This document shows positions 1 through 64,000 of a DNA stretch of 64,000 nt, piece after piece; position 1 is the first letter of the stretch, and every line of letters starts with the position of its first letter. A model generated the notes under the pieces. It was not told where the DNA came from, searched no databases, and saw nothing but the letters and a program-made list of their open reading frames with translations. The stretch is from NCBI GenBank assembly GCA_002794775.1, contig NBAY01000046.1, positions 124,001-188,000 of the forward strand, given 5' to 3'. The position numbers and the translations under genes are program-made. The stretch comes from Porodaedalea pini (taxonomy: Eukaryota > Basidiomycota > Agaricomycetes > Hymenochaetales > Hymenochaetaceae).

Positions 1-536
1 ATATCGGCACCGCCGTCAGGTCGCGTGATCCGATTTTCGGCGGCGACGGCGTGTATGCGAGCCCGAAGTGCGGCTGCGAGGCTAGCTTGACGACATCCAT
101 CTCGGTCGAGTTCGCGGGCGGGGGCGCGACGCCGGGACCGGCGATGGCCCAGCAGACGCTGTCGAACGGGTCGCCGTTCGCCGGGAGGCCGCTACACACA
201 TACAGCTTGGCGTCCTTCACGAACGCGTACTGGCGCGGGGTGTGCGACTCGTCGATGACGCGCGAGACGGTGTCGCTGGCGCGGGTGTTGAACGAATACG
301 CGGTTGTCTGGAGCGCGACCTGCACTAAACAATGCGCCAGCGCGACGAACACGAACGTTTTGGTGAACCGCGTGAGCGTGATCCGCTCGTACTGTTAGCG
401 CGCACAGCAAAAAAAAAAAAAAGTCGCAAGCCGAGTACATGAGAGACCGTTGACGGCACACGAGCAGAGAGCGACTGACCACGATCTTGAGCTTCGACCC
501 GACCGAGAGCTGGTTCAAAATGTGCTTGGCGCGCAT
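1..536 (-). CDS. Membrane protein of unknown function, N-terminal part, runs off the left edge
   Basis: The start codon is at 536. Exon 1 (536-480) encodes a short basic cytoplasmic leader. A pyrimidine-rich intron (479-392) follows and joins in phase to an exon that stays open to base 1. Exon 2 begins with a hydrophobic stretch (FVFVALAHCLVQVAL) that looks like one transmembrane segment. After it comes a polar region with two cysteines and proline-rich runs, as expected of an extracellular or lumenal domain. The donor (GTCAGT) is not the commonest form, so the first junction is a prediction. I do not recognise the family. High GC and a long open exon support a real gene. The C-terminal part lies outside the window. 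Confidence 0.6.
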
Positions 537-1572
537 CGTTGCGCACCTCTCATGTAAATCAACAACGCGCTCTGCGACAATGAACGGGCCAGCCGAAGAA
601 AGCGAAGGGAAAAGGAATAATATAAAGAAAAGAAAAGAGTAGAGGAAGGGGGATGGAAGATGAAGGTTAGGAAGAGCCTGCTTCTAGCTAGTCCTAGTCC
701 TGTAGAACATCCATCTGCTCCCGGGTGGTCTCCCGCAGGCATTGTATCGCGTAGCAACGGCCGTTACTGGCCACCTCCGTAGTCCAAAAGCTATCCGTAC
801 TTCACAGCATGTTTCTGTCTTCTCTATTCACTGGTTTCACTCCGTAGCCGCTTGACATGGGAAACTCGTACTCATACTCGCGGGTCATCGCACGCAAAGC
901 CTCGCCTCACGCCGGCAGACCACTAGCCGGTGTCTTCTATGAGAGAACCTGGCTTTTCTACGGCAGCAAGTCACTGCGCGCTAAACAGTAGCTCGATCCA
1001 CGAACGGATCACTGCAGACATCTCTGGATCAAGGAAATCAAGACTTGAGTTGCTCACCCCAATAGATCGGAGCCTTCGCGTCTCCATTGGGGTGGGCCAC
1101 GGCTACTGATTGCCGTGTTCGGCTCCATTATCGTGGAAACAACGCCGGCGGCCGCCATGTCTCAGAGTTATGAACCATATAGTGTCTCACAATTCCTTTA
1201 CGACAGTCCCAGGGATGAGTTCTACTTCTGAAAACCTTTGTTGATTTTGTTATCGAACTACAGCTACGTGAGAGACGGGGTGCTGATATCAAATACACGA
1301 ACGCCTTCCGCTTCATCAAGATGGTTGGTATGTTTTGCGGGTAGTACACTCGACAGGAGACCATCTGTCGGTGACATATTCGCATTCCAATTTCTACTTC
1401 TTGCTACGCTCGACTTTTTATCGCTCCAACAATAGAAACGTTCACCTCAGGCCTAAAGCGCATATTCTTCACTAAAAACTAACTCTACAGTAAGTACATC
1501 ACGGATTTCCTTTTTTCAACACTACAATTCGTCGAGGACCAAACTTGAACAAATGCCAAACAACCCCCTGAA
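537..1572. other. Intergenic, no gene seen
   Basis: About 1 kb between the leftward membrane-protein gene and the first metallothionein-like gene. It has a purine-rich stretch at 590-670, which is a pyrimidine tract on the minus strand just upstream of the gene at 536 and typical of fungal promoters. No long ORF has a convincing composition, and no RNA gene was recognised. Confidence 0.5.
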
Positions 1573-1944
1573 CTAACAGGTGCAGCCGCCGGCCTTGTTG
1601 ACGCAATCGCAGTTCAGACCTTTTCCTTCGCAAGCGCACTGCATCATGATGTCCGCGTCCATTTTTGCGCGAAGGACAAGGCCATGTTTCGGTTGTGAAG
1701 CGCACGAGGTGACTTTCTGTGCTACACTGAATCACATACAGGACAGGACACACCTTGGCAGAATGCGCCTTGTTGGTGCACGACGCGCAGGTGCACTCGT
1801 TCTTCGCGCAAGTGCAGCCGGTGCCAGAAGGCCCGCAGGCGCTGGAAAAAAAAAATACAAACATGTTTTTCGAGTGGCTCTAGCGGAGATGGGACGAACG
1901 ACGTACGTGCAGGTTTGCGGGTTCGTGGTACAGTTGCAAGCCAT
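1573..1944 (-). CDS. Metallothionein-like cysteine-rich protein (copy 1)
   Basis: Three exons (1944-1907, 1841-1754, 1638-1573) with GT-AG introns join in phase to give a 63-residue protein rich in cysteine. It is built from CxC and CxxC pairs, for example CTCAKNECTCASC in the middle and CACEGKG then CDC near the end, and it stops with CTC. It has no signal peptide and no aromatic residues. Size, cysteine spacing and composition are those of a metallothionein, so it probably binds Cu, Zn or Cd in the cytosol. Exon 1 is only 38 bases, so simple ORF callers miss the gene. A second gene of the same kind lies 1.6 kb away on the same strand. Known: fungal metallothioneins are metal-induced. Inferred: metal-buffering role here. 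Confidence 0.75.
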
Positions 1945-2426
1945 CTTTTTGATAGTTTCTTTTTAGATGGAGGCCTAGGTGTTGGCCCGGGTTTCTTCGA
2001 GTCGATGTAGGAGTTGAGTCTGCCTTGTGAGAGTAGTACGAGTGGTTATCTGGGAGACGATAAGCAGACTGCACCCTCTTGTAGGGAGGGGTAGATGATA
2101 TCACCTCCGACGTCAGCCCAGCGATGACTTCATCCCTTAGACGTCAAGAAGATACGTAGGATTGAGTTTCTATATTATTATTATACTCCGACTTCTGGTC
2201 ACTATTCTTGGGAAACGTTAATATTAATGTTATCTGCATGGTATTCCGTCGCCGAGTACCTCTACTAGTACTAGTACTGTTTGTGCGATCGTTTAGTATG
2301 TACGTACTCAAAAGCTAAAGCTTCATTTCCGTTAGAATAATGTGAGTACTAGTTGTTTTTGAAACGACACCGCTCCTTGTCGACGCAGATCAATACTGAT
2401 GTGAACACTAGACAATACAGTACGTA

Positions 2427-3181
2427 CAGTCCCCTGACAAAAGCTTTTGCACCTGACTTTTCACATGTAATCTTGAAATTATATTCCCAAATTTCAACCG
2501 CTGCCCTCGAAAAAATCCAGGCATATTTCATACTTTATAAGTAATGTATATACAAGATTTGAAGGAGAAATATAAAGATTTGAGCTGGCAATGACCTATT
2601 CATAGTTTTCCCTTTTGTGCTTATATGCATTTCCCAGACCTCCAAAAAATCCCATAAATTCATACTGAGTAGATACCATACAGATATATATGTCTGCAAA
2701 GTTTCATATTGTAATCCAATTTTTTTGAATTTATATGAGCCAAAGCATAATAAAAATTGCAGCCAAATTTGTATGTGTACTCGGGCCTCCCAGACTGAAA
2801 TTTCAAGATTTTTGCTTCACCAAACTTGCATGCACCGCTTCACTTTACAGAGAGCCGTGAAAAATCTTATAAATTCACAATGAGTATATACCTTTCAAAT
2901 CTACAGGGAAGAATTTTTTCAGATCCTGAATTTATTTCTCTGTATTTATGAGCTAAAGTGTGCCAAAAAAAGCACCATTTTTGTGTATATATCTAGACCC
3001 CCCAAAATCTCATTCCCAGCTTACCTCTCAATGTATCTGCTTCAAATATTGCACAAACATATATTATCATGTAAAAAGTATGCTTGAATTTGTTTAAGGG
3101 CAGTGGTAAAAAATTGGCGGTGCAATTTGCAAAAAAAAAACATGAAAATCAGGATGTGCAAAAACTTTTGTTAGGGGACTG
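2427..3181. mobile_element. 755-base MITE with Tc1/mariner-type ends
   Basis: The ends are inverted repeats. The left begins CAGTCCCCTGACAAAAGC, and the right, reverse-complemented, begins CAGTCCCCTAACAAAAGT. The similarity runs about 40 bases inward. Each end is bordered by TA (2425-2426 and 3182-3183), the target duplication expected of Tc1/mariner/pogo transposition. The interior is AT-rich with no ORF of note. It holds two diverged direct copies of a roughly 150-base segment (about 2640-2790 and 2855-3005), both containing a near-identical stretch around TAAATTCA and then ATTTATGAGC. It is non-autonomous. The target duplication and ends are visible directly; the superfamily is inferred. 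Confidence 0.75.
2640..3005. repeat. Internal direct duplication inside the MITE
   Basis: Two diverged copies of an AT-rich segment sit in direct order inside the 755-base MITE. Shared landmarks include CATAAATTCATACTGAGTA against TATAAATTCACAATGAGTA, and GAATTTATATGAGCCAAAGC against GTATTTATGAGCTAAAGTG. Divergence is substantial, so the duplication is older than this insertion or belongs to the family. Confidence 0.5.
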
Positions 3182-3529
3182 TACATATACTGTATATACC
3201 GGCGTGTCTCTTTTGCATAGATCAGACGTACTGTATGCATGTGGCATGTTTGGTTGAAAGCGTTTTTATATTGTAATAAGACTTGATTGTTTTTATTCGT
3301 ACATTCCTGATACAGAGAATCGCTGAATTAGACGAAACGTCACGTATACAGCATATTTGTTCAGGTTCCACTAGCACACTCGTGCCAGTGCTAGCTCTAG
3401 TTGTCGCTGGTGGATCACGAGAATCAGTACATACACTGAAGCTTGAGGATGCTTTGATAATTTGTGTTCTCCTCACCATCATGATTCATGACTCGCGACT
3501 CGCGACTACAAAAAGCAAAAAAAAATTCT

Positions 3530-3869
3530 TCACTTCTTGTCTGCACACGCGCCTTTAGTCTCGCTCCCGCACGCGCAGTTCGGCCACGAGCAGTCTGTCC
3601 CCTTGCTTTCCTAATCCACACGTCGGATAGATTCATTCAGCGACTAGGACTTTTATGACACATAGTCAGGGAACAGGGGAACAGGGGACGGGGGACACGC
3701 ACAGGTTTCGACTTGTTGACGCATCCGCCCAAAGACATACAGCAGCAGCTGTCCTTCGTACAGGTCCTACGTAGCACCAGTCAATGCGATTGTTGTATCA
3801 CGTATGTGAAGCATGGTTTGAATATAGAAAATTGACTTACGAGCAAGAGCCTTGACACTGGCAGGCCAT
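3530..3869 (-). CDS. Metallothionein-like cysteine-rich protein (copy 2)
   Basis: Three exons (3869-3841, 3766-3703, 3610-3530) join in phase to a 57-residue protein that starts MACQCQGSCS. It has a CCC cluster in the second exon and NCACGSE in the third. Like copy 1 it opens with MAC and a CxC pair, has a very short first exon, and lacks a signal peptide. The cysteine count is lower in the C-terminal half, where the chain ends in lysines, so the two genes are diverged paralogues rather than a fresh duplicate. Likely role: metal binding in the cytosol (inferred from composition). The last intron is about 90 bases; the start is the only in-frame ATG. Confidence 0.7.
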
Positions 3870-4456
3870 GATGAGTGAGTGATGATGGGAGTCGACTTTC
3901 TCTGAAGGAGGAGGAGAGGATTCACAAGTGATGAGCGTCGATTATGGGGCGGAGTACTGATAATGTTCCCACTCCCGACTATTTATAACGCCGCGTTATC
4001 AGATAGGGGTAGAAGGCCCCCCTGAATTGGCTGAAAATGGTCGTGAGTGCTCTATTATCAGTACTAGTCTTCTCTTGTCCTCGTGCATGGGCTTTTCGGA
4101 CCGGGGGTCAGAAATCAATCTTGAATACTTGACGAAGTGAGAGAAAAAGCGAAAAAAATTACTATCAAGATAATACGTTCAGGCATAGTTGTATTAATAT
4201 TGTTATCCCGCGTCGCGAGACACTCAATTGTCGGAAATTGTTTGCTTGAAAGACGTCCAGAAGTCGTTGACTAAGGATTAGACACACGGCGGGATGTCCA
4301 TTCCTCAAGAAGGTGCTAGCTAGCATTGAATCTGCAAGAAACTGCAGGGGAAAATGCGGTGAACGCTAGCTTACAATACATCTAAGCAGTTGTCAGGACA
4401 ACTCAGAAATGGCGAGAGAAAATGGACTTGCAAGATACAGGATCCAAGGAGAAGTA
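3870..4456. other. Intergenic, metallothionein promoter side
   Basis: This lies upstream of the second metallothionein-like gene and downstream of TRAPPC11. No coding potential was seen. A metal-response promoter is expected here, but I could not assign an element with confidence. Confidence 0.4.
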
Positions 4457-7400
4457 TCAGGCGGGAGAGACAATAACTGTGAATCGTTTCTCTGACGTAT
4501 TGGGATTTCGAACGACCCCAGCACCTTCGGCGGGCGGTTCTCGACCACCTTCCGTTGCCTCTGACGAAACATACGAACCATCTGATCTCCTTCTATCCCA
4601 CCTCATATCAATGATCCGGACCTCGTCGCCCGCAGCCACCGTCTCCTGCTGCGGAGCGGCCCCCGCGCCCCCTTCCGGAGCCTCAGCAACCCTGCGCGTG
4701 TCAGTCACCCTAATCTTCGGGAGGGGCACCGCAGGTCCACAATCGAGGGGAATAAGTTGCCAGATAATCTTCTCTTCCGCGCCCGGGATGAGTGTCGGAA
4801 GGCGACCGTTGCGGATGCCGGCGGCGACGAAGCTTTCGGTAGGCTCGAGGTCTAGCGAGACCATCGGGCATGCCGATCGTGTCGGGTGATGGTTCCGAAC
4901 GGTAAGCTCGAGCAGGAAGGGCTGGTGCAGATGGACGAGCGGAGGCACATGCAGGAGAGCTATGAGCCCATCTGAAGGGGGCTTGAGGGGAGGAAGGGCG
5001 AGCTGAGTCGAGGACAACAAGCCTGGGTTTCCTGTATCAGATAGTCTGGGAAATAATAAGGTTAGTCTGTAGAGAGGAAAAGACGGCAAATGAAGAACAC
5101 CGACCTCCTCCAGTCAAGGCGATACTTTCCTGCTCTACTCAAGGTCGCATCTAGATCAGCGAAGAAGTCGTCAGGGGGTGCGAGGCTGAGCTCGCACAGA
5201 ATGGAAAACTGGTCGCCGGGCATGAATTCTGGGAGGACCAGTTAAAATTCTGCTTCATTGCATATCCAAGGACTTACCGGCAGGGAAGTCCTCATCATCC
5301 AGGGAATAATGGATGACCTTTGAATATATGCTTTCCTATGATCGTTTAGCATATAATCTGCAACTGTGTGTATGAAGCATTCTTACCTCCGAATCAAGCT
5401 TGATGTTCTCAATCATCACACTGCTCGCACCAACGCATTCCACACATTCAAAGGTAGTTGTGACGAAGGCGCGTCCACCCTCGCTGTCATCCCAATATTC
5501 TGAATCAAATGTCGAAAGATCGGCAGGCCCATGTCCCATCGATGTGCGGCGAGCGTATGTCGTCTCGTGTGAGACGATGAAGGGCGAGACTGCTGGCAAG
5601 ACAAGCGTTTGCAGTACTTCACTAATCTCCACTGGGGATGCTGATGGATCCGATTCCAAATCAGACGGCGGTGCGATCGTTCGTGATTGAACAGAGACAT
5701 CAATCATACGCTCCCCTGCCACGCCGGTGCTTACAAGGTGCAGTGTCTTGCACGCTGTCGTACCAGGATGCAGCGTCCCAAATGATACGCCCTTGATCAG
5801 CCCTGATGACTGCGATTCCTCTATAATGATGTGATTTACTGGAGAAAACGGTTCAGCATCGATTTGTTTCAGTTTGGGAAAAGATGGATAGTTACCTGAG
5901 TCATCATCACCTGGTTGTAAGAGAACATCTAACGAGAACTCCAGTTCTCTGTCATCGTTATTGGTCACATCAACGCTTATGGGATACGACTCGTCGAGAT
6001 ATGCGGGTGGGTGGTGAGAGAGGACGACATCTACTTGGTGAGGTCGATGTTTGACGCTGAACGTTCATAAGTATGGTCAATTCACAGAGGCCACGACAGA
6101 AACGATGGTGACTCACATGACAGAAGAGGCATTAGCTCGCCGTATCGGGACAAACTTCGGAGGTGTTTCTGTAATCGAGCACAACCACCTTGGACTCGTG
6201 AGCGCCGCATCTCGTCGACCAAGATCGAACGGCACTTCGATGTTCCAGCCACTCTCCGAGATACAGATTTCAGCTCTCGTAAACTTCACCAAAGGCTTTC
6301 GTCAGTATCCATGGTATTCCGCAGAGATGAAGAAATAGTTGTAGTAATACCTTGAGCTCTTGCGGTACTTCCGAGGACATCGTTCCCGCAATGATAATTG
6401 TCCCGCCTCTGTGCCATTTAAGGCTCGCTTCAACCTGCTTTTTCTCGTCTTTTAGCAGTACCAAGTGACCAGCATCGACGCGGATGATCGCCTCAGTGTC
6501 CTCTTCCACTTGACTGTCGCCTTGATCGCTTCCCGGAGTAACGTGCCATACAGTAATAGACGAACGTCCGTCAGAAGAATACACTCTAAGCATGCTTATT
6601 GGGAGCCCAGAGAGAATTACACCCTCTGGAACGGTCAAGCTGATCTGAAAGGCCACCTGTTCGCTAAGCTTGATCTCTGGCGCCCAGAAAACGACTGAGG
6701 AATCCACTGGGAGAATATCGATGCCTTCAGGGACGATCGCTTGCAAATTAAAGGGCCACGTACAAAGCGGTTCGCTCTCCGTCAAATCGATCACGACGGG
6801 CTCGGCAGAGGACGGCACTGTACTCTGAAAGTTATACAATACGAAATCAGTGTCACTTCGTTGCTTCAAGGCTAGGTCTCGATACACACCTTTAGGATGG
6901 CATGCAGGTCTTCCGCAATGGTCTCCTCGTCGTCCTGCATGTTCGTTTCGCATGCTGAAACAAGTAAAAACAGAGTTCAACTCCTTTCACGAAGTTGGAC
7001 AATAGCAAATAGACAAACAATGGCCTCTGGCGATCATCTCAACCAGTAGACGTACGCTCATCTCTACATCACCGAGTTGCTGAGCACATGCGTACCACGT
7101 CGCGAGCAGTGGTCGCAACACAGATCCCCACTTCTCTCGGCTGTACGTACGCGCTATGCGCTCGAAGAATCTTAAATTTGGAAAGGAGGAAGTATGTCAG
7201 AAATTACCTTTTATCAGTCTGCTAGAGGTCTAGACTGACCTGATAGACATGTCGTATTTGCCCGACTCGTAATATGTCTGCGCGATGCGGTAGGCAATCC
7301 ATAATGTGAACCGGCCCTGCATTTGATTCTGCACAGTCACTGGCGCAGCACTGTATTTTTTGAAAAGCTCGTACGCCTTCGTGTACAGCTGTGTATAACA

Positions 7401-9386
7401 AAAGGCGTGTCAGCAATATACATTAGAACGGGACAAGCAATGTCAAAAGTGAAAAGTCATTTCATACCTCAAGTATGCTCGCCAAATGGTCGACCTTTTT
7501 CTCGTTTTGAAACCCAGGAGCTTGACCCGCTCCTTGTGTCGAGGACTGGCAAGTATTACATCAACTTTTATGCAAGAATAAGGCACAGAAAACAAACCTC
7601 GCCGTCAAGAGTCTGAATGAAACGTATCCGCCGCCTCTCGGTGCATTCGGCGGCGAAATAGTAATAGAACCCCGGGTGCATCAATGCCGTACTCGGGTTG
7701 AGTCCAAGGGCTTGCAGCGCTTCTAACTCATGTTGAGGTTGACCCGTCGTCGATACTACTGCACCAGAGGCGGAGGATGCAGGCAAGTGAGAAGGGATAG
7801 TAAGACCAAAATGAGTTCCCTGTTCAAGGAGTTCGGCGAATACACGATATCTATCGAAAAAAAATGAGCTCAGAATCCAGTGATGAAGCTTGAACTTACT
7901 GTCGCGCGAGCCAGCTCCAGTATTCGTACGTATCCTCGCCGATGCCCCAGACGCGTGCTGAGAGATCGGAGAAACGCCTTAAGTGCGTATTTAGTTGCGA
8001 GAGCGCGAGCGCATGCTCGGCGTTATACAGGAACAGTTTACAGATCTAGACGAACAAGAGTGAACGAGGAATCGAAAACTCAGATGTGTAATCACCTTGA
8101 TGTTAATCGAGTCCGCAAGTACTTTTGCTTCGGCCCATCGCTTAGTGCGTGGTGGAATAATTGCGGGAGAGCCAAACATGCCCATTAGAGTCGTATATGC
8201 ATCTTGATAGTGCCTTCAATAGCAAATAAAACAGCAGGAGTCGATGAAGATGAGAAGGTACTCACTTTAACGCGACCTCTTCTTCTCCACGGAATTCGGC
8301 GAAGCAGGCCATTTTGTATTCATAACGCACTGTCCAACCCTCTGGCCGAAGAGGGAGTGCCCGAGCAGCAGGAGCAATGCCGTGCGGATATTGCGCGCCA
8401 GCAGAAGCCTGTGTATGTCGATTGCGTTTTCGCCGAACTCGTTTTGCATGTGAGGTGTAGTACTCAAGAGCAGGATCAAATAGAGCCTGCTGAATGCTGT
8501 GTAATACTTGTTGACTTTAAGGTTAACACGAATCATAGGTTGTGCGCACCTCTTGACAAAGTCGGCTAACTCTGCAGGCGAGACGGGGCTCAGGACGAAG
8601 AGCGCCGCACGTGAATCGAGACCGCTCGTACGGCGGATGAACGTAAGGCGTCCATCGAGCGATGGGTCGTCGAGCATGCGGCGACTCGCGAGCAGCACGA
8701 CGGTCAGTTTCATGCCGCGCTCATTCGTGGCCTTCTTACGATCTGCGATCTCGCGTGCGAGCTCTACATCATGCCGGCGATTCTCTTTCTCTCTCTCTTC
8801 CCGTTCGCGGACAACATCTGGACCATCTGGCTCAAGAGGTGAGCGAGGAGTTACGAAGGGTGTAGTGTTCTCAAAAAGACGAAGGAATAGGACGAAGACG
8901 GATGGCACGAGTGACGTGTGTTTGCGAATCCAGATAGGTGCTACGAGACCGTCCGGATGAAGTGGTGATGAAGGATGAAGAGGAGACAACGGCGAATGAG
9001 GAGGCTGGGAGGACGTCGGATCTGGTATCTTCCGAGGCGGAAATTGGACTGTCTTCGAGCTCATTAGCGAAGCATAAAGTACGACTTCATCAACTAGCGA
9101 CGCGAACCTTGTCTACAAAAACGACATGAAACGTCTTGCTTTTCCTCAGTGACTCGGGCACCCATATTGCAGGCTTCCGCTGCGCACTGAGCGCTTCCCG
9201 CAGTCGGTGCGTTAACAGGGCGAATTGATCTGACGAGTTAGCTTGCTTCGATGTCGGCGTTGCAGGCACAGTAGCTCCTTCATCGGCATTGGGCAACCCT
9301 GAAAAACTTGGCTTCGGGCTGTCCAAACCTGCGACGAACATGACGGGCGCAAGCTGCACAAGCAGCTCGGCCGGGTAGGAGTTCAT
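4457..9386 (-). CDS. TRAPP complex subunit 11 (TRAPPC11/gryzun family)
   Basis: This multi-exon gene is read from an ATG at 9386. The N-terminal part ends a first long exon with FHVVFVDK. It splices in phase to TVQFPPRK and continues through a region containing LVAPIWIRKHTSLVPSVF. The middle exons carry the foie-gras domain hallmarks: GIGEDTYEYWSWLARQYRVF near 7880-7950 and HPGFYYYFAAECTERRR near 7640-7690. The last exons (6980-6270, 5968-5336, 5089-4457) encode beta-rich repeats and the C-terminal gryzun domain, including the stretch around PPLKPPSDGLIALLHVPPL. The protein is a late TRAPP tethering subunit acting in ER-Golgi and Golgi traffic. About ten introns of roughly 50-60 bases are needed; not every junction was fixed. 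All recognised segments occur in the right order without frame-breaking lesions, so it is probably functional. Confidence 0.85.
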
Positions 9387-12300
9387 GTAGTCGACGACGC
9401 CTCAGTATTCGCGAAGAATTAGAAGATAGAAGAGATTCAGATCAGTAGTTCTTAGTCAATCTGATCCTCGTCGATGTCCTGCAGCGGCTCAGCCTGCACT
9501 GCGCGTCGAATTCGACTTGAACGCTCAAGTCGTCAGGCACACGAGAAATATGTCACATGACTCAGATGCGTCGAAGCGTCGATCCACTGATCATGATCAT
9601 GATCGGTCGAGGCTCACTCTCAGCGTACAAACAAGTAGTTTCACGTATCATCAACCACTTACTAGCTACAGAGTATTGCGCATATTCTGAGTTATGAGGT
9701 TTCGTGCCAGTGATTATCTCGTAAATTTGTGCGTGTTGCACTGTAAAGCCAGATTTATAGCTGTTGATATTATGGATTTTAACCTGCTAATGAATAGCCG
9801 CTTGATGTAGCCAGACTTTTCAGACCAGTCGACTCTTTCGTTAACTGCTACATCACTTCAGATCTTTTTTGCCCTTTCACCTCAAGGCAAATTTCTTAAA
9901 TTTATGCCTTGCTCTGTGTTTCACTAAGAACCAGATATCTGGACAATGATGCGTTTGCATTAAATTTCACAGCATTTCTTCCTCGTATGAATTCATTTGC
10001 CTTTGACAGTATTCAATCTACACTTATGCTTGTCAATCCGGTCGCAGAAATTAAATGCTGAGGTGGATGCAACGCGACTCCAAAATAAGCGTAAATATGG
10101 GAGGCGCGTCAGTCACGTGCTACTAGGAGAAAACCATAATGGGCGAAGAACCCTGGCGCGGATCCTGCTATTGTCCTCGCCCGAAAAGGGCGCCTCTGCA
10201 TTCCACGAATCGCGACCAAAGGTCAGCGCCATACATATAGTCCCGTCGAAGGCTCGTGTGCATATCTTCTCAATCTGTCACCTCCATGCCCTCTGTCTCT
10301 GCGGGGTGGTCAATGCCTTCCGTCAAATCTGCGTCAAAGCCTGCCCATCGATCGACCAGCGAATGTCTGTGGCGGTGTACCATTTATTGAAGGCTTACTT
10401 ACAGGAGGGTTTAGGGCCCTGCTTCCGGAGTTTGATCTCAAACGGATGCGTCTTTCAAGCAGCTACTGGGAGGGGAGCAAGCTATCTATAGTGATGTGGA
10501 CCGACAGGACTCGTCTGTACACTAAGGACTGGCCCGGAGGCACTATGGAGCTTGAGATGCGGAGAGCGGCGTGCGCCATGGACCTTCACAATCACACGTC
10601 ACTATACAAATCATCTTGTCTGATTTAGGGCGGGTATCTCGTTTTCGAGAGCTAGGTAACGACATGGCACTAGAAGCACGCGTCGTGAGTGCCAATAAAT
10701 GATTTAACGATGATATTCTCTAGTGTCGGCCGTAGTTGCTGTCGTTCTGCAAGCGGCTTCATAGAAGCATGGAGCGGTAGGGAGGCAAGTGGGGATTGGC
10801 AAAAGAGACCTCACAGCCGCACTTCTTGTAGGCCGATACTATTCATTCGGGTTGAATGGACGTACCAAGTCTGGCTAAATTGGATCGCATGGAGCCTTAG
10901 CATGGTCGATAGAGGGCATTCGAAGTTTATCCATGCATATGGTCGTCGACTGCGCGGAGAGTTCGTGCTATCTCTATAGGCTTGTCTCAACGTGACGAGA
11001 AGTTTACCAGCATCTCGTTTGAGAATTGCCAATACCGCCTACGACTGAGAATGTATCCGGTCAATCAACAGTTCTCTCGCTGGCGGGTACAGTCTGACCT
11101 TTTTGAGGTGAAAGACCGAGGTGTTATCCTTTCCCATCGTCTCTGTCACGTGGAGATACGTAGGACCCGGGTTTCTAGGACTTCGAGTCGACTGCCCCGT
11201 GATACTCTCATTCAAAGATCTTTTGAGTTCTAGGTTAGTTTAGAGCTGTCTTGTTGTTCTACTATAGACTAACGTATTCCTGTCAATAGATAAGGGAGTC
11301 CGGAAACCAGCCAGCTATACGTTCGTACCTCGAGCCCGGAGAATGGATAGCGTCTACCGCTATCTTGACAGCAATATTGATGCTCCTTTAAGTCCAGGTC
11401 CGAGTCTAGGATCTGATTTGTGGTCTAGGCGTGGTAAGTGCTACTGCTCGTATTCGGGAGCACAGTGGACAAGTTGTGACCGCGCTGCTACTGCGACGCG
11501 GCCTCCCGTCGCGCATCTAATTCGCTATTTCTGAACCGTCTTCCTTGCTAAAGTACGTTTGCAATTAGGCATGAGAGAACTCATATCTATCTTCGTTCTT
11601 TTTGCTTCCTTGGGTACTTGTTTGTTCCCTTTCTACCGCTCTTATCAAAACTAACTTATGTAACAAGGTTTAGTCAGGCCTCGGCCCACGTGCCCTTGCC
11701 GCGACTGTGCTGGACCCTGATGCTTTGAGGCTGCTAAAATGGGAAGACGCTTACGTTTCTGTCATTACAGTAACTTACGAGACTTCAAGCTTCAAGCTTC
11801 AATGTCTATCAAGAGGTCTGTCAGATTGTACGAGAAGGCACGATGTGCTCCTTTTTGCGAAGAAGATGTGCTAGCAGTGTAGCACAGCATTCCGATTCTA
11901 TGAGGAGTGGACAAGACTCAGCCGCGGCTTTCGACAAATTTCTTGATACTCCTCTCTTCGTCTGGCTTACAGGTTGACAAATCGTCATCGGCGTTGGAAA
12001 CCCCTCGATTGTATCTGGCCCTTTTTATTTAATTCGATCATCAGTCTCCTCAGGAGCTATGGATTGCTTTCAATCGGTTTCTGATGGCTTGTCGGGCTAC
12101 TATACCTGACAAGACAGTTGCTTGTGCCCTTTAGTTCGCATCTGATCTCACCATAGAGAACTAGAACCAGGGACTACTTCGCATCAGGCAACGACGGATC
12201 TGTCTTTTGAAACTGGGAGAAGTCCGCGGCACCTAATTGATTGACAGTGGCTTCTAGGGTTCCGGTGCTTTCGGTGATGCCTTTGAATGTGAAGTCTGCG

Positions 12301-12959
12301 GCGAAGCGTTATGACATACATGTTGTTGCGATCTGGCAGTTATGTGTTGCTTTCCGCGGCGGTGTTGGTCCCATGTAACAATCCATGAGTCGCAGGATGG
12401 TGGCGCTGATCGTCTTCATGAGCCCGTCGTGGACCGGATCGAGCCAACTACACCCTCCGGTGACGGCGAGCACGTGGTGGCTTCAAGCCCCATCGACTGA
12501 AGTTACATCTGCAGTAAGTACAGCACTTGCACCCTCTTGATAGTCGAGTCCATTGAACGTTCTATATCGAGTCGATAGTTTTGGACGGTGTTGGAGTCGA
12601 ATATGCCCGTTACGCGATGATCAATCGGTGTCACTCGGTTACTGTCCCAGGAACCTTCGCCGACCTCTGCGTCGGCGCGCTCGTTCTGTTCTGGGATGAA
12701 AGAGAGTAGCCGGAAAATGCCGTCAAGCGTTGGTTGAAAGAGACGCCCAAATCGGGAAACAGTCGAGGTGACGGAAAAGGCAACTCTTGAATATCGCTTA
12801 TGGGCTTCGAAATTGCTTTTCGTTGTGTTGCGGTTGGCCGCTGTCGTATATAAATACGTGCCCTCTGGTAAGTGCTAACTTCAGTCCTCTCATCCCTCGC
12901 AAGCTGCACGCTGCAAGCCACATCCTTCTTTACTCACATTCTGCCAACATCTTCTCGAC
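9387..12959. other. 3.5 kb gene-poor region
   Basis: No gene with convincing coding character was found, and the ORFs present have non-coding composition. Near 9453-9530 the minus strand ends an open frame with AEPLQDIDEDQID and a stop, which resembles a protein C-terminus but has no visible gene attached. The 9620-10000 stretch is AT-rich. At 12174-12500 there is another minus-strand exon-like stretch (separate entry). The end of the region is the promoter of the secreted repeat protein at 12960; a TATA-like TATATAAATA lies at about 12847. Confidence 0.45.
12174..12500 (-). pseudogene. Possible gene remnant, 3' exons only
   Basis: The minus strand has a clean exon-like end. After an acceptor-like CGCCGCAG near 12310 it reads about 40 residues, including GITESTGTLEATVNQLGAAD and ending LPDAK with a stop at 12174. 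An upstream minus-strand stretch near 12370-12490 reads GGCSWLDPVHDGLMK. No start, no signal peptide and no recognisable family could be attached. It may be the 3' end of a decayed gene or simply chance. Confidence 0.25.
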
Positions 12960-13564
12960 ATGCGCTCTCTTTCAATCTTTAGCATCCTCGCGATCGTTTC
13001 TGCTGGTGAGTTGTTTGGTTTCCTCTTTGTCGTTGTCAGAGCCTCGCTGACCAGAGCCCTATATTAGTTCTCGCAGCTCCCATTCCCGATGCCGAACCTG
13101 AGCCTGGATGCGGCAAGTATTGCATTCGTGTACGTTCACTTTTCGTTCTAGCATTAGTTGTCTGCGTCGATTCCCAGTGCTCATGCTTCGTCTTTTAGGA
13201 CGCAGAGCCAGTGCCTATTGCCGTGCCCGAACTTGTCGTAGGGCGTTCGCCCAGCGCAGATGCCGATCCCGAGCCCGGGTGTGGCAGGTTCTGCATTCGC
13301 GAGGCGGAGGCAGACCCCGAGCCTATTCCTGATCCTGAACCCGAGCCCGGTTGCGGCAAGAATTGCACACGCGACGCAGACCCCGAGCCCATTCCTGAGC
13401 CAGAACCTGAAGCAGGCTGTGGCAAAAACTGCGACGCAGATTCTGAGCCTGAACCCGTTCCTGAAGCCGAGCCCGTAGAGGAGCGCGGTTGCGGCAAGTT
13501 CTGCATTCGCGAGGCTGGAACCGAACCCGAACCGGTGCTACCGACAATTTCGCGTGAGGATTGA
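12960..13564 (+). CDS. Small secreted protein with five GCG-x-x-C repeats
   Basis: Three exons (12960-13005, 13068-13129, 13199-13564) join in phase to 157 residues. The N-terminus (MRSLSIFSILAIVSAVLAAP) is a signal peptide with an AxA-like cleavage site. The mature chain is five units of a two-cysteine core: GCGKYCIR, GCGRFCIR, GCGKNCTR, GCGKNCDA and GCGKFCIR. The units are separated by acidic proline-rich linkers such as DPEPIPDPEPEPE. The cores are strongly conserved while linkers vary in length. It is probably extracellular. Arginine followed by an acidic residue after each core could be a processing site, but no KR/KK Kex2 pair separates the units. Repetitive small secreted proteins are common in Agaricomycetes; the function is unknown. 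Confidence 0.8.
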
Positions 13565-14651
13565 GTGTCGAACGCTCTCCTCATCCTCTTCCCCTCCACT
13601 CCGCGTCATACCAATCCTCACTCTTCGGAAACCCCGCTCTCTAAAATCTGTAGACGGAGACCCCGTTCGCGCCGCGTCCTTCCGCTTTAATCCCTCCTCA
13701 CTCATTGCGCGTATCTATCGCATTCGCATTCATCACGCTCCTTTCGCCGTATATTTGGCCCCGGTCCCATTGTCTTTGGTCTTCTTGTCGCTCTGTCATT
13801 GTCACCTGTCTCTGTTTTCCGTCACCTACTGTTGTTGCCTGCTTGTTCTGCGTCATCTTGTTCGACATCTTGTTCTCCCCTCTAACCTTCCTTATCCCGA
13901 CTCTACTGTTGCTTGGTCACCAGGTAGTGTTAATACGTACCCTCACCATTCGCATATCTTGTACCCTTAGCGTTAGATTGTTTTACTTTCTTGATGGACT
14001 CGTGTCTTGTCTGGATCAACCTGTGTGTATCAATATGAATGACTTTTTGCTCGAATACAACTCACAAGTACCTTCACATGAACGCGTCGTTGTGTTACCA
14101 CATCATTGCATCGAAAATCAATCAGCGTTTCGAGCATTATGATTGTTGTCAAAATTACACGGCGGCAGGCGATGTGAACTTTGCAATTTCCGATAATCCC
14201 GGTATGACTGTCCGAGCAAGGTTTACCCCGCGCGCAGTCTGAGCATGCTGAAGGTATCAGCGCATGCTTGTACTAAGTTGTAGGGTCAATATAAACAGAT
14301 GTTCAATGTGTCGCAGACACAAAATCAAGAGACGCCCGACGAGTGACCCGGAGTTACTTATCACGTGCGCTTCTCAACTCGAGGACGGTTTAAATCATAG
14401 ACGCGAACATAACCGTCGACCGCGTCTATTTGTCGACCAACCTCAAACTCCAGCGCTCCCTATACTGAAGGCGACTATTCGGTCCAGCACGGTACGTTTC
14501 ATACGAATATCAGGGATCTCAAAAATTACTACGAAGATCTCTGAGTCAGCTTTTCTGACTTGGGGCATAGCCGTCCGATTCCGAGTGCGCCGGTGGCCAA
14601 CTGCTTAGGGAGGAAGGATGCTAGTTGTCCTTCGACAGCTCTCATCTTGCC
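13565..14651. other. Intergenic, pyrimidine-rich
   Basis: 3' flank of the secreted repeat gene (C/T-rich to about 13970) and upstream region of the hydrolase gene. Upstream non-coding or very short coding exons of the hydrolase could lie in 14460-14640, but none was resolved. Confidence 0.4.
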
Positions 14652-17600
14652 ATGCCCAACGCGTTGACGCGACATGTTAGCCTCAGCGCTGGCTCCTGGT
14701 TCTTGGAGACACTCGTGAAGCACTACTTTGACCAGCTATTCAGGGAGAGGAGGGGCAGGGAGGACGCAGAAATGTTCACGGAGCCGAGTGGAGAGCTGCG
14801 CCGCGACGAGCTGCTTTACGATGAGGTATTCCATATCGTGAAGGTATGTTCTTTATCTGACATCTCTATCCAATGGAGTCTGAGCGTTCCCTAGTCATTC
14901 ATGGACGCGTCCATTCAGTAAGTCAAACCGGATACTTGACGTGCCACACTCTGACATTTAGCAGTCATACAGTTGAGGAACTGCAGCAGTTCTCTAATAC
15001 ACGGACACCGAGCGCTCCGTGGATGCATGTAATGCGGGTACGGGTGCCAATGTCCCTTTGTGATGATGCTGCTTGCTATCTCGTGGATGTCCTTGGCGGG
15101 GAAGAAAAGACGCGTCAACTTGTAGGTGGATCAAAGTGGTGGCAGGTGCGCGGCATCAAAGGGTCAGTTATGACTTTGCTTCAATGGTCTTACAATAACT
15201 GAGTCTTGCAACTAGTGTCGATGCCCAGTGGATCGTTGCGAGAAAGGACTACCAACGTCTCAAGAAGCATCGCAAGCAGCAGAAGCAAGCTGAACGAGAT
15301 AGAAGGGAGGCCTCAGAGAATAGCGAGGAGGAGGCTGTGTACGATCCTGAGATGGATGAATTACGGTGTATATTGTATTTTCACGGTGGTACGTCAGACT
15401 CTCTTCGCTGGGATGACCGGATGCTAAATCAACATGCAGGAGGCTATTACTTCGGAAGTGTAGATCAAGAACGGTATGCAATCCATTTCGGGAGTCCCTG
15501 ACAAATTTTGATGTTTTGACATTCTGCAGGTACTTTATTCAACGTTTCGCTCGGAAATCCGGCTGCCGTCTTCTTGCTATAAGTTATCGACTTGCTCCTC
15601 AATACCCTTTTCCCTGTGCTATCCAAGATGCTTTAGCTTCCTGTAAGCTCCAATTCTTAGTCACCAAGAAACTGTCTAAAGCGATTTTTAGATTTATATT
15701 TAATTCGCCCACCTCCCGATGCTCCTCATACACCTGTCAATCCAGCGCATATTATCTTCTCCGGCGATTCTGCTGGCGGGGGTCTCACCCTCGCTTTGCT
15801 TCAAGTCCTCCGCGATTCTAATTTACCCCTTCCTGCCGGAGCCATTCCTATATCCCCGTGGTGCGATCTTACGCACTCGTTCCCTAGCATTCACATCAAC
15901 ACCGATACGGATGTCATTCCGAAGTACGGTCTATCGATTTACAAGCCGTCTCCCCTATGGCCTCCTCCCCCAGACGACCTGACGGACAGAGTACAGGCAG
16001 GTTTGCGCTCGCGCATCAAGCAGGTCGCGCGTCAGTATCGTAAAGAATCTGACGGGCGTATCACCAAAGAAGAACCTGCAAGGGCTTCGAGTTTCTGGCG
16101 ACGCAAGTTCTCTTTCGGCAATCGTGAGAAACGCAAAGGCCGGAGTGTGTCCAGGGGCCGAAGCATGTCCCGTACCTCCTCCGTGGAGACTTTGGCAGAC
16201 AACGCACGGCCCGGCGATGTACGCGCTGCTGCTATGAGAGGATCCCTATCAAACCTGCGAGCGGGACAGAACGAGAAAGACTTGAATCTAGGACGGACAG
16301 CGCCCTTGCCGACGGCTGATCAGACAAATGTCCAAACACTCACTGTAGAGACGGAAAGCGGCGAGAAGCTGGAGGTGCACGACCAGGTGCATATGTACGC
16401 ACCAAATACGCTTCTTACGCATCCTCTCGTGAGCCCTGCGCTCTCGTACCTGGGTGGTTTGCCCCCACTGCTTATCATCGCAGGTGATGGGGAGGTCCTC
16501 AGAGATGAAATCATCTACACGTTAGTCTTTGCAACTATTCCCATTCGCCCGTCTCTTGGCTGAAAGTAGATTTATCTTTTAGCGCTCACAAGGCTGCTCA
16601 CCCGGAACGATATCCTATAAAGCCAGAAGCGAGAAAGTTGTACCCCAAGCTTGAAGGCATCGAGGAACGGTTTGGGTCGACGAAGGTTCACCTTCAGGTT
16701 TACGACCGTCAGTTTTTCGTCTTATATTCATATGAAACTTCCACCAATTGCTAACCTCTCGGAGTCCTTAGATGCCGCTCATACGCTTCCCGTCCTCTTC
16801 TTTGTCTGCCGACCCGCGAAGTTCTGTTTCCGTGCGATGGCAACATTCAGCAAATACGTGCTTGGAACTCTTCCTATACCACCGTCGGCAAGCAACAGCT
16901 CTGGCAGTGCGTCCCCGCCAAGAAAGCAGAGCTTTCGGCGATCTCTGTCTCTTTCAGTTCCAAGGCGTCTATCTGTCATGGGAAGCCACCGGCGTCTCTC
17001 CTACTCTCAGCGACCAGTTGATCGCCAGCCAGCGAATGGACAGGTGCTGGAATCTGCTGTTCAAGTAGGGAGCCCCGGCCGGGCAAGCTTAGCCAGCAGC
17101 CGCTCTTCTACGTCCGAGAGACTCGACCCAGACACTTCAGTGCAAGAGGAGGGAGCGCGACTCGCGGGAAATCCCATTGTATACCAACAGGCCACACACA
17201 TCTTGTCCTCGCCCTTCATTGACGACATGATAAGGGAACGCGTTTCTATAAGGGGAGAGCTCCGTCCCCTTGAGCCAGAGAGCGATCTTCCGGCGTGCAA
17301 TATGCCCCTGGACCGTATCGGAGTAGCGGGCGAGCTCGCGCTTCGCAGATATATCGAGGGAAGCACAAAGTGGAATGAGCGGTTCGCACGGACAAAAGAG
17401 CACATCCGTAAAATGCGCGCGCGTAGCCTAACGCTCGCGAAGAGCGACACTATACGCAACGTCACGCAGCTTCAGATGTACTTCTTCCAGAATGCTGTTG
17501 AGGATGGGGATGCTGTAAACGCGGGTGGCTCTATGGGCATCAAGGAAGGGCTCCGTCGGTCGGCGGCGAGCTGGGCGTGGGCGTGGGCGCTCGATGGTGC

Positions 17601-18075
17601 GGAGCGTCCGCCGCCTAGCAGTATTGTCGCGCGGCGTGATACCGAGGAGGCTCGCCGGCTCAGCAGGATCGCAGACATGCCGGCGGACACGCATGACCAC
17701 CGCGTGAGCGGGAACAATCTGTGGTCGTACCTCGTCAACAAACTGAGTCTGGAGAAGAACGAGGCACGGGTAGAGCAACGTGCCGTTGACGAGGACACCA
17801 GCGGCGTAGGAGAGGAACTTTCAGTTGATTCTGCTGGTCAGGCAGAATCAACTTCGACTCGGAATATTAATGCGTCGCAGGGCCGTTCGCGTAAACCTCG
17901 TTGGCCAAGATCGTTGTCGCGAGCGGCGACAGGGTCAAAGTCGGTACAAGGACGGGGAAATATCAGGCGATTCATGAGTGCATCGGCAGTGCATGCTGAA
18001 CCTCAAGCGTTGCAGGACAATAGGCCCGCCAATGATGCGGAAATGGGTGACTTGAGTCGTGTAAGATCAAACTAG
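14652..18075 (+). CDS. Alpha/beta-hydrolase fold-3 esterase/lipase with long extensions
   Basis: The multi-exon gene begins at ATG 14652, chosen as the first ATG in frame with the conserved block LSAGSWFLETLVKHYF; a further upstream exon is possible. Family marks appear in order: WWQVRGIKG, the oxyanion-hole HGGGYYFGS split by an intron near 15385-15438, the nucleophile elbow GDSAGG at about 15763, the acid region GDGEVLRDE near 16485, and the catalytic-histidine region DHAAHTLPVLFF near 16770. The fold matches the hormone-sensitive-lipase/steryl-deacetylase group. It is far longer than usual (320-420 residues). A serine/arginine-rich insertion at 16000-16370 separates the nucleophile from the acid region. 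After the catalytic core an open exon of over 400 codons runs to 18075 and is partly low-complexity. The substrate is unknown; a lipid or sterol ester is a guess. Confidence 0.8.
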
Positions 18076-18251
18076 GGTCACATAATTGTAGTCTTTTCAC
18101 TTTCCCTTATATTCCTAGAAATAAAACCGATGGTTATCTGGTGCAATTCGCCCATGCTATTTGGGACTGGTCGCATTGCATTGCTCTCTAAGGAGGTGTG
18201 GTAGAAAGACACAGAAGGCAAGAGAAACAGAAAATGCTTGAGGTTACGTAA

Positions 18252-20518
<2,267 letters not shown>

Positions 20519-21122
20519 ACGGCCTTTTCCTTTCTTACCCCTCCACTCTCATACCTCTTGTTTTCCTCCGCTGCTCTTGCTTACACCCGTACTCACCGCT
20601 TCGTCCCGCATCTTCACCCTCTTCATGCATTTAGATCTGCCGTTAAAAGTACATGTTCACACCATGCTGCATTATCTTATAGTACTTTAGCATCTCATAT
20701 TTTTAGGCGCCATGTGCCATTTGCTCGACCCCCCACTCAGCATTATTCACGATTCCTCATTTACCTCATGCTTCAGACACCCCCCCCCCCCCCTCTCCTG
20801 TACGCGAGCTGCTTTGCATTGTATCGGAAACAAAAGCATTTGGCCCGGATGATGTGACGATGTTCTAATGTACCAGAACGGCGAGGCACATGCAACTGAG
20901 AGTTGTTTGCTTGCTTGCCCTCGCATTTGCAACAGGGACAAGAGAATTGGAACAATGAGAATTAACAGCTGATCCGCCAGCCCTCTAACTTATTCGATGT
21001 CGACAGCAGCCGGAATCTCGCTCAAGAATATTATTGAGTCCCGCTATGCGAAATACAGCAAATACACTATCTCACAGATAAACGCAAGCAAGCAGCTGAG
21101 CTTGCAGACAGGTGAGATTTTG
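20519..21122. other. Convergent intergenic region with a poly-C run
   Basis: 3' flanks of Hsp70 (plus) and of the phosphotransferase-like gene (minus) face each other. An uninterrupted C tract at about 20780-20794 is the only unusual feature. No gene was seen. Confidence 0.5.
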
Positions 21123-22666
21123 CTACAGCCTAGGCTTGGCAGGTCCGCTTTCTTCGCGCGAAATATCCACACCCTCACGTTCGAGTACTTTCCGAGCAAG
21201 TTCACCAAATAGAGGGAACAACTGGACGTGCAAGCTTGCCTTTTCTGAGCTCGCCTGCCGGCGAGCGTACCGCGCCGCGATGCCCTGCGAGATGATCGAC
21301 AGCTGGTAGAGGTATGATGAGCTACAGCATAAGGTTAAAAGAAATTTTCAGGGAAAGCGAACCCGGAACAACATCCAGCTGCGCGCGAAGACCATCTCGG
21401 TGATGGGATAAGGCTGCTTCATCAAGGTGCAGTATTCGCGCTCAAGTTCCTCTAGCGAGGCGGGTACCTCACCCGAGTTGAAGGAGAGCATCGAGTAGCC
21501 AGAGTTGTCGTCTGGTACATCGCGTGGGTCCACGGCCCATGGCATTAGGAGGTTTGCCAAGTCTACCAACTTATGGAGGAATTGCATCAGCATCAACGAC
21601 GAGACAGACAAGTGAGAGCAAGACGAGACCTACCGGGCTTCCGAGAGTGCTCAGTTCCCAGTCGAGGATGCCGATAACCCTGTTCTCCGTCGGGTGGAAG
21701 ATGAGATTATCGAGCTTGTAGTCGCCATGCACGACGCGTAGGCCGGTCTTACGCTCGTCCGGAAGGTGAGCGCCGAACCACTGAATCATGTCGTCGAACT
21801 TCGGTATTTTGCCCGTGGGCTTGCCACTCTCGATGTCGACGGCCTCGGCCTGGGCGAGCGAGACGCGCGAGAGCGACCTGATTTGGCGAGGAAAATACGG
21901 TGTGGAAGGTCCGAAGCTCGACAGACCAATAGCAACGGGATCGAGCACTGACAAGGATGCTAGCGCACGGACAGCGGCTAGCCAACTAGCACGCGTCAAC
22001 GTCAGGAACGTGCGCTCTTGAGGTCTAGTAAAAGCGATGTATACCATTCCCATCGGTCCCTCTGCGAGATTTCCGGCATCCGCACATCCGTGAATATCCG
22101 CCCCTCGAGAAATTCCATCACGTAGAACGGTGTCCCTATCACGTCGTTGTCTGTGCACAGCACAATCGGCTCCGGGACTGGAACGCGGTCGGTAGGACGC
22201 GTGCTTGGTTGCGAGTTGTGCACATGCAGCGCTCTGAGGACCGCGTATTCGCGCTCGATTTGATGCGCTGTTTTACTGATCAGCTCACCGCCTGGTTTCT
22301 TACGCAGAACGAAGCGCGTGTTTCTGATGATTTTATTATTTCAGTGAATGGAAATGTGGTGGTATGGTATATTAACGACCTAGCGTCCGTCAGAAAGTAC
22401 GTTGGGTTCGACTTGCGATTGGAAAGGTGTAAAAATAGGCCACGATACCAAACGTGACAGATGCACAAACCTGCCCGAACTACGCGACGAAGTTTAGCAT
22501 GGTTATAGGACGATGCTGCGAGACTCGCCTTGAATTGTTTAACGTTCACTGGTGTACTGATAGTTTTAACGTGCGTTTCGAGGTATACGTTGAGCCGCGC
22601 GACATCAATGTTAGCTCTTATTTCGCCATATTCGCCTCCTATCTGCTTGTTGCTCGACTCGGACAT
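21123..22666 (-). CDS. Aminoglycoside-phosphotransferase-fold protein (ACAD10/11 N-terminal-like)
   Basis: Multi-exon gene. The start is ATG 22666 (MSESSNKQIGGEYGEIR). Exon 1 ends VKQFK and continues after an intron into SNPTYFLTDA, then FVLRKKPGGELISKTAHQIE. Kinase-fold marks follow: PFYVMEFLEGRIF, the catalytic loop RVVHGDYKLDNLIFHP, and the metal-binding ILDWELSTLG. The C-terminal exon ends AKPRL with a stop at 21123. The family matches the choline/aminoglycoside kinase-like domain fused to acyl-CoA dehydrogenases in animal ACAD10/11; in fungi it is a stand-alone protein, thought to phosphorylate a small hydroxylated metabolite. Oddity: intron 1 appears to use a GC donor (GCGAGT), and intron 2 has a weak GTCGTT donor. 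Partial copies occur at 25225-25400 and 44793-45480. Confidence 0.8.
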
Positions 22667-22817
22667 CGCTGTGCGTAGGAAAGAGAAGAGGTAGCATTAT
22701 GATTCTGCACTCCGGTAGCGATATAACCGTGTACCGATGGTCGGATTACATAATGCAACGCTCAATTAAGCTGACCGCCTCTTGAATAAAGCGATCAAGC
22801 AACAAACAAATAGTCAA

Positions 22818-23407
22818 CTAAACAGCGGCATCTAATTCGGAACCCTTCTTCCCCCGAGTCTCCGTGGCTCTTTCCATTCGAACGAGCTGACCCCCAGGGA
22901 AAAATAGCAATCGTGGTATAGAATCATATAGAGTGAGGTCTAACCAGAAATTGACATCGAGTGGAAATCGAGTGTGGGACGTTTTCATATTGTGATATCG
23001 AATGGTCATCAAAAGTACAAATTTTAAGGCTGCGAAGAGGCTCGATTTCACTCGTTTCTACTCAATTTTCAAATCACAAACATCGAGTGATTACGAGTGG
23101 TATTAGATTTCACAACATAAAAACGTCCAGCACTCGATTTCATTCGATGCTCATTTGATGGTGATATTTCACTCGATCCGACTCGATGCCACAATTGCTA
23201 ATTTTCACTGGGGCTGACCCCTTGACTCATACGCACTTTGCACCGAGCTAATCCTCTCAGTAACAACGCATCACTGGATGGAACTGTCGCCTCAGCTTTA
23301 ACGCGCTCTCCGGCGTCGTTGCTGCAGATGAGGGTAGCGTAATATCTCAAACTGTCTAGATCATACATGGAAGTCGATCGAGACAGGAGCGCGAATATGT
23401 TTCTCAA
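22818..23407 (-). pseudogene. Possible small gene interrupted by a MITE
   Basis: An open minus-strand stretch begins at 23407 (MRNIFALLSRSTSMYDLDSL) and includes RYYATLICSNDAGERVKAEA. It runs into the 320-base MITE at 23212. On the far side an open frame ends GKKGSELDAAV with a stop at 22818. Removing the MITE and one target copy leaves the two halves one base out of frame. It could be a broken gene, or the halves may be joined by an intron I did not resolve. Family unknown. Confidence 0.3.
22893..23212. mobile_element. 320-base hAT-like MITE with 7-base target duplication
   Basis: The left end CCCAGGGAAAAATAGCAAT and the right end, reverse-complemented CCCAGTGAAAATTAGCAAT, are inverted repeats. 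They continue inward for about 45 bases as GTGG then a series of TCGAGT/ACTCGA words. GCTGACC flanks both sides (22886-22892 and 23213-23219). The interior is packed with ATCGAGTG and its complement in both orientations. CAGGG-type ends and a 7-8 base duplication suggest a non-autonomous hAT element, but the superfamily is inferred. Confidence 0.75.
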
Positions 23408-23592
23408 ATAAGCACTCCATGCTCCCTATTCCCGCTGTCAAAAACCACGCTACTAGACATCTGCACAAGATCTGGCGCTCTACATCCTCGTAAAGTTGGC
23501 ATCACCATCTTGTCCTCGACGCCCACCTGCACCCCACGTAGAGGTGTCTTCATCGTCTGCCCCAAGCCACCCTCGCCTTTGCTCTCGCCTCA

Positions 23593-25068
23593 ATGGAGTC
23601 TTCAAATTCTGTGTCCGTGTTTCTAAAGAATAGATTTCTTACACTTGAGACAAAGAAATTCGTGATGCTTTGCATTCTTCTCTTCACTATATCCATTCCT
23701 CTCGCTGTTTTTGCATTCAATCGTGTCATTCTCGCCGGCCATCCTACTTCATTCTCGCCTTCCGACCCGCGTCTGGGCTTTCGGAAGAGCCCAGCTTCTC
23801 GAGGCACACTCAACATCATATCGGCCTGCTTGTCGACGATTTTCACTTGTATCTACGTCTCCCTGCACCTCGACATACCTTCACAGCCTACCGATCAGGA
23901 TGCCTCAGACAGCTTTTGCTGCTGGCTGAAGAGCATTTGGCATTGGCTGAAGAATCTGACGATCATCCGAAAGGTGATCTGGATGGGTGTGAACTGTGTG
24001 TGTCCAGAAATCCTTGTGGGTGTCGCTGCTTGGGAGTACAGTAGTGCAAGAGTGGGCGTGAACTATATGAAGACCAATGACCACGAAGGATGGACACTCA
24101 CTCATGCCTTTTTCGCGGACATGGGCGGATTCAAGGTCCAGGATCGCGACCCTCATAGCTGGCGAGTACTGCGTTCCGGTGCGGAGTTTTACCAGTGGTT
24201 CAGCACGCTGGATGGCAATAAGCAGTCCATCGACTTCGAACAAATTCTCCTCGACATCAACGATAGGAGTAAAGCCGACACTCTCTTAAAGACATTCACC
24301 TGCCTCCAAGCGTCATGGCTTGTTGTACAGACGGTCGTGCGTGCTTTCGAGAAGCGCCCTGTATCCGAGCTCGAGCTCACGACATGCGCTTATGTCGTGT
24401 GTACGTTGGTCACGTACCTTTTCTGGTGGCACAAGCCTTACAATGTTCGACAGCCCGTTTTGGTCCACATTGGTCCAGCTCAGACCGATGCGCGTCGCAT
24501 CCGAGTCCCTACACCCTTTGAGCGGTGGATGAAACCCTGCCTCAAACTTGTCATGCAGGTCTTTCGACCGAATGTAGCGAGGCCAACTACGAAGCTTCCT
24601 CTGCCCAAGCAAGCCATCGAAGACCGTTACTCGTAGCCGTTCAACAGATCCGGTCACATTAGGGATATCCAAAGTATGTCCTATATCTCATGTCATCTCG
24701 TGTTATCTTGTCTTACTCTTCTGCCTCCTTTCTCAGACGTATTTATCATTGCAGCGGCCGTTGGAGCTGGCGTAGGTGTTATTCATTGTGGGCTTTGGAA
24801 CACGTTGTTCGTCAATAGCAATGGCCAGCTGCTTTGGCGTATATGCTGCGGCTTGCAAATTGCCTCCCCTTTGATAGAAGCCACGCAAGCACTGCTGCCC
24901 AAAGTTCCTAGCCATCTTCATGCTGTCACTCTCATCTTTGTCGGCATTTCTTACTGTTCTTCGAGAGTTGTCGTAGTTCTACTTATCATTACGTCATTTC
25001 GGAGCTTGCCAGCTGGTGTATACACGGACATTGATTGGACGTGGACTGCATTCCCGCATTGGCATTGA
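23593..25068 (+). CDS. Multi-pass fungal membrane protein of unknown function
   Basis: The first exon starts at ATG 23593 and carries several hydrophobic segments: LCILLFTISIPLAVFAF, a segment around NIISACLSTIFTCIYVSLHL, and a pair after WMGVNCVCPEILVG. A conserved block GWTLTHAFFADMGGF follows, then SKADTLLKTFTCLQ, SWLVVQTVVRAF and YLFWWHKPYNV. A downstream exon (about 24737-25068) supplies further segments, including FIIAAAVGAGVGVIHCGLWN and a C-terminal helix ending in TWTAFPHWH. The order of blocks matches a family of paralogous integral membrane proteins that is widespread in Agaricomycetes and lacks a known function. The exact intron between the two parts (around 24560-24737) was not fixed, so the joined frame is inferred. 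Confidence 0.75.
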
Positions 25069-25224
25069 TAGATATGTTCGGAGTAGCCATCTTCCTTTTC
25101 TCCATGAATCCCTCTTCTTTTTGTATGCTCTTTTTCTTTCGCATTTCTTGGTGGTTTGCAGTCCGCATTTCAGAATGTCCAGTCAGTTAGCTTTGAATCT
25201 TCCCACAGGCTTCGCATTTCCCAT

Positions 25225-25400
25225 TGCTCCACGCGATATCATTGTTGGCTCTTATTTCCCATATTCTCCTATCTACGTGTTGCTCGAGTCGGACATAGCT
25301 GTACGCGAGTAATCATAGAAGCAGCCCGAGCGCGTGCTATTAGTTGTGCACCCTGGTGGCGATATTACCGTCTACCGACAGAGATCTCGTTATCACGGCG
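25225..25400 (-). pseudogene. 5' fragment of the phosphotransferase-like gene
   Basis: The plus-strand text CGCGATATCATTGTTGGCTC and the following 60 bases match, with scattered changes, the start and promoter side of the intact gene near 22600-22680. The next 60 bases match its upstream region (a GCGATATxACCGT word occurs in both). Orientation is as in the intact gene. Only the first exon and promoter remain. It sits just downstream of MFS copy A, as the larger fragment at 44.8 kb sits just downstream of copy B. Confidence 0.65.
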
Positions 25401-25589
25401 CGTACGCGTTGCTTTAAAAAGGAACTCAAAAAATCCTTAGAAAACAGTCGAGAATCGATCTCGTCGTTAGAGGTTTCTGGACAAAAGATAGCCGGTTATA
25501 CGCGTGGGAGCAAAGTGACTCGGATCCGTTCATTCATATTCGTCTCACTCAACAGGCTGACACAGGAAAGACAAGAGGAAAACGTTAAC

Positions 25590-26341
25590 TCAATAAAGGT
25601 ACCTAAATCCCTTCTTCCTCTCCAGCGCTTCCTCTAGGGCAATTCCTTCCAATCGAGCAGCGTCTTCGACGCGTTCGCGATTCGCGCCTTTCAATGCACC
25701 GAGCTCATCTTCGTCAAGCTTCCTGTTCATGCGTTTCAGCATGAAACGCATCACTAAACGAGTTTGTTTTGTCAGCTTAAAGAGCTCGTGAAAAGCTTCA
25801 ACCGGGCTCACCAAACGCGAGGAACGAGCTAAATGCAAGTGCTGCGATGCGTATCTCCATCGATTGATGGTACCGCGGGCCCCAAACTGCTTTCCATGCG
25901 TATGAGCCGATTCTTTAAAGTTCTTGAGTTTTCTGTTACTTCTGCAGGTATTTTCCTGGCTTATACGTACAGATTCACTGTGTTACCGATCCCGTTGATG
26001 AGACCGATAGCGGCAGCGCGTTTTGCAGGCGGTCGCGTGATAGTATTCCGAACCCATACGAGGGTGAGGGCAAAGCCTGGCGAAAGATCATCGATACAAA
26101 TTTGATCATTTTTAACCTATATCAATATCGTCATACCTGCATGCCCGCTCGCCATCAGAAATAGTGCGACGTAGCGCCTGCCGACGGAAAAAGTGGAGAG
26201 GGCAATGATGTAGCCCACGATCACGCCCCACCAAGTGATGCAGGTATGGAAGAATCGTTCTCCAGTTCGATCTGTGGAAGGTTCAGATGATGCTGGCGAG
26301 CCCGCATCCAAGACGCGTACCGGCATGTAACGCGTTGAGAC
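25590..26341 (-). pseudogene. MFS transporter copy A, C-terminal part (split by the giant element)
   Basis: This holds the last exons of a major-facilitator transporter of the anion:cation symporter group (relatives carry nicotinate, pantothenate or allantoate). Visible blocks are GVIVGYIIALSTFSVGRRY, LFLMASGHA and the cytoplasmic tail DEDELGALKGANRERVEDAA, ending at 25590. The reading stops at 26341, where the giant inverted-repeat element begins inside a coding exon. The rest of the gene is at 39620-41415. Copies B and C show the same exon uninterrupted. Confidence 0.8.
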
Positions 26342-26407
26342 CACTTCAGGCTACCCCTCTGAGCAGACCAAGTAGGACTATTCATACACACAACTAATTG
26401 ACCATTT

Positions 26408-27953
26408 AGGTATTGACCCTGGGCGTGCCCAATCAGCTGGGCACTCCCAGTGGGTGTGGGTTGGGTGTGCCCAATTTTTTTTACTGTGGGAAAGTTGGGT
26501 GCACCCAGATCATTTGGGCACTCCCAACTGGGCCTGCCCAGTTTTTGGGCACCCCCAGTGGGAGTGCCCTGGGAGTGCCCAGATATGTCACTGTCACTGA
26601 CTGTCTGGGGGACTTTTGGGCACACCCAATTTGTTTTTGCCATAAAATCTAGGGGCTTTATAAATGCTGTATTTTATTGTTTTTAATCCTACAATTTAGT
26701 GATCTTGCTATTGTTTAGTTTATGATTCATTAGCTATGTGACTGACCTTTGGTATGAATTGAATTTTGGTCAACAGTAGTCTGGGTCAGACAGGAAAGAA
26801 TGCTGAGCATGCTAGACACACAGGACAAAATAATATTTGTTGCTATTAGAGGGACTAAGATAATAAAGATAATAGAGATAGTATTGAGCAGTTCTATATA
26901 CTGTAAAACAAATGGAGAAATAGGGAAATTGTACAGTAGTATGAGAGAAATGGAAATAAATATGAGTCAGCTAAAAGTGTAATGACTACCTAAGAAATCA
27001 TTAATGGTATTCTAACATTAAACATTGGGAATCAAGCTCTAGCATTCTAACTATATCAGAGAGATTATATGTCATAGGCTCTATGAGAACTTCTAACTAG
27101 AGTGATATAGCTGCACTGGACACTTAAGTAGAGCTATTGAAAATTAAACAAGTGCAAGGGTCTGATACATTAGGATCAGTTTGAATGCCTAAGTAGAGTA
27201 AAGAGTATAAACTAAGAGAGAAACTGAGATTGAAACATAGAAAGAGTGTAAGCCCACTGGAGCATTCTTATCATTTCTGACATGTTGCTGACCTTCTGAA
27301 CATCATAACTTGACTTTGAGGTACTAAGCATCTAACGCTCTGAGATACACAAAGTATCAATACAGTGTAAAATCCCAGGATGCAGGGGAAGAGATTCAAA
27401 GTTGAAATGAAAGAGAGACTTGAAAGCAATCAGGCTTAAGCCATGCTTAAATATTAGGCCTGGACTACTAGCTTAAAAGATTGGATATGACTAGTTGACT
27501 GTATCTAAATCTTTTACAGGTGCCTAGTTGAGTATACTCAGTATACCCAATTATCTGGGAGGGCCCAGTTGGGTGCGCCCAATTATCTGGGGGGGCCCAG
27601 TTGGGTGCTCCCAATTATCTGGGGGCACCCAGTTGGGTGCTCCCAATTATCTGGGGGTGCCCAGTTGGGTGCACCCAATTATCTGGGGGCACCCAGTTGG
27701 GTGCACCCAATTATCTGGGGGTGCCCAGTTGGGTGCACCCAATTATCTGGGGGCACCCAGTTGGGTGCTCCCAATTATCTGGGGGTGCCCAGTTGGGTGC
27801 TCCCAATTATCTGGGGGCGCCCAGTTGGGTGCTCCCAATTATCTGGGGGGGCCCAGTTGGGTGCGCCCAATTATCTGGGGGCACCCAGTTGGGTGCTCCC
27901 AATTATCTGGGGGGGCCCAGTTGGGTACATCCAATTGACTGAGAGTACCTAGC
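26408..27953. mobile_element. Possible nested element with GC-rich subterminal repeats (left arm)
   Basis: A GC-rich block (26417-26640) and the tandem array (27531-27937), built from the same CCCAGTTGGG / GGGCACTCCC words, bracket 0.9 kb of AT-rich DNA. Just outside them TAGGTATTGACC and, in reverse complement, TAGGTACTCTCAGTCAATTG look like short inverted ends. This layout resembles subterminal transposase-binding repeats. The mirror copy spans about 38008-39553. The ends are weak, so these may instead be the subterminal arrays of the giant element itself. Confidence 0.35.
27531..27937 (+). repeat. Tandem array, 12 copies of a 32-base GC-rich unit (left arm)
   Basis: The unit is CCCAGTTGGGTGCTCCCAAT followed by TATCTGGGGGCA, with 1-3 variable positions per copy. 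Variable bases fall mostly in the middle of GTGCxCCC and in the linker GGGGxxCCC, so each copy keeps the partly palindromic TTGGGTGCxCCCAA. Because 32 is not a multiple of 3 the array is open in several frames, which creates artefactual repetitive ORFs. Confidence 0.95.
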
Positions 27954-28193
27954 TATATAAGGTCTTTTTTAATTCCTGCCTTAGAATCATTTTTTAAAAT
28001 GCAAAAAATCATTATGTCATGAAAATTAAATAAGTCTAGAATGGAAGCCTTAATAATTCTATGGATCAATTTCTCAATCATTTTGTTCTAGACTCTGCAT
28101 CTTGGCAGCTTCGCTCTGAAGACAAATCAATACACTGCAATCATTGACCCAACACCAGAGCTGCCACGAGATCAAAGACAAGCAAGCATAAAA

Positions 28194-28283
28194 CTTCATT
28201 TTGAAGAGATTACCACCCTGCTCCTCAATAGTGCTCTGTATCTTCTCAATTGCATGCTCAAGGCACTCAGTTGCTGCATACTG
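28194..28283 (-). pseudogene. Possible eIF2-alpha C-terminal fragment (left arm)
   Basis: A 30-codon minus-strand stretch reads ECLEHAIEKIQSTIEEQGGN and then LFKMK. This pattern resembles the C-terminal domain of translation initiation factor eIF2-alpha, where an A-x-x-x-I-x-x-x-I helix is followed by GG and a short strand ending KMKP. Similarity stops on both sides. The fragment is short, so the assignment is tentative. Confidence 0.35.
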
Positions 28284-28301
28284 CAAACTCAAAATAAGTA
28301 T

Positions 28302-29628
28302 AGGGTTGACGAGGAATACATGTTGATGCGTGTCGCTCAGATTGAACAGGATGCTGCTCATCAAGAAAAGGATGCAATGGCAGTGTATGGCATGCTTTCT
28401 GGTTCAGAGCCCCATATTTCTCCTCTTCGTCATGCTCTCGCTGTCTTTGGCCTTACGCCAGATGACATCAATGTTCTTTCCATCCACGGCACCAGCACCA
28501 AGGCCAACGAAAAGAATGAAACACAGATCTGGAACGATGTTTTCTCTACGCTTGGTCGTACACTTGGAAATGCAGTTCCAATTATGGCACAGAAGAGCTT
28601 ATGTGGTCATTCAAAGGGTGGATCTGCTGCTTGGCAACTCGCCGGTCTGATTCAGACCGTTGGTTCAGGTATCGTTCCCGGAAACCGAAACGCAGAGTAA
28701 GTCATTTTTGGTTCCTCTATAGTGCCGATCTCATTTCTTTCTTGTTTAGTAACGTCGATGCCGATTTCTGCAAGCATGAGTATCTTATGTTGCCTTCGAA
28801 AACTATCCATACAGATGGCATCTGTTCCGGTATCATGGTATGTTGCTCCATTATCTTTCACATACTAGTCCCAATCTCAACATCTTACAGTCGTCTTTCG
28901 GCTTCAGCCAAGTTGGCGGCACCATACTCGTCATCCACCCTCGCTTCCTTCTCGGCGCTGTCGAGCCCGCACAGTACGAGGGGTACAAGCTCCACAACCG
29001 CGAGCATGCATTGGCATGCTACAAAGCCATGACCTCCATGATGACCATAAACTCACTGGTTGAGATCAAGGACGCACCTCCGTATTCGAGCGAGCTGGAA
29101 GTTCCTGTTCTCCTCAACTCTCTGGCACGTGCGGCGCTTGACGATAAGACCGGCAGCTACTCGCTCCCGAAAAAGTTTGCCACAAAGGCGACATTTAATG
29201 TTTCAAATGTCGAGGCTGCTGCCAAGGCCCTTGCAACTGGTAAAGGCTCTCCTGGTGTTGGCGTCGATCATGGTAAGTCTAATTCATATCAATCATCTGA
29301 AACTCACAGCATACTAATTGGCATTTCGGAGCTCATTTCCGCTATCCCGTCGTCTAACCCGACTTTCATCTCACGTAACTTTACTGATACGGAGATCGCT
29401 TACTGCCGCTCGCAGCCTTCACCCGCGGCATTGTTTGCTGCGCGCTGGGCTAGCAAGAAAGCGGTCTTCAAGTTACTTGGAGTCGCTTCGAAGGGATCAG
29501 CGGCAGCGATGGAGGACATCGAGATCCTTCCTGATGCATCGGATGTGCCGTCCGTGACGCTTCACGGCGATGCGCTTGCTGCTGCGGATAGTAAGGGAGT
29601 CACGCAGGTGCACGTGAGTCTCAGCCAC
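28302..29628 (+). pseudogene. FAS2: Fatty acid synthase alpha subunit (FAS2) 3' fragment (left arm)
   Basis: It covers the end of the ketoacyl synthase domain and nearly all of the phosphopantetheinyl transferase domain. Marks are the SIHGTSTKANEKNET catalytic-histidine motif, MAQKSLCGHSKGG, GFSQVGGTILVIHPRFL, then GVGVDHELISAIPSSN and FISRNFTDTEIAYCRSQ. Introns are retained at 28697-28749 and 28838-28890, so the source was genomic DNA. Lesions: the third intron (from about 29272) ends CGG where an AG acceptor is needed, and the transferase motif reads RWASKKAVFK, with Lys replacing the catalytic Glu of the usual WxxKEA. Homology stops abruptly after VSLSH, where the cyclin fragment (opposite strand) begins. 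The first ~1,500 codons of the gene are missing. Confidence 0.9.
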
Positions 29629-29663
29629 GTAGCAGAGCGCCGACTGCAGGACGCTACGTCTCG

Positions 29664-30288
29664 TGCGTGAATGGCGAGGCGAGTGCGATGCAGCGCGTAT
29701 GCGACGAAGTGCGCAAGCGTATTCGGTATCACTGGTGCTCCTCCTGATCCTGCCGTTGCGGTAACAGGGGAACGCGAGACGACTGTGGTCGAGGACGATG
29801 TGGAAGAGGTGAAGGACGACGGAGGAAGGATCTCGGTGCAGTTGAAGGTATGGCTGACGAAGCGCGCACAGAGCTTGCTGGTGTCTTCGTGCCCGTAGTA
29901 AGTGGCGACTGCCGGTGGGGGTGCTGCCGGCGCGGGGTGGTGCGAGTGGTGTGCGCGCGGGACTGCCGATGACTATTTTTTTGTCGAACGTTTTCGGCGC
30001 GGTCGGAGGAAAAAAAACGCGATAGAGAAAAAGACACCGATCAACAGCCACTCATCACTCAAGTATCAGAGATCGGGGGGAAAGAGGGGGGACGCTTACA
30101 GAACTCGAGGTAGATGCTGCGGCAGCGGCGGACGCAGAAGACGATTTCGCAGGTGGAGGCGGGGCGTACGTCGCGCGGTGCACGCGCCGGAAGGGCGAGT
30201 GGTTCGAGCTGGCACTCGATGATGATATCGAATGCTGATGCGGATGCGGATGGGGGTGGGGATGGCGCGGGGCGTGGACGGTGGCCAT
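29664..30288 (-). pseudogene. Pcl/Pas1-type cyclin 5' fragment (left arm)
   Basis: Read on the minus strand. An ATG (MATVHAPRHP) and a His/Ser-rich leader end in a GTAAGC donor after 63 codons. An intron follows, and then an in-phase exon reads YYGHEDTSKLCARFVSHTFN and, after a Ser/Thr-rich loop, NTLAHFVAYALHRTRLAI. The last block matches the first helix of the cyclin box in fungal Pho80/Pcl-family cyclins (the x-FIxYALHRTRL pattern). Homology ends near 29664; the remaining cyclin box is missing. About 290 bases that could be the cyclin promoter lie upstream, up to the S6 fragment. Assignment rests on the cyclin-box start only. Confidence 0.55.
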
Positions 30289-30583
30289 ATTCGCTGCGGC
30301 GGGCTCTCTGGCTCTGGGCGTTGACGAGCGTCTGTGAGCGTCAAAGGACAGGTGGAGTTGATGCGTGAGAAGAGGTCGCTACGAATGTTTTGATTGGAAC
30401 GAGATCCTTCTCGGACACAACGGTTGCGTCGCGTTCGCCGAAGTGCGCAGTGAGAAAGGCAGATGAGAAAACGGCTGACGTCGATGTTGAGGCGTGTGGA
30501 ACATTGGCGGGGGCAGAAGGAAGAGGTGAGGAATGCGTCCCAGGTGAACAGGGCGAGGGAAGTTGAACCGCTCGACGGTTTCG

Positions 30584-30860
30584 GTGAATGTCGCCAGTCC
30601 CTCCCTGCCTGACAATGACGAGAGAGAGGACAGCGACGTTGCGACCGATGATGCAGCCACGGGCCGGCTTGCACTTTCTCACCAGTGCGGCAGAGACGGT
30701 AGCAAGAGTGACCAGCAGAAAGGAGAAGGCGAGCAGTTAGGAATGAGTACACCCTGCTTCATCGGGAAGTCCTGCTCGTCGTTTCCGCCAGAGACGCGGA
30801 AGACGTAGCCCTTGAACTCATCACCGACCAAGTCGCTGGGGACACCTGGGACATCTTCTT
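30584..30860 (-). pseudogene. RPS6: Ribosomal protein S6 (eS6) fragment with frameshifts (left arm)
   Basis: The minus strand reads in three successive frames: [18 protein letters not shown] then DFPMKQGVL; next [11 protein letters not shown]; next ARGCIIGRNVAVLSLVIVRQ. These are the consecutive conserved blocks of small-subunit protein S6, so the piece is a continuous stretch of that gene broken by at least two frameshifts. Neither end of the protein is present. Confidence 0.75.
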
Positions 30861-30877
30861 GCCGTGGAAAATGCGGT

Positions 30878-31973
30878 AACGACCACCTCGCTATGAAGCA
30901 CTTCTCGGTAGAAGGTCAGCTCGAATTCAAGGCTATTCTCTACATTCCGAAGCGGTGAGTCTCCTTGCTGGCCTTGCTATGAACCTGTTTCTGACGTCTC
31001 TTTTAGCGCACCGTTGGACCTCTTTGAGTCCAAGAAGAAGCGTAACAACATTAAGCTCTACGTCCGCCCCGTCTTCATTATGGACGACTGCGAGGATCTC
31101 ATCCCCGAGTACCTTAACTTCGTCAAGGGTATCGTCGACTCTGAGGATCTCCCGCTCAACATCTCGCGTGAGACGCTCCAGCAGAACAAGATTCTCAAGG
31201 TCATCCGCAAGAACATCGTGAAGAAGTGCCTCGACCTCATCCAGGAGATCTCGGAGGACAAGGACAACTTCAAGAAGTTCTACGAGGCGTTCGGCAAGAA
31301 CCTCAAGCTTGGTATCCACGAGGATGCGCAGAACCGCAGCAAGCTCGCCGAGTTCCTCCGCTTCTACTCGACGAAGTCGACTGAGGAGCAGGTCTCGCTG
31401 AAAAAGGGTACGTGTTCAAGCGGCGGCCCTGTTCCGTTATTTGGTTGCTGACAGCTTACCGCAGACTACATCACGCGGATGCCTGAGATTCAGAAGTCCA
31501 TCTACTACCTCACTGGCGAGTCGCTCAATGCCGTCAAGGACTCTCCCTTCCTTGAGGCTCTCAAGAAGAAGGGCTTCGAGGTACTCCTGCTTGTTGACCC
31601 GATCGACGAGTACGCCGTCACTCAGTTCAAGGAGTTCGACGGTCACAAGCTCGTGTGCGTGTCGAAGGAGGGTCTGGAGCTCGAGGAGACCGAAGAGGAG
31701 AAGGAGCGCGAGAGTGAGGCCTCGCAGTTCGAGGAGCTCTGCAAGGTCGTCAAGGATGCGTTCGGCGACAAGGTCGAGAAGGTCGTCATCTCGAACCGCG
31801 TCACCGACTCACCATGTGTGCTCGTCACCGGCCAGTTCGGCTGGTCCGCAAATATGGAGCACTTCATGAAGGCGCAGGCGCTTCGCGACTCGTCAATGTC
31901 ATCGTACATGGCGTCGAAGAAGACGCTTGAGCTTAACCCGCACAACGCGATCATCAAGGTCCTTCGATGTTGA
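30878..31973 (+). pseudogene. HSP90: Hsp90 middle and C-terminal domain fragment (left arm)
   Basis: Three exons (30878-30954, 31007-31407, 31465 on) with intact GT-AG introns encode [17 protein letters not shown], the [16 protein letters not shown] block, the catalytic-loop region [31 protein letters not shown] and [20 protein letters not shown]. The N-terminal ATPase domain and the terminal dimerisation/MEEVD part are absent. Homology breaks at KVLR, where a TGA follows two codons later. One visible change from the usual ERIMKAQ is EHFMKAQ. The remaining reading frame is undamaged, so capture is recent. Confidence 0.93.
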
Positions 31974-32822
31974 TCGTCTTTTGCTGGCCCATCGCCAGGT
32001 CAGCGATGTCGACACTTCATGGCCGGTGGTGTCTTGAGGAGGAGCTCGTCGTGTTCTGTCCCTTCAGGCAAGCAAAAAAAATGATGAGAAGTAATTATTA
32101 GTATATTCAAATAGTTTTTATGATTATTTTTTTTCGCTTACCTTGAGTGTGTGGCCGGTGGGACAGCCGTGCTCGTCGTCGATGGTGAAGACGAAACGAC
32201 ACGAACAACGACGACGCGTTGGTTGTGTTGCCTAATTTGGCCGATCGCCGCGTCTCAAACAAGCAATCAAAGCATTCCGATTCTTTCGGAAATCTCGAAA
32301 GTCTCAGCTGTTGGCCTCAAACAAATTCTACGGACGCGTTTAAAAATACAAAAAAATATGGAATGGTTTTATTATGTATGTATCTCTATCATAGCCAATA
32401 ATTACGCGTCCAACGCGTTTTTTTATGGAGTCATAAATACAACAGTAATCTTGACATGCAGCACCAGGCCTCCAGAAGCATACACAAAAGTACAATATAC
32501 CCTGAAAGGCCTGACACCTATTCTATCATGAAGTAAGTGATACATTGTGTATGTATGCAAGGTTTCAAGCCAATCAGACATGAACTGACTTCATAATAGA
32601 GAAGGAGGTGGTTTCATGAGATCTTCTGAATCTGAGTGTTTTGTATATCCTGTTCCCACTTTCTACTTTGATGGTACATAAAATATTAAGTATATCCAGA
32701 ATGAATATTTCTATGTTTCTGTAAGTTTACAAGTTTCCAGCCTCAGTGGTTGGAGCTGGGTGAATTGCAAAACATCGAAAAGCATGGTTTTTAGAAGTTC
32801 AGAGAAAGCATATATTCATGTT
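31974..32822. other. Innermost part of the left arm, non-coding
   Basis: AT-rich, with several ACGCGT words (32215, 32335, 32405). It contains a stretch CAAGGTTTCAAGCCAATC near 32560 that resembles the GTTTGAAGCCAATCC of the palindromic elements at 54-57 kb. No convincing gene. Confidence 0.4.
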
Positions 32823-33141
32823 GTTGCTTTATTCTAAACCTCAGGAAGCTCTATAAAATAAATATTAATACTTTTAATGACTACAATGAATGTAATCAGG
32901 TGCTAGATCTCAGAGTTAGAGGAAAGTTCTGAAGGGGGAGAGAAAATACATGCAAAACTGCTCTGTGTTTCTTGGATTTGTGTCGAGTTTCACAAAACAT
33001 GAACTGTATCACCTCTCATTTCACTCCCAATTCCGAACTTTTCCCTCACCCACAAAACTAAGGACTGGATATCTTTCTTGGAGCATACTTAAATACAAAG
33101 AAGTAATTTTGTTGAGCTTCTCATACTGTGAACCAACTAAA
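32823..33141. other. Unique centre (loop) of the giant inverted repeat
   Basis: This 319-base sequence breaks the symmetry between the two arms. It is AT-rich, has no inverted symmetry of its own and no recognisable gene. Its presence means the structure is not a perfect head-to-head palindrome. Confidence 0.85.
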
Positions 33142-33990
33142 AACATGAATATATGCTTTCTCTGAACTTCTAAAAACCATGCTTTTCGATGTTTTGCAAT
33201 TCACCCAGCTCCAACCACTGAGGCTGGAAACTTGTAAACTTACAGAAACATAGAAATATTCATTCTGGATATACTTAATATTTTATGTACCATCAAAGTA
33301 GAAAGTGGGAACAGGATATACAAAACACTCAGATTCAGAAGATCTCATGAAACCACCTCCTTCTCTATTATGAAGTCAGTTCATGTCTGATTGGCTTGAA
33401 ACCTTGCATACATACACAATGTATCACTTACTTCATGATAGAATAGGTGTCAGGCCTTTCAGGGTATATTGTACTTTTGTGTATGCTTCTGGAGGCCTGG
33501 TGCTGCATGTCAAGATTACTGTTGTATTTATGACTCCATAAAAAAACGCGTTGGACGCGTAATTATTGGCTATGATAGAGATACATACATAATAAAACCA
33601 TTCCATATTTTTTTGTATTTTTAAACGCGTCCGTAGAATTTGTTTGAGGCCAACAGCTGAGACTTTCGAGATTTCCGAAAGAATCGGAATGCTTTGATTG
33701 CTTGTTTGAGACGCGGCGATCGGCCAAATTAGGCAACACAACCAACGCGTCGTCGTTGTTCGTGTCGTTTCGTCTTCACCATCGACGACGAGCACGGCTG
33801 TCCCACCGGCCACACACTCAAGGTAAGCGAAAAAAAATAATCATAAAAACTATTTGAATATACTAATAATTACTTCTCATCATTTTTTTTGCTTGCCTGA
33901 AGGGACAGAACACGACGAGCTCCTCCTCAAGACACCACCGGCCATGAAGTGTCGACATCGCTGACCTGGCGATGGGCCAGCAAAAGACGA

Positions 33991-35086
33991 TCAACATCGA
34001 AGGACCTTGATGATCGCGTTGTGCGGGTTAAGCTCAAGCGTCTTCTTCGACGCCATGTACGATGACATTGACGAGTCGCGAAGCGCCTGCGCCTTCATGA
34101 AGTGCTCCATATTTGCGGACCAGCCGAACTGGCCGGTGACGAGCACACATGGTGAGTCGGTGACGCGGTTCGAGATGACGACCTTCTCGACCTTGTCGCC
34201 GAACGCATCCTTGACGACCTTGCAGAGCTCCTCGAACTGCGAGGCCTCACTCTCGCGCTCCTTCTCCTCTTCGGTCTCCTCGAGCTCCAGACCCTCCTTC
34301 GACACGCACACGAGCTTGTGACCGTCGAACTCCTTGAACTGAGTGACGGCGTACTCGTCGATCGGGTCAACAAGCAGGAGTACCTCGAAGCCCTTCTTCT
34401 TGAGAGCCTCAAGGAAGGGAGAGTCCTTGACGGCATTGAGCGACTCGCCAGTGAGGTAGTAGATGGACTTCTGAATCTCAGGCATCCGCGTGATGTAGTC
34501 TGCGGTAAGCTGTCAGCAACCAAATAACGGAACAGGGCCGCCGCTTGAACACGTACCCTTTTTCAGCGAGACCTGCTCCTCAGTCGACTTCGTCGAGTAG
34601 AAGCGGAGGAACTCGGCGAGCTTGCTGCGGTTCTGCGCATCCTCGTGGATACCAAGCTTGAGGTTCTTGCCGAACGCCTCGTAGAACTTCTTGAAGTTGT
34701 CCTTGTCCTCCGAGATCTCCTGGATGAGGTCGAGGCACTTCTTCACGATGTTCTTGCGGATGACCTTGAGAATCTTGTTCTGCTGGAGCGTCTCACGCGA
34801 GATGTTGAGCGGGAGATCCTCAGAGTCGACGATACCCTTGACGAAGTTAAGGTACTCGGGGATGAGATCCTCGCAGTCGTCCATAATGAAGACGGGGCGG
34901 ACGTAGAGCTTAATGTTGTTACGCTTCTTCTTGGACTCAAAGAGGTCCAACGGTGCGCTAAAAGAGACGTCAGAAACAGGTTCATAGCAAGGCCAGCAAG
35001 GAGACTCACCGCTTCGGAATGTAGAGAATAGCCTTGAATTCGAGCTGACCTTCTACCGAGAAGTGCTTCATAGCGAGGTGGTCGTT
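33991..35086 (-). pseudogene. HSP90: Hsp90 fragment (right arm copy)
   Basis: Mirror copy of the left-arm fragment with the same exons, the same breakpoints and the same EHFMKAQ change. The encoded segments are identical. Confidence 0.93.
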
Positions 35087-35103
35087 ACCGCATTTTCCAC
35101 GGC

Positions 35104-35380
35104 AAGAAGATGTCCCAGGTGTCCCCAGCGACTTGGTCGGTGATGAGTTCAAGGGCTACGTCTTCCGCGTCTCTGGCGGAAACGACGAGCAGGACTTCCC
35201 GATGAAGCAGGGTGTACTCATTCCTAACTGCTCGCCTTCTCCTTTCTGCTGGTCACTCTTGCTACCGTCTCTGCCGCACTGGTGAGAAAGTGCAAGCCGG
35301 CCCGTGGCTGCATCATCGGTCGCAACGTCGCTGTCCTCTCTCTCGTCATTGTCAGGCAGGGAGGGACTGGCGACATTCAC
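35104..35380 (+). pseudogene. RPS6: Ribosomal protein S6 fragment (right arm copy)
   Basis: Mirror copy carrying the same frameshifts as the left arm, so the damage predates or was homogenised after arm duplication. Confidence 0.75.
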
Positions 35381-35675
35381 CGAAACCGTCGAGCGGTTCA
35401 ACTTCCCTCGCCCTGTTCACCTGGGACGCATTCCTCACCTCTTCCTTCTGCCCCCGCCAATGTTCCACACGCCTCAACATCGACGTCAGCCGTTTTCTCA
35501 TCTGCCTTTCTCACTGCGCACTTCGGCGAACGCGACGCAACCGTTGTGTCCGAGAAGGATCTCGTTCCAATCAAAACATTCGTAGCGACCTCTTCTCACG
35601 CATCAACTCCACCTGTCCTTTGACGCTCACAGACGCTCGTCAACGCCCAGAGCCAGAGAGCCCGCCGCAGCGAAT

Positions 35676-36300
35676 ATGGCCACCGTCCACGCCCCGCGCC
35701 ATCCCCACCCCCATCCGCATCCGCATCAGCATTCGATATCATCATCGAGTGCCAGCTCGAACCACTCGCCCTTCCGGCGCGTGCACCGCGCGACGTACGC
35801 CCCGCCTCCACCTGCGAAATCGTCTTCTGCGTCCGCCGCTGCCGCAGCATCTACCTCGAGTTCTGTAAGCGTCCCCCCTCTTTCCCCCCGATCTCTGATA
35901 CTTGAGTGATGAGTGGCTGTTGATCGGTGTCTTTTTCTCTATCGCGTTTTTTTTCCTCCGACCGCGCCGAAAACGTTCGACAAAAAAATAGTCATCGGCA
36001 GTCCCGCGCGCACACCACTCGCACCACCCCGCGCCGGCAGCACCCCCACCGGCAGTCGCCACTTACTACGGGCACGAAGACACCAGCAAGCTCTGTGCGC
36101 GCTTCGTCAGCCATACCTTCAACTGCACCGAGATCCTTCCTCCGTCGTCCTTCACCTCTTCCACATCGTCCTCGACCACAGTCGTCTCGCGTTCCCCTGT
36201 TACCGCAACGGCAGGATCAGGAGGAGCACCAGTGATACCGAATACGCTTGCGCACTTCGTCGCATACGCGCTGCATCGCACTCGCCTCGCCATTCACGCA
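35676..36300 (+). pseudogene. Cyclin 5' fragment (right arm copy)
   Basis: Mirror copy: exon 1 at 35676-35864, intron, exon 2 from 35992, with similarity ending near 36300 after AYALHRTRLAIHA. Confidence 0.55.
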
Positions 36301-36335
36301 CGAGACGTAGCGTCCTGCAGTCGGCGCTCTGCTAC

Positions 36336-37662
36336 GTGGCTGAGACTCACGTGCACCTGCGTGACTCCCTTACTATCCGCAGCAGCAAGCGCATCGCCGT
36401 GAAGCGTCACGGACGGCACATCCGATGCATCAGGAAGGATCTCGATGTCCTCCATCGCTGCCGCTGATCCCTTCGAAGCGACTCCAAGTAACTTGAAGAC
36501 CGCTTTCTTGCTAGCCCAGCGCGCAGCAAACAATGCCGCGGGTGAAGGCTGCGAGCGGCAGTAAGCGATCTCCGTATCAGTAAAGTTACGTGAGATGAAA
36601 GTCGGGTTAGACGACGGGATAGCGGAAATGAGCTCCGAAATGCCAATTAGTATGCTGTGAGTTTCAGATGATTGATATGAATTAGACTTACCATGATCGA
36701 CGCCAACACCAGGAGAGCCTTTACCAGTTGCAAGGGCCTTGGCAGCAGCCTCGACATTTGAAACATTAAATGTCGCCTTTGTGGCAAACTTTTTCGGGAG
36801 CGAGTAGCTGCCGGTCTTATCGTCAAGCGCCGCACGTGCCAGAGAGTTGAGGAGAACAGGAACTTCCAGCTCGCTCGAATACGGAGGTGCGTCCTTGATC
36901 TCAACCAGTGAGTTTATGGTCATCATGGAGGTCATGGCTTTGTAGCATGCCAATGCATGCTCGCGGTTGTGGAGCTTGTACCCCTCGTACTGTGCGGGCT
37001 CGACAGCGCCGAGAAGGAAGCGAGGGTGGATGACGAGTATGGTGCCGCCAACTTGGCTGAAGCCGAAAGACGACTGTAAGATGTTGAGATTGGGACTAGT
37101 ATGTGAAAGATAATGGAGCAACATACCATGATACCGGAACAGATGCCATCTGTATGGATAGTTTTCGAAGGCAACATAAGATACTCATGCTTGCAGAAAT
37201 CGGCATCGACGTTACTAAACAAGAAAGAAATGAGATCGGCACTATAGAGGAACCAAAAATGACTTACTCTGCGTTTCGGTTTCCGGGAACGATACCTGAA
37301 CCAACGGTCTGAATCAGACCGGCGAGTTGCCAAGCAGCAGATCCACCCTTTGAATGACCACATAAGCTCTTCTGTGCCATAATTGGAACTGCATTTCCAA
37401 GTGTACGACCAAGCGTAGAGAAAACATCGTTCCAGATCTGTGTTTCATTCTTTTCGTTGGCCTTGGTGCTGGTGCCGTGGATGGAAAGAACATTGATGTC
37501 ATCTGGCGTAAGGCCAAAGACAGCGAGAGCATGACGAAGAGGAGAAATATGGGGCTCTGAACCAGAAAGCATGCCATACACTGCCATTGCATCCTTTTCT
37601 TGATGAGCAGCATCCTGTTCAATCTGAGCGACACGCATCAACATGTATTCCTCGTCAACCCT
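36336..37662 (-). pseudogene. FAS2: FAS2 3' fragment (right arm copy)
   Basis: Mirror copy with the same mutated third acceptor and the same Glu-to-Lys change in the transferase motif. Confidence 0.9.
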
Positions 37663-37680
37663 ATACTTATTTTGAGTTTG

Positions 37681-37770
37681 CAGTATGCAGCAACTGAGTG
37701 CCTTGAGCATGCAATTGAGAAGATACAGAGCACTATTGAGGAGCAGGGTGGTAATCTCTTCAAAATGAAG
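37681..37770 (+). pseudogene. Possible eIF2-alpha fragment (right arm copy)
   Basis: Mirror copy of 28194-28283; the same tentative assignment applies. Confidence 0.35.
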
Positions 37771-38026
37771 TTTTATGCTTGCTTGTCTTTGATCTCGTGG
37801 CAGCTCTGGTGTTGGGTCAATGATTGCAGTGTATTGATTTGTCTTCAGAGCGAAGCTGCCAAGATGCAGAGTCTAGAACAAAATGATTGAGAAATTGATC
37901 CATAGAATTATTAAGGCTTCCATTCTAGACTTATTTAATTTTCATGACATAATGATTTTTTGCATTTTAAAAAATGATTCTAAGGCAGGAATTAAAAAAG
38001 ACCTTATATAGCTAGGTACTCTCAGT

Positions 38027-38424
38027 CAATTGGATGTACCCAACTGGGCCCCCCAGATAATTGGGAGCACCCAACTGGGTGCCCCCAGATAATTGGGCGC
38101 ACCCAACTGGGCCCCCCAGATAATTGGGAGCACCCAACTGGGCGCCCCCAGATAATTGGGAGCACCCAACTGGGCACCCCCAGATAATTGGGAGCACCCA
38201 ACTGGGTGCCCCCAGATAATTGGGTGCACCCAACTGGGCACCCCCAGATAATTGGGTGCACCCAACTGGGTGCCCCCAGATAATTGGGTGCACCCAACTG
38301 GGCACCCCCAGATAATTGGGAGCACCCAACTGGGTGCCCCCAGATAATTGGGAGCACCCAACTGGGCCCCCCAGATAATTGGGCGCACCCAACTGGGCCC
38401 TCCCAGATAATTGGGTATACTGAG
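38027..38424 (-). repeat. Tandem array, 12 copies (right arm mirror)
   Basis: Reverse complement of the left array with the same order of variant units. Three linkers that have seven consecutive G in the left arm have six here; no other length change was noticed. Confidence 0.95.
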
Positions 38425-39619
38425 TATACTCAACTAGGCACCTGTAAAAGATTTAGATACAGTCAACTAGTCATATCCAATCTTTTAAGCTAGTAGTCCA
38501 GGCCTAATATTTAAGCATGGCTTAAGCCTGATTGCTTTCAAGTCTCTCTTTCATTTCAACTTTGAATCTCTTCCCCTGCATCCTGGGATTTTACACTGTA
38601 TTGATACTTTGTGTATCTCAGAGCGTTAGATGCTTAGTACCTCAAAGTCAAGTTATGATGTTCAGAAGGTCAGCAACATGTCAGAAATGATAAGAATGCT
38701 CCAGTGGGCTTACACTCTTTCTATGTTTCAATCTCAGTTTCTCTCTTAGTTTATACTCTTTACTCTACTTAGGCATTCAAACTGATCCTAATGTATCAGA
38801 CCCTTGCACTTGTTTAATTTTCAATAGCTCTACTTAAGTGTCCAGTGCAGCTATATCACTCTAGTTAGAAGTTCTCATAGAGCCTATGACATATAATCTC
38901 TCTGATATAGTTAGAATGCTAGAGCTTGATTCCCAATGTTTAATGTTAGAATACCATTAATGATTTCTTAGGTAGTCATTACACTTTTAGCTGACTCATA
39001 TTTATTTCCATTTCTCTCATACTACTGTACAATTTCCCTATTTCTCCATTTGTTTTACAGTATATAGAACTGCTCAATACTATCTCTATTATCTTTATTA
39101 TCTTAGTCCCTCTAATAGCAACAAATATTATTTTGTCCTGTGTGTCTAGCATGCTCAGCATTCTTTCCTGTCTGACCCAGACTACTGTTGACCAAAATTC
39201 AATTCATACCAAAGGTCAGTCACATAGCTAATGAATCATAAACTAAACAATAGCAAGATCACTAAATTGTAGGATTAAAAACAATAAAATACAGCATTTA
39301 TAAAGCCCCTAGATTTTATGGCAAAAACAAATTGGGTGTGCCCAAAAGTCCCCCAGACAGTCAGTGACAGTGACATATCTGGGCACTCCCAGGGCACTCC
39401 CACTGGGGGTGCCCAAAAACTGGGCAGGCCCAGTTGGGAGTGCCCAAATGATCTGGGTGCACCCAACTTTCCCACAGTAAAAAAAATTGGGCACACCCAA
39501 CCCACACCCACTGGGAGTGCCCAGCTGATTGGGCACGCCCAGGGTCAATACCTAAATGGTCAATTAGTTGTGTGTATGAATAGTCCTACTTGGTCTGCTC
39601 AGAGGGGTAGCCTGAAGTG

Positions 39620-41415
39620 TCGAGACAACAGACAATGGCAGCCCAGATCCATGGAGGTCTGGTCGAGTAATAAGTAACAAGGGATCAACGCCATTCGCGA
39701 AATGAAAAGACTCGACTTACGCAGCCAGAAGCAAAGAAATTGTAGTATTATACCCAAGTGTAGCTGTCAAGCTGAGAGTGGTGTCAACGCTACTCCCGCT
39801 ATCGAAAAACAATACGAGACGTATACTTACGTTGGGAAGAAGTTGGCGAAGGAGAGTCCCAGGAGCATACTCAGCTCCATAAAAAAGAAAATAAGGACTT
39901 TGACATCCTTTATCGCCATCTTCAGGCCTGACCACATCCTGAAAGAAACACACAAGGATACGAGTCTCGTATTGTAACGGAACAAATAATGTATCGTTGC
40001 CGCTCACGAATCCTGAGCCAAATCCTCATCGGCTTCGCCTGTGTCCTCAGAGAGGCGTGCCTGAGCGAGTTGGCGCTCTGCAGGTGACATCCAGCGAGTG
40101 TTGTTTGGCTTAAAGATCTTAAAAGACGTCATAGGTAGAGGAGAAACCGACCCACAAGATCCGGAAGCGACCACCTGTGATTTGAGGTCAACAACTGAAG
40201 CATTTTAGAACATTCCTTTCAGGATACCCACAGTGACAGGATCCCGATAGTGATAGTGATGGCACCCTGCAGAGAGCGACACGTTACTAGACAAAACGGT
40301 AGAAAGCAGTGAGGGATATACGTCAATGAAGAACAGCCTTCATCGACAGTAAATACGTGAAACTCAACTTAAGGGATAAGTTGTGCTTACCATCTCCAGC
40401 CCCTGACTCCCCGCTTCCCTTCCATGTTTGAAAGAATACCAGCCGCCATCAGCTAGAATAACCCCTCTGCATTTAGGACACGCTGGTTCAGCTTAAACCC
40501 AAGTGACCACCTACACTTCCGAATGCGCTCGAGCACATCATGCCTGAGAACAATATAGAGGTTCGGAACGCCAATTCCTAAAATAAGAAAACATTAAAAG
40601 GCACCAGCATTCGACGGACCATATGTTAACAATCGGTAGTACCACGTACCTTCCGAGTATACCATCGCGAAAGAAGATAGACAGTGCCAGGATAAAAAGC
40701 AGCCTGCCAATAAGCGGGAAGCGCAACTTAGATAGCGTAGTGATTCTACTGATGCACTCACTTCGGGGAAGCCTATGAATACCTGGCAAGCGAGAATCTC
40801 AGCATAACTGTGAGTGATCTGTTAAATCAATCAATTTTAAGCAGACAGAGCTCGGTTTTTGAAGTTATTTGAAGGTGCTTACACCAGTCATTGCGTTCGT
40901 TAGGCCCCAGGCAATGACACATATTCCGGTAGACAGCGACGGCCCGTATTATGAGGACGTAGGCAAGCAGAACACCATTTACCGGCATCATCTCACAGAG
41001 CTCGCAGCGTCCCTCGAAACTCGATTCAAAATCTTTGGATCAAACAACATCAGATTTGTCTCCCGCACTAGATGGCCTGACCGTTTACCATATTTGACGG
41101 GATTTGAGCCGTACAATACGACGTGTACAGAATAGCCGCGACAGTATCATACTGTATATCTGAACTAATATCCTCTATTGAGTAGATCACAATGACAACG
41201 CCTCATAAGCCATGGTCGGCATGAATCGCATGTCCAGCTTGCGCAAGAGGCGCTTCTCTGCAATAGTTCGCTCTTTCGAAGACGTGATTACTGAACCCAA
41301 GGCTTCATCGACTCTCCTCGGACTTTCGCGACTTGTAAGGATCCTCCGGGATTCCATAGACCTCATGGAAACTTTGCTCTGCAACAGACTTGTCGGAATC
41401 GAGTTGTGCATCCAT
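39620..41415 (-). pseudogene. MFS transporter copy A, N-terminal part (dead)
   Basis: The ATG at 41415 opens MDAQLDSDKS, homologous to MDARLEPDKS of copy C. One base is missing before the VDEALGS block, which brings a TGA into frame near 41307. After KRLLRKLDMRFMP the next exon (the ARLKGLEQD block of B and C) is deleted and the frame closes. Further downstream exons (helix pairs, EGKxGIRGWRW region, WMSPAERQLAQ-type loop) are present up to 39620, where the giant element breaks a coding exon. With frameshift, exon loss and insertion the gene cannot encode a transporter. Confidence 0.8.
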
Positions 41416-41761
41416 GGTGGTAGAAAGGGGGAATGCAAGAGATGGCTAGTTGATCCTGCGGTGATAACTAGCAGTAGCAAACTCCACGGCCCTTACCTCC
41501 GCAATGCTCGCGCAGAAGCATCAAACATTGTTCCGAATCCCGCTATAAGAAGCACTCGTCTTATGACCTGGATACTCGTTAGGATGATTGTATGCGGAAG
41601 CTTCGGGATTCCTCTGACGCATAAGAGCTCGAAGTGCAGACGGCAGTTCGAGGCGAATCAATCGGTCTGCAATGCCTTCAAGCAATCTGTCCATACAAGC
41701 CTCTAAATTGGCCTGTGAGATGTTCTCTTTCTTGATCCCAAGCACAGTTGGATAACATGGA

Positions 41762-42578
41762 TCATCTGATTAAAGGGGGAAGAATCTCCTCGTGCACATT
41801 GAAGAACCTTGAGTCGAGTGATTAGCTCTGCAAAGAAAAGGAAACGTGACAACAGTACACATACTTACCTTTGAACTTTCCCTTCCCCGCGGCACGTCCC
41901 TTTCGTGCCATCATCGCTCCATGAAACTATCCATCGACCCAGAACTTTCCCCTGAGTGTCCATGGTCTCAGCTACTGTTTCCTCCGAGGGTGTCTCCGAA
42001 CCAATTTCATTCGATTTCTGCAGAGTTAATCCTTCTGCGAGCTCCCATTTCGCAAAAGGACGCCGCGTTTCCGTTAGAAATGCCGAGTCGTACACATTTG
42101 TAAAGCGCGGACGTAAAGTGAGCGTGAACGTCTCGAGCTGGATGCCATCGATCCCTGTCTCCGCGGGATTTGACTTGTTCGCGTCCGATAGAGTACGAAT
42201 AGTCGCGACGTATGGCTGGCCGCACCAGGCCACAAGTGCAGTAGACACTGCGCTAGTTCCTAGAGCTGTCGATGCAAGTGCAACTCGCGCGACGAAGGGC
42301 AGGGAAGTATCGATTATGAACATGAAGGGAGTCAATGCAGTCGCAAGACCCATGGAAGATAAGGAAAATATCTTCAGGGAGCGAAATGTCCGTGCGAGGG
42401 GACCTTGGTAAACAATTGTCTGTGAAGCCAAGAAGCCTGATTCTGATCCTGAATTCTTCTCGGACGAAAGCCTTAACGGTGAACTCGAAAATCGTCGTGA
42501 ATGTAAGATGAAAGCTCGAGGGTATGAGTTAAACGTAAAAATTTGTGGGCGAATCCTAACAGGGTGGAGGATTTGCAT
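41762..42578 (-). CDS. TMEM70-like mitochondrial inner-membrane protein
   Basis: Two exons (42578-41869, 41807-41762) joined by a 61-base intron give 251 residues; the sum is an exact multiple of three. The start MQILHPVRIRPQIF was chosen over an upstream in-frame ATG (42728) because it opens a basic, Ser-rich mitochondrial presequence. Two hydrophobic segments follow: KIFSLSSMGLATALTPFMFI and a segment around VARVALASTALGTSAVSTAL. Then comes WCGQPYV and a soluble C-terminal domain ending FFNVHEEILPPLIR. Two-helix architecture and the final block resemble fungal members of the TMEM70/TMEM186 group, involved in assembly of respiratory complexes in animals. Decayed pieces of paralogues lie at 48945-49235 and 52650-53195. 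Confidence 0.6.
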
Positions 42579-44792
42579 TGTCGAGTAGATGCATCTGTGA
42601 GGTTTACGGAGAGCATGGTGAGTAGACAGCATCTCTTCTTCAGCCCCGCTCGATGTGCAAATTGAGAAAACACGCTCCACGTGATCAAAGGACGCCCGTG
42701 CATAGGCCACATGACTACGACGCGTCAATTAGGTCGGAGATCCAAAATGAAGTCTTCTCGAAGACTTCGCTCGCAGATGCAAGTATTGATCTCGATCCCC
42801 AATAGTACCGATACCGTTGTCACCTCCTACCATTCTCGCGCGCAGGTTGATTGAACTTGAGCGCTCTATAGCGCGCATAAAGGAACAGACCAGTAGTCAT
42901 CACAAAATTTTGCAAAAAATTATATTTGATTATACTTCGAAAAAAATTTGATTACCGATTATATGTGAATATAAGCTGCTTAAATTCTGAGCACATGCCA
43001 AATATAGTCCAGGCTCAATCGGTTATAATCCCCGTAAGCACATGTAATTCTTTGCAAATTTTTGTGATGTAGTACAATATGCTAGCTTGTTTGTTATGCG
43101 GTGCGAAGTGATACGTAGACACGACCTAGTACATAAATCACTTCCACTACGTTACAACTGTTTATCTTTATCGACAACAAGAATAGTTTAATTTATGTGG
43201 AAGCCCGAAGAAAATATCGAACGAGAAATGCAGAAGACGCTGTAGAATACATACAATGCCAGCAAGTGATGCGCGAGAACAGGAACTCCGCCGTAGAACC
43301 CAGGAATACTCACAATTTCCAGTCAGAGAACAAATTTGACTAGGCGGGAGGTTGTGGCTACGTTCCTTACAAAACAACGCCCCTATCGGTTATCCACGTT
43401 CTAAGGCATCAGCGGAAGGGACAAAGTACCAGAACGATTCACCTATCTCCATTCCCCAACTCGTTCCTCACTCCCTAAATTCTCTCAACCAACTCGAATG
43501 CTTCCGCATATCCACTCCCTTCCAATATCTGTCTTCAAACCTTGTTTCAAGTCCATGATCCTGCACGAACATATCACATACACGCACAAATCTCTGCAGA
43601 ACCTAGACAACCGTGAAATTCAATAGAGGGTCAGCTGCACCATTTATTTGACCCTACGTAACGTGTAACAGAAAGGCAGTTGCTAATGATTGGCCTCCAA
43701 ATTAATAGAGTAATATTGCAAAAAAAACCCTCTACACAATTGAAGCCGGTGGCCCTGTTGATGGACATCTTGCACTTTTGGGGTGTCAAATTTACTTGAA
43801 TCTGGCCTTTATTTCAATGAATTTCAGCTTCAGTAGTAGCTAGGTAATTAGATTATCTACGCGCAACGGTCGCATGCACAAATTGCGGGCTGTGGTCCTC
43901 AAGACTAGTACTTGCAATTGGCAACTTTTGGCCAAGTAATGTGTAATGCAGATGCAGTTGCTGATGATCAAACTTTCCAGAAATGTCCTAGTGATGCTTG
44001 TCGGTCGTTTGCCTAGGTACAGACCAGTACAGTAATGCAATTCTATCGTATTCTGTTCAGTCTGATTCTAAATGGAGAATTCAACTTCTGTGCTCACCTC
44101 CCTCGCATCGCATCTGAAGCTTCGGTCTGCAAGGGCAATTCAAGACCTATTCAGTCAGACGACTGAATTTTTTTCCCGCATTTTAGTCTTATTCATACAC
44201 CTGATAGTCAACAGGGATCACTAAGATAGTACTTGTGATGTAGTGCTACAACAGTACTACATAACGCCCGAAGTCAGACATACGTACGATCGACGTTGCT
44301 TATGCAAGTCCAACTTACAATGTTACAAGCCGATTCTGTCTGACTGCTACTAGGAATACTTTTTCAGAAAAAGGCATAGGACGGAATATCCAGCTTACTA
44401 CTGTAGGCAAGAATAGCAAATTGAGACATTATTTCAGATTCCATCAAAATAACCTTTTGCAGTTTCGAACCAACATGGCTTCGGTACCCTGACAGTCGAC
44501 TTTCCACAATATCATGAGGACACATGTGTGACCAGTCCGACATCGTGGTTCCCCACGCCTTACTGTAGTTCCAAATCCTTTTATACACCACTCTTTTTAT
44601 GCAATCGACTTGAGTCTTTTACATCTACTCCCAAGGGCTTTGATCTTTTAGTCACTGTTTCAGACTCTGCATCCTGTTTCTGTCAGTCTCCTATATTTTC
44701 ACATTGATTACTACCAGCAATAGTTTTCCTTAGGGTTCGGCACCAGTGCAGGCGCAATTTAACTTGGACCTTCTCAATGTCGAGGGCTAAAG
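42579..44792. other. Intergenic, AT-rich in part, no gene seen
   Basis: About 2.2 kb. 42900-43080 is strongly AT-rich. Two related stretches, AGGCAGTTGCTAATGATTGG near 43674 and ATGCAGTTGCTGATGATCAA near 43950, suggest an old duplication or transposon relic. Small ORFs here have no coding character. Confidence 0.4.
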
Positions 44793-45480
44793 TCAGGACC
44801 CTGGTTTTTGAGAAGCAATGCAGGCCATTCCCATCTGTCCATCTGTGAGATCTCCCGAGCTCACACTTCTGACTATCATGTCTTCGCCTATCGACAGCAC
44901 AATCGATTCAGGGTTCGAACCCGACCCGCAGGGTGCGTGCTTGCCCGCAGGTTTGTGCATATGCAGTGCCCTGAGGACCACGAATTCGTGTTCGATTTGG
45001 TCATTGTTTTGCTGCGCCGCTCACCACCCAGTTCCCTGACCAGAATGAAACTGTGTTTCTGTAGATATTAGTACTTTATGAATTGTGTGGTATCAGCGAA
45101 GAACCCCAACAAACTAACCGTCAAAAGTACGTTGAGTTCAACTACCGATCGGAGAGTTATTAAAGTTGTCATGGTACTGAGCGTATCGACAACGATACAG
45201 ACCTATCCGAGCTGCGCGGAAAACATCAAAGAGACTATGCTGATGATGCCTTTACCGTCCACTGGCGTGTTGCCAGCTTTGAGCCTTTGGCGTATTTTTC
45301 AAGATACACGCGACATCAATGATAGCCCTTGTTACCCCGATTTCTCCTCATACCTGCTCATTGCCCGGGCCCGACATCTCCGTACGCGTTGGAATGGCAG
45401 GAGCGCCCGAGCGGTGCCAATTGGATCAGCACTCCCGGCAGTGAAAAGTTCCCACTTACCAACAGAGATCACGTTACCAC
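44793..45480 (-). pseudogene. Decayed 5' half of the phosphotransferase-like gene
   Basis: The plus-strand text aligns along 650 bases with 22050-22720 of the intact gene. Shared landmarks are GTTTGTGCATATGCAGTGCC against GTTGTGCACATGCAGCGCTC, ACGTTGAGTTCAACTACCGA against ACGTTGGGTTCGACTTGCGA, and ACGCGACATCAATGATAGCC against GCGCGACATCAATGTTAGCT. Many substitutions and indels close all frames. Orientation is as in the intact gene. Confidence 0.7.
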
Positions 45481-45711
45481 GACACGTTGTTTTTAAGTCG
45501 GAGCGCAAAACCAGCTTCAGAGAAAGAATGCTTTTAATTTAGTTGGCAGAGAAACAGCTACACTGTCGATTCTTCTCGAGCGCAAGATGAGTTGAGAATC
45601 ATGAGATTGTTAAGACTCGGATCCAGTCAATTCACCTGACTACACTTTCGCCTCGCTCAATAGTCTGACACAGGAAAAAGCTACAAAAAGCTAAAGAAAC
45701 CAATTTTCATC

Positions 45712-48371
45712 TCAATAAGGGTACCTAAATCCTTTCTTCTTCTCCATCGCTTCTTCCAGCGTAATTCCTTCCAAGCGGGCAGCATCTTCGACGCGCTCAC
45801 GATTCGTGCCTTTTAGCGCTCCAAGTTCATCCTCATCGAGCTTTTTATTCATGCATTTCAACATGCAGCGCATTACTGTACAAAATAATTTTCTCAGCTA
45901 CAAAAGCCTTATAGTAAGCTCGAAAAGGACTTACCAAATGTGAGGAATGAACTAAACACAAGTGCTGCGATGCCTATCTCCATCGATTGATGGTACTGTG
46001 GGCCCCATTTTGCCTTCCAAACGTATGAACCGATCCTTTGAAAAAGTTTGAGCCTACTGCTATATTCACAGACCCTCTTTTTTAGTACGCACAAGTCTCC
46101 TGCACTACCGATGCCGTTGACGATACCGACAGCGGCAGCACGTTTTGCAGGCGGACGCGGGATAGTATTTGAGACCCATACGAGGATCAGAGCAATGCCT
46201 GGCGATAGATGATTGATAATGGTCGAGAACATTTTGCAACTTACATACAAATTAACTTACTCGCGTGGCCACTCGCCAACAGAAATAAGGCGAAGTAGCG
46301 CCCACCGATGGAAAATGTGGAGAGGGCAATAATGTAACCCACGATCACGCCCCACCACGGACTACAGACATGGAAGAATCGCTCCCCAGTTTTATCTGTA
46401 GATGATTCAAATAATCACTAGCAAACCAGCGTCCGAGATATATACCCGCATGTAGCCCATTAAAGCAACCAACGGCGGCAGTGAAGATCCATGGAGGTCT
46501 GGTGAAGCAACGATACTTCAACGCCAAGCGCAAAAAGAATGGCCAAAACGTACGCAACAAGAAGCAAAGTGATCGTAGGATTAAATCCAAGCGTCGCTGT
46601 CAGACTGTGAGTAATGTTAGATCGTCTTTCCATACTCAGAGAGACTGAGTCGAATACTCGCGTAGGAAAGAAATTAGTGAAGGAAAGTCCCAGAAGGTCG
46701 CACAGCATTATAACGGAGAAAATAAGGACTTTGACGTCCTTGATTGCCATTTTGAAGCCCGACCACATTCTGAGAGAACCGTGAGGAAACGCAAGGCTGA
46801 CGTTGTAAGAAAACTATCATTGCTCACGAATCCTGAGCAAGGTCCTCATCTGCTTCACCTGCATCTTCGGAAATACGCGTCTGAGCGAGTTGACGCTCCG
46901 CGTGAGACATCCAACGCGTGTTGCTCGGCTTTTTCATTCTAAGATAGGTCGAAGTCAGAGGAGGAAGCACCTACAAGGTCCGGAAGAGACCATCTGCGGA
47001 TCGAGTTCAACGAATGTATGCTCTAGCATATTCCTTCTACAGTACTCACAGGGCAAAAATCCCAATAGCGATAGTAATAGCCCCCTGGAGAGTACGAGGA
47101 GTCAATCAATAGACGAAACAGTGGAAGAGAGTGAATAAAGCACCTCAATGAAGAACAACCTCCATCGATGCATATGGTGAGTGCGCGAAACAAAACACGA
47201 ATAGTTTGGTATGCTTACCACCTCCAACCTCTGATTCCCTGCTTTCCTTCCATGTTTGCAAGGATACCGGCAGCCATCAGCTAGAAACCCTCCGTTATCG
47301 GAACACGCTTCTGCTGAATATTCTAAGTGACTACCTACACTCCCGAATGCCTTCGAGCACATCACGCCAGCGATCACAATCGAGGTTCGAAACGTGAGCT
47401 CCTAAGAGTGAAGCGATGCGTAAAAAAGCCAACGCCTCTGAGCTTAATAATACCACCCACCTTCCGGGTATACCATCGTGAAAGAAGATATACCACGCCA
47501 GGGTAAAATGCACCCTATCAAAGAGCAAGAATCAGATCATTGGTAGTGTAATGTCTCCATTGACGGGGATGTACTTCAGGAAGGCCAATGAATATCCGGC
47601 AAGTGAGAATCCCAGCATAGTTGTGAGTAACCTGTTCAACGCGTCAGTCCAATACAGACAGTGTTCAGTTCTGGGAGTTCTTTAAAAAGAGCTTACACCG
47701 GACATTGCACATATTAGACCCCACGCAATGGCAGATACTCCAAAATACAGAGACGGTCTGCGTTGTGAGAATGTAGGTGAGCTGAACACCATTTACCGGG
47801 TTTATCTCCTGGCTCTCTCAGCGTACCTCGAAACTCGGTTCAAGATCTTTGGATTAAACAGTATCAGGCTTGTCTTCTGCGCTAGATGGCCTGACAGCTT
47901 ACCATATTTGACGGAATTTGAGCCGTACAGTACAACGTGTAAAAAATAGCTACGATAGTATCGTACTGTGTGTCTGGACCGATATGCGCCATTGAGTAGG
48001 TCATACCGACAGCATATCAGATTCATACCTGACAGGCCCAGGTCCTGTTCGAGGCCCTTCAGTCGTGCTGTCGTGATAGCATCTCTCTACATGCAAATGA
48101 GCGTCGATTAGTTCAAGCTGAATAACAAGCTTACGTCAATGTAGAGCATAAGGTACATGAGGACAATGGTCGGCATGAATCGCATGTCCAGCTTGCGCAA
48201 GAGGCGCTTCTCTGCGATAGCTCGCTCCTTCGAGTATGCGACAGCTGGACCCAGGGCTTCATCGACTTTCTCCTCGGATGCTTGCGACTTGCAGGAATCT
48301 CCTGTGTTTTCACAAACTCCCTGAACGCTTTGCTCCTTAATAGACTTGTCGGAGTCCAGCCGTTTGTCCAT
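45712..48371 (-). CDS. MFS anion:cation symporter, copy B (nicotinate/pantothenate/allantoate-type)
   Basis: The start ATG 48371 reads MDKRLDSDKSIKEQSVQ and leads to the family's N-terminal block KRLLRKLDMRFMPTIVLMYL ending in YID. Subsequent exons, with consistent GT-AG phases, give ITTARLKGLEQDLGLS, QYDTIVAIFYTLYCTAQIPS, ILNRVSRPSLYFG, the long block around GAFYPGVVYLLSRWYTRK, and LMAAGILANMEGKQGIRGW. Near the end come GVIVGYIIALSTFSVGGRYF, PRPPAKRAAAVGIVNGIGSA and a tail ending GFRYPY. About a dozen introns of 50-60 bases. Twelve transmembrane helices are expected for the family. No lesion was seen in the exons traced, so it may be functional. It acts at the plasma membrane; the substrate cannot be read from sequence. 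Confidence 0.7.
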
Positions 48372-48944
48372 GGTGGTGAGGAGGAATGTAGGAGGCGGGC
48401 AGTCGAAGCTGCACATATATGCAGTGGCCCACTGTAGCCTTACTCCCACAGCACTCGCGGAGAAGCAACAAGGGTTTGTTTCGATGCTGGTAGGCCTATT
48501 TCTTGTGACACCCGCTATTATAACGCTGACACAGTCCATCCTGAAAGTAGGTGAAATCTGGCCTATCATTCAAAAGTTACAGTAAACCAGAATGAAAAGT
48601 TCTGGCCTGAAATTTCATATTCTCAAATGTGAAAGCATCAGAGTCGAAATGGCGGCTGCCACAAAGATACACTTTGAAGATCTCACACCTAACATAGGAT
48701 AGAAAGCACATGTCCTCATGACCCGGAAGTTCGTCAAGACCATAAAAGTAGAGACCTTCGAGTTATTTATTGCGGGCCTGGAGTGTAGACAACAGTTCGG
48801 TAAACTTACAGAAAGAGAAAGGCGAATCACTGTGTCTGCTATATCCACAAGTGGTCTGTCCGTACGAGCTTATTGTTGGCACATGAGGGTTTTCCCTTCC
48901 TGTTGCTCTCAGCTCGGGCGGCCTGATAACATTGTTCATCCGAC

Positions 48945-49235
48945 TGAAGACGGAAGAATGCCCTCATATACATAGACTAGAGAACTTTAAGCATAAAATT
49001 AGCTCAATGGGGAGAAAGAGAATACCAGTATGCGTATCTTTGAATTCTTCCTTTTCCGCAGCACAATCCCACTCAAACTATTCTCATCCACGAAACTATC
49101 AGCCGACGCAGAAGTCTCCCTCGTGAGTCCATCGTCTCAGCGAGCGCATCCCCTGAAGGTGTCCTCAAACCAGTCTCATTAATATTCCTTGTGAGCTCCC
49201 GTGACCCAGGGAGCGTCGTAAGGTAGAGGAAACAT
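48945..49235 (-). pseudogene. Decayed 3' fragment of the TMEM70-like gene (unit 2)
   Basis: The plus-strand text around ACGAAACTATCAGCCGACGC and GTCCATCGTCTCAGCGA aligns with the intact gene near 41920-41990, where ATGAAACTATCCATCGACCC and GTCCATGGTCTCAGCTA occur. The terminal ATTCTTCCGTCTTCAGTCGG also matches. Only the last exons remain, with frame-closing changes. Confidence 0.6.
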
Positions 49236-49606
49236 ATACACAACGAGCTTGTCACGTCAATGTCACAACCTTAAACCTTATCTTGTTTCCCCATTAGGAA
49301 GGACTCTTCCGGCAAAAATCATGAGGTCAAGAAAAACAAATTCCGAGGGGCAGCTCAAACATCAAAGAAATTTGTAGTTTGGATGTCTACAGTATCTACA
49401 GTATATCAGCCATAATTCATGCCTACTACTAGTTCTCTACAAACTTCCGAGCCAGTTGTCTCAAAACAGTACGGTATAGCAGGTGGTAATTCATGATAGA
49501 CTCAGAGTAAAGCAACCTCGTTCCTGTCAAGCCACATATTTGAACTAAGCTCTCACTCGCTCAAGTCTCACACTGGAAAGAACAAAGAAACTACATAATC
49601 TTCATC

Positions 49607-52278
49607 TCAATAAAGGTACCTAAATCCCTTCTTTCTATCCATCGCTTCTTCCAGTGTGATTCCTTCCAAGCGACCCGCGTGTTCGACGCGCTCGCGATTC
49701 GCGTCTTTAAGCGCCCCACGTTCATCTTCATCGAGATTCTTATTCATGCGTTTCACCATGCAACGCATTACTGAACAAACCCACTTCTTTAGCTATAATA
49801 ACTTATCATAAGCTTCAAACGAGCTCACTGAATGCGAGGAATGAAGCAAACACGAGTGTTGCGATGCATATCTCCATCGATTGATGATACTGTGGGCCCC
49901 ATTTTGCCTTCCAGACGTATGAGCCGATCCTTTAATATTATTGAGTCCTCTGTTACGCCCAGACACTCGTGATCTCTACATACAGAGTTCCTACGTTACC
50001 GATTCCGTTGACAATACCGATAGCGGCAGCGCGTTTTGCAGGTGGCCGCGGAATAGTATTTGAGACCCAAACGATGGTGATAGCAGCGTCTGGCGCAAAA
50101 TTGTCGACAATAATCGAGGACCCTCTAAAACCTATACCTAAATTGACTTACTTGCATGGCCACTCGCCATAAGAAATAGGGCGAAGTAACGACCGCCGAC
50201 GGAAAACGTGGAGAGTGCAATGATGTAGCCCACGATCGTGCCGCACAATAAATAGCAGATATGGAAGAACCGTTCTCCAGTTCGGTCTGTGGAATGTTCA
50301 GATGATGCTGGCGAAGCCACATCCAAGACGCGTACCGGCATGTAACGCGTTGAGACAACAAACAATAGTAGCCCAAATCCATGGAGGTCTAGTTAAGTAA
50401 TGGGACGAACGCCATGCGCGAGATGAATAACTCGACTTACGCAGCCAGAAGCAAAGTAATTGTAGTGTTATACCCTAGCGTTGATGCCAAGCTGCAAGCG
50501 CCGTTATTGTCACTTTCGTCCTGAAGCTTATTGAAGCGCACGACTCACGTTGGGAAGAAAGAAACAGATGAAAGTCCCAGGAGCCGACTCAGCCCATAAG
50601 GGAGAAAATAAGAACTTTGACGTCCGTTATCGCCATCTTCAGGCCTGTCCACATTCTAGAGGAATCGTGCGGCAATGTGAGTCTAGCATAACAGTAGTTC
50701 AATAAAATATTAACGTCGCTCACGAATCCTGAGCAACGTCCTCATCTGCTTCACCTGCATCTTCGGAGACACGCGCCTGAGCCAATCGACGTTCAGCGGG
50801 TGTTATCCAACGTGTGTTGCTTGGCTTTTAAACTACTAAGACAAGTCAAAATTATTCGAGGAGAAACCACCCACAAGATCCGGAAGAGTCCACCTGTCGA
50901 CCGAGGTCAGCAACTGTAGATCAGTGGGATATTCCATCGGGATACTCACAGCGACAAGATTCCGATAGCAATAGTGATTGCACCCTGGAAAGAACAACAC
51001 GTCACTTCACAAAATAGTTAAAGGGCGTAAAGAAGGTACCTCAATGAAGAATAACCTTCATTGACAGTAAATACCTCAAAGAAAACGTAAAAGGCACGGC
51101 ACGCCTACCATCTCCAACCTCTGATCCCCCGCTTCCCCTCCATATTCGAAAGAATCCCGGCCGCCATGAGCTAAAATAAGGGCCCTCACCATAAGAACCC
51201 GCTGACACCAGATAAACCTACCTGGCCACTCACACTCCCAAATGCATTCGAGCACGTCATGCCGGAAAGTAAGATTGAGGTTCGGAAAGCCAGCTCCTAC
51301 AGTAAGAAAACACATAGAGAACTCAGTATTCGAGTTTATAATAGTGGGTATCACGTGCCTTCCGGGTATACCATCGCGAAAGAAGAAACACTGTGCCGGG
51401 ATAGAACGCAGCCTGCCAAGGGAACGACAACCAGGACTTTAGCAGTGTAGTCTTTCCACTGACATGTACACACTTCCGGAAAGCCAATGAATATCCGGCA
51501 AGCGAGAATTCCAGCATAATTGTGCGTGATCTGTTCAATTCGTCAATCCAAGGCATTCAGAGTGCAACTCTTGGATGTTAGTTGAAAATGCTTACGCCAG
51601 TCATTGCGCTCGTCAGGCCCCAGGCCGTCACGCATAATCCTATATACAGTGACGGTCTGCAATATAGGGAGTGCAGGTAATGAGGACGCCATTCATCTAG
51701 CTTTACACCTTCATTTCGCCTGCGCACCTCGCAAATTGGTTCAAGATCTGTTTAGCTAAATGATCAGGTCTGTCTTATGCATGGCTAATTTATCCGCTCA
51801 CCGCATTGGACGGAAGTTGAGCAGTGCAGTACGATGCGTACAGAATGGCAACCACAGTATCGTACTGTATATCTGAACCGATGTTCACCATTCAGTGGTT
51901 TTCATCGACAGCCGCCATACCAGGAGTCATACCTGACAGGCCTATGTCCTGTTCAAGGCCCTTCAGGCGTGCTGTTGTGACAGCGGTTCTCTACGTGCGA
52001 ATGAGCGTCGATGAGCTCAAGGTAACTCACAGGCTTACGTCAACGCCGTTCATGATGAAAATAAGAACGATGATCGGCATGAGTCGCATGTCCAGCTTGC
52101 GCAAGAGGCGCTTCTCTGCGGCAGCACGCTCTTTCGAGGATACAAAGTCAGCTGTACCAGAGGGTTCATCGACTTTGTCATCGGACGTGTGCGACTTGCA
52201 AGAATTGTCCGGGATGGCATAGACTTCACGATTGTTCTGCTCCGTAATAGACTTGTCAGGCTCGAGTCGTGCATCCAT
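49607..52278 (-). CDS. MFS anion:cation symporter, copy C
   Basis: The start ATG 52278 (MDARLEPDKSITEQNNREVY) leads to KRLLRKLDMRLMPIIVLIFI ending MNGVD at a good GTAAGC donor. Later exons give TARLKGLEQDIGLS, IQYDTVVAILYASYCTAQLP, ILNQFARPSLYIG, the block around AAFYPGTVFLLSRWYTRK, and GTIVGYIIALSTFSVGGRYF. The tail ends at 49607 after KGFRYLY, as in copy A. Exon CCLNALHAG spans without interruption the site that carries the giant element in copy A, giving the empty-site comparison. Probably intact, but one short exon near 51730-51760 depends on an inferred acceptor, and not every junction was checked. Confidence 0.65.
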
Positions 52279-52649
52279 GGTGGTAGGAAGGACGGACGCA
52301 AGAGACGTACAATCGTTCTTGCGCAGATAAGCAGTGGAAAATGGAGCGGCCTACCGCCACAGTATTTGCGAGAAGCATCAAAGGATGGCCCGAGTGCCGT
52401 TACCTCGTGCAAAACTATCTGATCCCACGACCTATGAGACATCCGAAAAAAAAGGCTTCTCCGCCATTCTTCTAAATCGGAGGTGCTTGGGGTCGAAAAT
52501 GTCTTTGATAAGCGTATGTGCGGAAAGGAAACGTGTAAGAGTTCATTCAATATCCAAAATCTTCAGACAGACTGTTCGTACACGCTTCTCGATAGGCCAT
52601 GAGGAGTTTTCACAGTCTTGCTCTCAGTTAGAACTGGATAAAACAGGTC

Positions 52650-53195
52650 ATCCGATCGAAGTCGGAAGAATCTCCTCCTGCACCATCGAAGAACGTTAAG
52701 CAAAGTATCGGCACAAGGGGAAGAGAAATGCCAATATGCGTACCCTCGAATTCTCACCTCTCCGCGTCCGATCCCTTCGTACCATACTCACTCCATGAGA
52801 CTATCTGCCCAGAACGTTATCATGTGCGACCATCGTCTTAGTGGCTGTTCCTTCCGAGGTGACTTCGAACAGATTTCATTCACTTACTGCAGATTCAAGG
52901 CTTCCGCGCGCTCGCACTTCGGAAAGGTTGCCGCATCTCCGTCAGGAGCGCTGATTCATAGACGATTGAAAAGCGCGAACGTAAATAGAATGTGAACGTC
53001 TCGAGCTGCTGCTACAGGCTGTCAATCCCTTTACTTCCTTCTGCTAGACAGTACGAGTAGTCGTGAAACATGGCTGGGCACACCACGAGTTGAGGGCAGT
53101 GAACAATGCATGAGTGCGCAGAGCTGTCTATGGGAGTGCAACTCGAGCGAAGAAGAGCAGGGAAGTTTCGATTACAAACATGAAACTGTCAAGAC
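52650..53195 (-). pseudogene. Decayed fragment of the TMEM70-like gene (unit 3)
   Basis: Plus-strand stretches such as CCATGAGACTATCTGCCCAG, ACGTCTCGAGCTGCTGCTAC and AGGGAAGTTTCGATTACAAA match positions of the intact gene at 41920, 42130 and 42300. Numerous indels close the frame. Confidence 0.65.
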
Positions 53196-54007
53196 AATAG
53201 ACGTGCCCGACATCAACTCGGTTAGCCTTCGGCTAGCCCATGTCGATCCTTGCAAAAGTCCTTGCAAAAGCTCTAAATACAGTAAACTCCTTCAGCTGTT
53301 CTCTCCCCTCCTGCAGTCCCTAACCCAATTCTAATACTTATCTCAATAAAAGCCCTAAAAAATGCAGTTCTTTGGACTGCAGTAAAACTAGGTATCATCG
53401 GCTGAGACATACAGTTCAAGCTGATTCATTGAGAGTGTGTGTCGGCAACAATTGTCGTCAAGCTCCAAATGGGGTTTTGGCAGTCTCGCTAATCTGACGT
53501 CGATCCTTGCGAAAGTGCTTGCGAAAGCTCTAAATACGCTCTAATCGCAAGAGCCATGGACGTCAAGAAAAGTATCATCAAGGGAGCGTTAGGTTCGTGC
53601 AAGAGGGTCATAGTAAATGATTGCTGGTGATACACGCGAGTCTGCATCTCGAATGGGCTAAGCTTGAAATCGACATGGACGTGAATCAGACCGAATGCTT
53701 TGAGTGAAAATATATATATAGGGGGTTGAAGGCTAGAGGGACAAAGGATTTCTGTGGTTGATTTTATGAGCCCAAGAGGTCGTTGAAGACCACGGTGGAT
53801 AGATATTTATGAGCTAGTTTCCAATGAAACATGTGTAGAATGAGTAGCAGAATCGGCAATCCCGAATATCCCAGCGGCAGTGGTTGAGGAGCACGAGGCA
53901 AGCTTTTTCAAGTGTAGAAAGTGTGCAGCGCCTAGCGGGGAATTTGGTTAGTTTAGATTAGATAAAGAGAGCGAGACTCCAGAAGGATGGTGAAAGCCAT
54001 ACGCCAT
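53196..54007. other. Intergenic with a 39-base direct repeat
   Basis: No gene. The sequence GTCGATCCTTGCxAAAGTxC and the 19 bases after it occur at 53242-53280 and again at 53499-53537 with a few changes. Just before the first copy, GGTTAGCCTTCGGCTAGCC forms a short hairpin. Confidence 0.5.
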
Positions 54008-54009
54008 TA

Positions 54010-54858
54010 CAGCCTTTTTCATAAGTCCTGCGACACGTGCATGTCACGTGAAATGAGCCGCGTCAGAGCCAAAGTGTTGAAAAATTAGAATGAATGCCTA
54101 TTTTCTCTGTGAATTCTGCACAGAACCTGCTCATTAAGTACTCAAAAAAAAGGCATGGTTCTCAGGAGAAGAAATATATAAAATAGGGAGCAATAAATTG
54201 ACTGTGTAGGTGGGTGGAGATCAAACAAGTGCAGCTGGTCTGTTCTCTCACCCATTTCCACTGAGATTCAAAAATTATGGCTCCCCTACATCTACCTGTA
54301 AAATTCTTTCCTGTGTCTGTAAATTAAGTATATGACTATATAAACAGCTCCTGAAAGTTTGAAGCCAATCCATTCAGTATTCATGGTCCAGCAGCAAGAT
54401 TTGTGTTCTACTCTGCAAGACCTGTTGTGAGAAAAGGAGGGTGGAAAGAGCTTGAAGTGGAACACAAATCTTGCTGCTGGACCATGAATACTGAATGGAT
54501 TGGCTTCAAACTTTCAGGATATGTTGATATAGTCATATACTTAATTTACAGACACAGGAAAGAATTTTACAGGTAGATGTAGGGGAGCCATAATTTTTGA
54601 ATCTCAGTGGAAATGGGTGAGAGAACAGACCAGCTGCACTTGTTTGATCTCCACCCACCTACACAGTCAATTTATTGCTCCCTATTTTATATATTTCTTC
54701 TCCTGAGAACCATGCCTTTTTTTTGAGTACTTAATGAGCAGGTTCTGTGCAGAATTCACAGAGAAAATAGGCATTCATTCTAATTTTTCAACACTTTGGC
54801 TCTGACGCGGCTCACTTCACATGACATGCACATGTCGCAGGACTTATGAAAATGGCTG
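54010..54858. mobile_element. Palindromic (foldback) Tc1/mariner-type element, copy 1
   Basis: TA flanks both ends (54008-54009, 54859-54860). The ends read CAGCCTTTTTCATAAGTCCT and, on the other side, the complement of CAGCCATTTTCATAAGTCCT. Almost the whole element is one inverted repeat of about 395 bases per arm around a loop of about 55 bases at 54413-54465. The left arm reads AACAGCTCCTGAAAGTTTGA, while the right arm at that place has ATATGTTGATATAG, a small arm-specific change. No ORF is present, so it is non-autonomous. The superfamily is inferred from the TA target and the CAG ends. Confidence 0.85.
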
Positions 54859-54860
54859 TA

Positions 54861-56486
54861 ATATTGGTTGCAGACAGGCCTAGGGTATTCACATGACGAG
54901 TGTCATCATTGATGACATCATCTCTGTTTTCTCTGATTTTTCAGATTCTTCTCTCTTTTATTGTCCTTTTCCTCCTTCCTCTCATCTTCATGGAGATCGG
55001 CATTGCACGTTAGAAAAGCGTGCCTCTTTTTTTTCAATTGGAGTGTAAATATGCTCCTAATATAGAAATTTGTGGCAACACAATTGTTGAAAGTTTTGCA
55101 AGGCACACATAGAAATGCTAGAAATTCTGTTGGTGGTTCCCCAGACAGAATCCATTGAAATTAAGTTGTATAATGTATAACTAGAAGCCCCAAGGGAAAG
55201 TTTTTGAGGTCAAACAGTCAATTACATGCTTCTGCCACTGCTTATTTGCCCAGCAGTGGCACTAAGAATTATCTACAGAATTACTAGTGCTAGTAGTACA
55301 AACTGACCTATCATGCTTACCTAATGCAATAAGTAGTTCTATTGACATCTTCATGCTCAAAATCACACTTTGAGTTAAATATATGTGTTTATATACCATA
55401 CAACTACATTTAGATGTGTTTTCCTTAGTACTTTGGCACATACTTCAGAGCAGAACTGAGATAACACAATGACACATTCCTATATGCAATCACATGAGCG
55501 CTGTTTTCTACCTTCTGGCCCCTCATCTTTCAGAATCTGTTGACAATACATCATCCCAAAAGTCACTGATTTTTCTTTTGCAACCCATTTTTCTCATGAC
55601 AAACTTGAATTGTCTGTGAGGAATTTTTCTAAAAACATTTATTCACTGAGAAACAAGTGATTCTCCCAGTAAGTTAACAGTATCTTGATTAATTTTTCAC
55701 TTCTTTAAAAACTGTCTTGGGTAATTCAATGTATACTCCAATAATATTATTTAAAATTTTTTAATTAATTATTTTTGAGCTGAGGAAGGAGAACGCGTAG
55801 CTACAGAAACAAGGGTTTTCCTTCGACACAGATTGGTGTGTGGCATGACATGCTGAGGGCCATGGGAATGCACACTTTTCATTCGAGCAATGCTGACCCC
55901 CAATCTTTACCCTTAGCGGCCACTTTCATCTTGCCCTTTTCTTCTTACCTATACCTCCCTCTCCTCTTCCTCCCCTTCTTCTTCTCCCCCACCCCAACAT
56001 TCAACCTTCTCCACGGCATCTCATACTCACCATTTTACTTCCACATGGCGCCATCCTTTTCTCCCCTCATTTAACCTCTCCACGCAAAACCAGCAACAAT
56101 CTCACTCAAATTCAACTTCCGTGCGACCCTATTATACGAGATGCACCTGCTGCCCACGCCGAACCTACACGTAGGTTTGTTCGAACATGGTTGTGTCAGG
56201 CGTGAGTTTTGAGATGTTAGCGAGCTGCATTTGGGGGGTTACCGAGGATTGGCAGAAAGTAAAGAGAGATGAAGGAGGAGCTTAGAAGACAGAAGAGTAG
56301 ACTCGGAAAGAGGAAATATCATCCGTCTAGCTCAGAATGAACAGTTCTGCATTTATACACTGTTTTCATTTCAGACTACAAGGTCCATAGTGTTTTCCTG
56401 ACTCTCCTTGTCAACGCAATTTCAAAAACTGTCAGGACTCGAACTTTTCCTTTCTTTTATTTTTCCTTTTATCATTTCTTTTCTTT
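54861..56486. other. AT-rich DNA between the two palindromic elements
   Basis: 1.6 kb with no convincing gene. 55920-56080 is pyrimidine-rich and gives a leucine/proline-rich ORF that looks accidental. The region may be ordinary intergenic DNA or an older transposon body. Confidence 0.4.
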
Positions 56487-56488
56487 TA

Positions 56489-57338
56489 CAGCCTTTTTCA
56501 TAAGTCCTGCGACACGTGCATGTCATGTGAAATGAGCCGCGTCAGAGCCAAAGTGTTGAAAAATTAGAATGAATGCCTATTTTCTCTGTGAATTCTGCAC
56601 AGTACCTGCTCATTAAGTACTCAAAAAAAAGGCACGGTTCTCAGGAGAAGAAATATGTAAAATAGGGAGCAATAAATTGACTGTGTAGGTGGGTGGAGAT
56701 CAAACAAGTGCAGCTGGTCTGTTCTCTCACCCATTTCCACTGAGATTCAAAAATTATGGCTCCCCTACATCTACCTGTAAAATTCTTTCCTGTGTCTGTA
56801 AATTAAGTATATGACTATATAAACAGCTCCTGAAAGTTTGAAGCCAATCCATTCAGTATTCATGGTCCAGCAGCAAGATTTGTGTTCCACTTCAAGCTCT
56901 TTCCACCCTCCTTTTCTCACAACAGGTCTTGCAGAGTAGAACACAAATCTTGCTGCTGGACCATGAATACTGAATGGATTGGCTTCAAACTTTCAGGAGC
57001 TGTTTATATAGTCATATACTTAATTTACAGACACAGGAAAGAATTTTACAGGTAGATGTAGGGGAGCCATAATTTTTGAATCTCAGTGGAAATGGGTGAG
57101 AGAACAGACCAGCTGCACTTGTTTGATCTCCACCTGCCTACACAGTCAATTTATTGCTCCCTATTTTACATATTTCTTCTCCTGAGAACCGTGCCTTTTT
57201 TTTTGAGTACTTAATGAGCAGGTACTGTGCAGAATCTACAGAGAAAATAGTCATTCATTCTAATTTTTTGACACTTTGGCTCTGATGCGGCTCATTTCAC
57301 GTGACATGCATGTGTCACAGGACTTATGAAAAAGGCTG
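56489..57338. mobile_element. Palindromic (foldback) Tc1/mariner-type element, copy 2 (loop reversed)
   Basis: 850 bases, TA-flanked (56487-56488, 57339-57340), and nearly identical to copy 1 through both arms. The loop here starts CCACTTCAAGCTCTTTCC, the reverse complement of the end of the copy 1 loop. This copy therefore lies in the opposite orientation, or its loop has been flipped by recombination between arms. Confidence 0.85.
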
Positions 57339-57518
57339 TAATCGCTCCTTTTTATTATATTTAAGCATCTTTTCAATCATTTCCCACACTCCTTCCACCA
57401 GACCTTCATTCGTTCCATTCCAAGTTACATAAACTATACAGTACTTAGATAATCCAGTCTCACAATTGGCGCGAATAAAAGGTTCGAGGAACTCGCATGA
57501 ACACTTGTTCTGCTTTTC

Positions 57519-57609
57519 CTCTTACCTCCGCGATGACCTAGGTGAGACCGCATCCCCTCCTGTAGTAGTATATATTGTATTAATCCTCTTACCTCTGCGA
57601 TGACCTAGC
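57519..57609. repeat. Short direct repeat at the LTR border
   Basis: CCTCTTACCTCCGCGATGAC is followed 47 bases later by CCTCTTACCTCTGCGATGAC, each ending CTAG. This may reflect an insertion or slippage at the 5' edge of the retrotransposon LTR. Confidence 0.6.
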
Positions 57610-58051
57610 CTGAGTAAGCATGTCCCAAGTCTACGCTCGAGTATAGCACGTCCCAGACAACAGTCAGCCGAGGCCTGCCCAGTCCGAGTCATCTCCTGGA
57701 CTCCCGCCTAACATAAAAGCAGAACCGCCCCCAGGCTCATCTCCAGCATACGTCGTCACTGTTGACTCGCCTTCACTCGGTCTAGAGGAGTGCTCCCCTT
57801 GAAGGACTCGACGGGTAAACCCCCTAAACGACAACCCTCAACCCTGCCCGGACGTTTTCGGACGTTTGTGTATTATGTAAACTTCACAACCGACTTTTCC
57901 CGACCCTGGCTCTCTGCATCTCCCTTTGGTGGAGGAGCCACTTAACTTGGACGTGGGTAACGTTATGTGTACAGTCGTTGACATTGTTGTCAATTGTTAT
58001 TTCTGCCGCATCTTTCCGTCTCATTATCAACTTCGCTGATGAACCCGTTCA
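57561..58051 (+). repeat. Probable 5' LTR of the Ty3/gypsy element (borders approximate)
   Basis: This non-coding stretch begins TGTAGTAGTATATATTG and ends near GAACCCGTTCA, just before a primer-binding-site-like sequence. The TG...CA borders fit an LTR, but the 3' LTR is outside the window, so the borders cannot be verified. Confidence 0.4.
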
Positions 58052-58055
58052 ACGT

Positions 58056-58090
58056 TGGCGTAACCCCGGATCGAACGCACAACCGATCCC
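58056..58090 (+). promoter_or_regulatory. Putative tRNA primer binding site
   Basis: TGGCGTAACCCCGGATCGAA starts just after the LTR-like stretch. TGG followed seven bases later by a GGATCGAAC-type T-arm complement is what the complement of a tRNA 3' end looks like. The priming tRNA was not identified. Confidence 0.45.
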
Positions 58091-58402
58091 TGTCCCTCCC
58101 CCGTCATCAAGATAGATCTCACCGATGAACAGCAACAGGCCCTCCCTGCATCAGCCCGTTGGGATCCAGACCGACCAAGTTACGTCGCGACCAACAATAG
58201 TGGCGTTACACACGACATTTGGTGGAGTGAGATCCAGCATAGTTGGTATTCGACGAATGAAGAAGGAAGGAGAGCTAGGTGGCCCCCAGCCGTCCTGTCG
58301 TCACCTGCACCGTCGACTTCTACCGTCAATTTACCACCGACTCCAGGACCCTACCACAAGACTCATAGAGATCTATCACTGCCAACCCCTCCTGAACCTT
58401 CG

Positions 58403-59273
58403 ATGCCCACACCCAAAACTGCAATGTCAGCAGGAGGTTTCAGTCAACAACAGATGGAGCAGATCGCGGCCATCATTGCAAACGCCTTTGCCCATCAGGT
58501 GAACAATGCCCCGGCACCAGTCGTGGCAGCTAATCCCCCGACCCCCAGCATCGACATCGCCCGGCCACGTGAATTCACTGGCGGCGATGATTATTTAGAC
58601 TTCAAACGAGAAGTCCTTCTTTTTGTCTCAGCAAACCCGAGCCAATACCCCATGTCAGAAAGTAAAATCTATGTTGCCCTCTCCTACTTGAAGGGTGGCA
58701 ATGCAGCAATGTGGGCACAAAACTACGTGGAAGAGTCGACAACAGCAGGAATCGTGACCTTCACCGACAACTGGACAAGGTTCCAGGAGCACCTAGACAC
58801 CTTGTTCAATGACCCGAACCGGAAGGAAAAAGCGCTAGCAGAATTCTGGACCAAAGTTCAGAAGGACCTCACCGCCGATGAGTTTTTCCAGAAGCTCGAT
58901 GTCGTCATCACGAGAGCAGGACTGACGGATGACAGCATCATCTGCGACTGTCTAAAGCACGCAATGAACATTGAGGTGGTCTGAGGGGTGTTGAGGTCAA
59001 TGCCGGTCCCGACAATGTATGATGACTGGAAGAAGAAGGCCATCGAGATCGATCGTGGCGAACAACAGATCCACGCGATACAATGAGGTCGGGTGTTCCC
59101 ACTTCCACCATGCCAGCAACAACAGGCACCCCCGGCTCGTCAACAGATCCCGGCCCCCACGTCGACAAACGTGATGTGACTGGTGTTACTTTTGGAGGTG
59201 CCGGCCAGCTGATGGACGTCTCGATGAACGAGGCCCAACGGAGGAGAGCGTGCTGGATCTGTGGTAAACTCGG
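58403..59273 (+). pseudogene. gag: Ty3/gypsy Gag, broken, first part
   Basis: The open frame from 58403 carries the Gag capsid pattern: REFTGGDDYLDFKREVLLFV, ALSYLKGGNAAMWAQNYVEE, a FQEHLDTLFNDPN block, and EFWTKVQKDLTADEFFQKLD. In-frame TGA codons occur at 58982 and 59084. The frame then continues to the first half of a CCHC zinc knuckle (CWICGKLG) ending at 59273, where the 2,035-base insertion starts. The second half is at 61309-61541. Confidence 0.85.
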
Positions 59274-61308
59274 TGTAGATCCTGACTTAGGGGTGTCTGG
59301 GATCAACGGTCCTTTTGGGGACGTGATCGCGTTGCTCTGGGAGGTTAGGGGTAGACTGCGGTGAGATCGCTCGACGTACCGGTACGCGTCGGTACGCTTC
59401 GGTACGCGCCGGTACGTGTCGATATCGAGAACAAGGGTCGGGAACTCCTGTCGCGTCTGTGGTTTGACCGGCACGGAGTCGGTACGCGCGGGTTATCAAC
59501 ACCGGTACGATGTGATCACGACGAGTGGCGAGATTCGAGTTACGAGGTATGAGATGAGAGACGGTTTCGAAAGACGAGCTGCTAAGACAAAGATGGAACG
59601 ACTACAAGATTACGAGAACAAAGACGGATCATGCTCAAGTTGCCCTATCTGAGGGAGACTCTGCAGTAGAACTGACTTGTCCTCTACCTACGACATGGGG
59701 TGCCTATTTATACTAAGTCCAAAGATCTATCTACAGTTAATAATTTCCATACGGGCATACTGTGCATATCAGTCGAAACATAGAGGAGTCGAAAGGAAAA
59801 GTCATAGGTCATAGAGGCGCGCATAGAGTGCATAGAAATCAGAAGAACATAGGAAAAACATAAATCATAATGAGGAAAACGTCCGCTTCGCGTCCGATCA
59901 CACCGGTGCTCCACCGGAACTCAGATCGTCCAATCGGTACGTGGCTCCCGTCGTCGGACAGCAGTCCGGTACGCGTTGTAACACCAACCGGTTCGTTGGG
60001 CACAGAACGAGCGGAACGCACGCGATGTACGTCACGAAGTCGAAGAGCCTCGACTCGGCAATCGAGCAAAGCGGTACACCCGGGTCGGCGGTGATTACCC
60101 GAACACGGAACGCACGCAACGGCCGGATCGCACGCATCAGCTACTCGGACCGACCCCGGTGCACTTATCTGTGCACGTGTCCACTCGACCCTGCCAAAGG
60201 TTCGTTCATTTGCCTTTGTCTAACGAACATGCGGCAGCCTGGCATTGGTCGTTCCGGCTCCGTACAAAGGATCCCGAAGCTCACCGACGCTATGCCAAGT
60301 CAACACACGCCGTCCCCACCTTTCAGTAGTTCGGATCGTGGAGCCGCTCAAAGGAAACACTCAGGAGGCTCAGTGGTAGGACAATAGAGGACTCGTCTTA
60401 TTTTATTTCGCCTTTCATGTTTACGCAGGACACTTGTTTAGTATTTATAGAGCGTCGAATGTTGTAGATAGAACAGCAATTCCACCCCCGAGTTTCGATG
60501 CCTAACTTCGTGTGCTATCTCTCAGGACTGTCTCTAGGTACGCCTCGGTGCCTCAGTGACTTGAATCGCTCACCTCGACTTCGTTTTATTCGCGTTGCGC
60601 CCGTTGCGCTCGTTCCGTCCGTTCCGTCCTTACCTCGTTTCGCTTCGTTCTCGTTATCTCGACTTCGACTCCCTCTCGTCTCTTATCTTCTGAATTAAGT
60701 CCCGTATCTCGCCCCGCTCTCTGGTACTCCAGACGACGTCTGTTGAGCACAGGGACCAGCCGTCCATCCCGAGGACAATCCCGCTCCGAGAAAGTCGTGT
60801 TAGTATTAGCGCGTCTCCGTGTCTTCCGACACAGCCACCGACGATCCCCCACACATCTCGAGCGCTCCGCCGGCGCTACGCTTCGAACACTTCCCTATTA
60901 GTACGCTTTGTCGATTCCGTTGCCCCTGACACACCGGAACGCACGCAACCCGAATCCTGCGATCCGGAACCCACGGAACTCGACCGGAACGAGGGTATTG
61001 ACCCATTAGACACGTCTCCCTCGAACTCAATCATCTGATTCCTATTCACTAACAACCGGAACTCAGAATTATCAGTGTCTTGGCTGTATGCTCCATGTGA
61101 CCGCGTCCCTAATCGTCGAGATAAGATCTCCGGTACGTTCCGGTATGCTTTCGGAGGTGTCGGAACGTGCTGATGACGCGATCACGAGGTTCTGATTCGA
61201 GACCGGACCGATCGGGTTGAGTCCGGTACTGATTGGTACGCGTTGGAACCAGTTCTTGAATGCTTCTGGAGTGATCGGCGGTGATGGGGCGATCGGCACG
61301 GCTCTACA
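59274..61308. mobile_element. 2,035-base LTR-like insertion inside the Gag zinc knuckle
   Basis: It begins TGTAGATCCTGACTTAGG and ends CACGGCTCTACA, so the termini are TGTAGA...TCTACA, the inverted ends of an LTR. The 4-base TCGG is present on both sides (59270-59273, 61309-61312). Removing the insertion and one TCGG restores a CX2CX4HX4C spacing in frame. The interior has no coding domain but many short words such as GGTACGC, CGGTACG and GTTCCGTCC, including a cluster at 59375-59500. Best explanation: a solo LTR left by recombination, or a non-coding LTR element. Confidence 0.75.
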
Positions 61309-61541
61309 TCGGCCACCTCAAGGACACGTGCCTGCAAGGGAAGACGATCGTGCAGCGTATGCTACAGATGATGGCACCCAGCAAACGTTGCCTTCTTGCC
61401 GATGAGCTAGGCGTGATGAAGGAATCGGCCTTTGAGGAAGTCGTAGACACTCGAAAGACAACGGTGGAGGACTATGTGGAGGAAGAAGGCGATGATGAAG
61501 AGGTCGTCGACTCACAGGGTTTTGTGAGTGGTCAGGTGTAG
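61309..61541 (+). pseudogene. gag: Ty3/gypsy Gag, second part
   Basis: It opens with the remaining His and Cys of the zinc knuckle (HLKDTC), then an acidic C-terminal tail ending FVSGQV at a TAG. It lies in the same frame as the first part once the insertion is discounted. Confidence 0.75.
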
Positions 61542-61582
61542 CCATCAGGACGACTGACCAGGAGGAACAAGGGGTTTCGGAA

Positions 61583-64000
61583 TTGGACTCAATAAAATAT
61601 AACCAACCATCTGTACAGTACGAAGATGCGAACGATGTTGATGGTTTTTCTGATTACGAAGTCCCCACCGATGTGAACGAAGAGAAAGAATATGAACAGC
61701 TGTTCATGAGAGGAACTGGCGGACACCAGCTGGACCTTCTCCTGAACATCGGACACAGTGTAGCGGGTGAAGTGAGGGAGGTGGATGCGCACGCCCTCGT
61801 AGATTCGGGGTGCACAGGGTCATGCATCGATGTAAGATTCATTGAAAGGTACGGGTTAAAGACGAAACATTATATCAGACCCCTTGCGGTGCTCAATGCC
61901 GATGGTACACACAATGAGGCCGGGTTGATTGAGAAGTACGTCGATGTTGAACTTACGATCGGCCATCATACGGAACAAATCATCCTTGCGGTGACGTCGC
62001 TGGCGTCGTCAAACATCTTCCTTGGTTACGATTGGCTTCGACGTCACAACCCGGAGGTCAACTGGAAGGCAGGTTTGATTGAATTCACCCGTTGCCTGGA
62101 GGAGTGCATGATCGAGAAGGAGGATGTGAAAGAGACGAGGAGGGTGAGAGAGGTGCGAATGGACAAGGCATCCTGGCCCGCATACCTCAATGATTATGCC
62201 GACGTCTTCTCAGAGAAGGGATTCGAGAAGTTGCCTGAACACCAACCATGGGACCACATCATCAATCTGAAGCCCGACTTCAAGCCCAGTGACTGCAAGA
62301 TCTACCCTCTCACACCAACAGAGCAGCAGTCACTCAAGGACTTCCTCGATGAGAACTTGAAGTCTGGTCGCATCCGAAGGTCCATATCACCCATGGCATC
62401 ACCCTTCTTCTTCATCAAGAAGGCCGACAAGTCACTACGCCCAATTCAGGATTACCGTAAGCTCAATGATGGTACAATCAAGAACAAGTATCCCCTCCCT
62501 CTCATCGACGAGCTTGTCAACAAGGTCAAGAAAGCGAAGTACATCACTAAGCTTGACCTTCGCTGGGGATACTACAACATCCAGATCCGTGAAGGTGATG
62601 AGTGGAAGGCAGCCTTTCGCATGAATATGGGTCTCTTTGAACCGATGGTCATATTCTTTGGTCTTTGCAATGCACTGGCAACGTTCCAAGCCTTCATCAA
62701 CCACATCTTCAAAGGGCTAATATATGATAACCTGATCATCGTCTATCTCGACGACATCCTCATCCTTTCACAAACTCTCGAGGAACATATCGAGATGTCG
62801 AGGCACGTCCTTCAGATCTTGTGAGAAAACGGCCTATACCTGAAGCCAGAGAAATGCAAGTTTGACGTCAAGACTGTAAAATACCTCGGACACATCGTCG
62901 GCAATGGCAAAATCAGGGCTGACCCAGCAAAGACAGAGGCGATTGCAGACTGGCCAGTCCCACGAAACCTCAAACAGCTGCAACAGTTCCTCGGCATGGG
63001 CAACTGGCTGCGACAATTCATCAAGGACTACAGCAAGGTAGTCCATCTGCTGACATCGCTGACAGGCAAGAAGGACTGGGTATGGGAGACTGAACAGCAG
63101 GAGGCGTTCGAGGAGTTGAGACGACGTCTCTGCTCACCTCCAGTCCTGGCCATCGCAAATGATGAGGGCCCTTTCCACGTCAAAGCGGACTCATCAAACT
63201 TTGCTCTTGGAGGACTGTTGTTGCAGAAACAGGAAGGCAAGTGGAGGGTAGTTGCCTACAGGTTGGAAGTGCTCCTGCCGGCGGAGCAAAACTATGAGAT
63301 CTACGACAAGGAGATGCTCGCGATCGTTTCGGCACTCAAGGAGTGGAGGCAATACCTCCTTGGCACCCATCACCCTATCGAGATCTGGTCCAATCACGCC
63401 AACCTCACCTACTTCAGGTCGGTGCAAAAGCTGAGCTATCGACAAGCTCGCTGGCAGACAGAACTTGAAGAATTCAACTTCCACCTCGAACACAAGTCGG
63501 GGAAGACAATAGGCAAGGCGGATTTACTGTTGTGTAAGGCAGGCTACGACGAGGGCAAGGATGACAACGACGGTGTTGTGTTCATCAAGGAGAAGTGGCT
63601 GAATCGTGGAGTGGTGAGGACATCACGTAATGAGGTGTTGGACAGAGTGGGTGAAGCGCAGAGGGCACAACACGAGTTGGAGAGGCCGACAGGGATGACA
63701 GAGGTCGCCGGGTTGTGGCGGATGAAAGGCAAGGTGTATGTGCCGTCGACGATGAAGGAGGCCATATTGCGGGAATGTCACGACTCGGTACTGGCTGGAC
63801 ACCCAGGAGCATCGAAAACAGTGGAGCTTGTCCGTCGAGACTTCTGGTGGACGTCGATGTTCTCCGACATCTGAGTGTATGTCTGAGGGTGTGATCACTG
63901 TCAGCGAACAAAGGCTCTGAGGGTGTCGAGGTCAAGGCCACTCCACCCAAACGCAGTCCCTGAAGGCCCCTGGGAAGTCATCACGGTCAACCTCATCGGA
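61583..64000 (+). pseudogene. pol: Ty3/gypsy Pol: protease, reverse transcriptase, RNase H, start of integrase
   Basis: The protease shows LVDSGCTGSCID near 61795 and NIFLGYDWL. Reverse transcriptase blocks include MASPFFFIKKADKSLRPIQD, YRKLNDGTIKNKYPLPLID, ITKLDLRWGYYNI and the YLDD catalytic box at 62744-62755. A TGA at 62822 interrupts the frame; the same frame continues with NGLYLKPEKCKFD. RNase H follows (FHVKADSSNFALGGLL, YDKEMLAIV). The integrase zinc-binding domain begins HDSVLAGHPG and is cut by TGA codons at 63872 and 63884 before GCDHCQRTK. The frame continues to the window edge. The element cannot make a full polyprotein. The domain order with RNase H before integrase is that of Ty3/gypsy. 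Confidence 0.9.

Follow-up and report, generated by a model that had tools for sequence, protein, structure and literature searches.

How foldback elements gain and keep long arms that are alike is an open question, for which the Drosophila evidence, as presented in the sources available to us, comprises about three copies per study (PMC4168063, PMC4079207). It is raised again by a locus of Porodaedalea pini at which a palindrome of more than 13 kb carries fragments of host genes in both of its arms. The window analysed is a stretch of 64,000 nt (assembly GCA_002794775.1, contig NBAY01000046.1, 124,001-188,000, forward strand), and all window coordinates are counted from its position 1; the genome measures 53 Mb, the window copy of the element is labelled C46 and other copies are named by contig. 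With a probability of roughly three in four, we read the element as a foldback DNA transposon that is itself non-autonomous and is likely mobilised by a KDZ transposase acting in trans, and in which the two arms of most copies are alike, probably through arm-to-arm copying that includes the captured genes. Its structural features are:

26342..39619, no strand: whole element, a palindrome (copy C46) of 13,278 bp, from inverted-repeat search and arm alignment
26342..32822, + strand: left arm, 6481 bp
32823..33141, no strand: centre (loop), 319 bp
33142..39619, - strand: right arm, the left arm inverted, 6478 bp
26342..26365, + strand: terminal 24 bases CACTTCAGGCTACCCCTCTGAGCA, from an end-pattern search of the genome
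39596..39619, - strand: the same terminal 24 bases CACTTCAGGCTACCCCTCTGAGCA at the right end, from the same search
27545..27940, + strand: 32-bp minisatellite of the left arm, limits approximate
38021..38416, - strand: its mirror in the right arm, limits approximate

The initial annotation had described two 6.48-kb arms around a 319-base centre, and the inverted-repeat search and the arm alignment agreed on this architecture, with a centre of 319 bp. The search returned an outer block (26342-27597 vs. 38364-39619, 1256 nt, 100%) and an inner block (27910-32834 vs. 33130-38054, 4925 nt, 100%), connected by the 32-bp minisatellite. When aligned directly, the arms match through arm base 6481 on the left and 6478 on the right and diverge beyond, their differences being three single G bases absent on the right, all inside the minisatellite. 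Given its length and identity, the inverted repeat cannot be due to chance. Eleven further palindromes were read from end to end, and the C46 centre was matched over its full length in eight of them, partly in C25 and C57, and not in C3. The palindromes end in CAC...GTG and have terminal inverted repeats (TIRs) of 6.2-6.7 kb, and they display foldback traits, namely very long TIRs constituting most of the element and tandem repeats inside the arms.

The arm ends, which had been suggested as a probe for further copies, returned 65 matches to the terminal 24 bases across the genome (three mismatches at most), with no genome match for the reversed pattern used as control. The doubt that the palindrome might lack other copies and valid outer junctions was thus met by 65 ends and by a clean empty site, located on contig C19, a collinear sister contig that is likely the other haplotype and holds a single TTGAGAC. 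In the window this sequence flanks the element on the left and, with one change, on the right:

26335..26341, + strand: left target site duplication TTGAGAC, of which the empty site holds one
39620..39626, + strand: right target site duplication TCGAGAC, with one change from the TTGAGAC of the left side and of the empty site

Exact target duplications of 6-8 bp were found in 21 of the 27 end-pairs examined (7 or 8 bp in 20 pairs and 6 bp in one more; 8 bp in nine; at least 9 bp in none), two further pairs showed a 7-bp duplication with one mismatch, and four (C25, C14b, C105 and the C50 hybrid) had none. None of 702 mismatched flank pairs, taken as control, reached a duplication of at least 5 bp. 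The element is multi-copy and has moved. Missed-adapter or collapsed reads could yield false palindromes, and the structure is known here from assembled contigs, with the arms of C46, C121 and C25 identical outside the minisatellite and with the four pairs devoid of duplications as expected of misjoined copies; such an artefact is nonetheless very improbable, as differing flanks are combined with matching 6-8 bp duplications in 21 of 27 pairs, the empty site lies on a collinear contig, centres are common to copies, and other copies hold real left/right differences. C19 and C69, considered as separate larger elements, were rejected as such: both are palindromes interrupted by Gypsy-type LTR elements, a label that rests on the look of the frames.

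Two classes of gene-capturing elements were also discarded. Pack-MULEs (Mutator) typically depend on a MULE transposase and duplicate 9 bp of their target; none of the 27 pairs reached 9 bp and no MULE domain was present in the scanned frames of the long elements C28 and C2. Helitrons have no target duplication, no TIR and TC...CTRR ends, in contrast to the TIRs, target duplications and CAC...GTG ends found here.

No recognisable transposase had been noted in the window element and none was detected in the scanned frames of C46; we call this copy non-autonomous because no KDZ domain occurs in those frames. C28 (22 kb) and C2 (29.6 kb), by comparison, are long elements whose ends are identical in type to those of the palindromes or sister to them and whose TIRs measure about 2.4-4 kb, and the Pfam scan of their frames revealed the KDZ domain PF18758 in C28 (2.4e-60) and in C2 (8.1e-54, together with CxC1, 3.5e-6), where the domain is split over two frames and Gypsy-type frames are nested inside the element. 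The C28 tip is 95.6% like that of the window element over 229 bp and its arm is 92-98% like the outer 1.7 kb of C57, in three pieces, while C51, a copy of the D group, matches C2 at 95.9% over 220 bp. Only two of 77 KDZ matches genome-wide are flanked by the ends found here. The reading that best fits is that the palindromes derive from KDZ transposons as non-autonomous foldback elements, of which a C28-like enzyme may move the A, B and C57 groups in trans and a C2-like enzyme the D group.

The KDZ genes of C28 and C2 might instead be passengers, if the elements belonged to one of the other superfamilies that duplicate 7-9 bp (hAT, P/Galileo, MULE): a duplication of 7-8 bp is equally compatible with hAT and P elements, and the KDZ elements described from Cryptococcus have short TIRs of 139-241 bp (PMC12810828). 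We consider this improbable: both long elements read with such ends hold KDZ domains, these domains are 86% alike though the C28 and C2 tips are only about 74% alike, and no other transposase family was matched in the nine C28 and eight C2 frames scanned. Moreover, the duplications reported for KDZ elements are of similar size, 8 bp for KDZ1 and 4-8 bp for KDZ2 and KDZ3 of Cryptococcus (PMC12810828), 8 bp for Zisupton and Dileera and 7 bp for Kyakuja, whose ends are given as CA..TG (PMC12730594). The initial annotation could match the element to no described fungal family; KDZ domains, duplications and CA..TG ends now tie it to the KDZ superfamily.

The captured host genes, by which the fate of the two arms can be followed, are:

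28303..29628, + strand: FAS2 fragment with ketoacyl synthase C-terminal and phosphopantetheinyl transferase domains, from Pfam and host-locus alignment
36336..37661, - strand: mirror FAS2 fragment, from the inverted-repeat search
30682..30915, - strand: ribosomal protein S6e (RPS6) fragment, an open frame with the Pfam match inside it
35049..35282, + strand: mirror S6e fragment, coordinates by mirroring
30878..31967, + strand: HSP90 fragment, profile positions 113-441
33997..35086, - strand: mirror HSP90 fragment, from the HSP90 profile search

FAS2, S6e and HSP90 fragments are present on both arms, and the proposal that captured genes sit inside the inverted arms of a TIR element is supported. 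At least four unrelated host genes per arm had been claimed, of which these three could be named and the fourth was not confirmed by Pfam: in the GC-rich region of the window arm, another three frames matched no Pfam family and the frame 30344-30736 matched S6e only below the Pfam cut-off. The window FAS2 fragment corresponds to the host locus C9:1083515-1084840 in a single alignment (95%). Between profile positions 272 and 273 the HSP90 fragment is interrupted by a gap of 54 bp, against 55 bp at this point of the host gene, and the retention of this intron-length gap suggests that the captures were taken up as DNA, possibly during break repair or template switching. Of the 22 element contigs with HSP90, 20 hold it in mirrored form, with a copy on either strand; the C57 arms hold DENND11 and RPS6 fragments, and four frames scanned in C29b gave no Pfam match.

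Within most copies the arms evolve in concert. Alignment columns were classed as identical between left and right in every copy while copies differ, as private to one arm, or as mixed, and counted 79, 10 and 22 in group A without C3 (all private and mixed columns coming from C144), 21, 10 and 1 in group B, and 55, 5 and 0 in C57 and C69 trimmed at the loop. With C3, which is counted at 4.6-4.8% from other copies mostly through an inner non-matching stretch, group A gives 292/21/24, 220 of the 292 lying beyond arm base 5590, where C3 mismatches; untrimmed, C57 and C69 give 70/32/0, with 27 of 31 C69 differences past the loop boundary. C46, C121 and C25 have no arm substitution in 5932-5977 columns each outside the minisatellite and differ from one another by 59-65, with 92 columns in the class identical between left and right and none differing between arms. 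Where a module of about 1 kb occurs it occurs on both arms, and where it is missing both arms lack it, and minisatellite unit counts are equal between arms in 11 of 14 copies, where they vary from 5 to 21 between copies. As the two arms of one copy mostly resemble each other far more closely than different copies do, captures and mutations appear to pass from arm to arm.

Distances within groups are low (0.3-1.6%) and the copies fairly young, so that the palindrome and its captures could have arisen once, with recent copies undiverged and arm-to-arm copying unnecessary. This seems quite unlikely, since 155 columns (79 + 21 + 55) differ between copies while both arms agree, whole modules and minisatellite lengths vary between copies in mirrored fashion, and each of these changes would, without arm-to-arm transfer, have to occur twice. 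A tree built on the outermost 345 bp could not separate the copies, this stretch being too short; within it, several ends (e.g., those of C120 and C40) lie as near to an end of another copy as to their own partner, a point against the preferred reading.

The arms could also be remade identical at each transposition, if a one-arm hairpin moved and was copied to a full palindrome on insertion, and this was the explanation favoured after the arm comparison, in agreement with the substitution-free arms of C46, C121 and C25, the 59-65 differences between them and their 92 concordant columns. Copying of a whole arm would, however, erase the differences that other copies retain. The D-group copies C51 and C105 share a left/right difference at base 20, and the arms are therefore not rebuilt at every jump; tip differences recur at bases 43 and 84 in different copies; and C144 has an 8-bp target duplication with arms from two lineages. 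A hairpin at every jump was abandoned in view of the shared tip and D-group differences, and we regard remaking of the arms by transposition as unlikely.

In 20 copies, 16 of 22 left/right differences fall within the first 150 of 1150 bp, and over full arms nine of 33 left/right differences lie at the tips, against five of 104 between-copy sites (Fisher p = 8.5e-4, the tip p-values counting non-independent sites). Tip differences recur at the same bases, and CG contexts account for some of them, so this gradient can in part be due to a mutation hot spot. The clustering at the outer tips points to occasional, perhaps centre-outward, conversion. C144 holds 32 left/right differences in the outer 3.2 kb and none in 3,265 inner columns; it can also be read as a copy in which the outer half of one arm was overwritten by a C25-like copy. 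In the preferred reading of a foldback with arm-to-arm copying, equalisation would proceed by gene conversion or polymerase template switching on the folded palindrome (cruciform or hairpin), and would start near the centre, often miss the tips and take place occasionally rather than at every jump. A stronger version, possible but distinctly tentative, is a self-templating mobile palindrome, each copy of which folds and is repaired from the centre outwards, a gene entering one arm being soon written into the other.

If true, gene capture would leave host genes as inverted repeats of kilobase length, and the mirrored pairs could, given transcription through the loop, provide natural double-stranded RNA against housekeeping genes such as HSP90, FAS2 and RPS6. 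With host gene fragments amplified in inverted orientation (HSP90 is found on 22 contigs), the elements could supply material for RNA silencing and for rearrangement of chromosomes. One genome offers dozens of giant palindromes in several cohorts, which, together with KDZ relatives, an empty site, the half-agreeing C144 and housekeeping genes as tracers, make arm-to-arm transfer countable. KDZ would, moreover, join the superfamilies from which foldback elements are derived.

Foldback elements such as Galileo and FB are already known; a KDZ-based foldback with mirrored host genes was not among the papers listed in a search of mostly open-access literature. In Pack-TIR elements and Pack-MULEs the cargo sits between the arms, whereas the cargo described here is part of the arms themselves, one mirrored copy in each. 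The palindromes share with them a TIR architecture with captured host DNA, and formation of Pack-TIR elements is thought to involve gap filling or fork switching, according to the account available (PMC8277862). With fungal KDZ transposons, as far as these are described in the sources consulted, they share KDZ and CxC1 domains, target duplications of similar size and, with Kyakuja, CA..TG ends (PMC12810828, PMC12730594), and differ by their captured host genes and by far longer TIRs: Cryptococcus KDZ1-3 measure 9-11 kb with TIRs of 139-241 bp (PMC12810828), and Kyakuja of Laccaria is described without TIRs (PMC12730594), in contrast to about 2.4-4 kb in the KDZ elements and 6.2-6.7 kb in the palindromes reported here. 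Galileo, FB and Tetris of Drosophila likewise have long inverted arms constituting most of the element and tandem repeats inside them, some copies without transposase, and foreign sequence in both arms; in D. willistoni, where one copy has a 4246-bp and a 4680-bp arm, a TE insertion has been proposed to have been transferred between TIRs (PMC4168063, consulted in part). The transposase of Galileo is of P type, and for Tetris membership of Mutator has been suggested (PMC4079207, likewise in part), whereas in P. pini, a fungal host, the partner is KDZ, the arms are up to 6.7 kb long and carry host genes as cargo, and transfer can be counted over many copies. Human Y-chromosome palindromes, in which conversion with multi-kb tracts is reported to keep arms identical (PMC3723533, as excerpted), share this arm-to-arm identity but are fixed in the chromosome, whereas the palindromes of P. 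pini are mobile and multi-copy.

Self-comparison of the window (C46:124001-188000; genome G000, 53.3 Mb in 201 contigs) and alignment of the two arms delimit an inverted repeat of 13,278 bp at 26342-39619. The initial annotation had described near-identical arms of 6.48 kb round a 319-base centre, and this structure holds: every base is equal up to arm position 6481 barring three 1-base gaps on the right side, which all fall in a minisatellite of 32-bp units; the loop between the arms measures 319 bp. One window protein near the element has best named relatives that include Sanghuangporus and Phellopilus (Hymenochaetales), which makes a host in or close to this basidiomycete order likely. The window also contains a putative HSP70-like open frame (19111-20238), and polyprotein frames, presumably Gypsy-like on the basis of their motifs, at 61583-63874, similar to those nested in the copies on contigs C19 and C69.

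Fragments of host genes are carried in the arms, and their capture looks DNA-based and partial. In the window arm a FAS2 fragment, made up of a ketoacyl synthase C-terminal domain (E 5.1e-15) and a phosphopantetheinyl transferase domain (E 6.9e-11), aligns in one piece with the host locus C9:1083515-1084840 (95% over about 1,326 bp); the arm further carries fragments of the ribosomal protein S6e (E 1.3e-9) and of HSP90 (E 1.1e-69 and 6e-73). The HSP90 host gene lies at C3:769757-771424, with a second family member on C13; the captured part falls within profile positions 113-441, and in the window copy it is broken at position 272-273 by a gap of 54 bp, against 55 bp in the host gene. With 83 of 91 candidates scored, 22 contigs carry this fragment, 20 of them in both orientations, and C129 and C179 on one strand only. 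An open frame of 353-354 codons contains the fragment (window 30878-31967 and related stretches) in many copies. The copy C57 carries instead DENND11 (2.1e-15, 7.5e-18) and S6e (3e-9).

The window element has moved. Further copies, for which the initial annotation had proposed searching with the arm ends, are present in the genome: the first 24 bases gave 65 matches when as many as 3 mismatches were allowed, with 0 or 1 mismatch in 57 (genome-search repeat counts being lower bounds), and the same pattern read backwards gave none. Comparison of flanks revealed exact direct repeats of 6-8 bp, i.e., target duplications, in 21 of 27 end-pairs and a 7-bp duplication with one change in two more, the window copy and C20, while none was detected in C25, C14b, C105 and the C50 hybrid; among 702 mismatched flank pairs none reached 5 bp. 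Contig C19 matches the sequence left of the window copy at 97%, and the neighbouring family members are arranged in one order on both C46 and C19, with almost equal spacing if the length of the element is left out of account; C19 is therefore likely the other haplotype. Its empty site is uninterrupted with a single TTGAGAC, and the occupied site reads TTGAGAC, the element, then TCGAGAC. The left flank (window 25342-26341) belongs to a local family: it has at least 21 matches, at 72-80% if itself and the 97% match are set aside, and C46 and C19 together account for 16 of the 21.

The arms of C25, C14b and C105 (or the outer 1-1.2 kb read) are identical or nearly so, yet without target duplication; these elements may have arisen by ectopic exchange between copies, or may have been misjoined in the assembly. 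The C50 hybrid (C50:61983-97119) has a left end of D type and a right end of A type (A, B and D being groups of related copies), the HSP90 fragment at both sides and the FAS2 fragment matched at the right only, and encloses a further end-pair (82633-95945) with its own duplication, TATACTG; like the pairs lacking duplications, it may be a recombinant or a misjoin.

Left and right arms evolve in concert. Full sequences were compared for twelve palindromes (C46, C144, C121, C3, C120, C29b, C19, C25, C20, C35, C57 and C69), of which C19 and C69 are split by inserted LTR elements. After masking of the minisatellite, ten of the twelve were aligned, in three groups that do not include C19 and C20; ten more pairs were read in the outer 1.2 kb alone, and the D group at the tips alone. 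Columns that vary from copy to copy but have left equal to right in all copies, columns in which a single arm of a single copy stands apart, and mixed columns numbered, respectively, 79, 10 and 22 in group A without C3 (C46, C144, C121, C25), where C144 holds all left/right differences; 72, 19 and 24 with C3 included (arm bases to 5590); 21, 10 and 1 in group B (C120, C29b, C35); and 55, 5 and 0 for C57 and C69 after trimming at the loop. In C46, C121 and C25 the two arms show no substitution against each other over 5932-5977 columns per copy, yet there are 59-65 differences between these copies. Minisatellite unit counts are equal between arms in 11 of 14 copies, ranging from 5 to 21 among those 11, and one unit apart in C144 and in the long relatives C28 and C2. 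The HSP90 and FAS2 modules occupy both arms of every fully read palindrome carrying them (HSP90 is absent from the group B arm compared), and the 63-bp indel separating the D copies C51 and C105 is present in both arms.

The few arm differences are unevenly placed. Twenty copies (C144, C28, C2 and C45 excluded) have 22 left/right differences in their outer 1,150 bp, 16 of which fall in the first 150 bp; over the full arms of the seven copies with any differences, omitting C144 and the 27 of 31 C69 differences located beyond the loop boundary, that stretch holds 9 of 33, compared with 5 of the 104 sites that vary between copies (Fisher p 8.5e-4). Of these sites, some recur from copy to copy and some are in a CG context, hence not all are independent, and a mutation hot spot may add to the excess. 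C144 is a mosaic: its arms differ at 32 sites in the outer 3.2 kb and agree in all 3,265 inner columns; its left arm is closer to C25 (14 differences vs. 36 for the right arm), its right arm to C46 (24 vs. 40 for the left), and its minisatellite has 8 vs. 9 units. This pattern reflects either equalisation of its inner half or replacement of its outer left half by sequence from another copy. C51 and C105 have a left/right difference in common at base 20. The gathering of differences at the tips, the C144 arms and the common base-20 difference, taken together, favour occasional conversion rather than a palindrome rebuilt at every jump. Such conversion would act now and then between folded arms, extending from the centre outwards. 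Homogenisation of the arms of short inverted repeats by template switching is described in yeast (PMC8604942), and conversion with multi-kb tracts in Y palindromes (PMC3723533).

Two long relatives of the palindromes encode a KDZ transposase domain:

C28 element: 22,052 bp, arms of about 4.0 kb, target duplication ACTTGTAT, long unique centre.
C2 element: 29,557 bp, arms of about 2.4-4 kb, target duplication TTGCTATC, long unique centre; the element also has nested Gypsy-type frames.

The domain was matched in C28 at E 2.4e-60 and in C2, split over two frames, at E 8.1e-54, the two being 86% alike; C2 additionally has a CxC1 cluster (E 3.5e-6). The genome has 77 KDZ matches, and the C28 and C2 domains are the only ones that sit between ends found by the 24-base search. 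The tip of the window copy is 95.6% identical to that of C28 over 229 bp, and the outer 1.7 kb of C57 matches the C28 arm at 92-98% in three pieces, while the tip of C51 (D group) is 95.9% identical to that of C2 over 220 bp; there are therefore two palindrome cohorts, each beside its own long relative. We infer that the palindromes are likely moved by the putative KDZ enzyme of the long relatives. Ahead of its KDZ region C2 has a 735-residue open frame (18549-20753), neither half of which matched anything in Pfam, with relatives in Phellopilus and Sanghuangporus at 35% and 38% identity; it may encode a protein accessory to the C2 element. The Gypsy-type LTR elements in C19, C69 and C2 are recent insertions that used the palindromes and C2 as targets; the direct repeats, 100% alike, measure 423 bp in C69 and 414 bp in C2.

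A Galileo copy of D. willistoni has arms of 4246 and 4680 bp, and a TE insertion is proposed to have passed between the two TIRs (PMC4168063). Foldback elements have been suggested to originate from various TE lineages through transposase loss and TIR growth (PMC4079207). KDZ1 of Cryptococcus is described as about 11 kb long with 241-bp TIRs and 8-bp duplications, and KDZ2 and KDZ3 as having TIRs of 139 and 169 bp, respectively, and duplications of 4-8 bp (PMC12810828); for Kyakuja of Laccaria, the account gives 7-bp duplications and CA..TG ends, with no TIRs (PMC12730594). No KDZ-linked foldback with mirrored host genes appeared among the titles that literature searches listed. What sets the window-type palindromes apart from known systems is that they are KDZ-linked, fungal and larger, with host genes mirrored in their arms.
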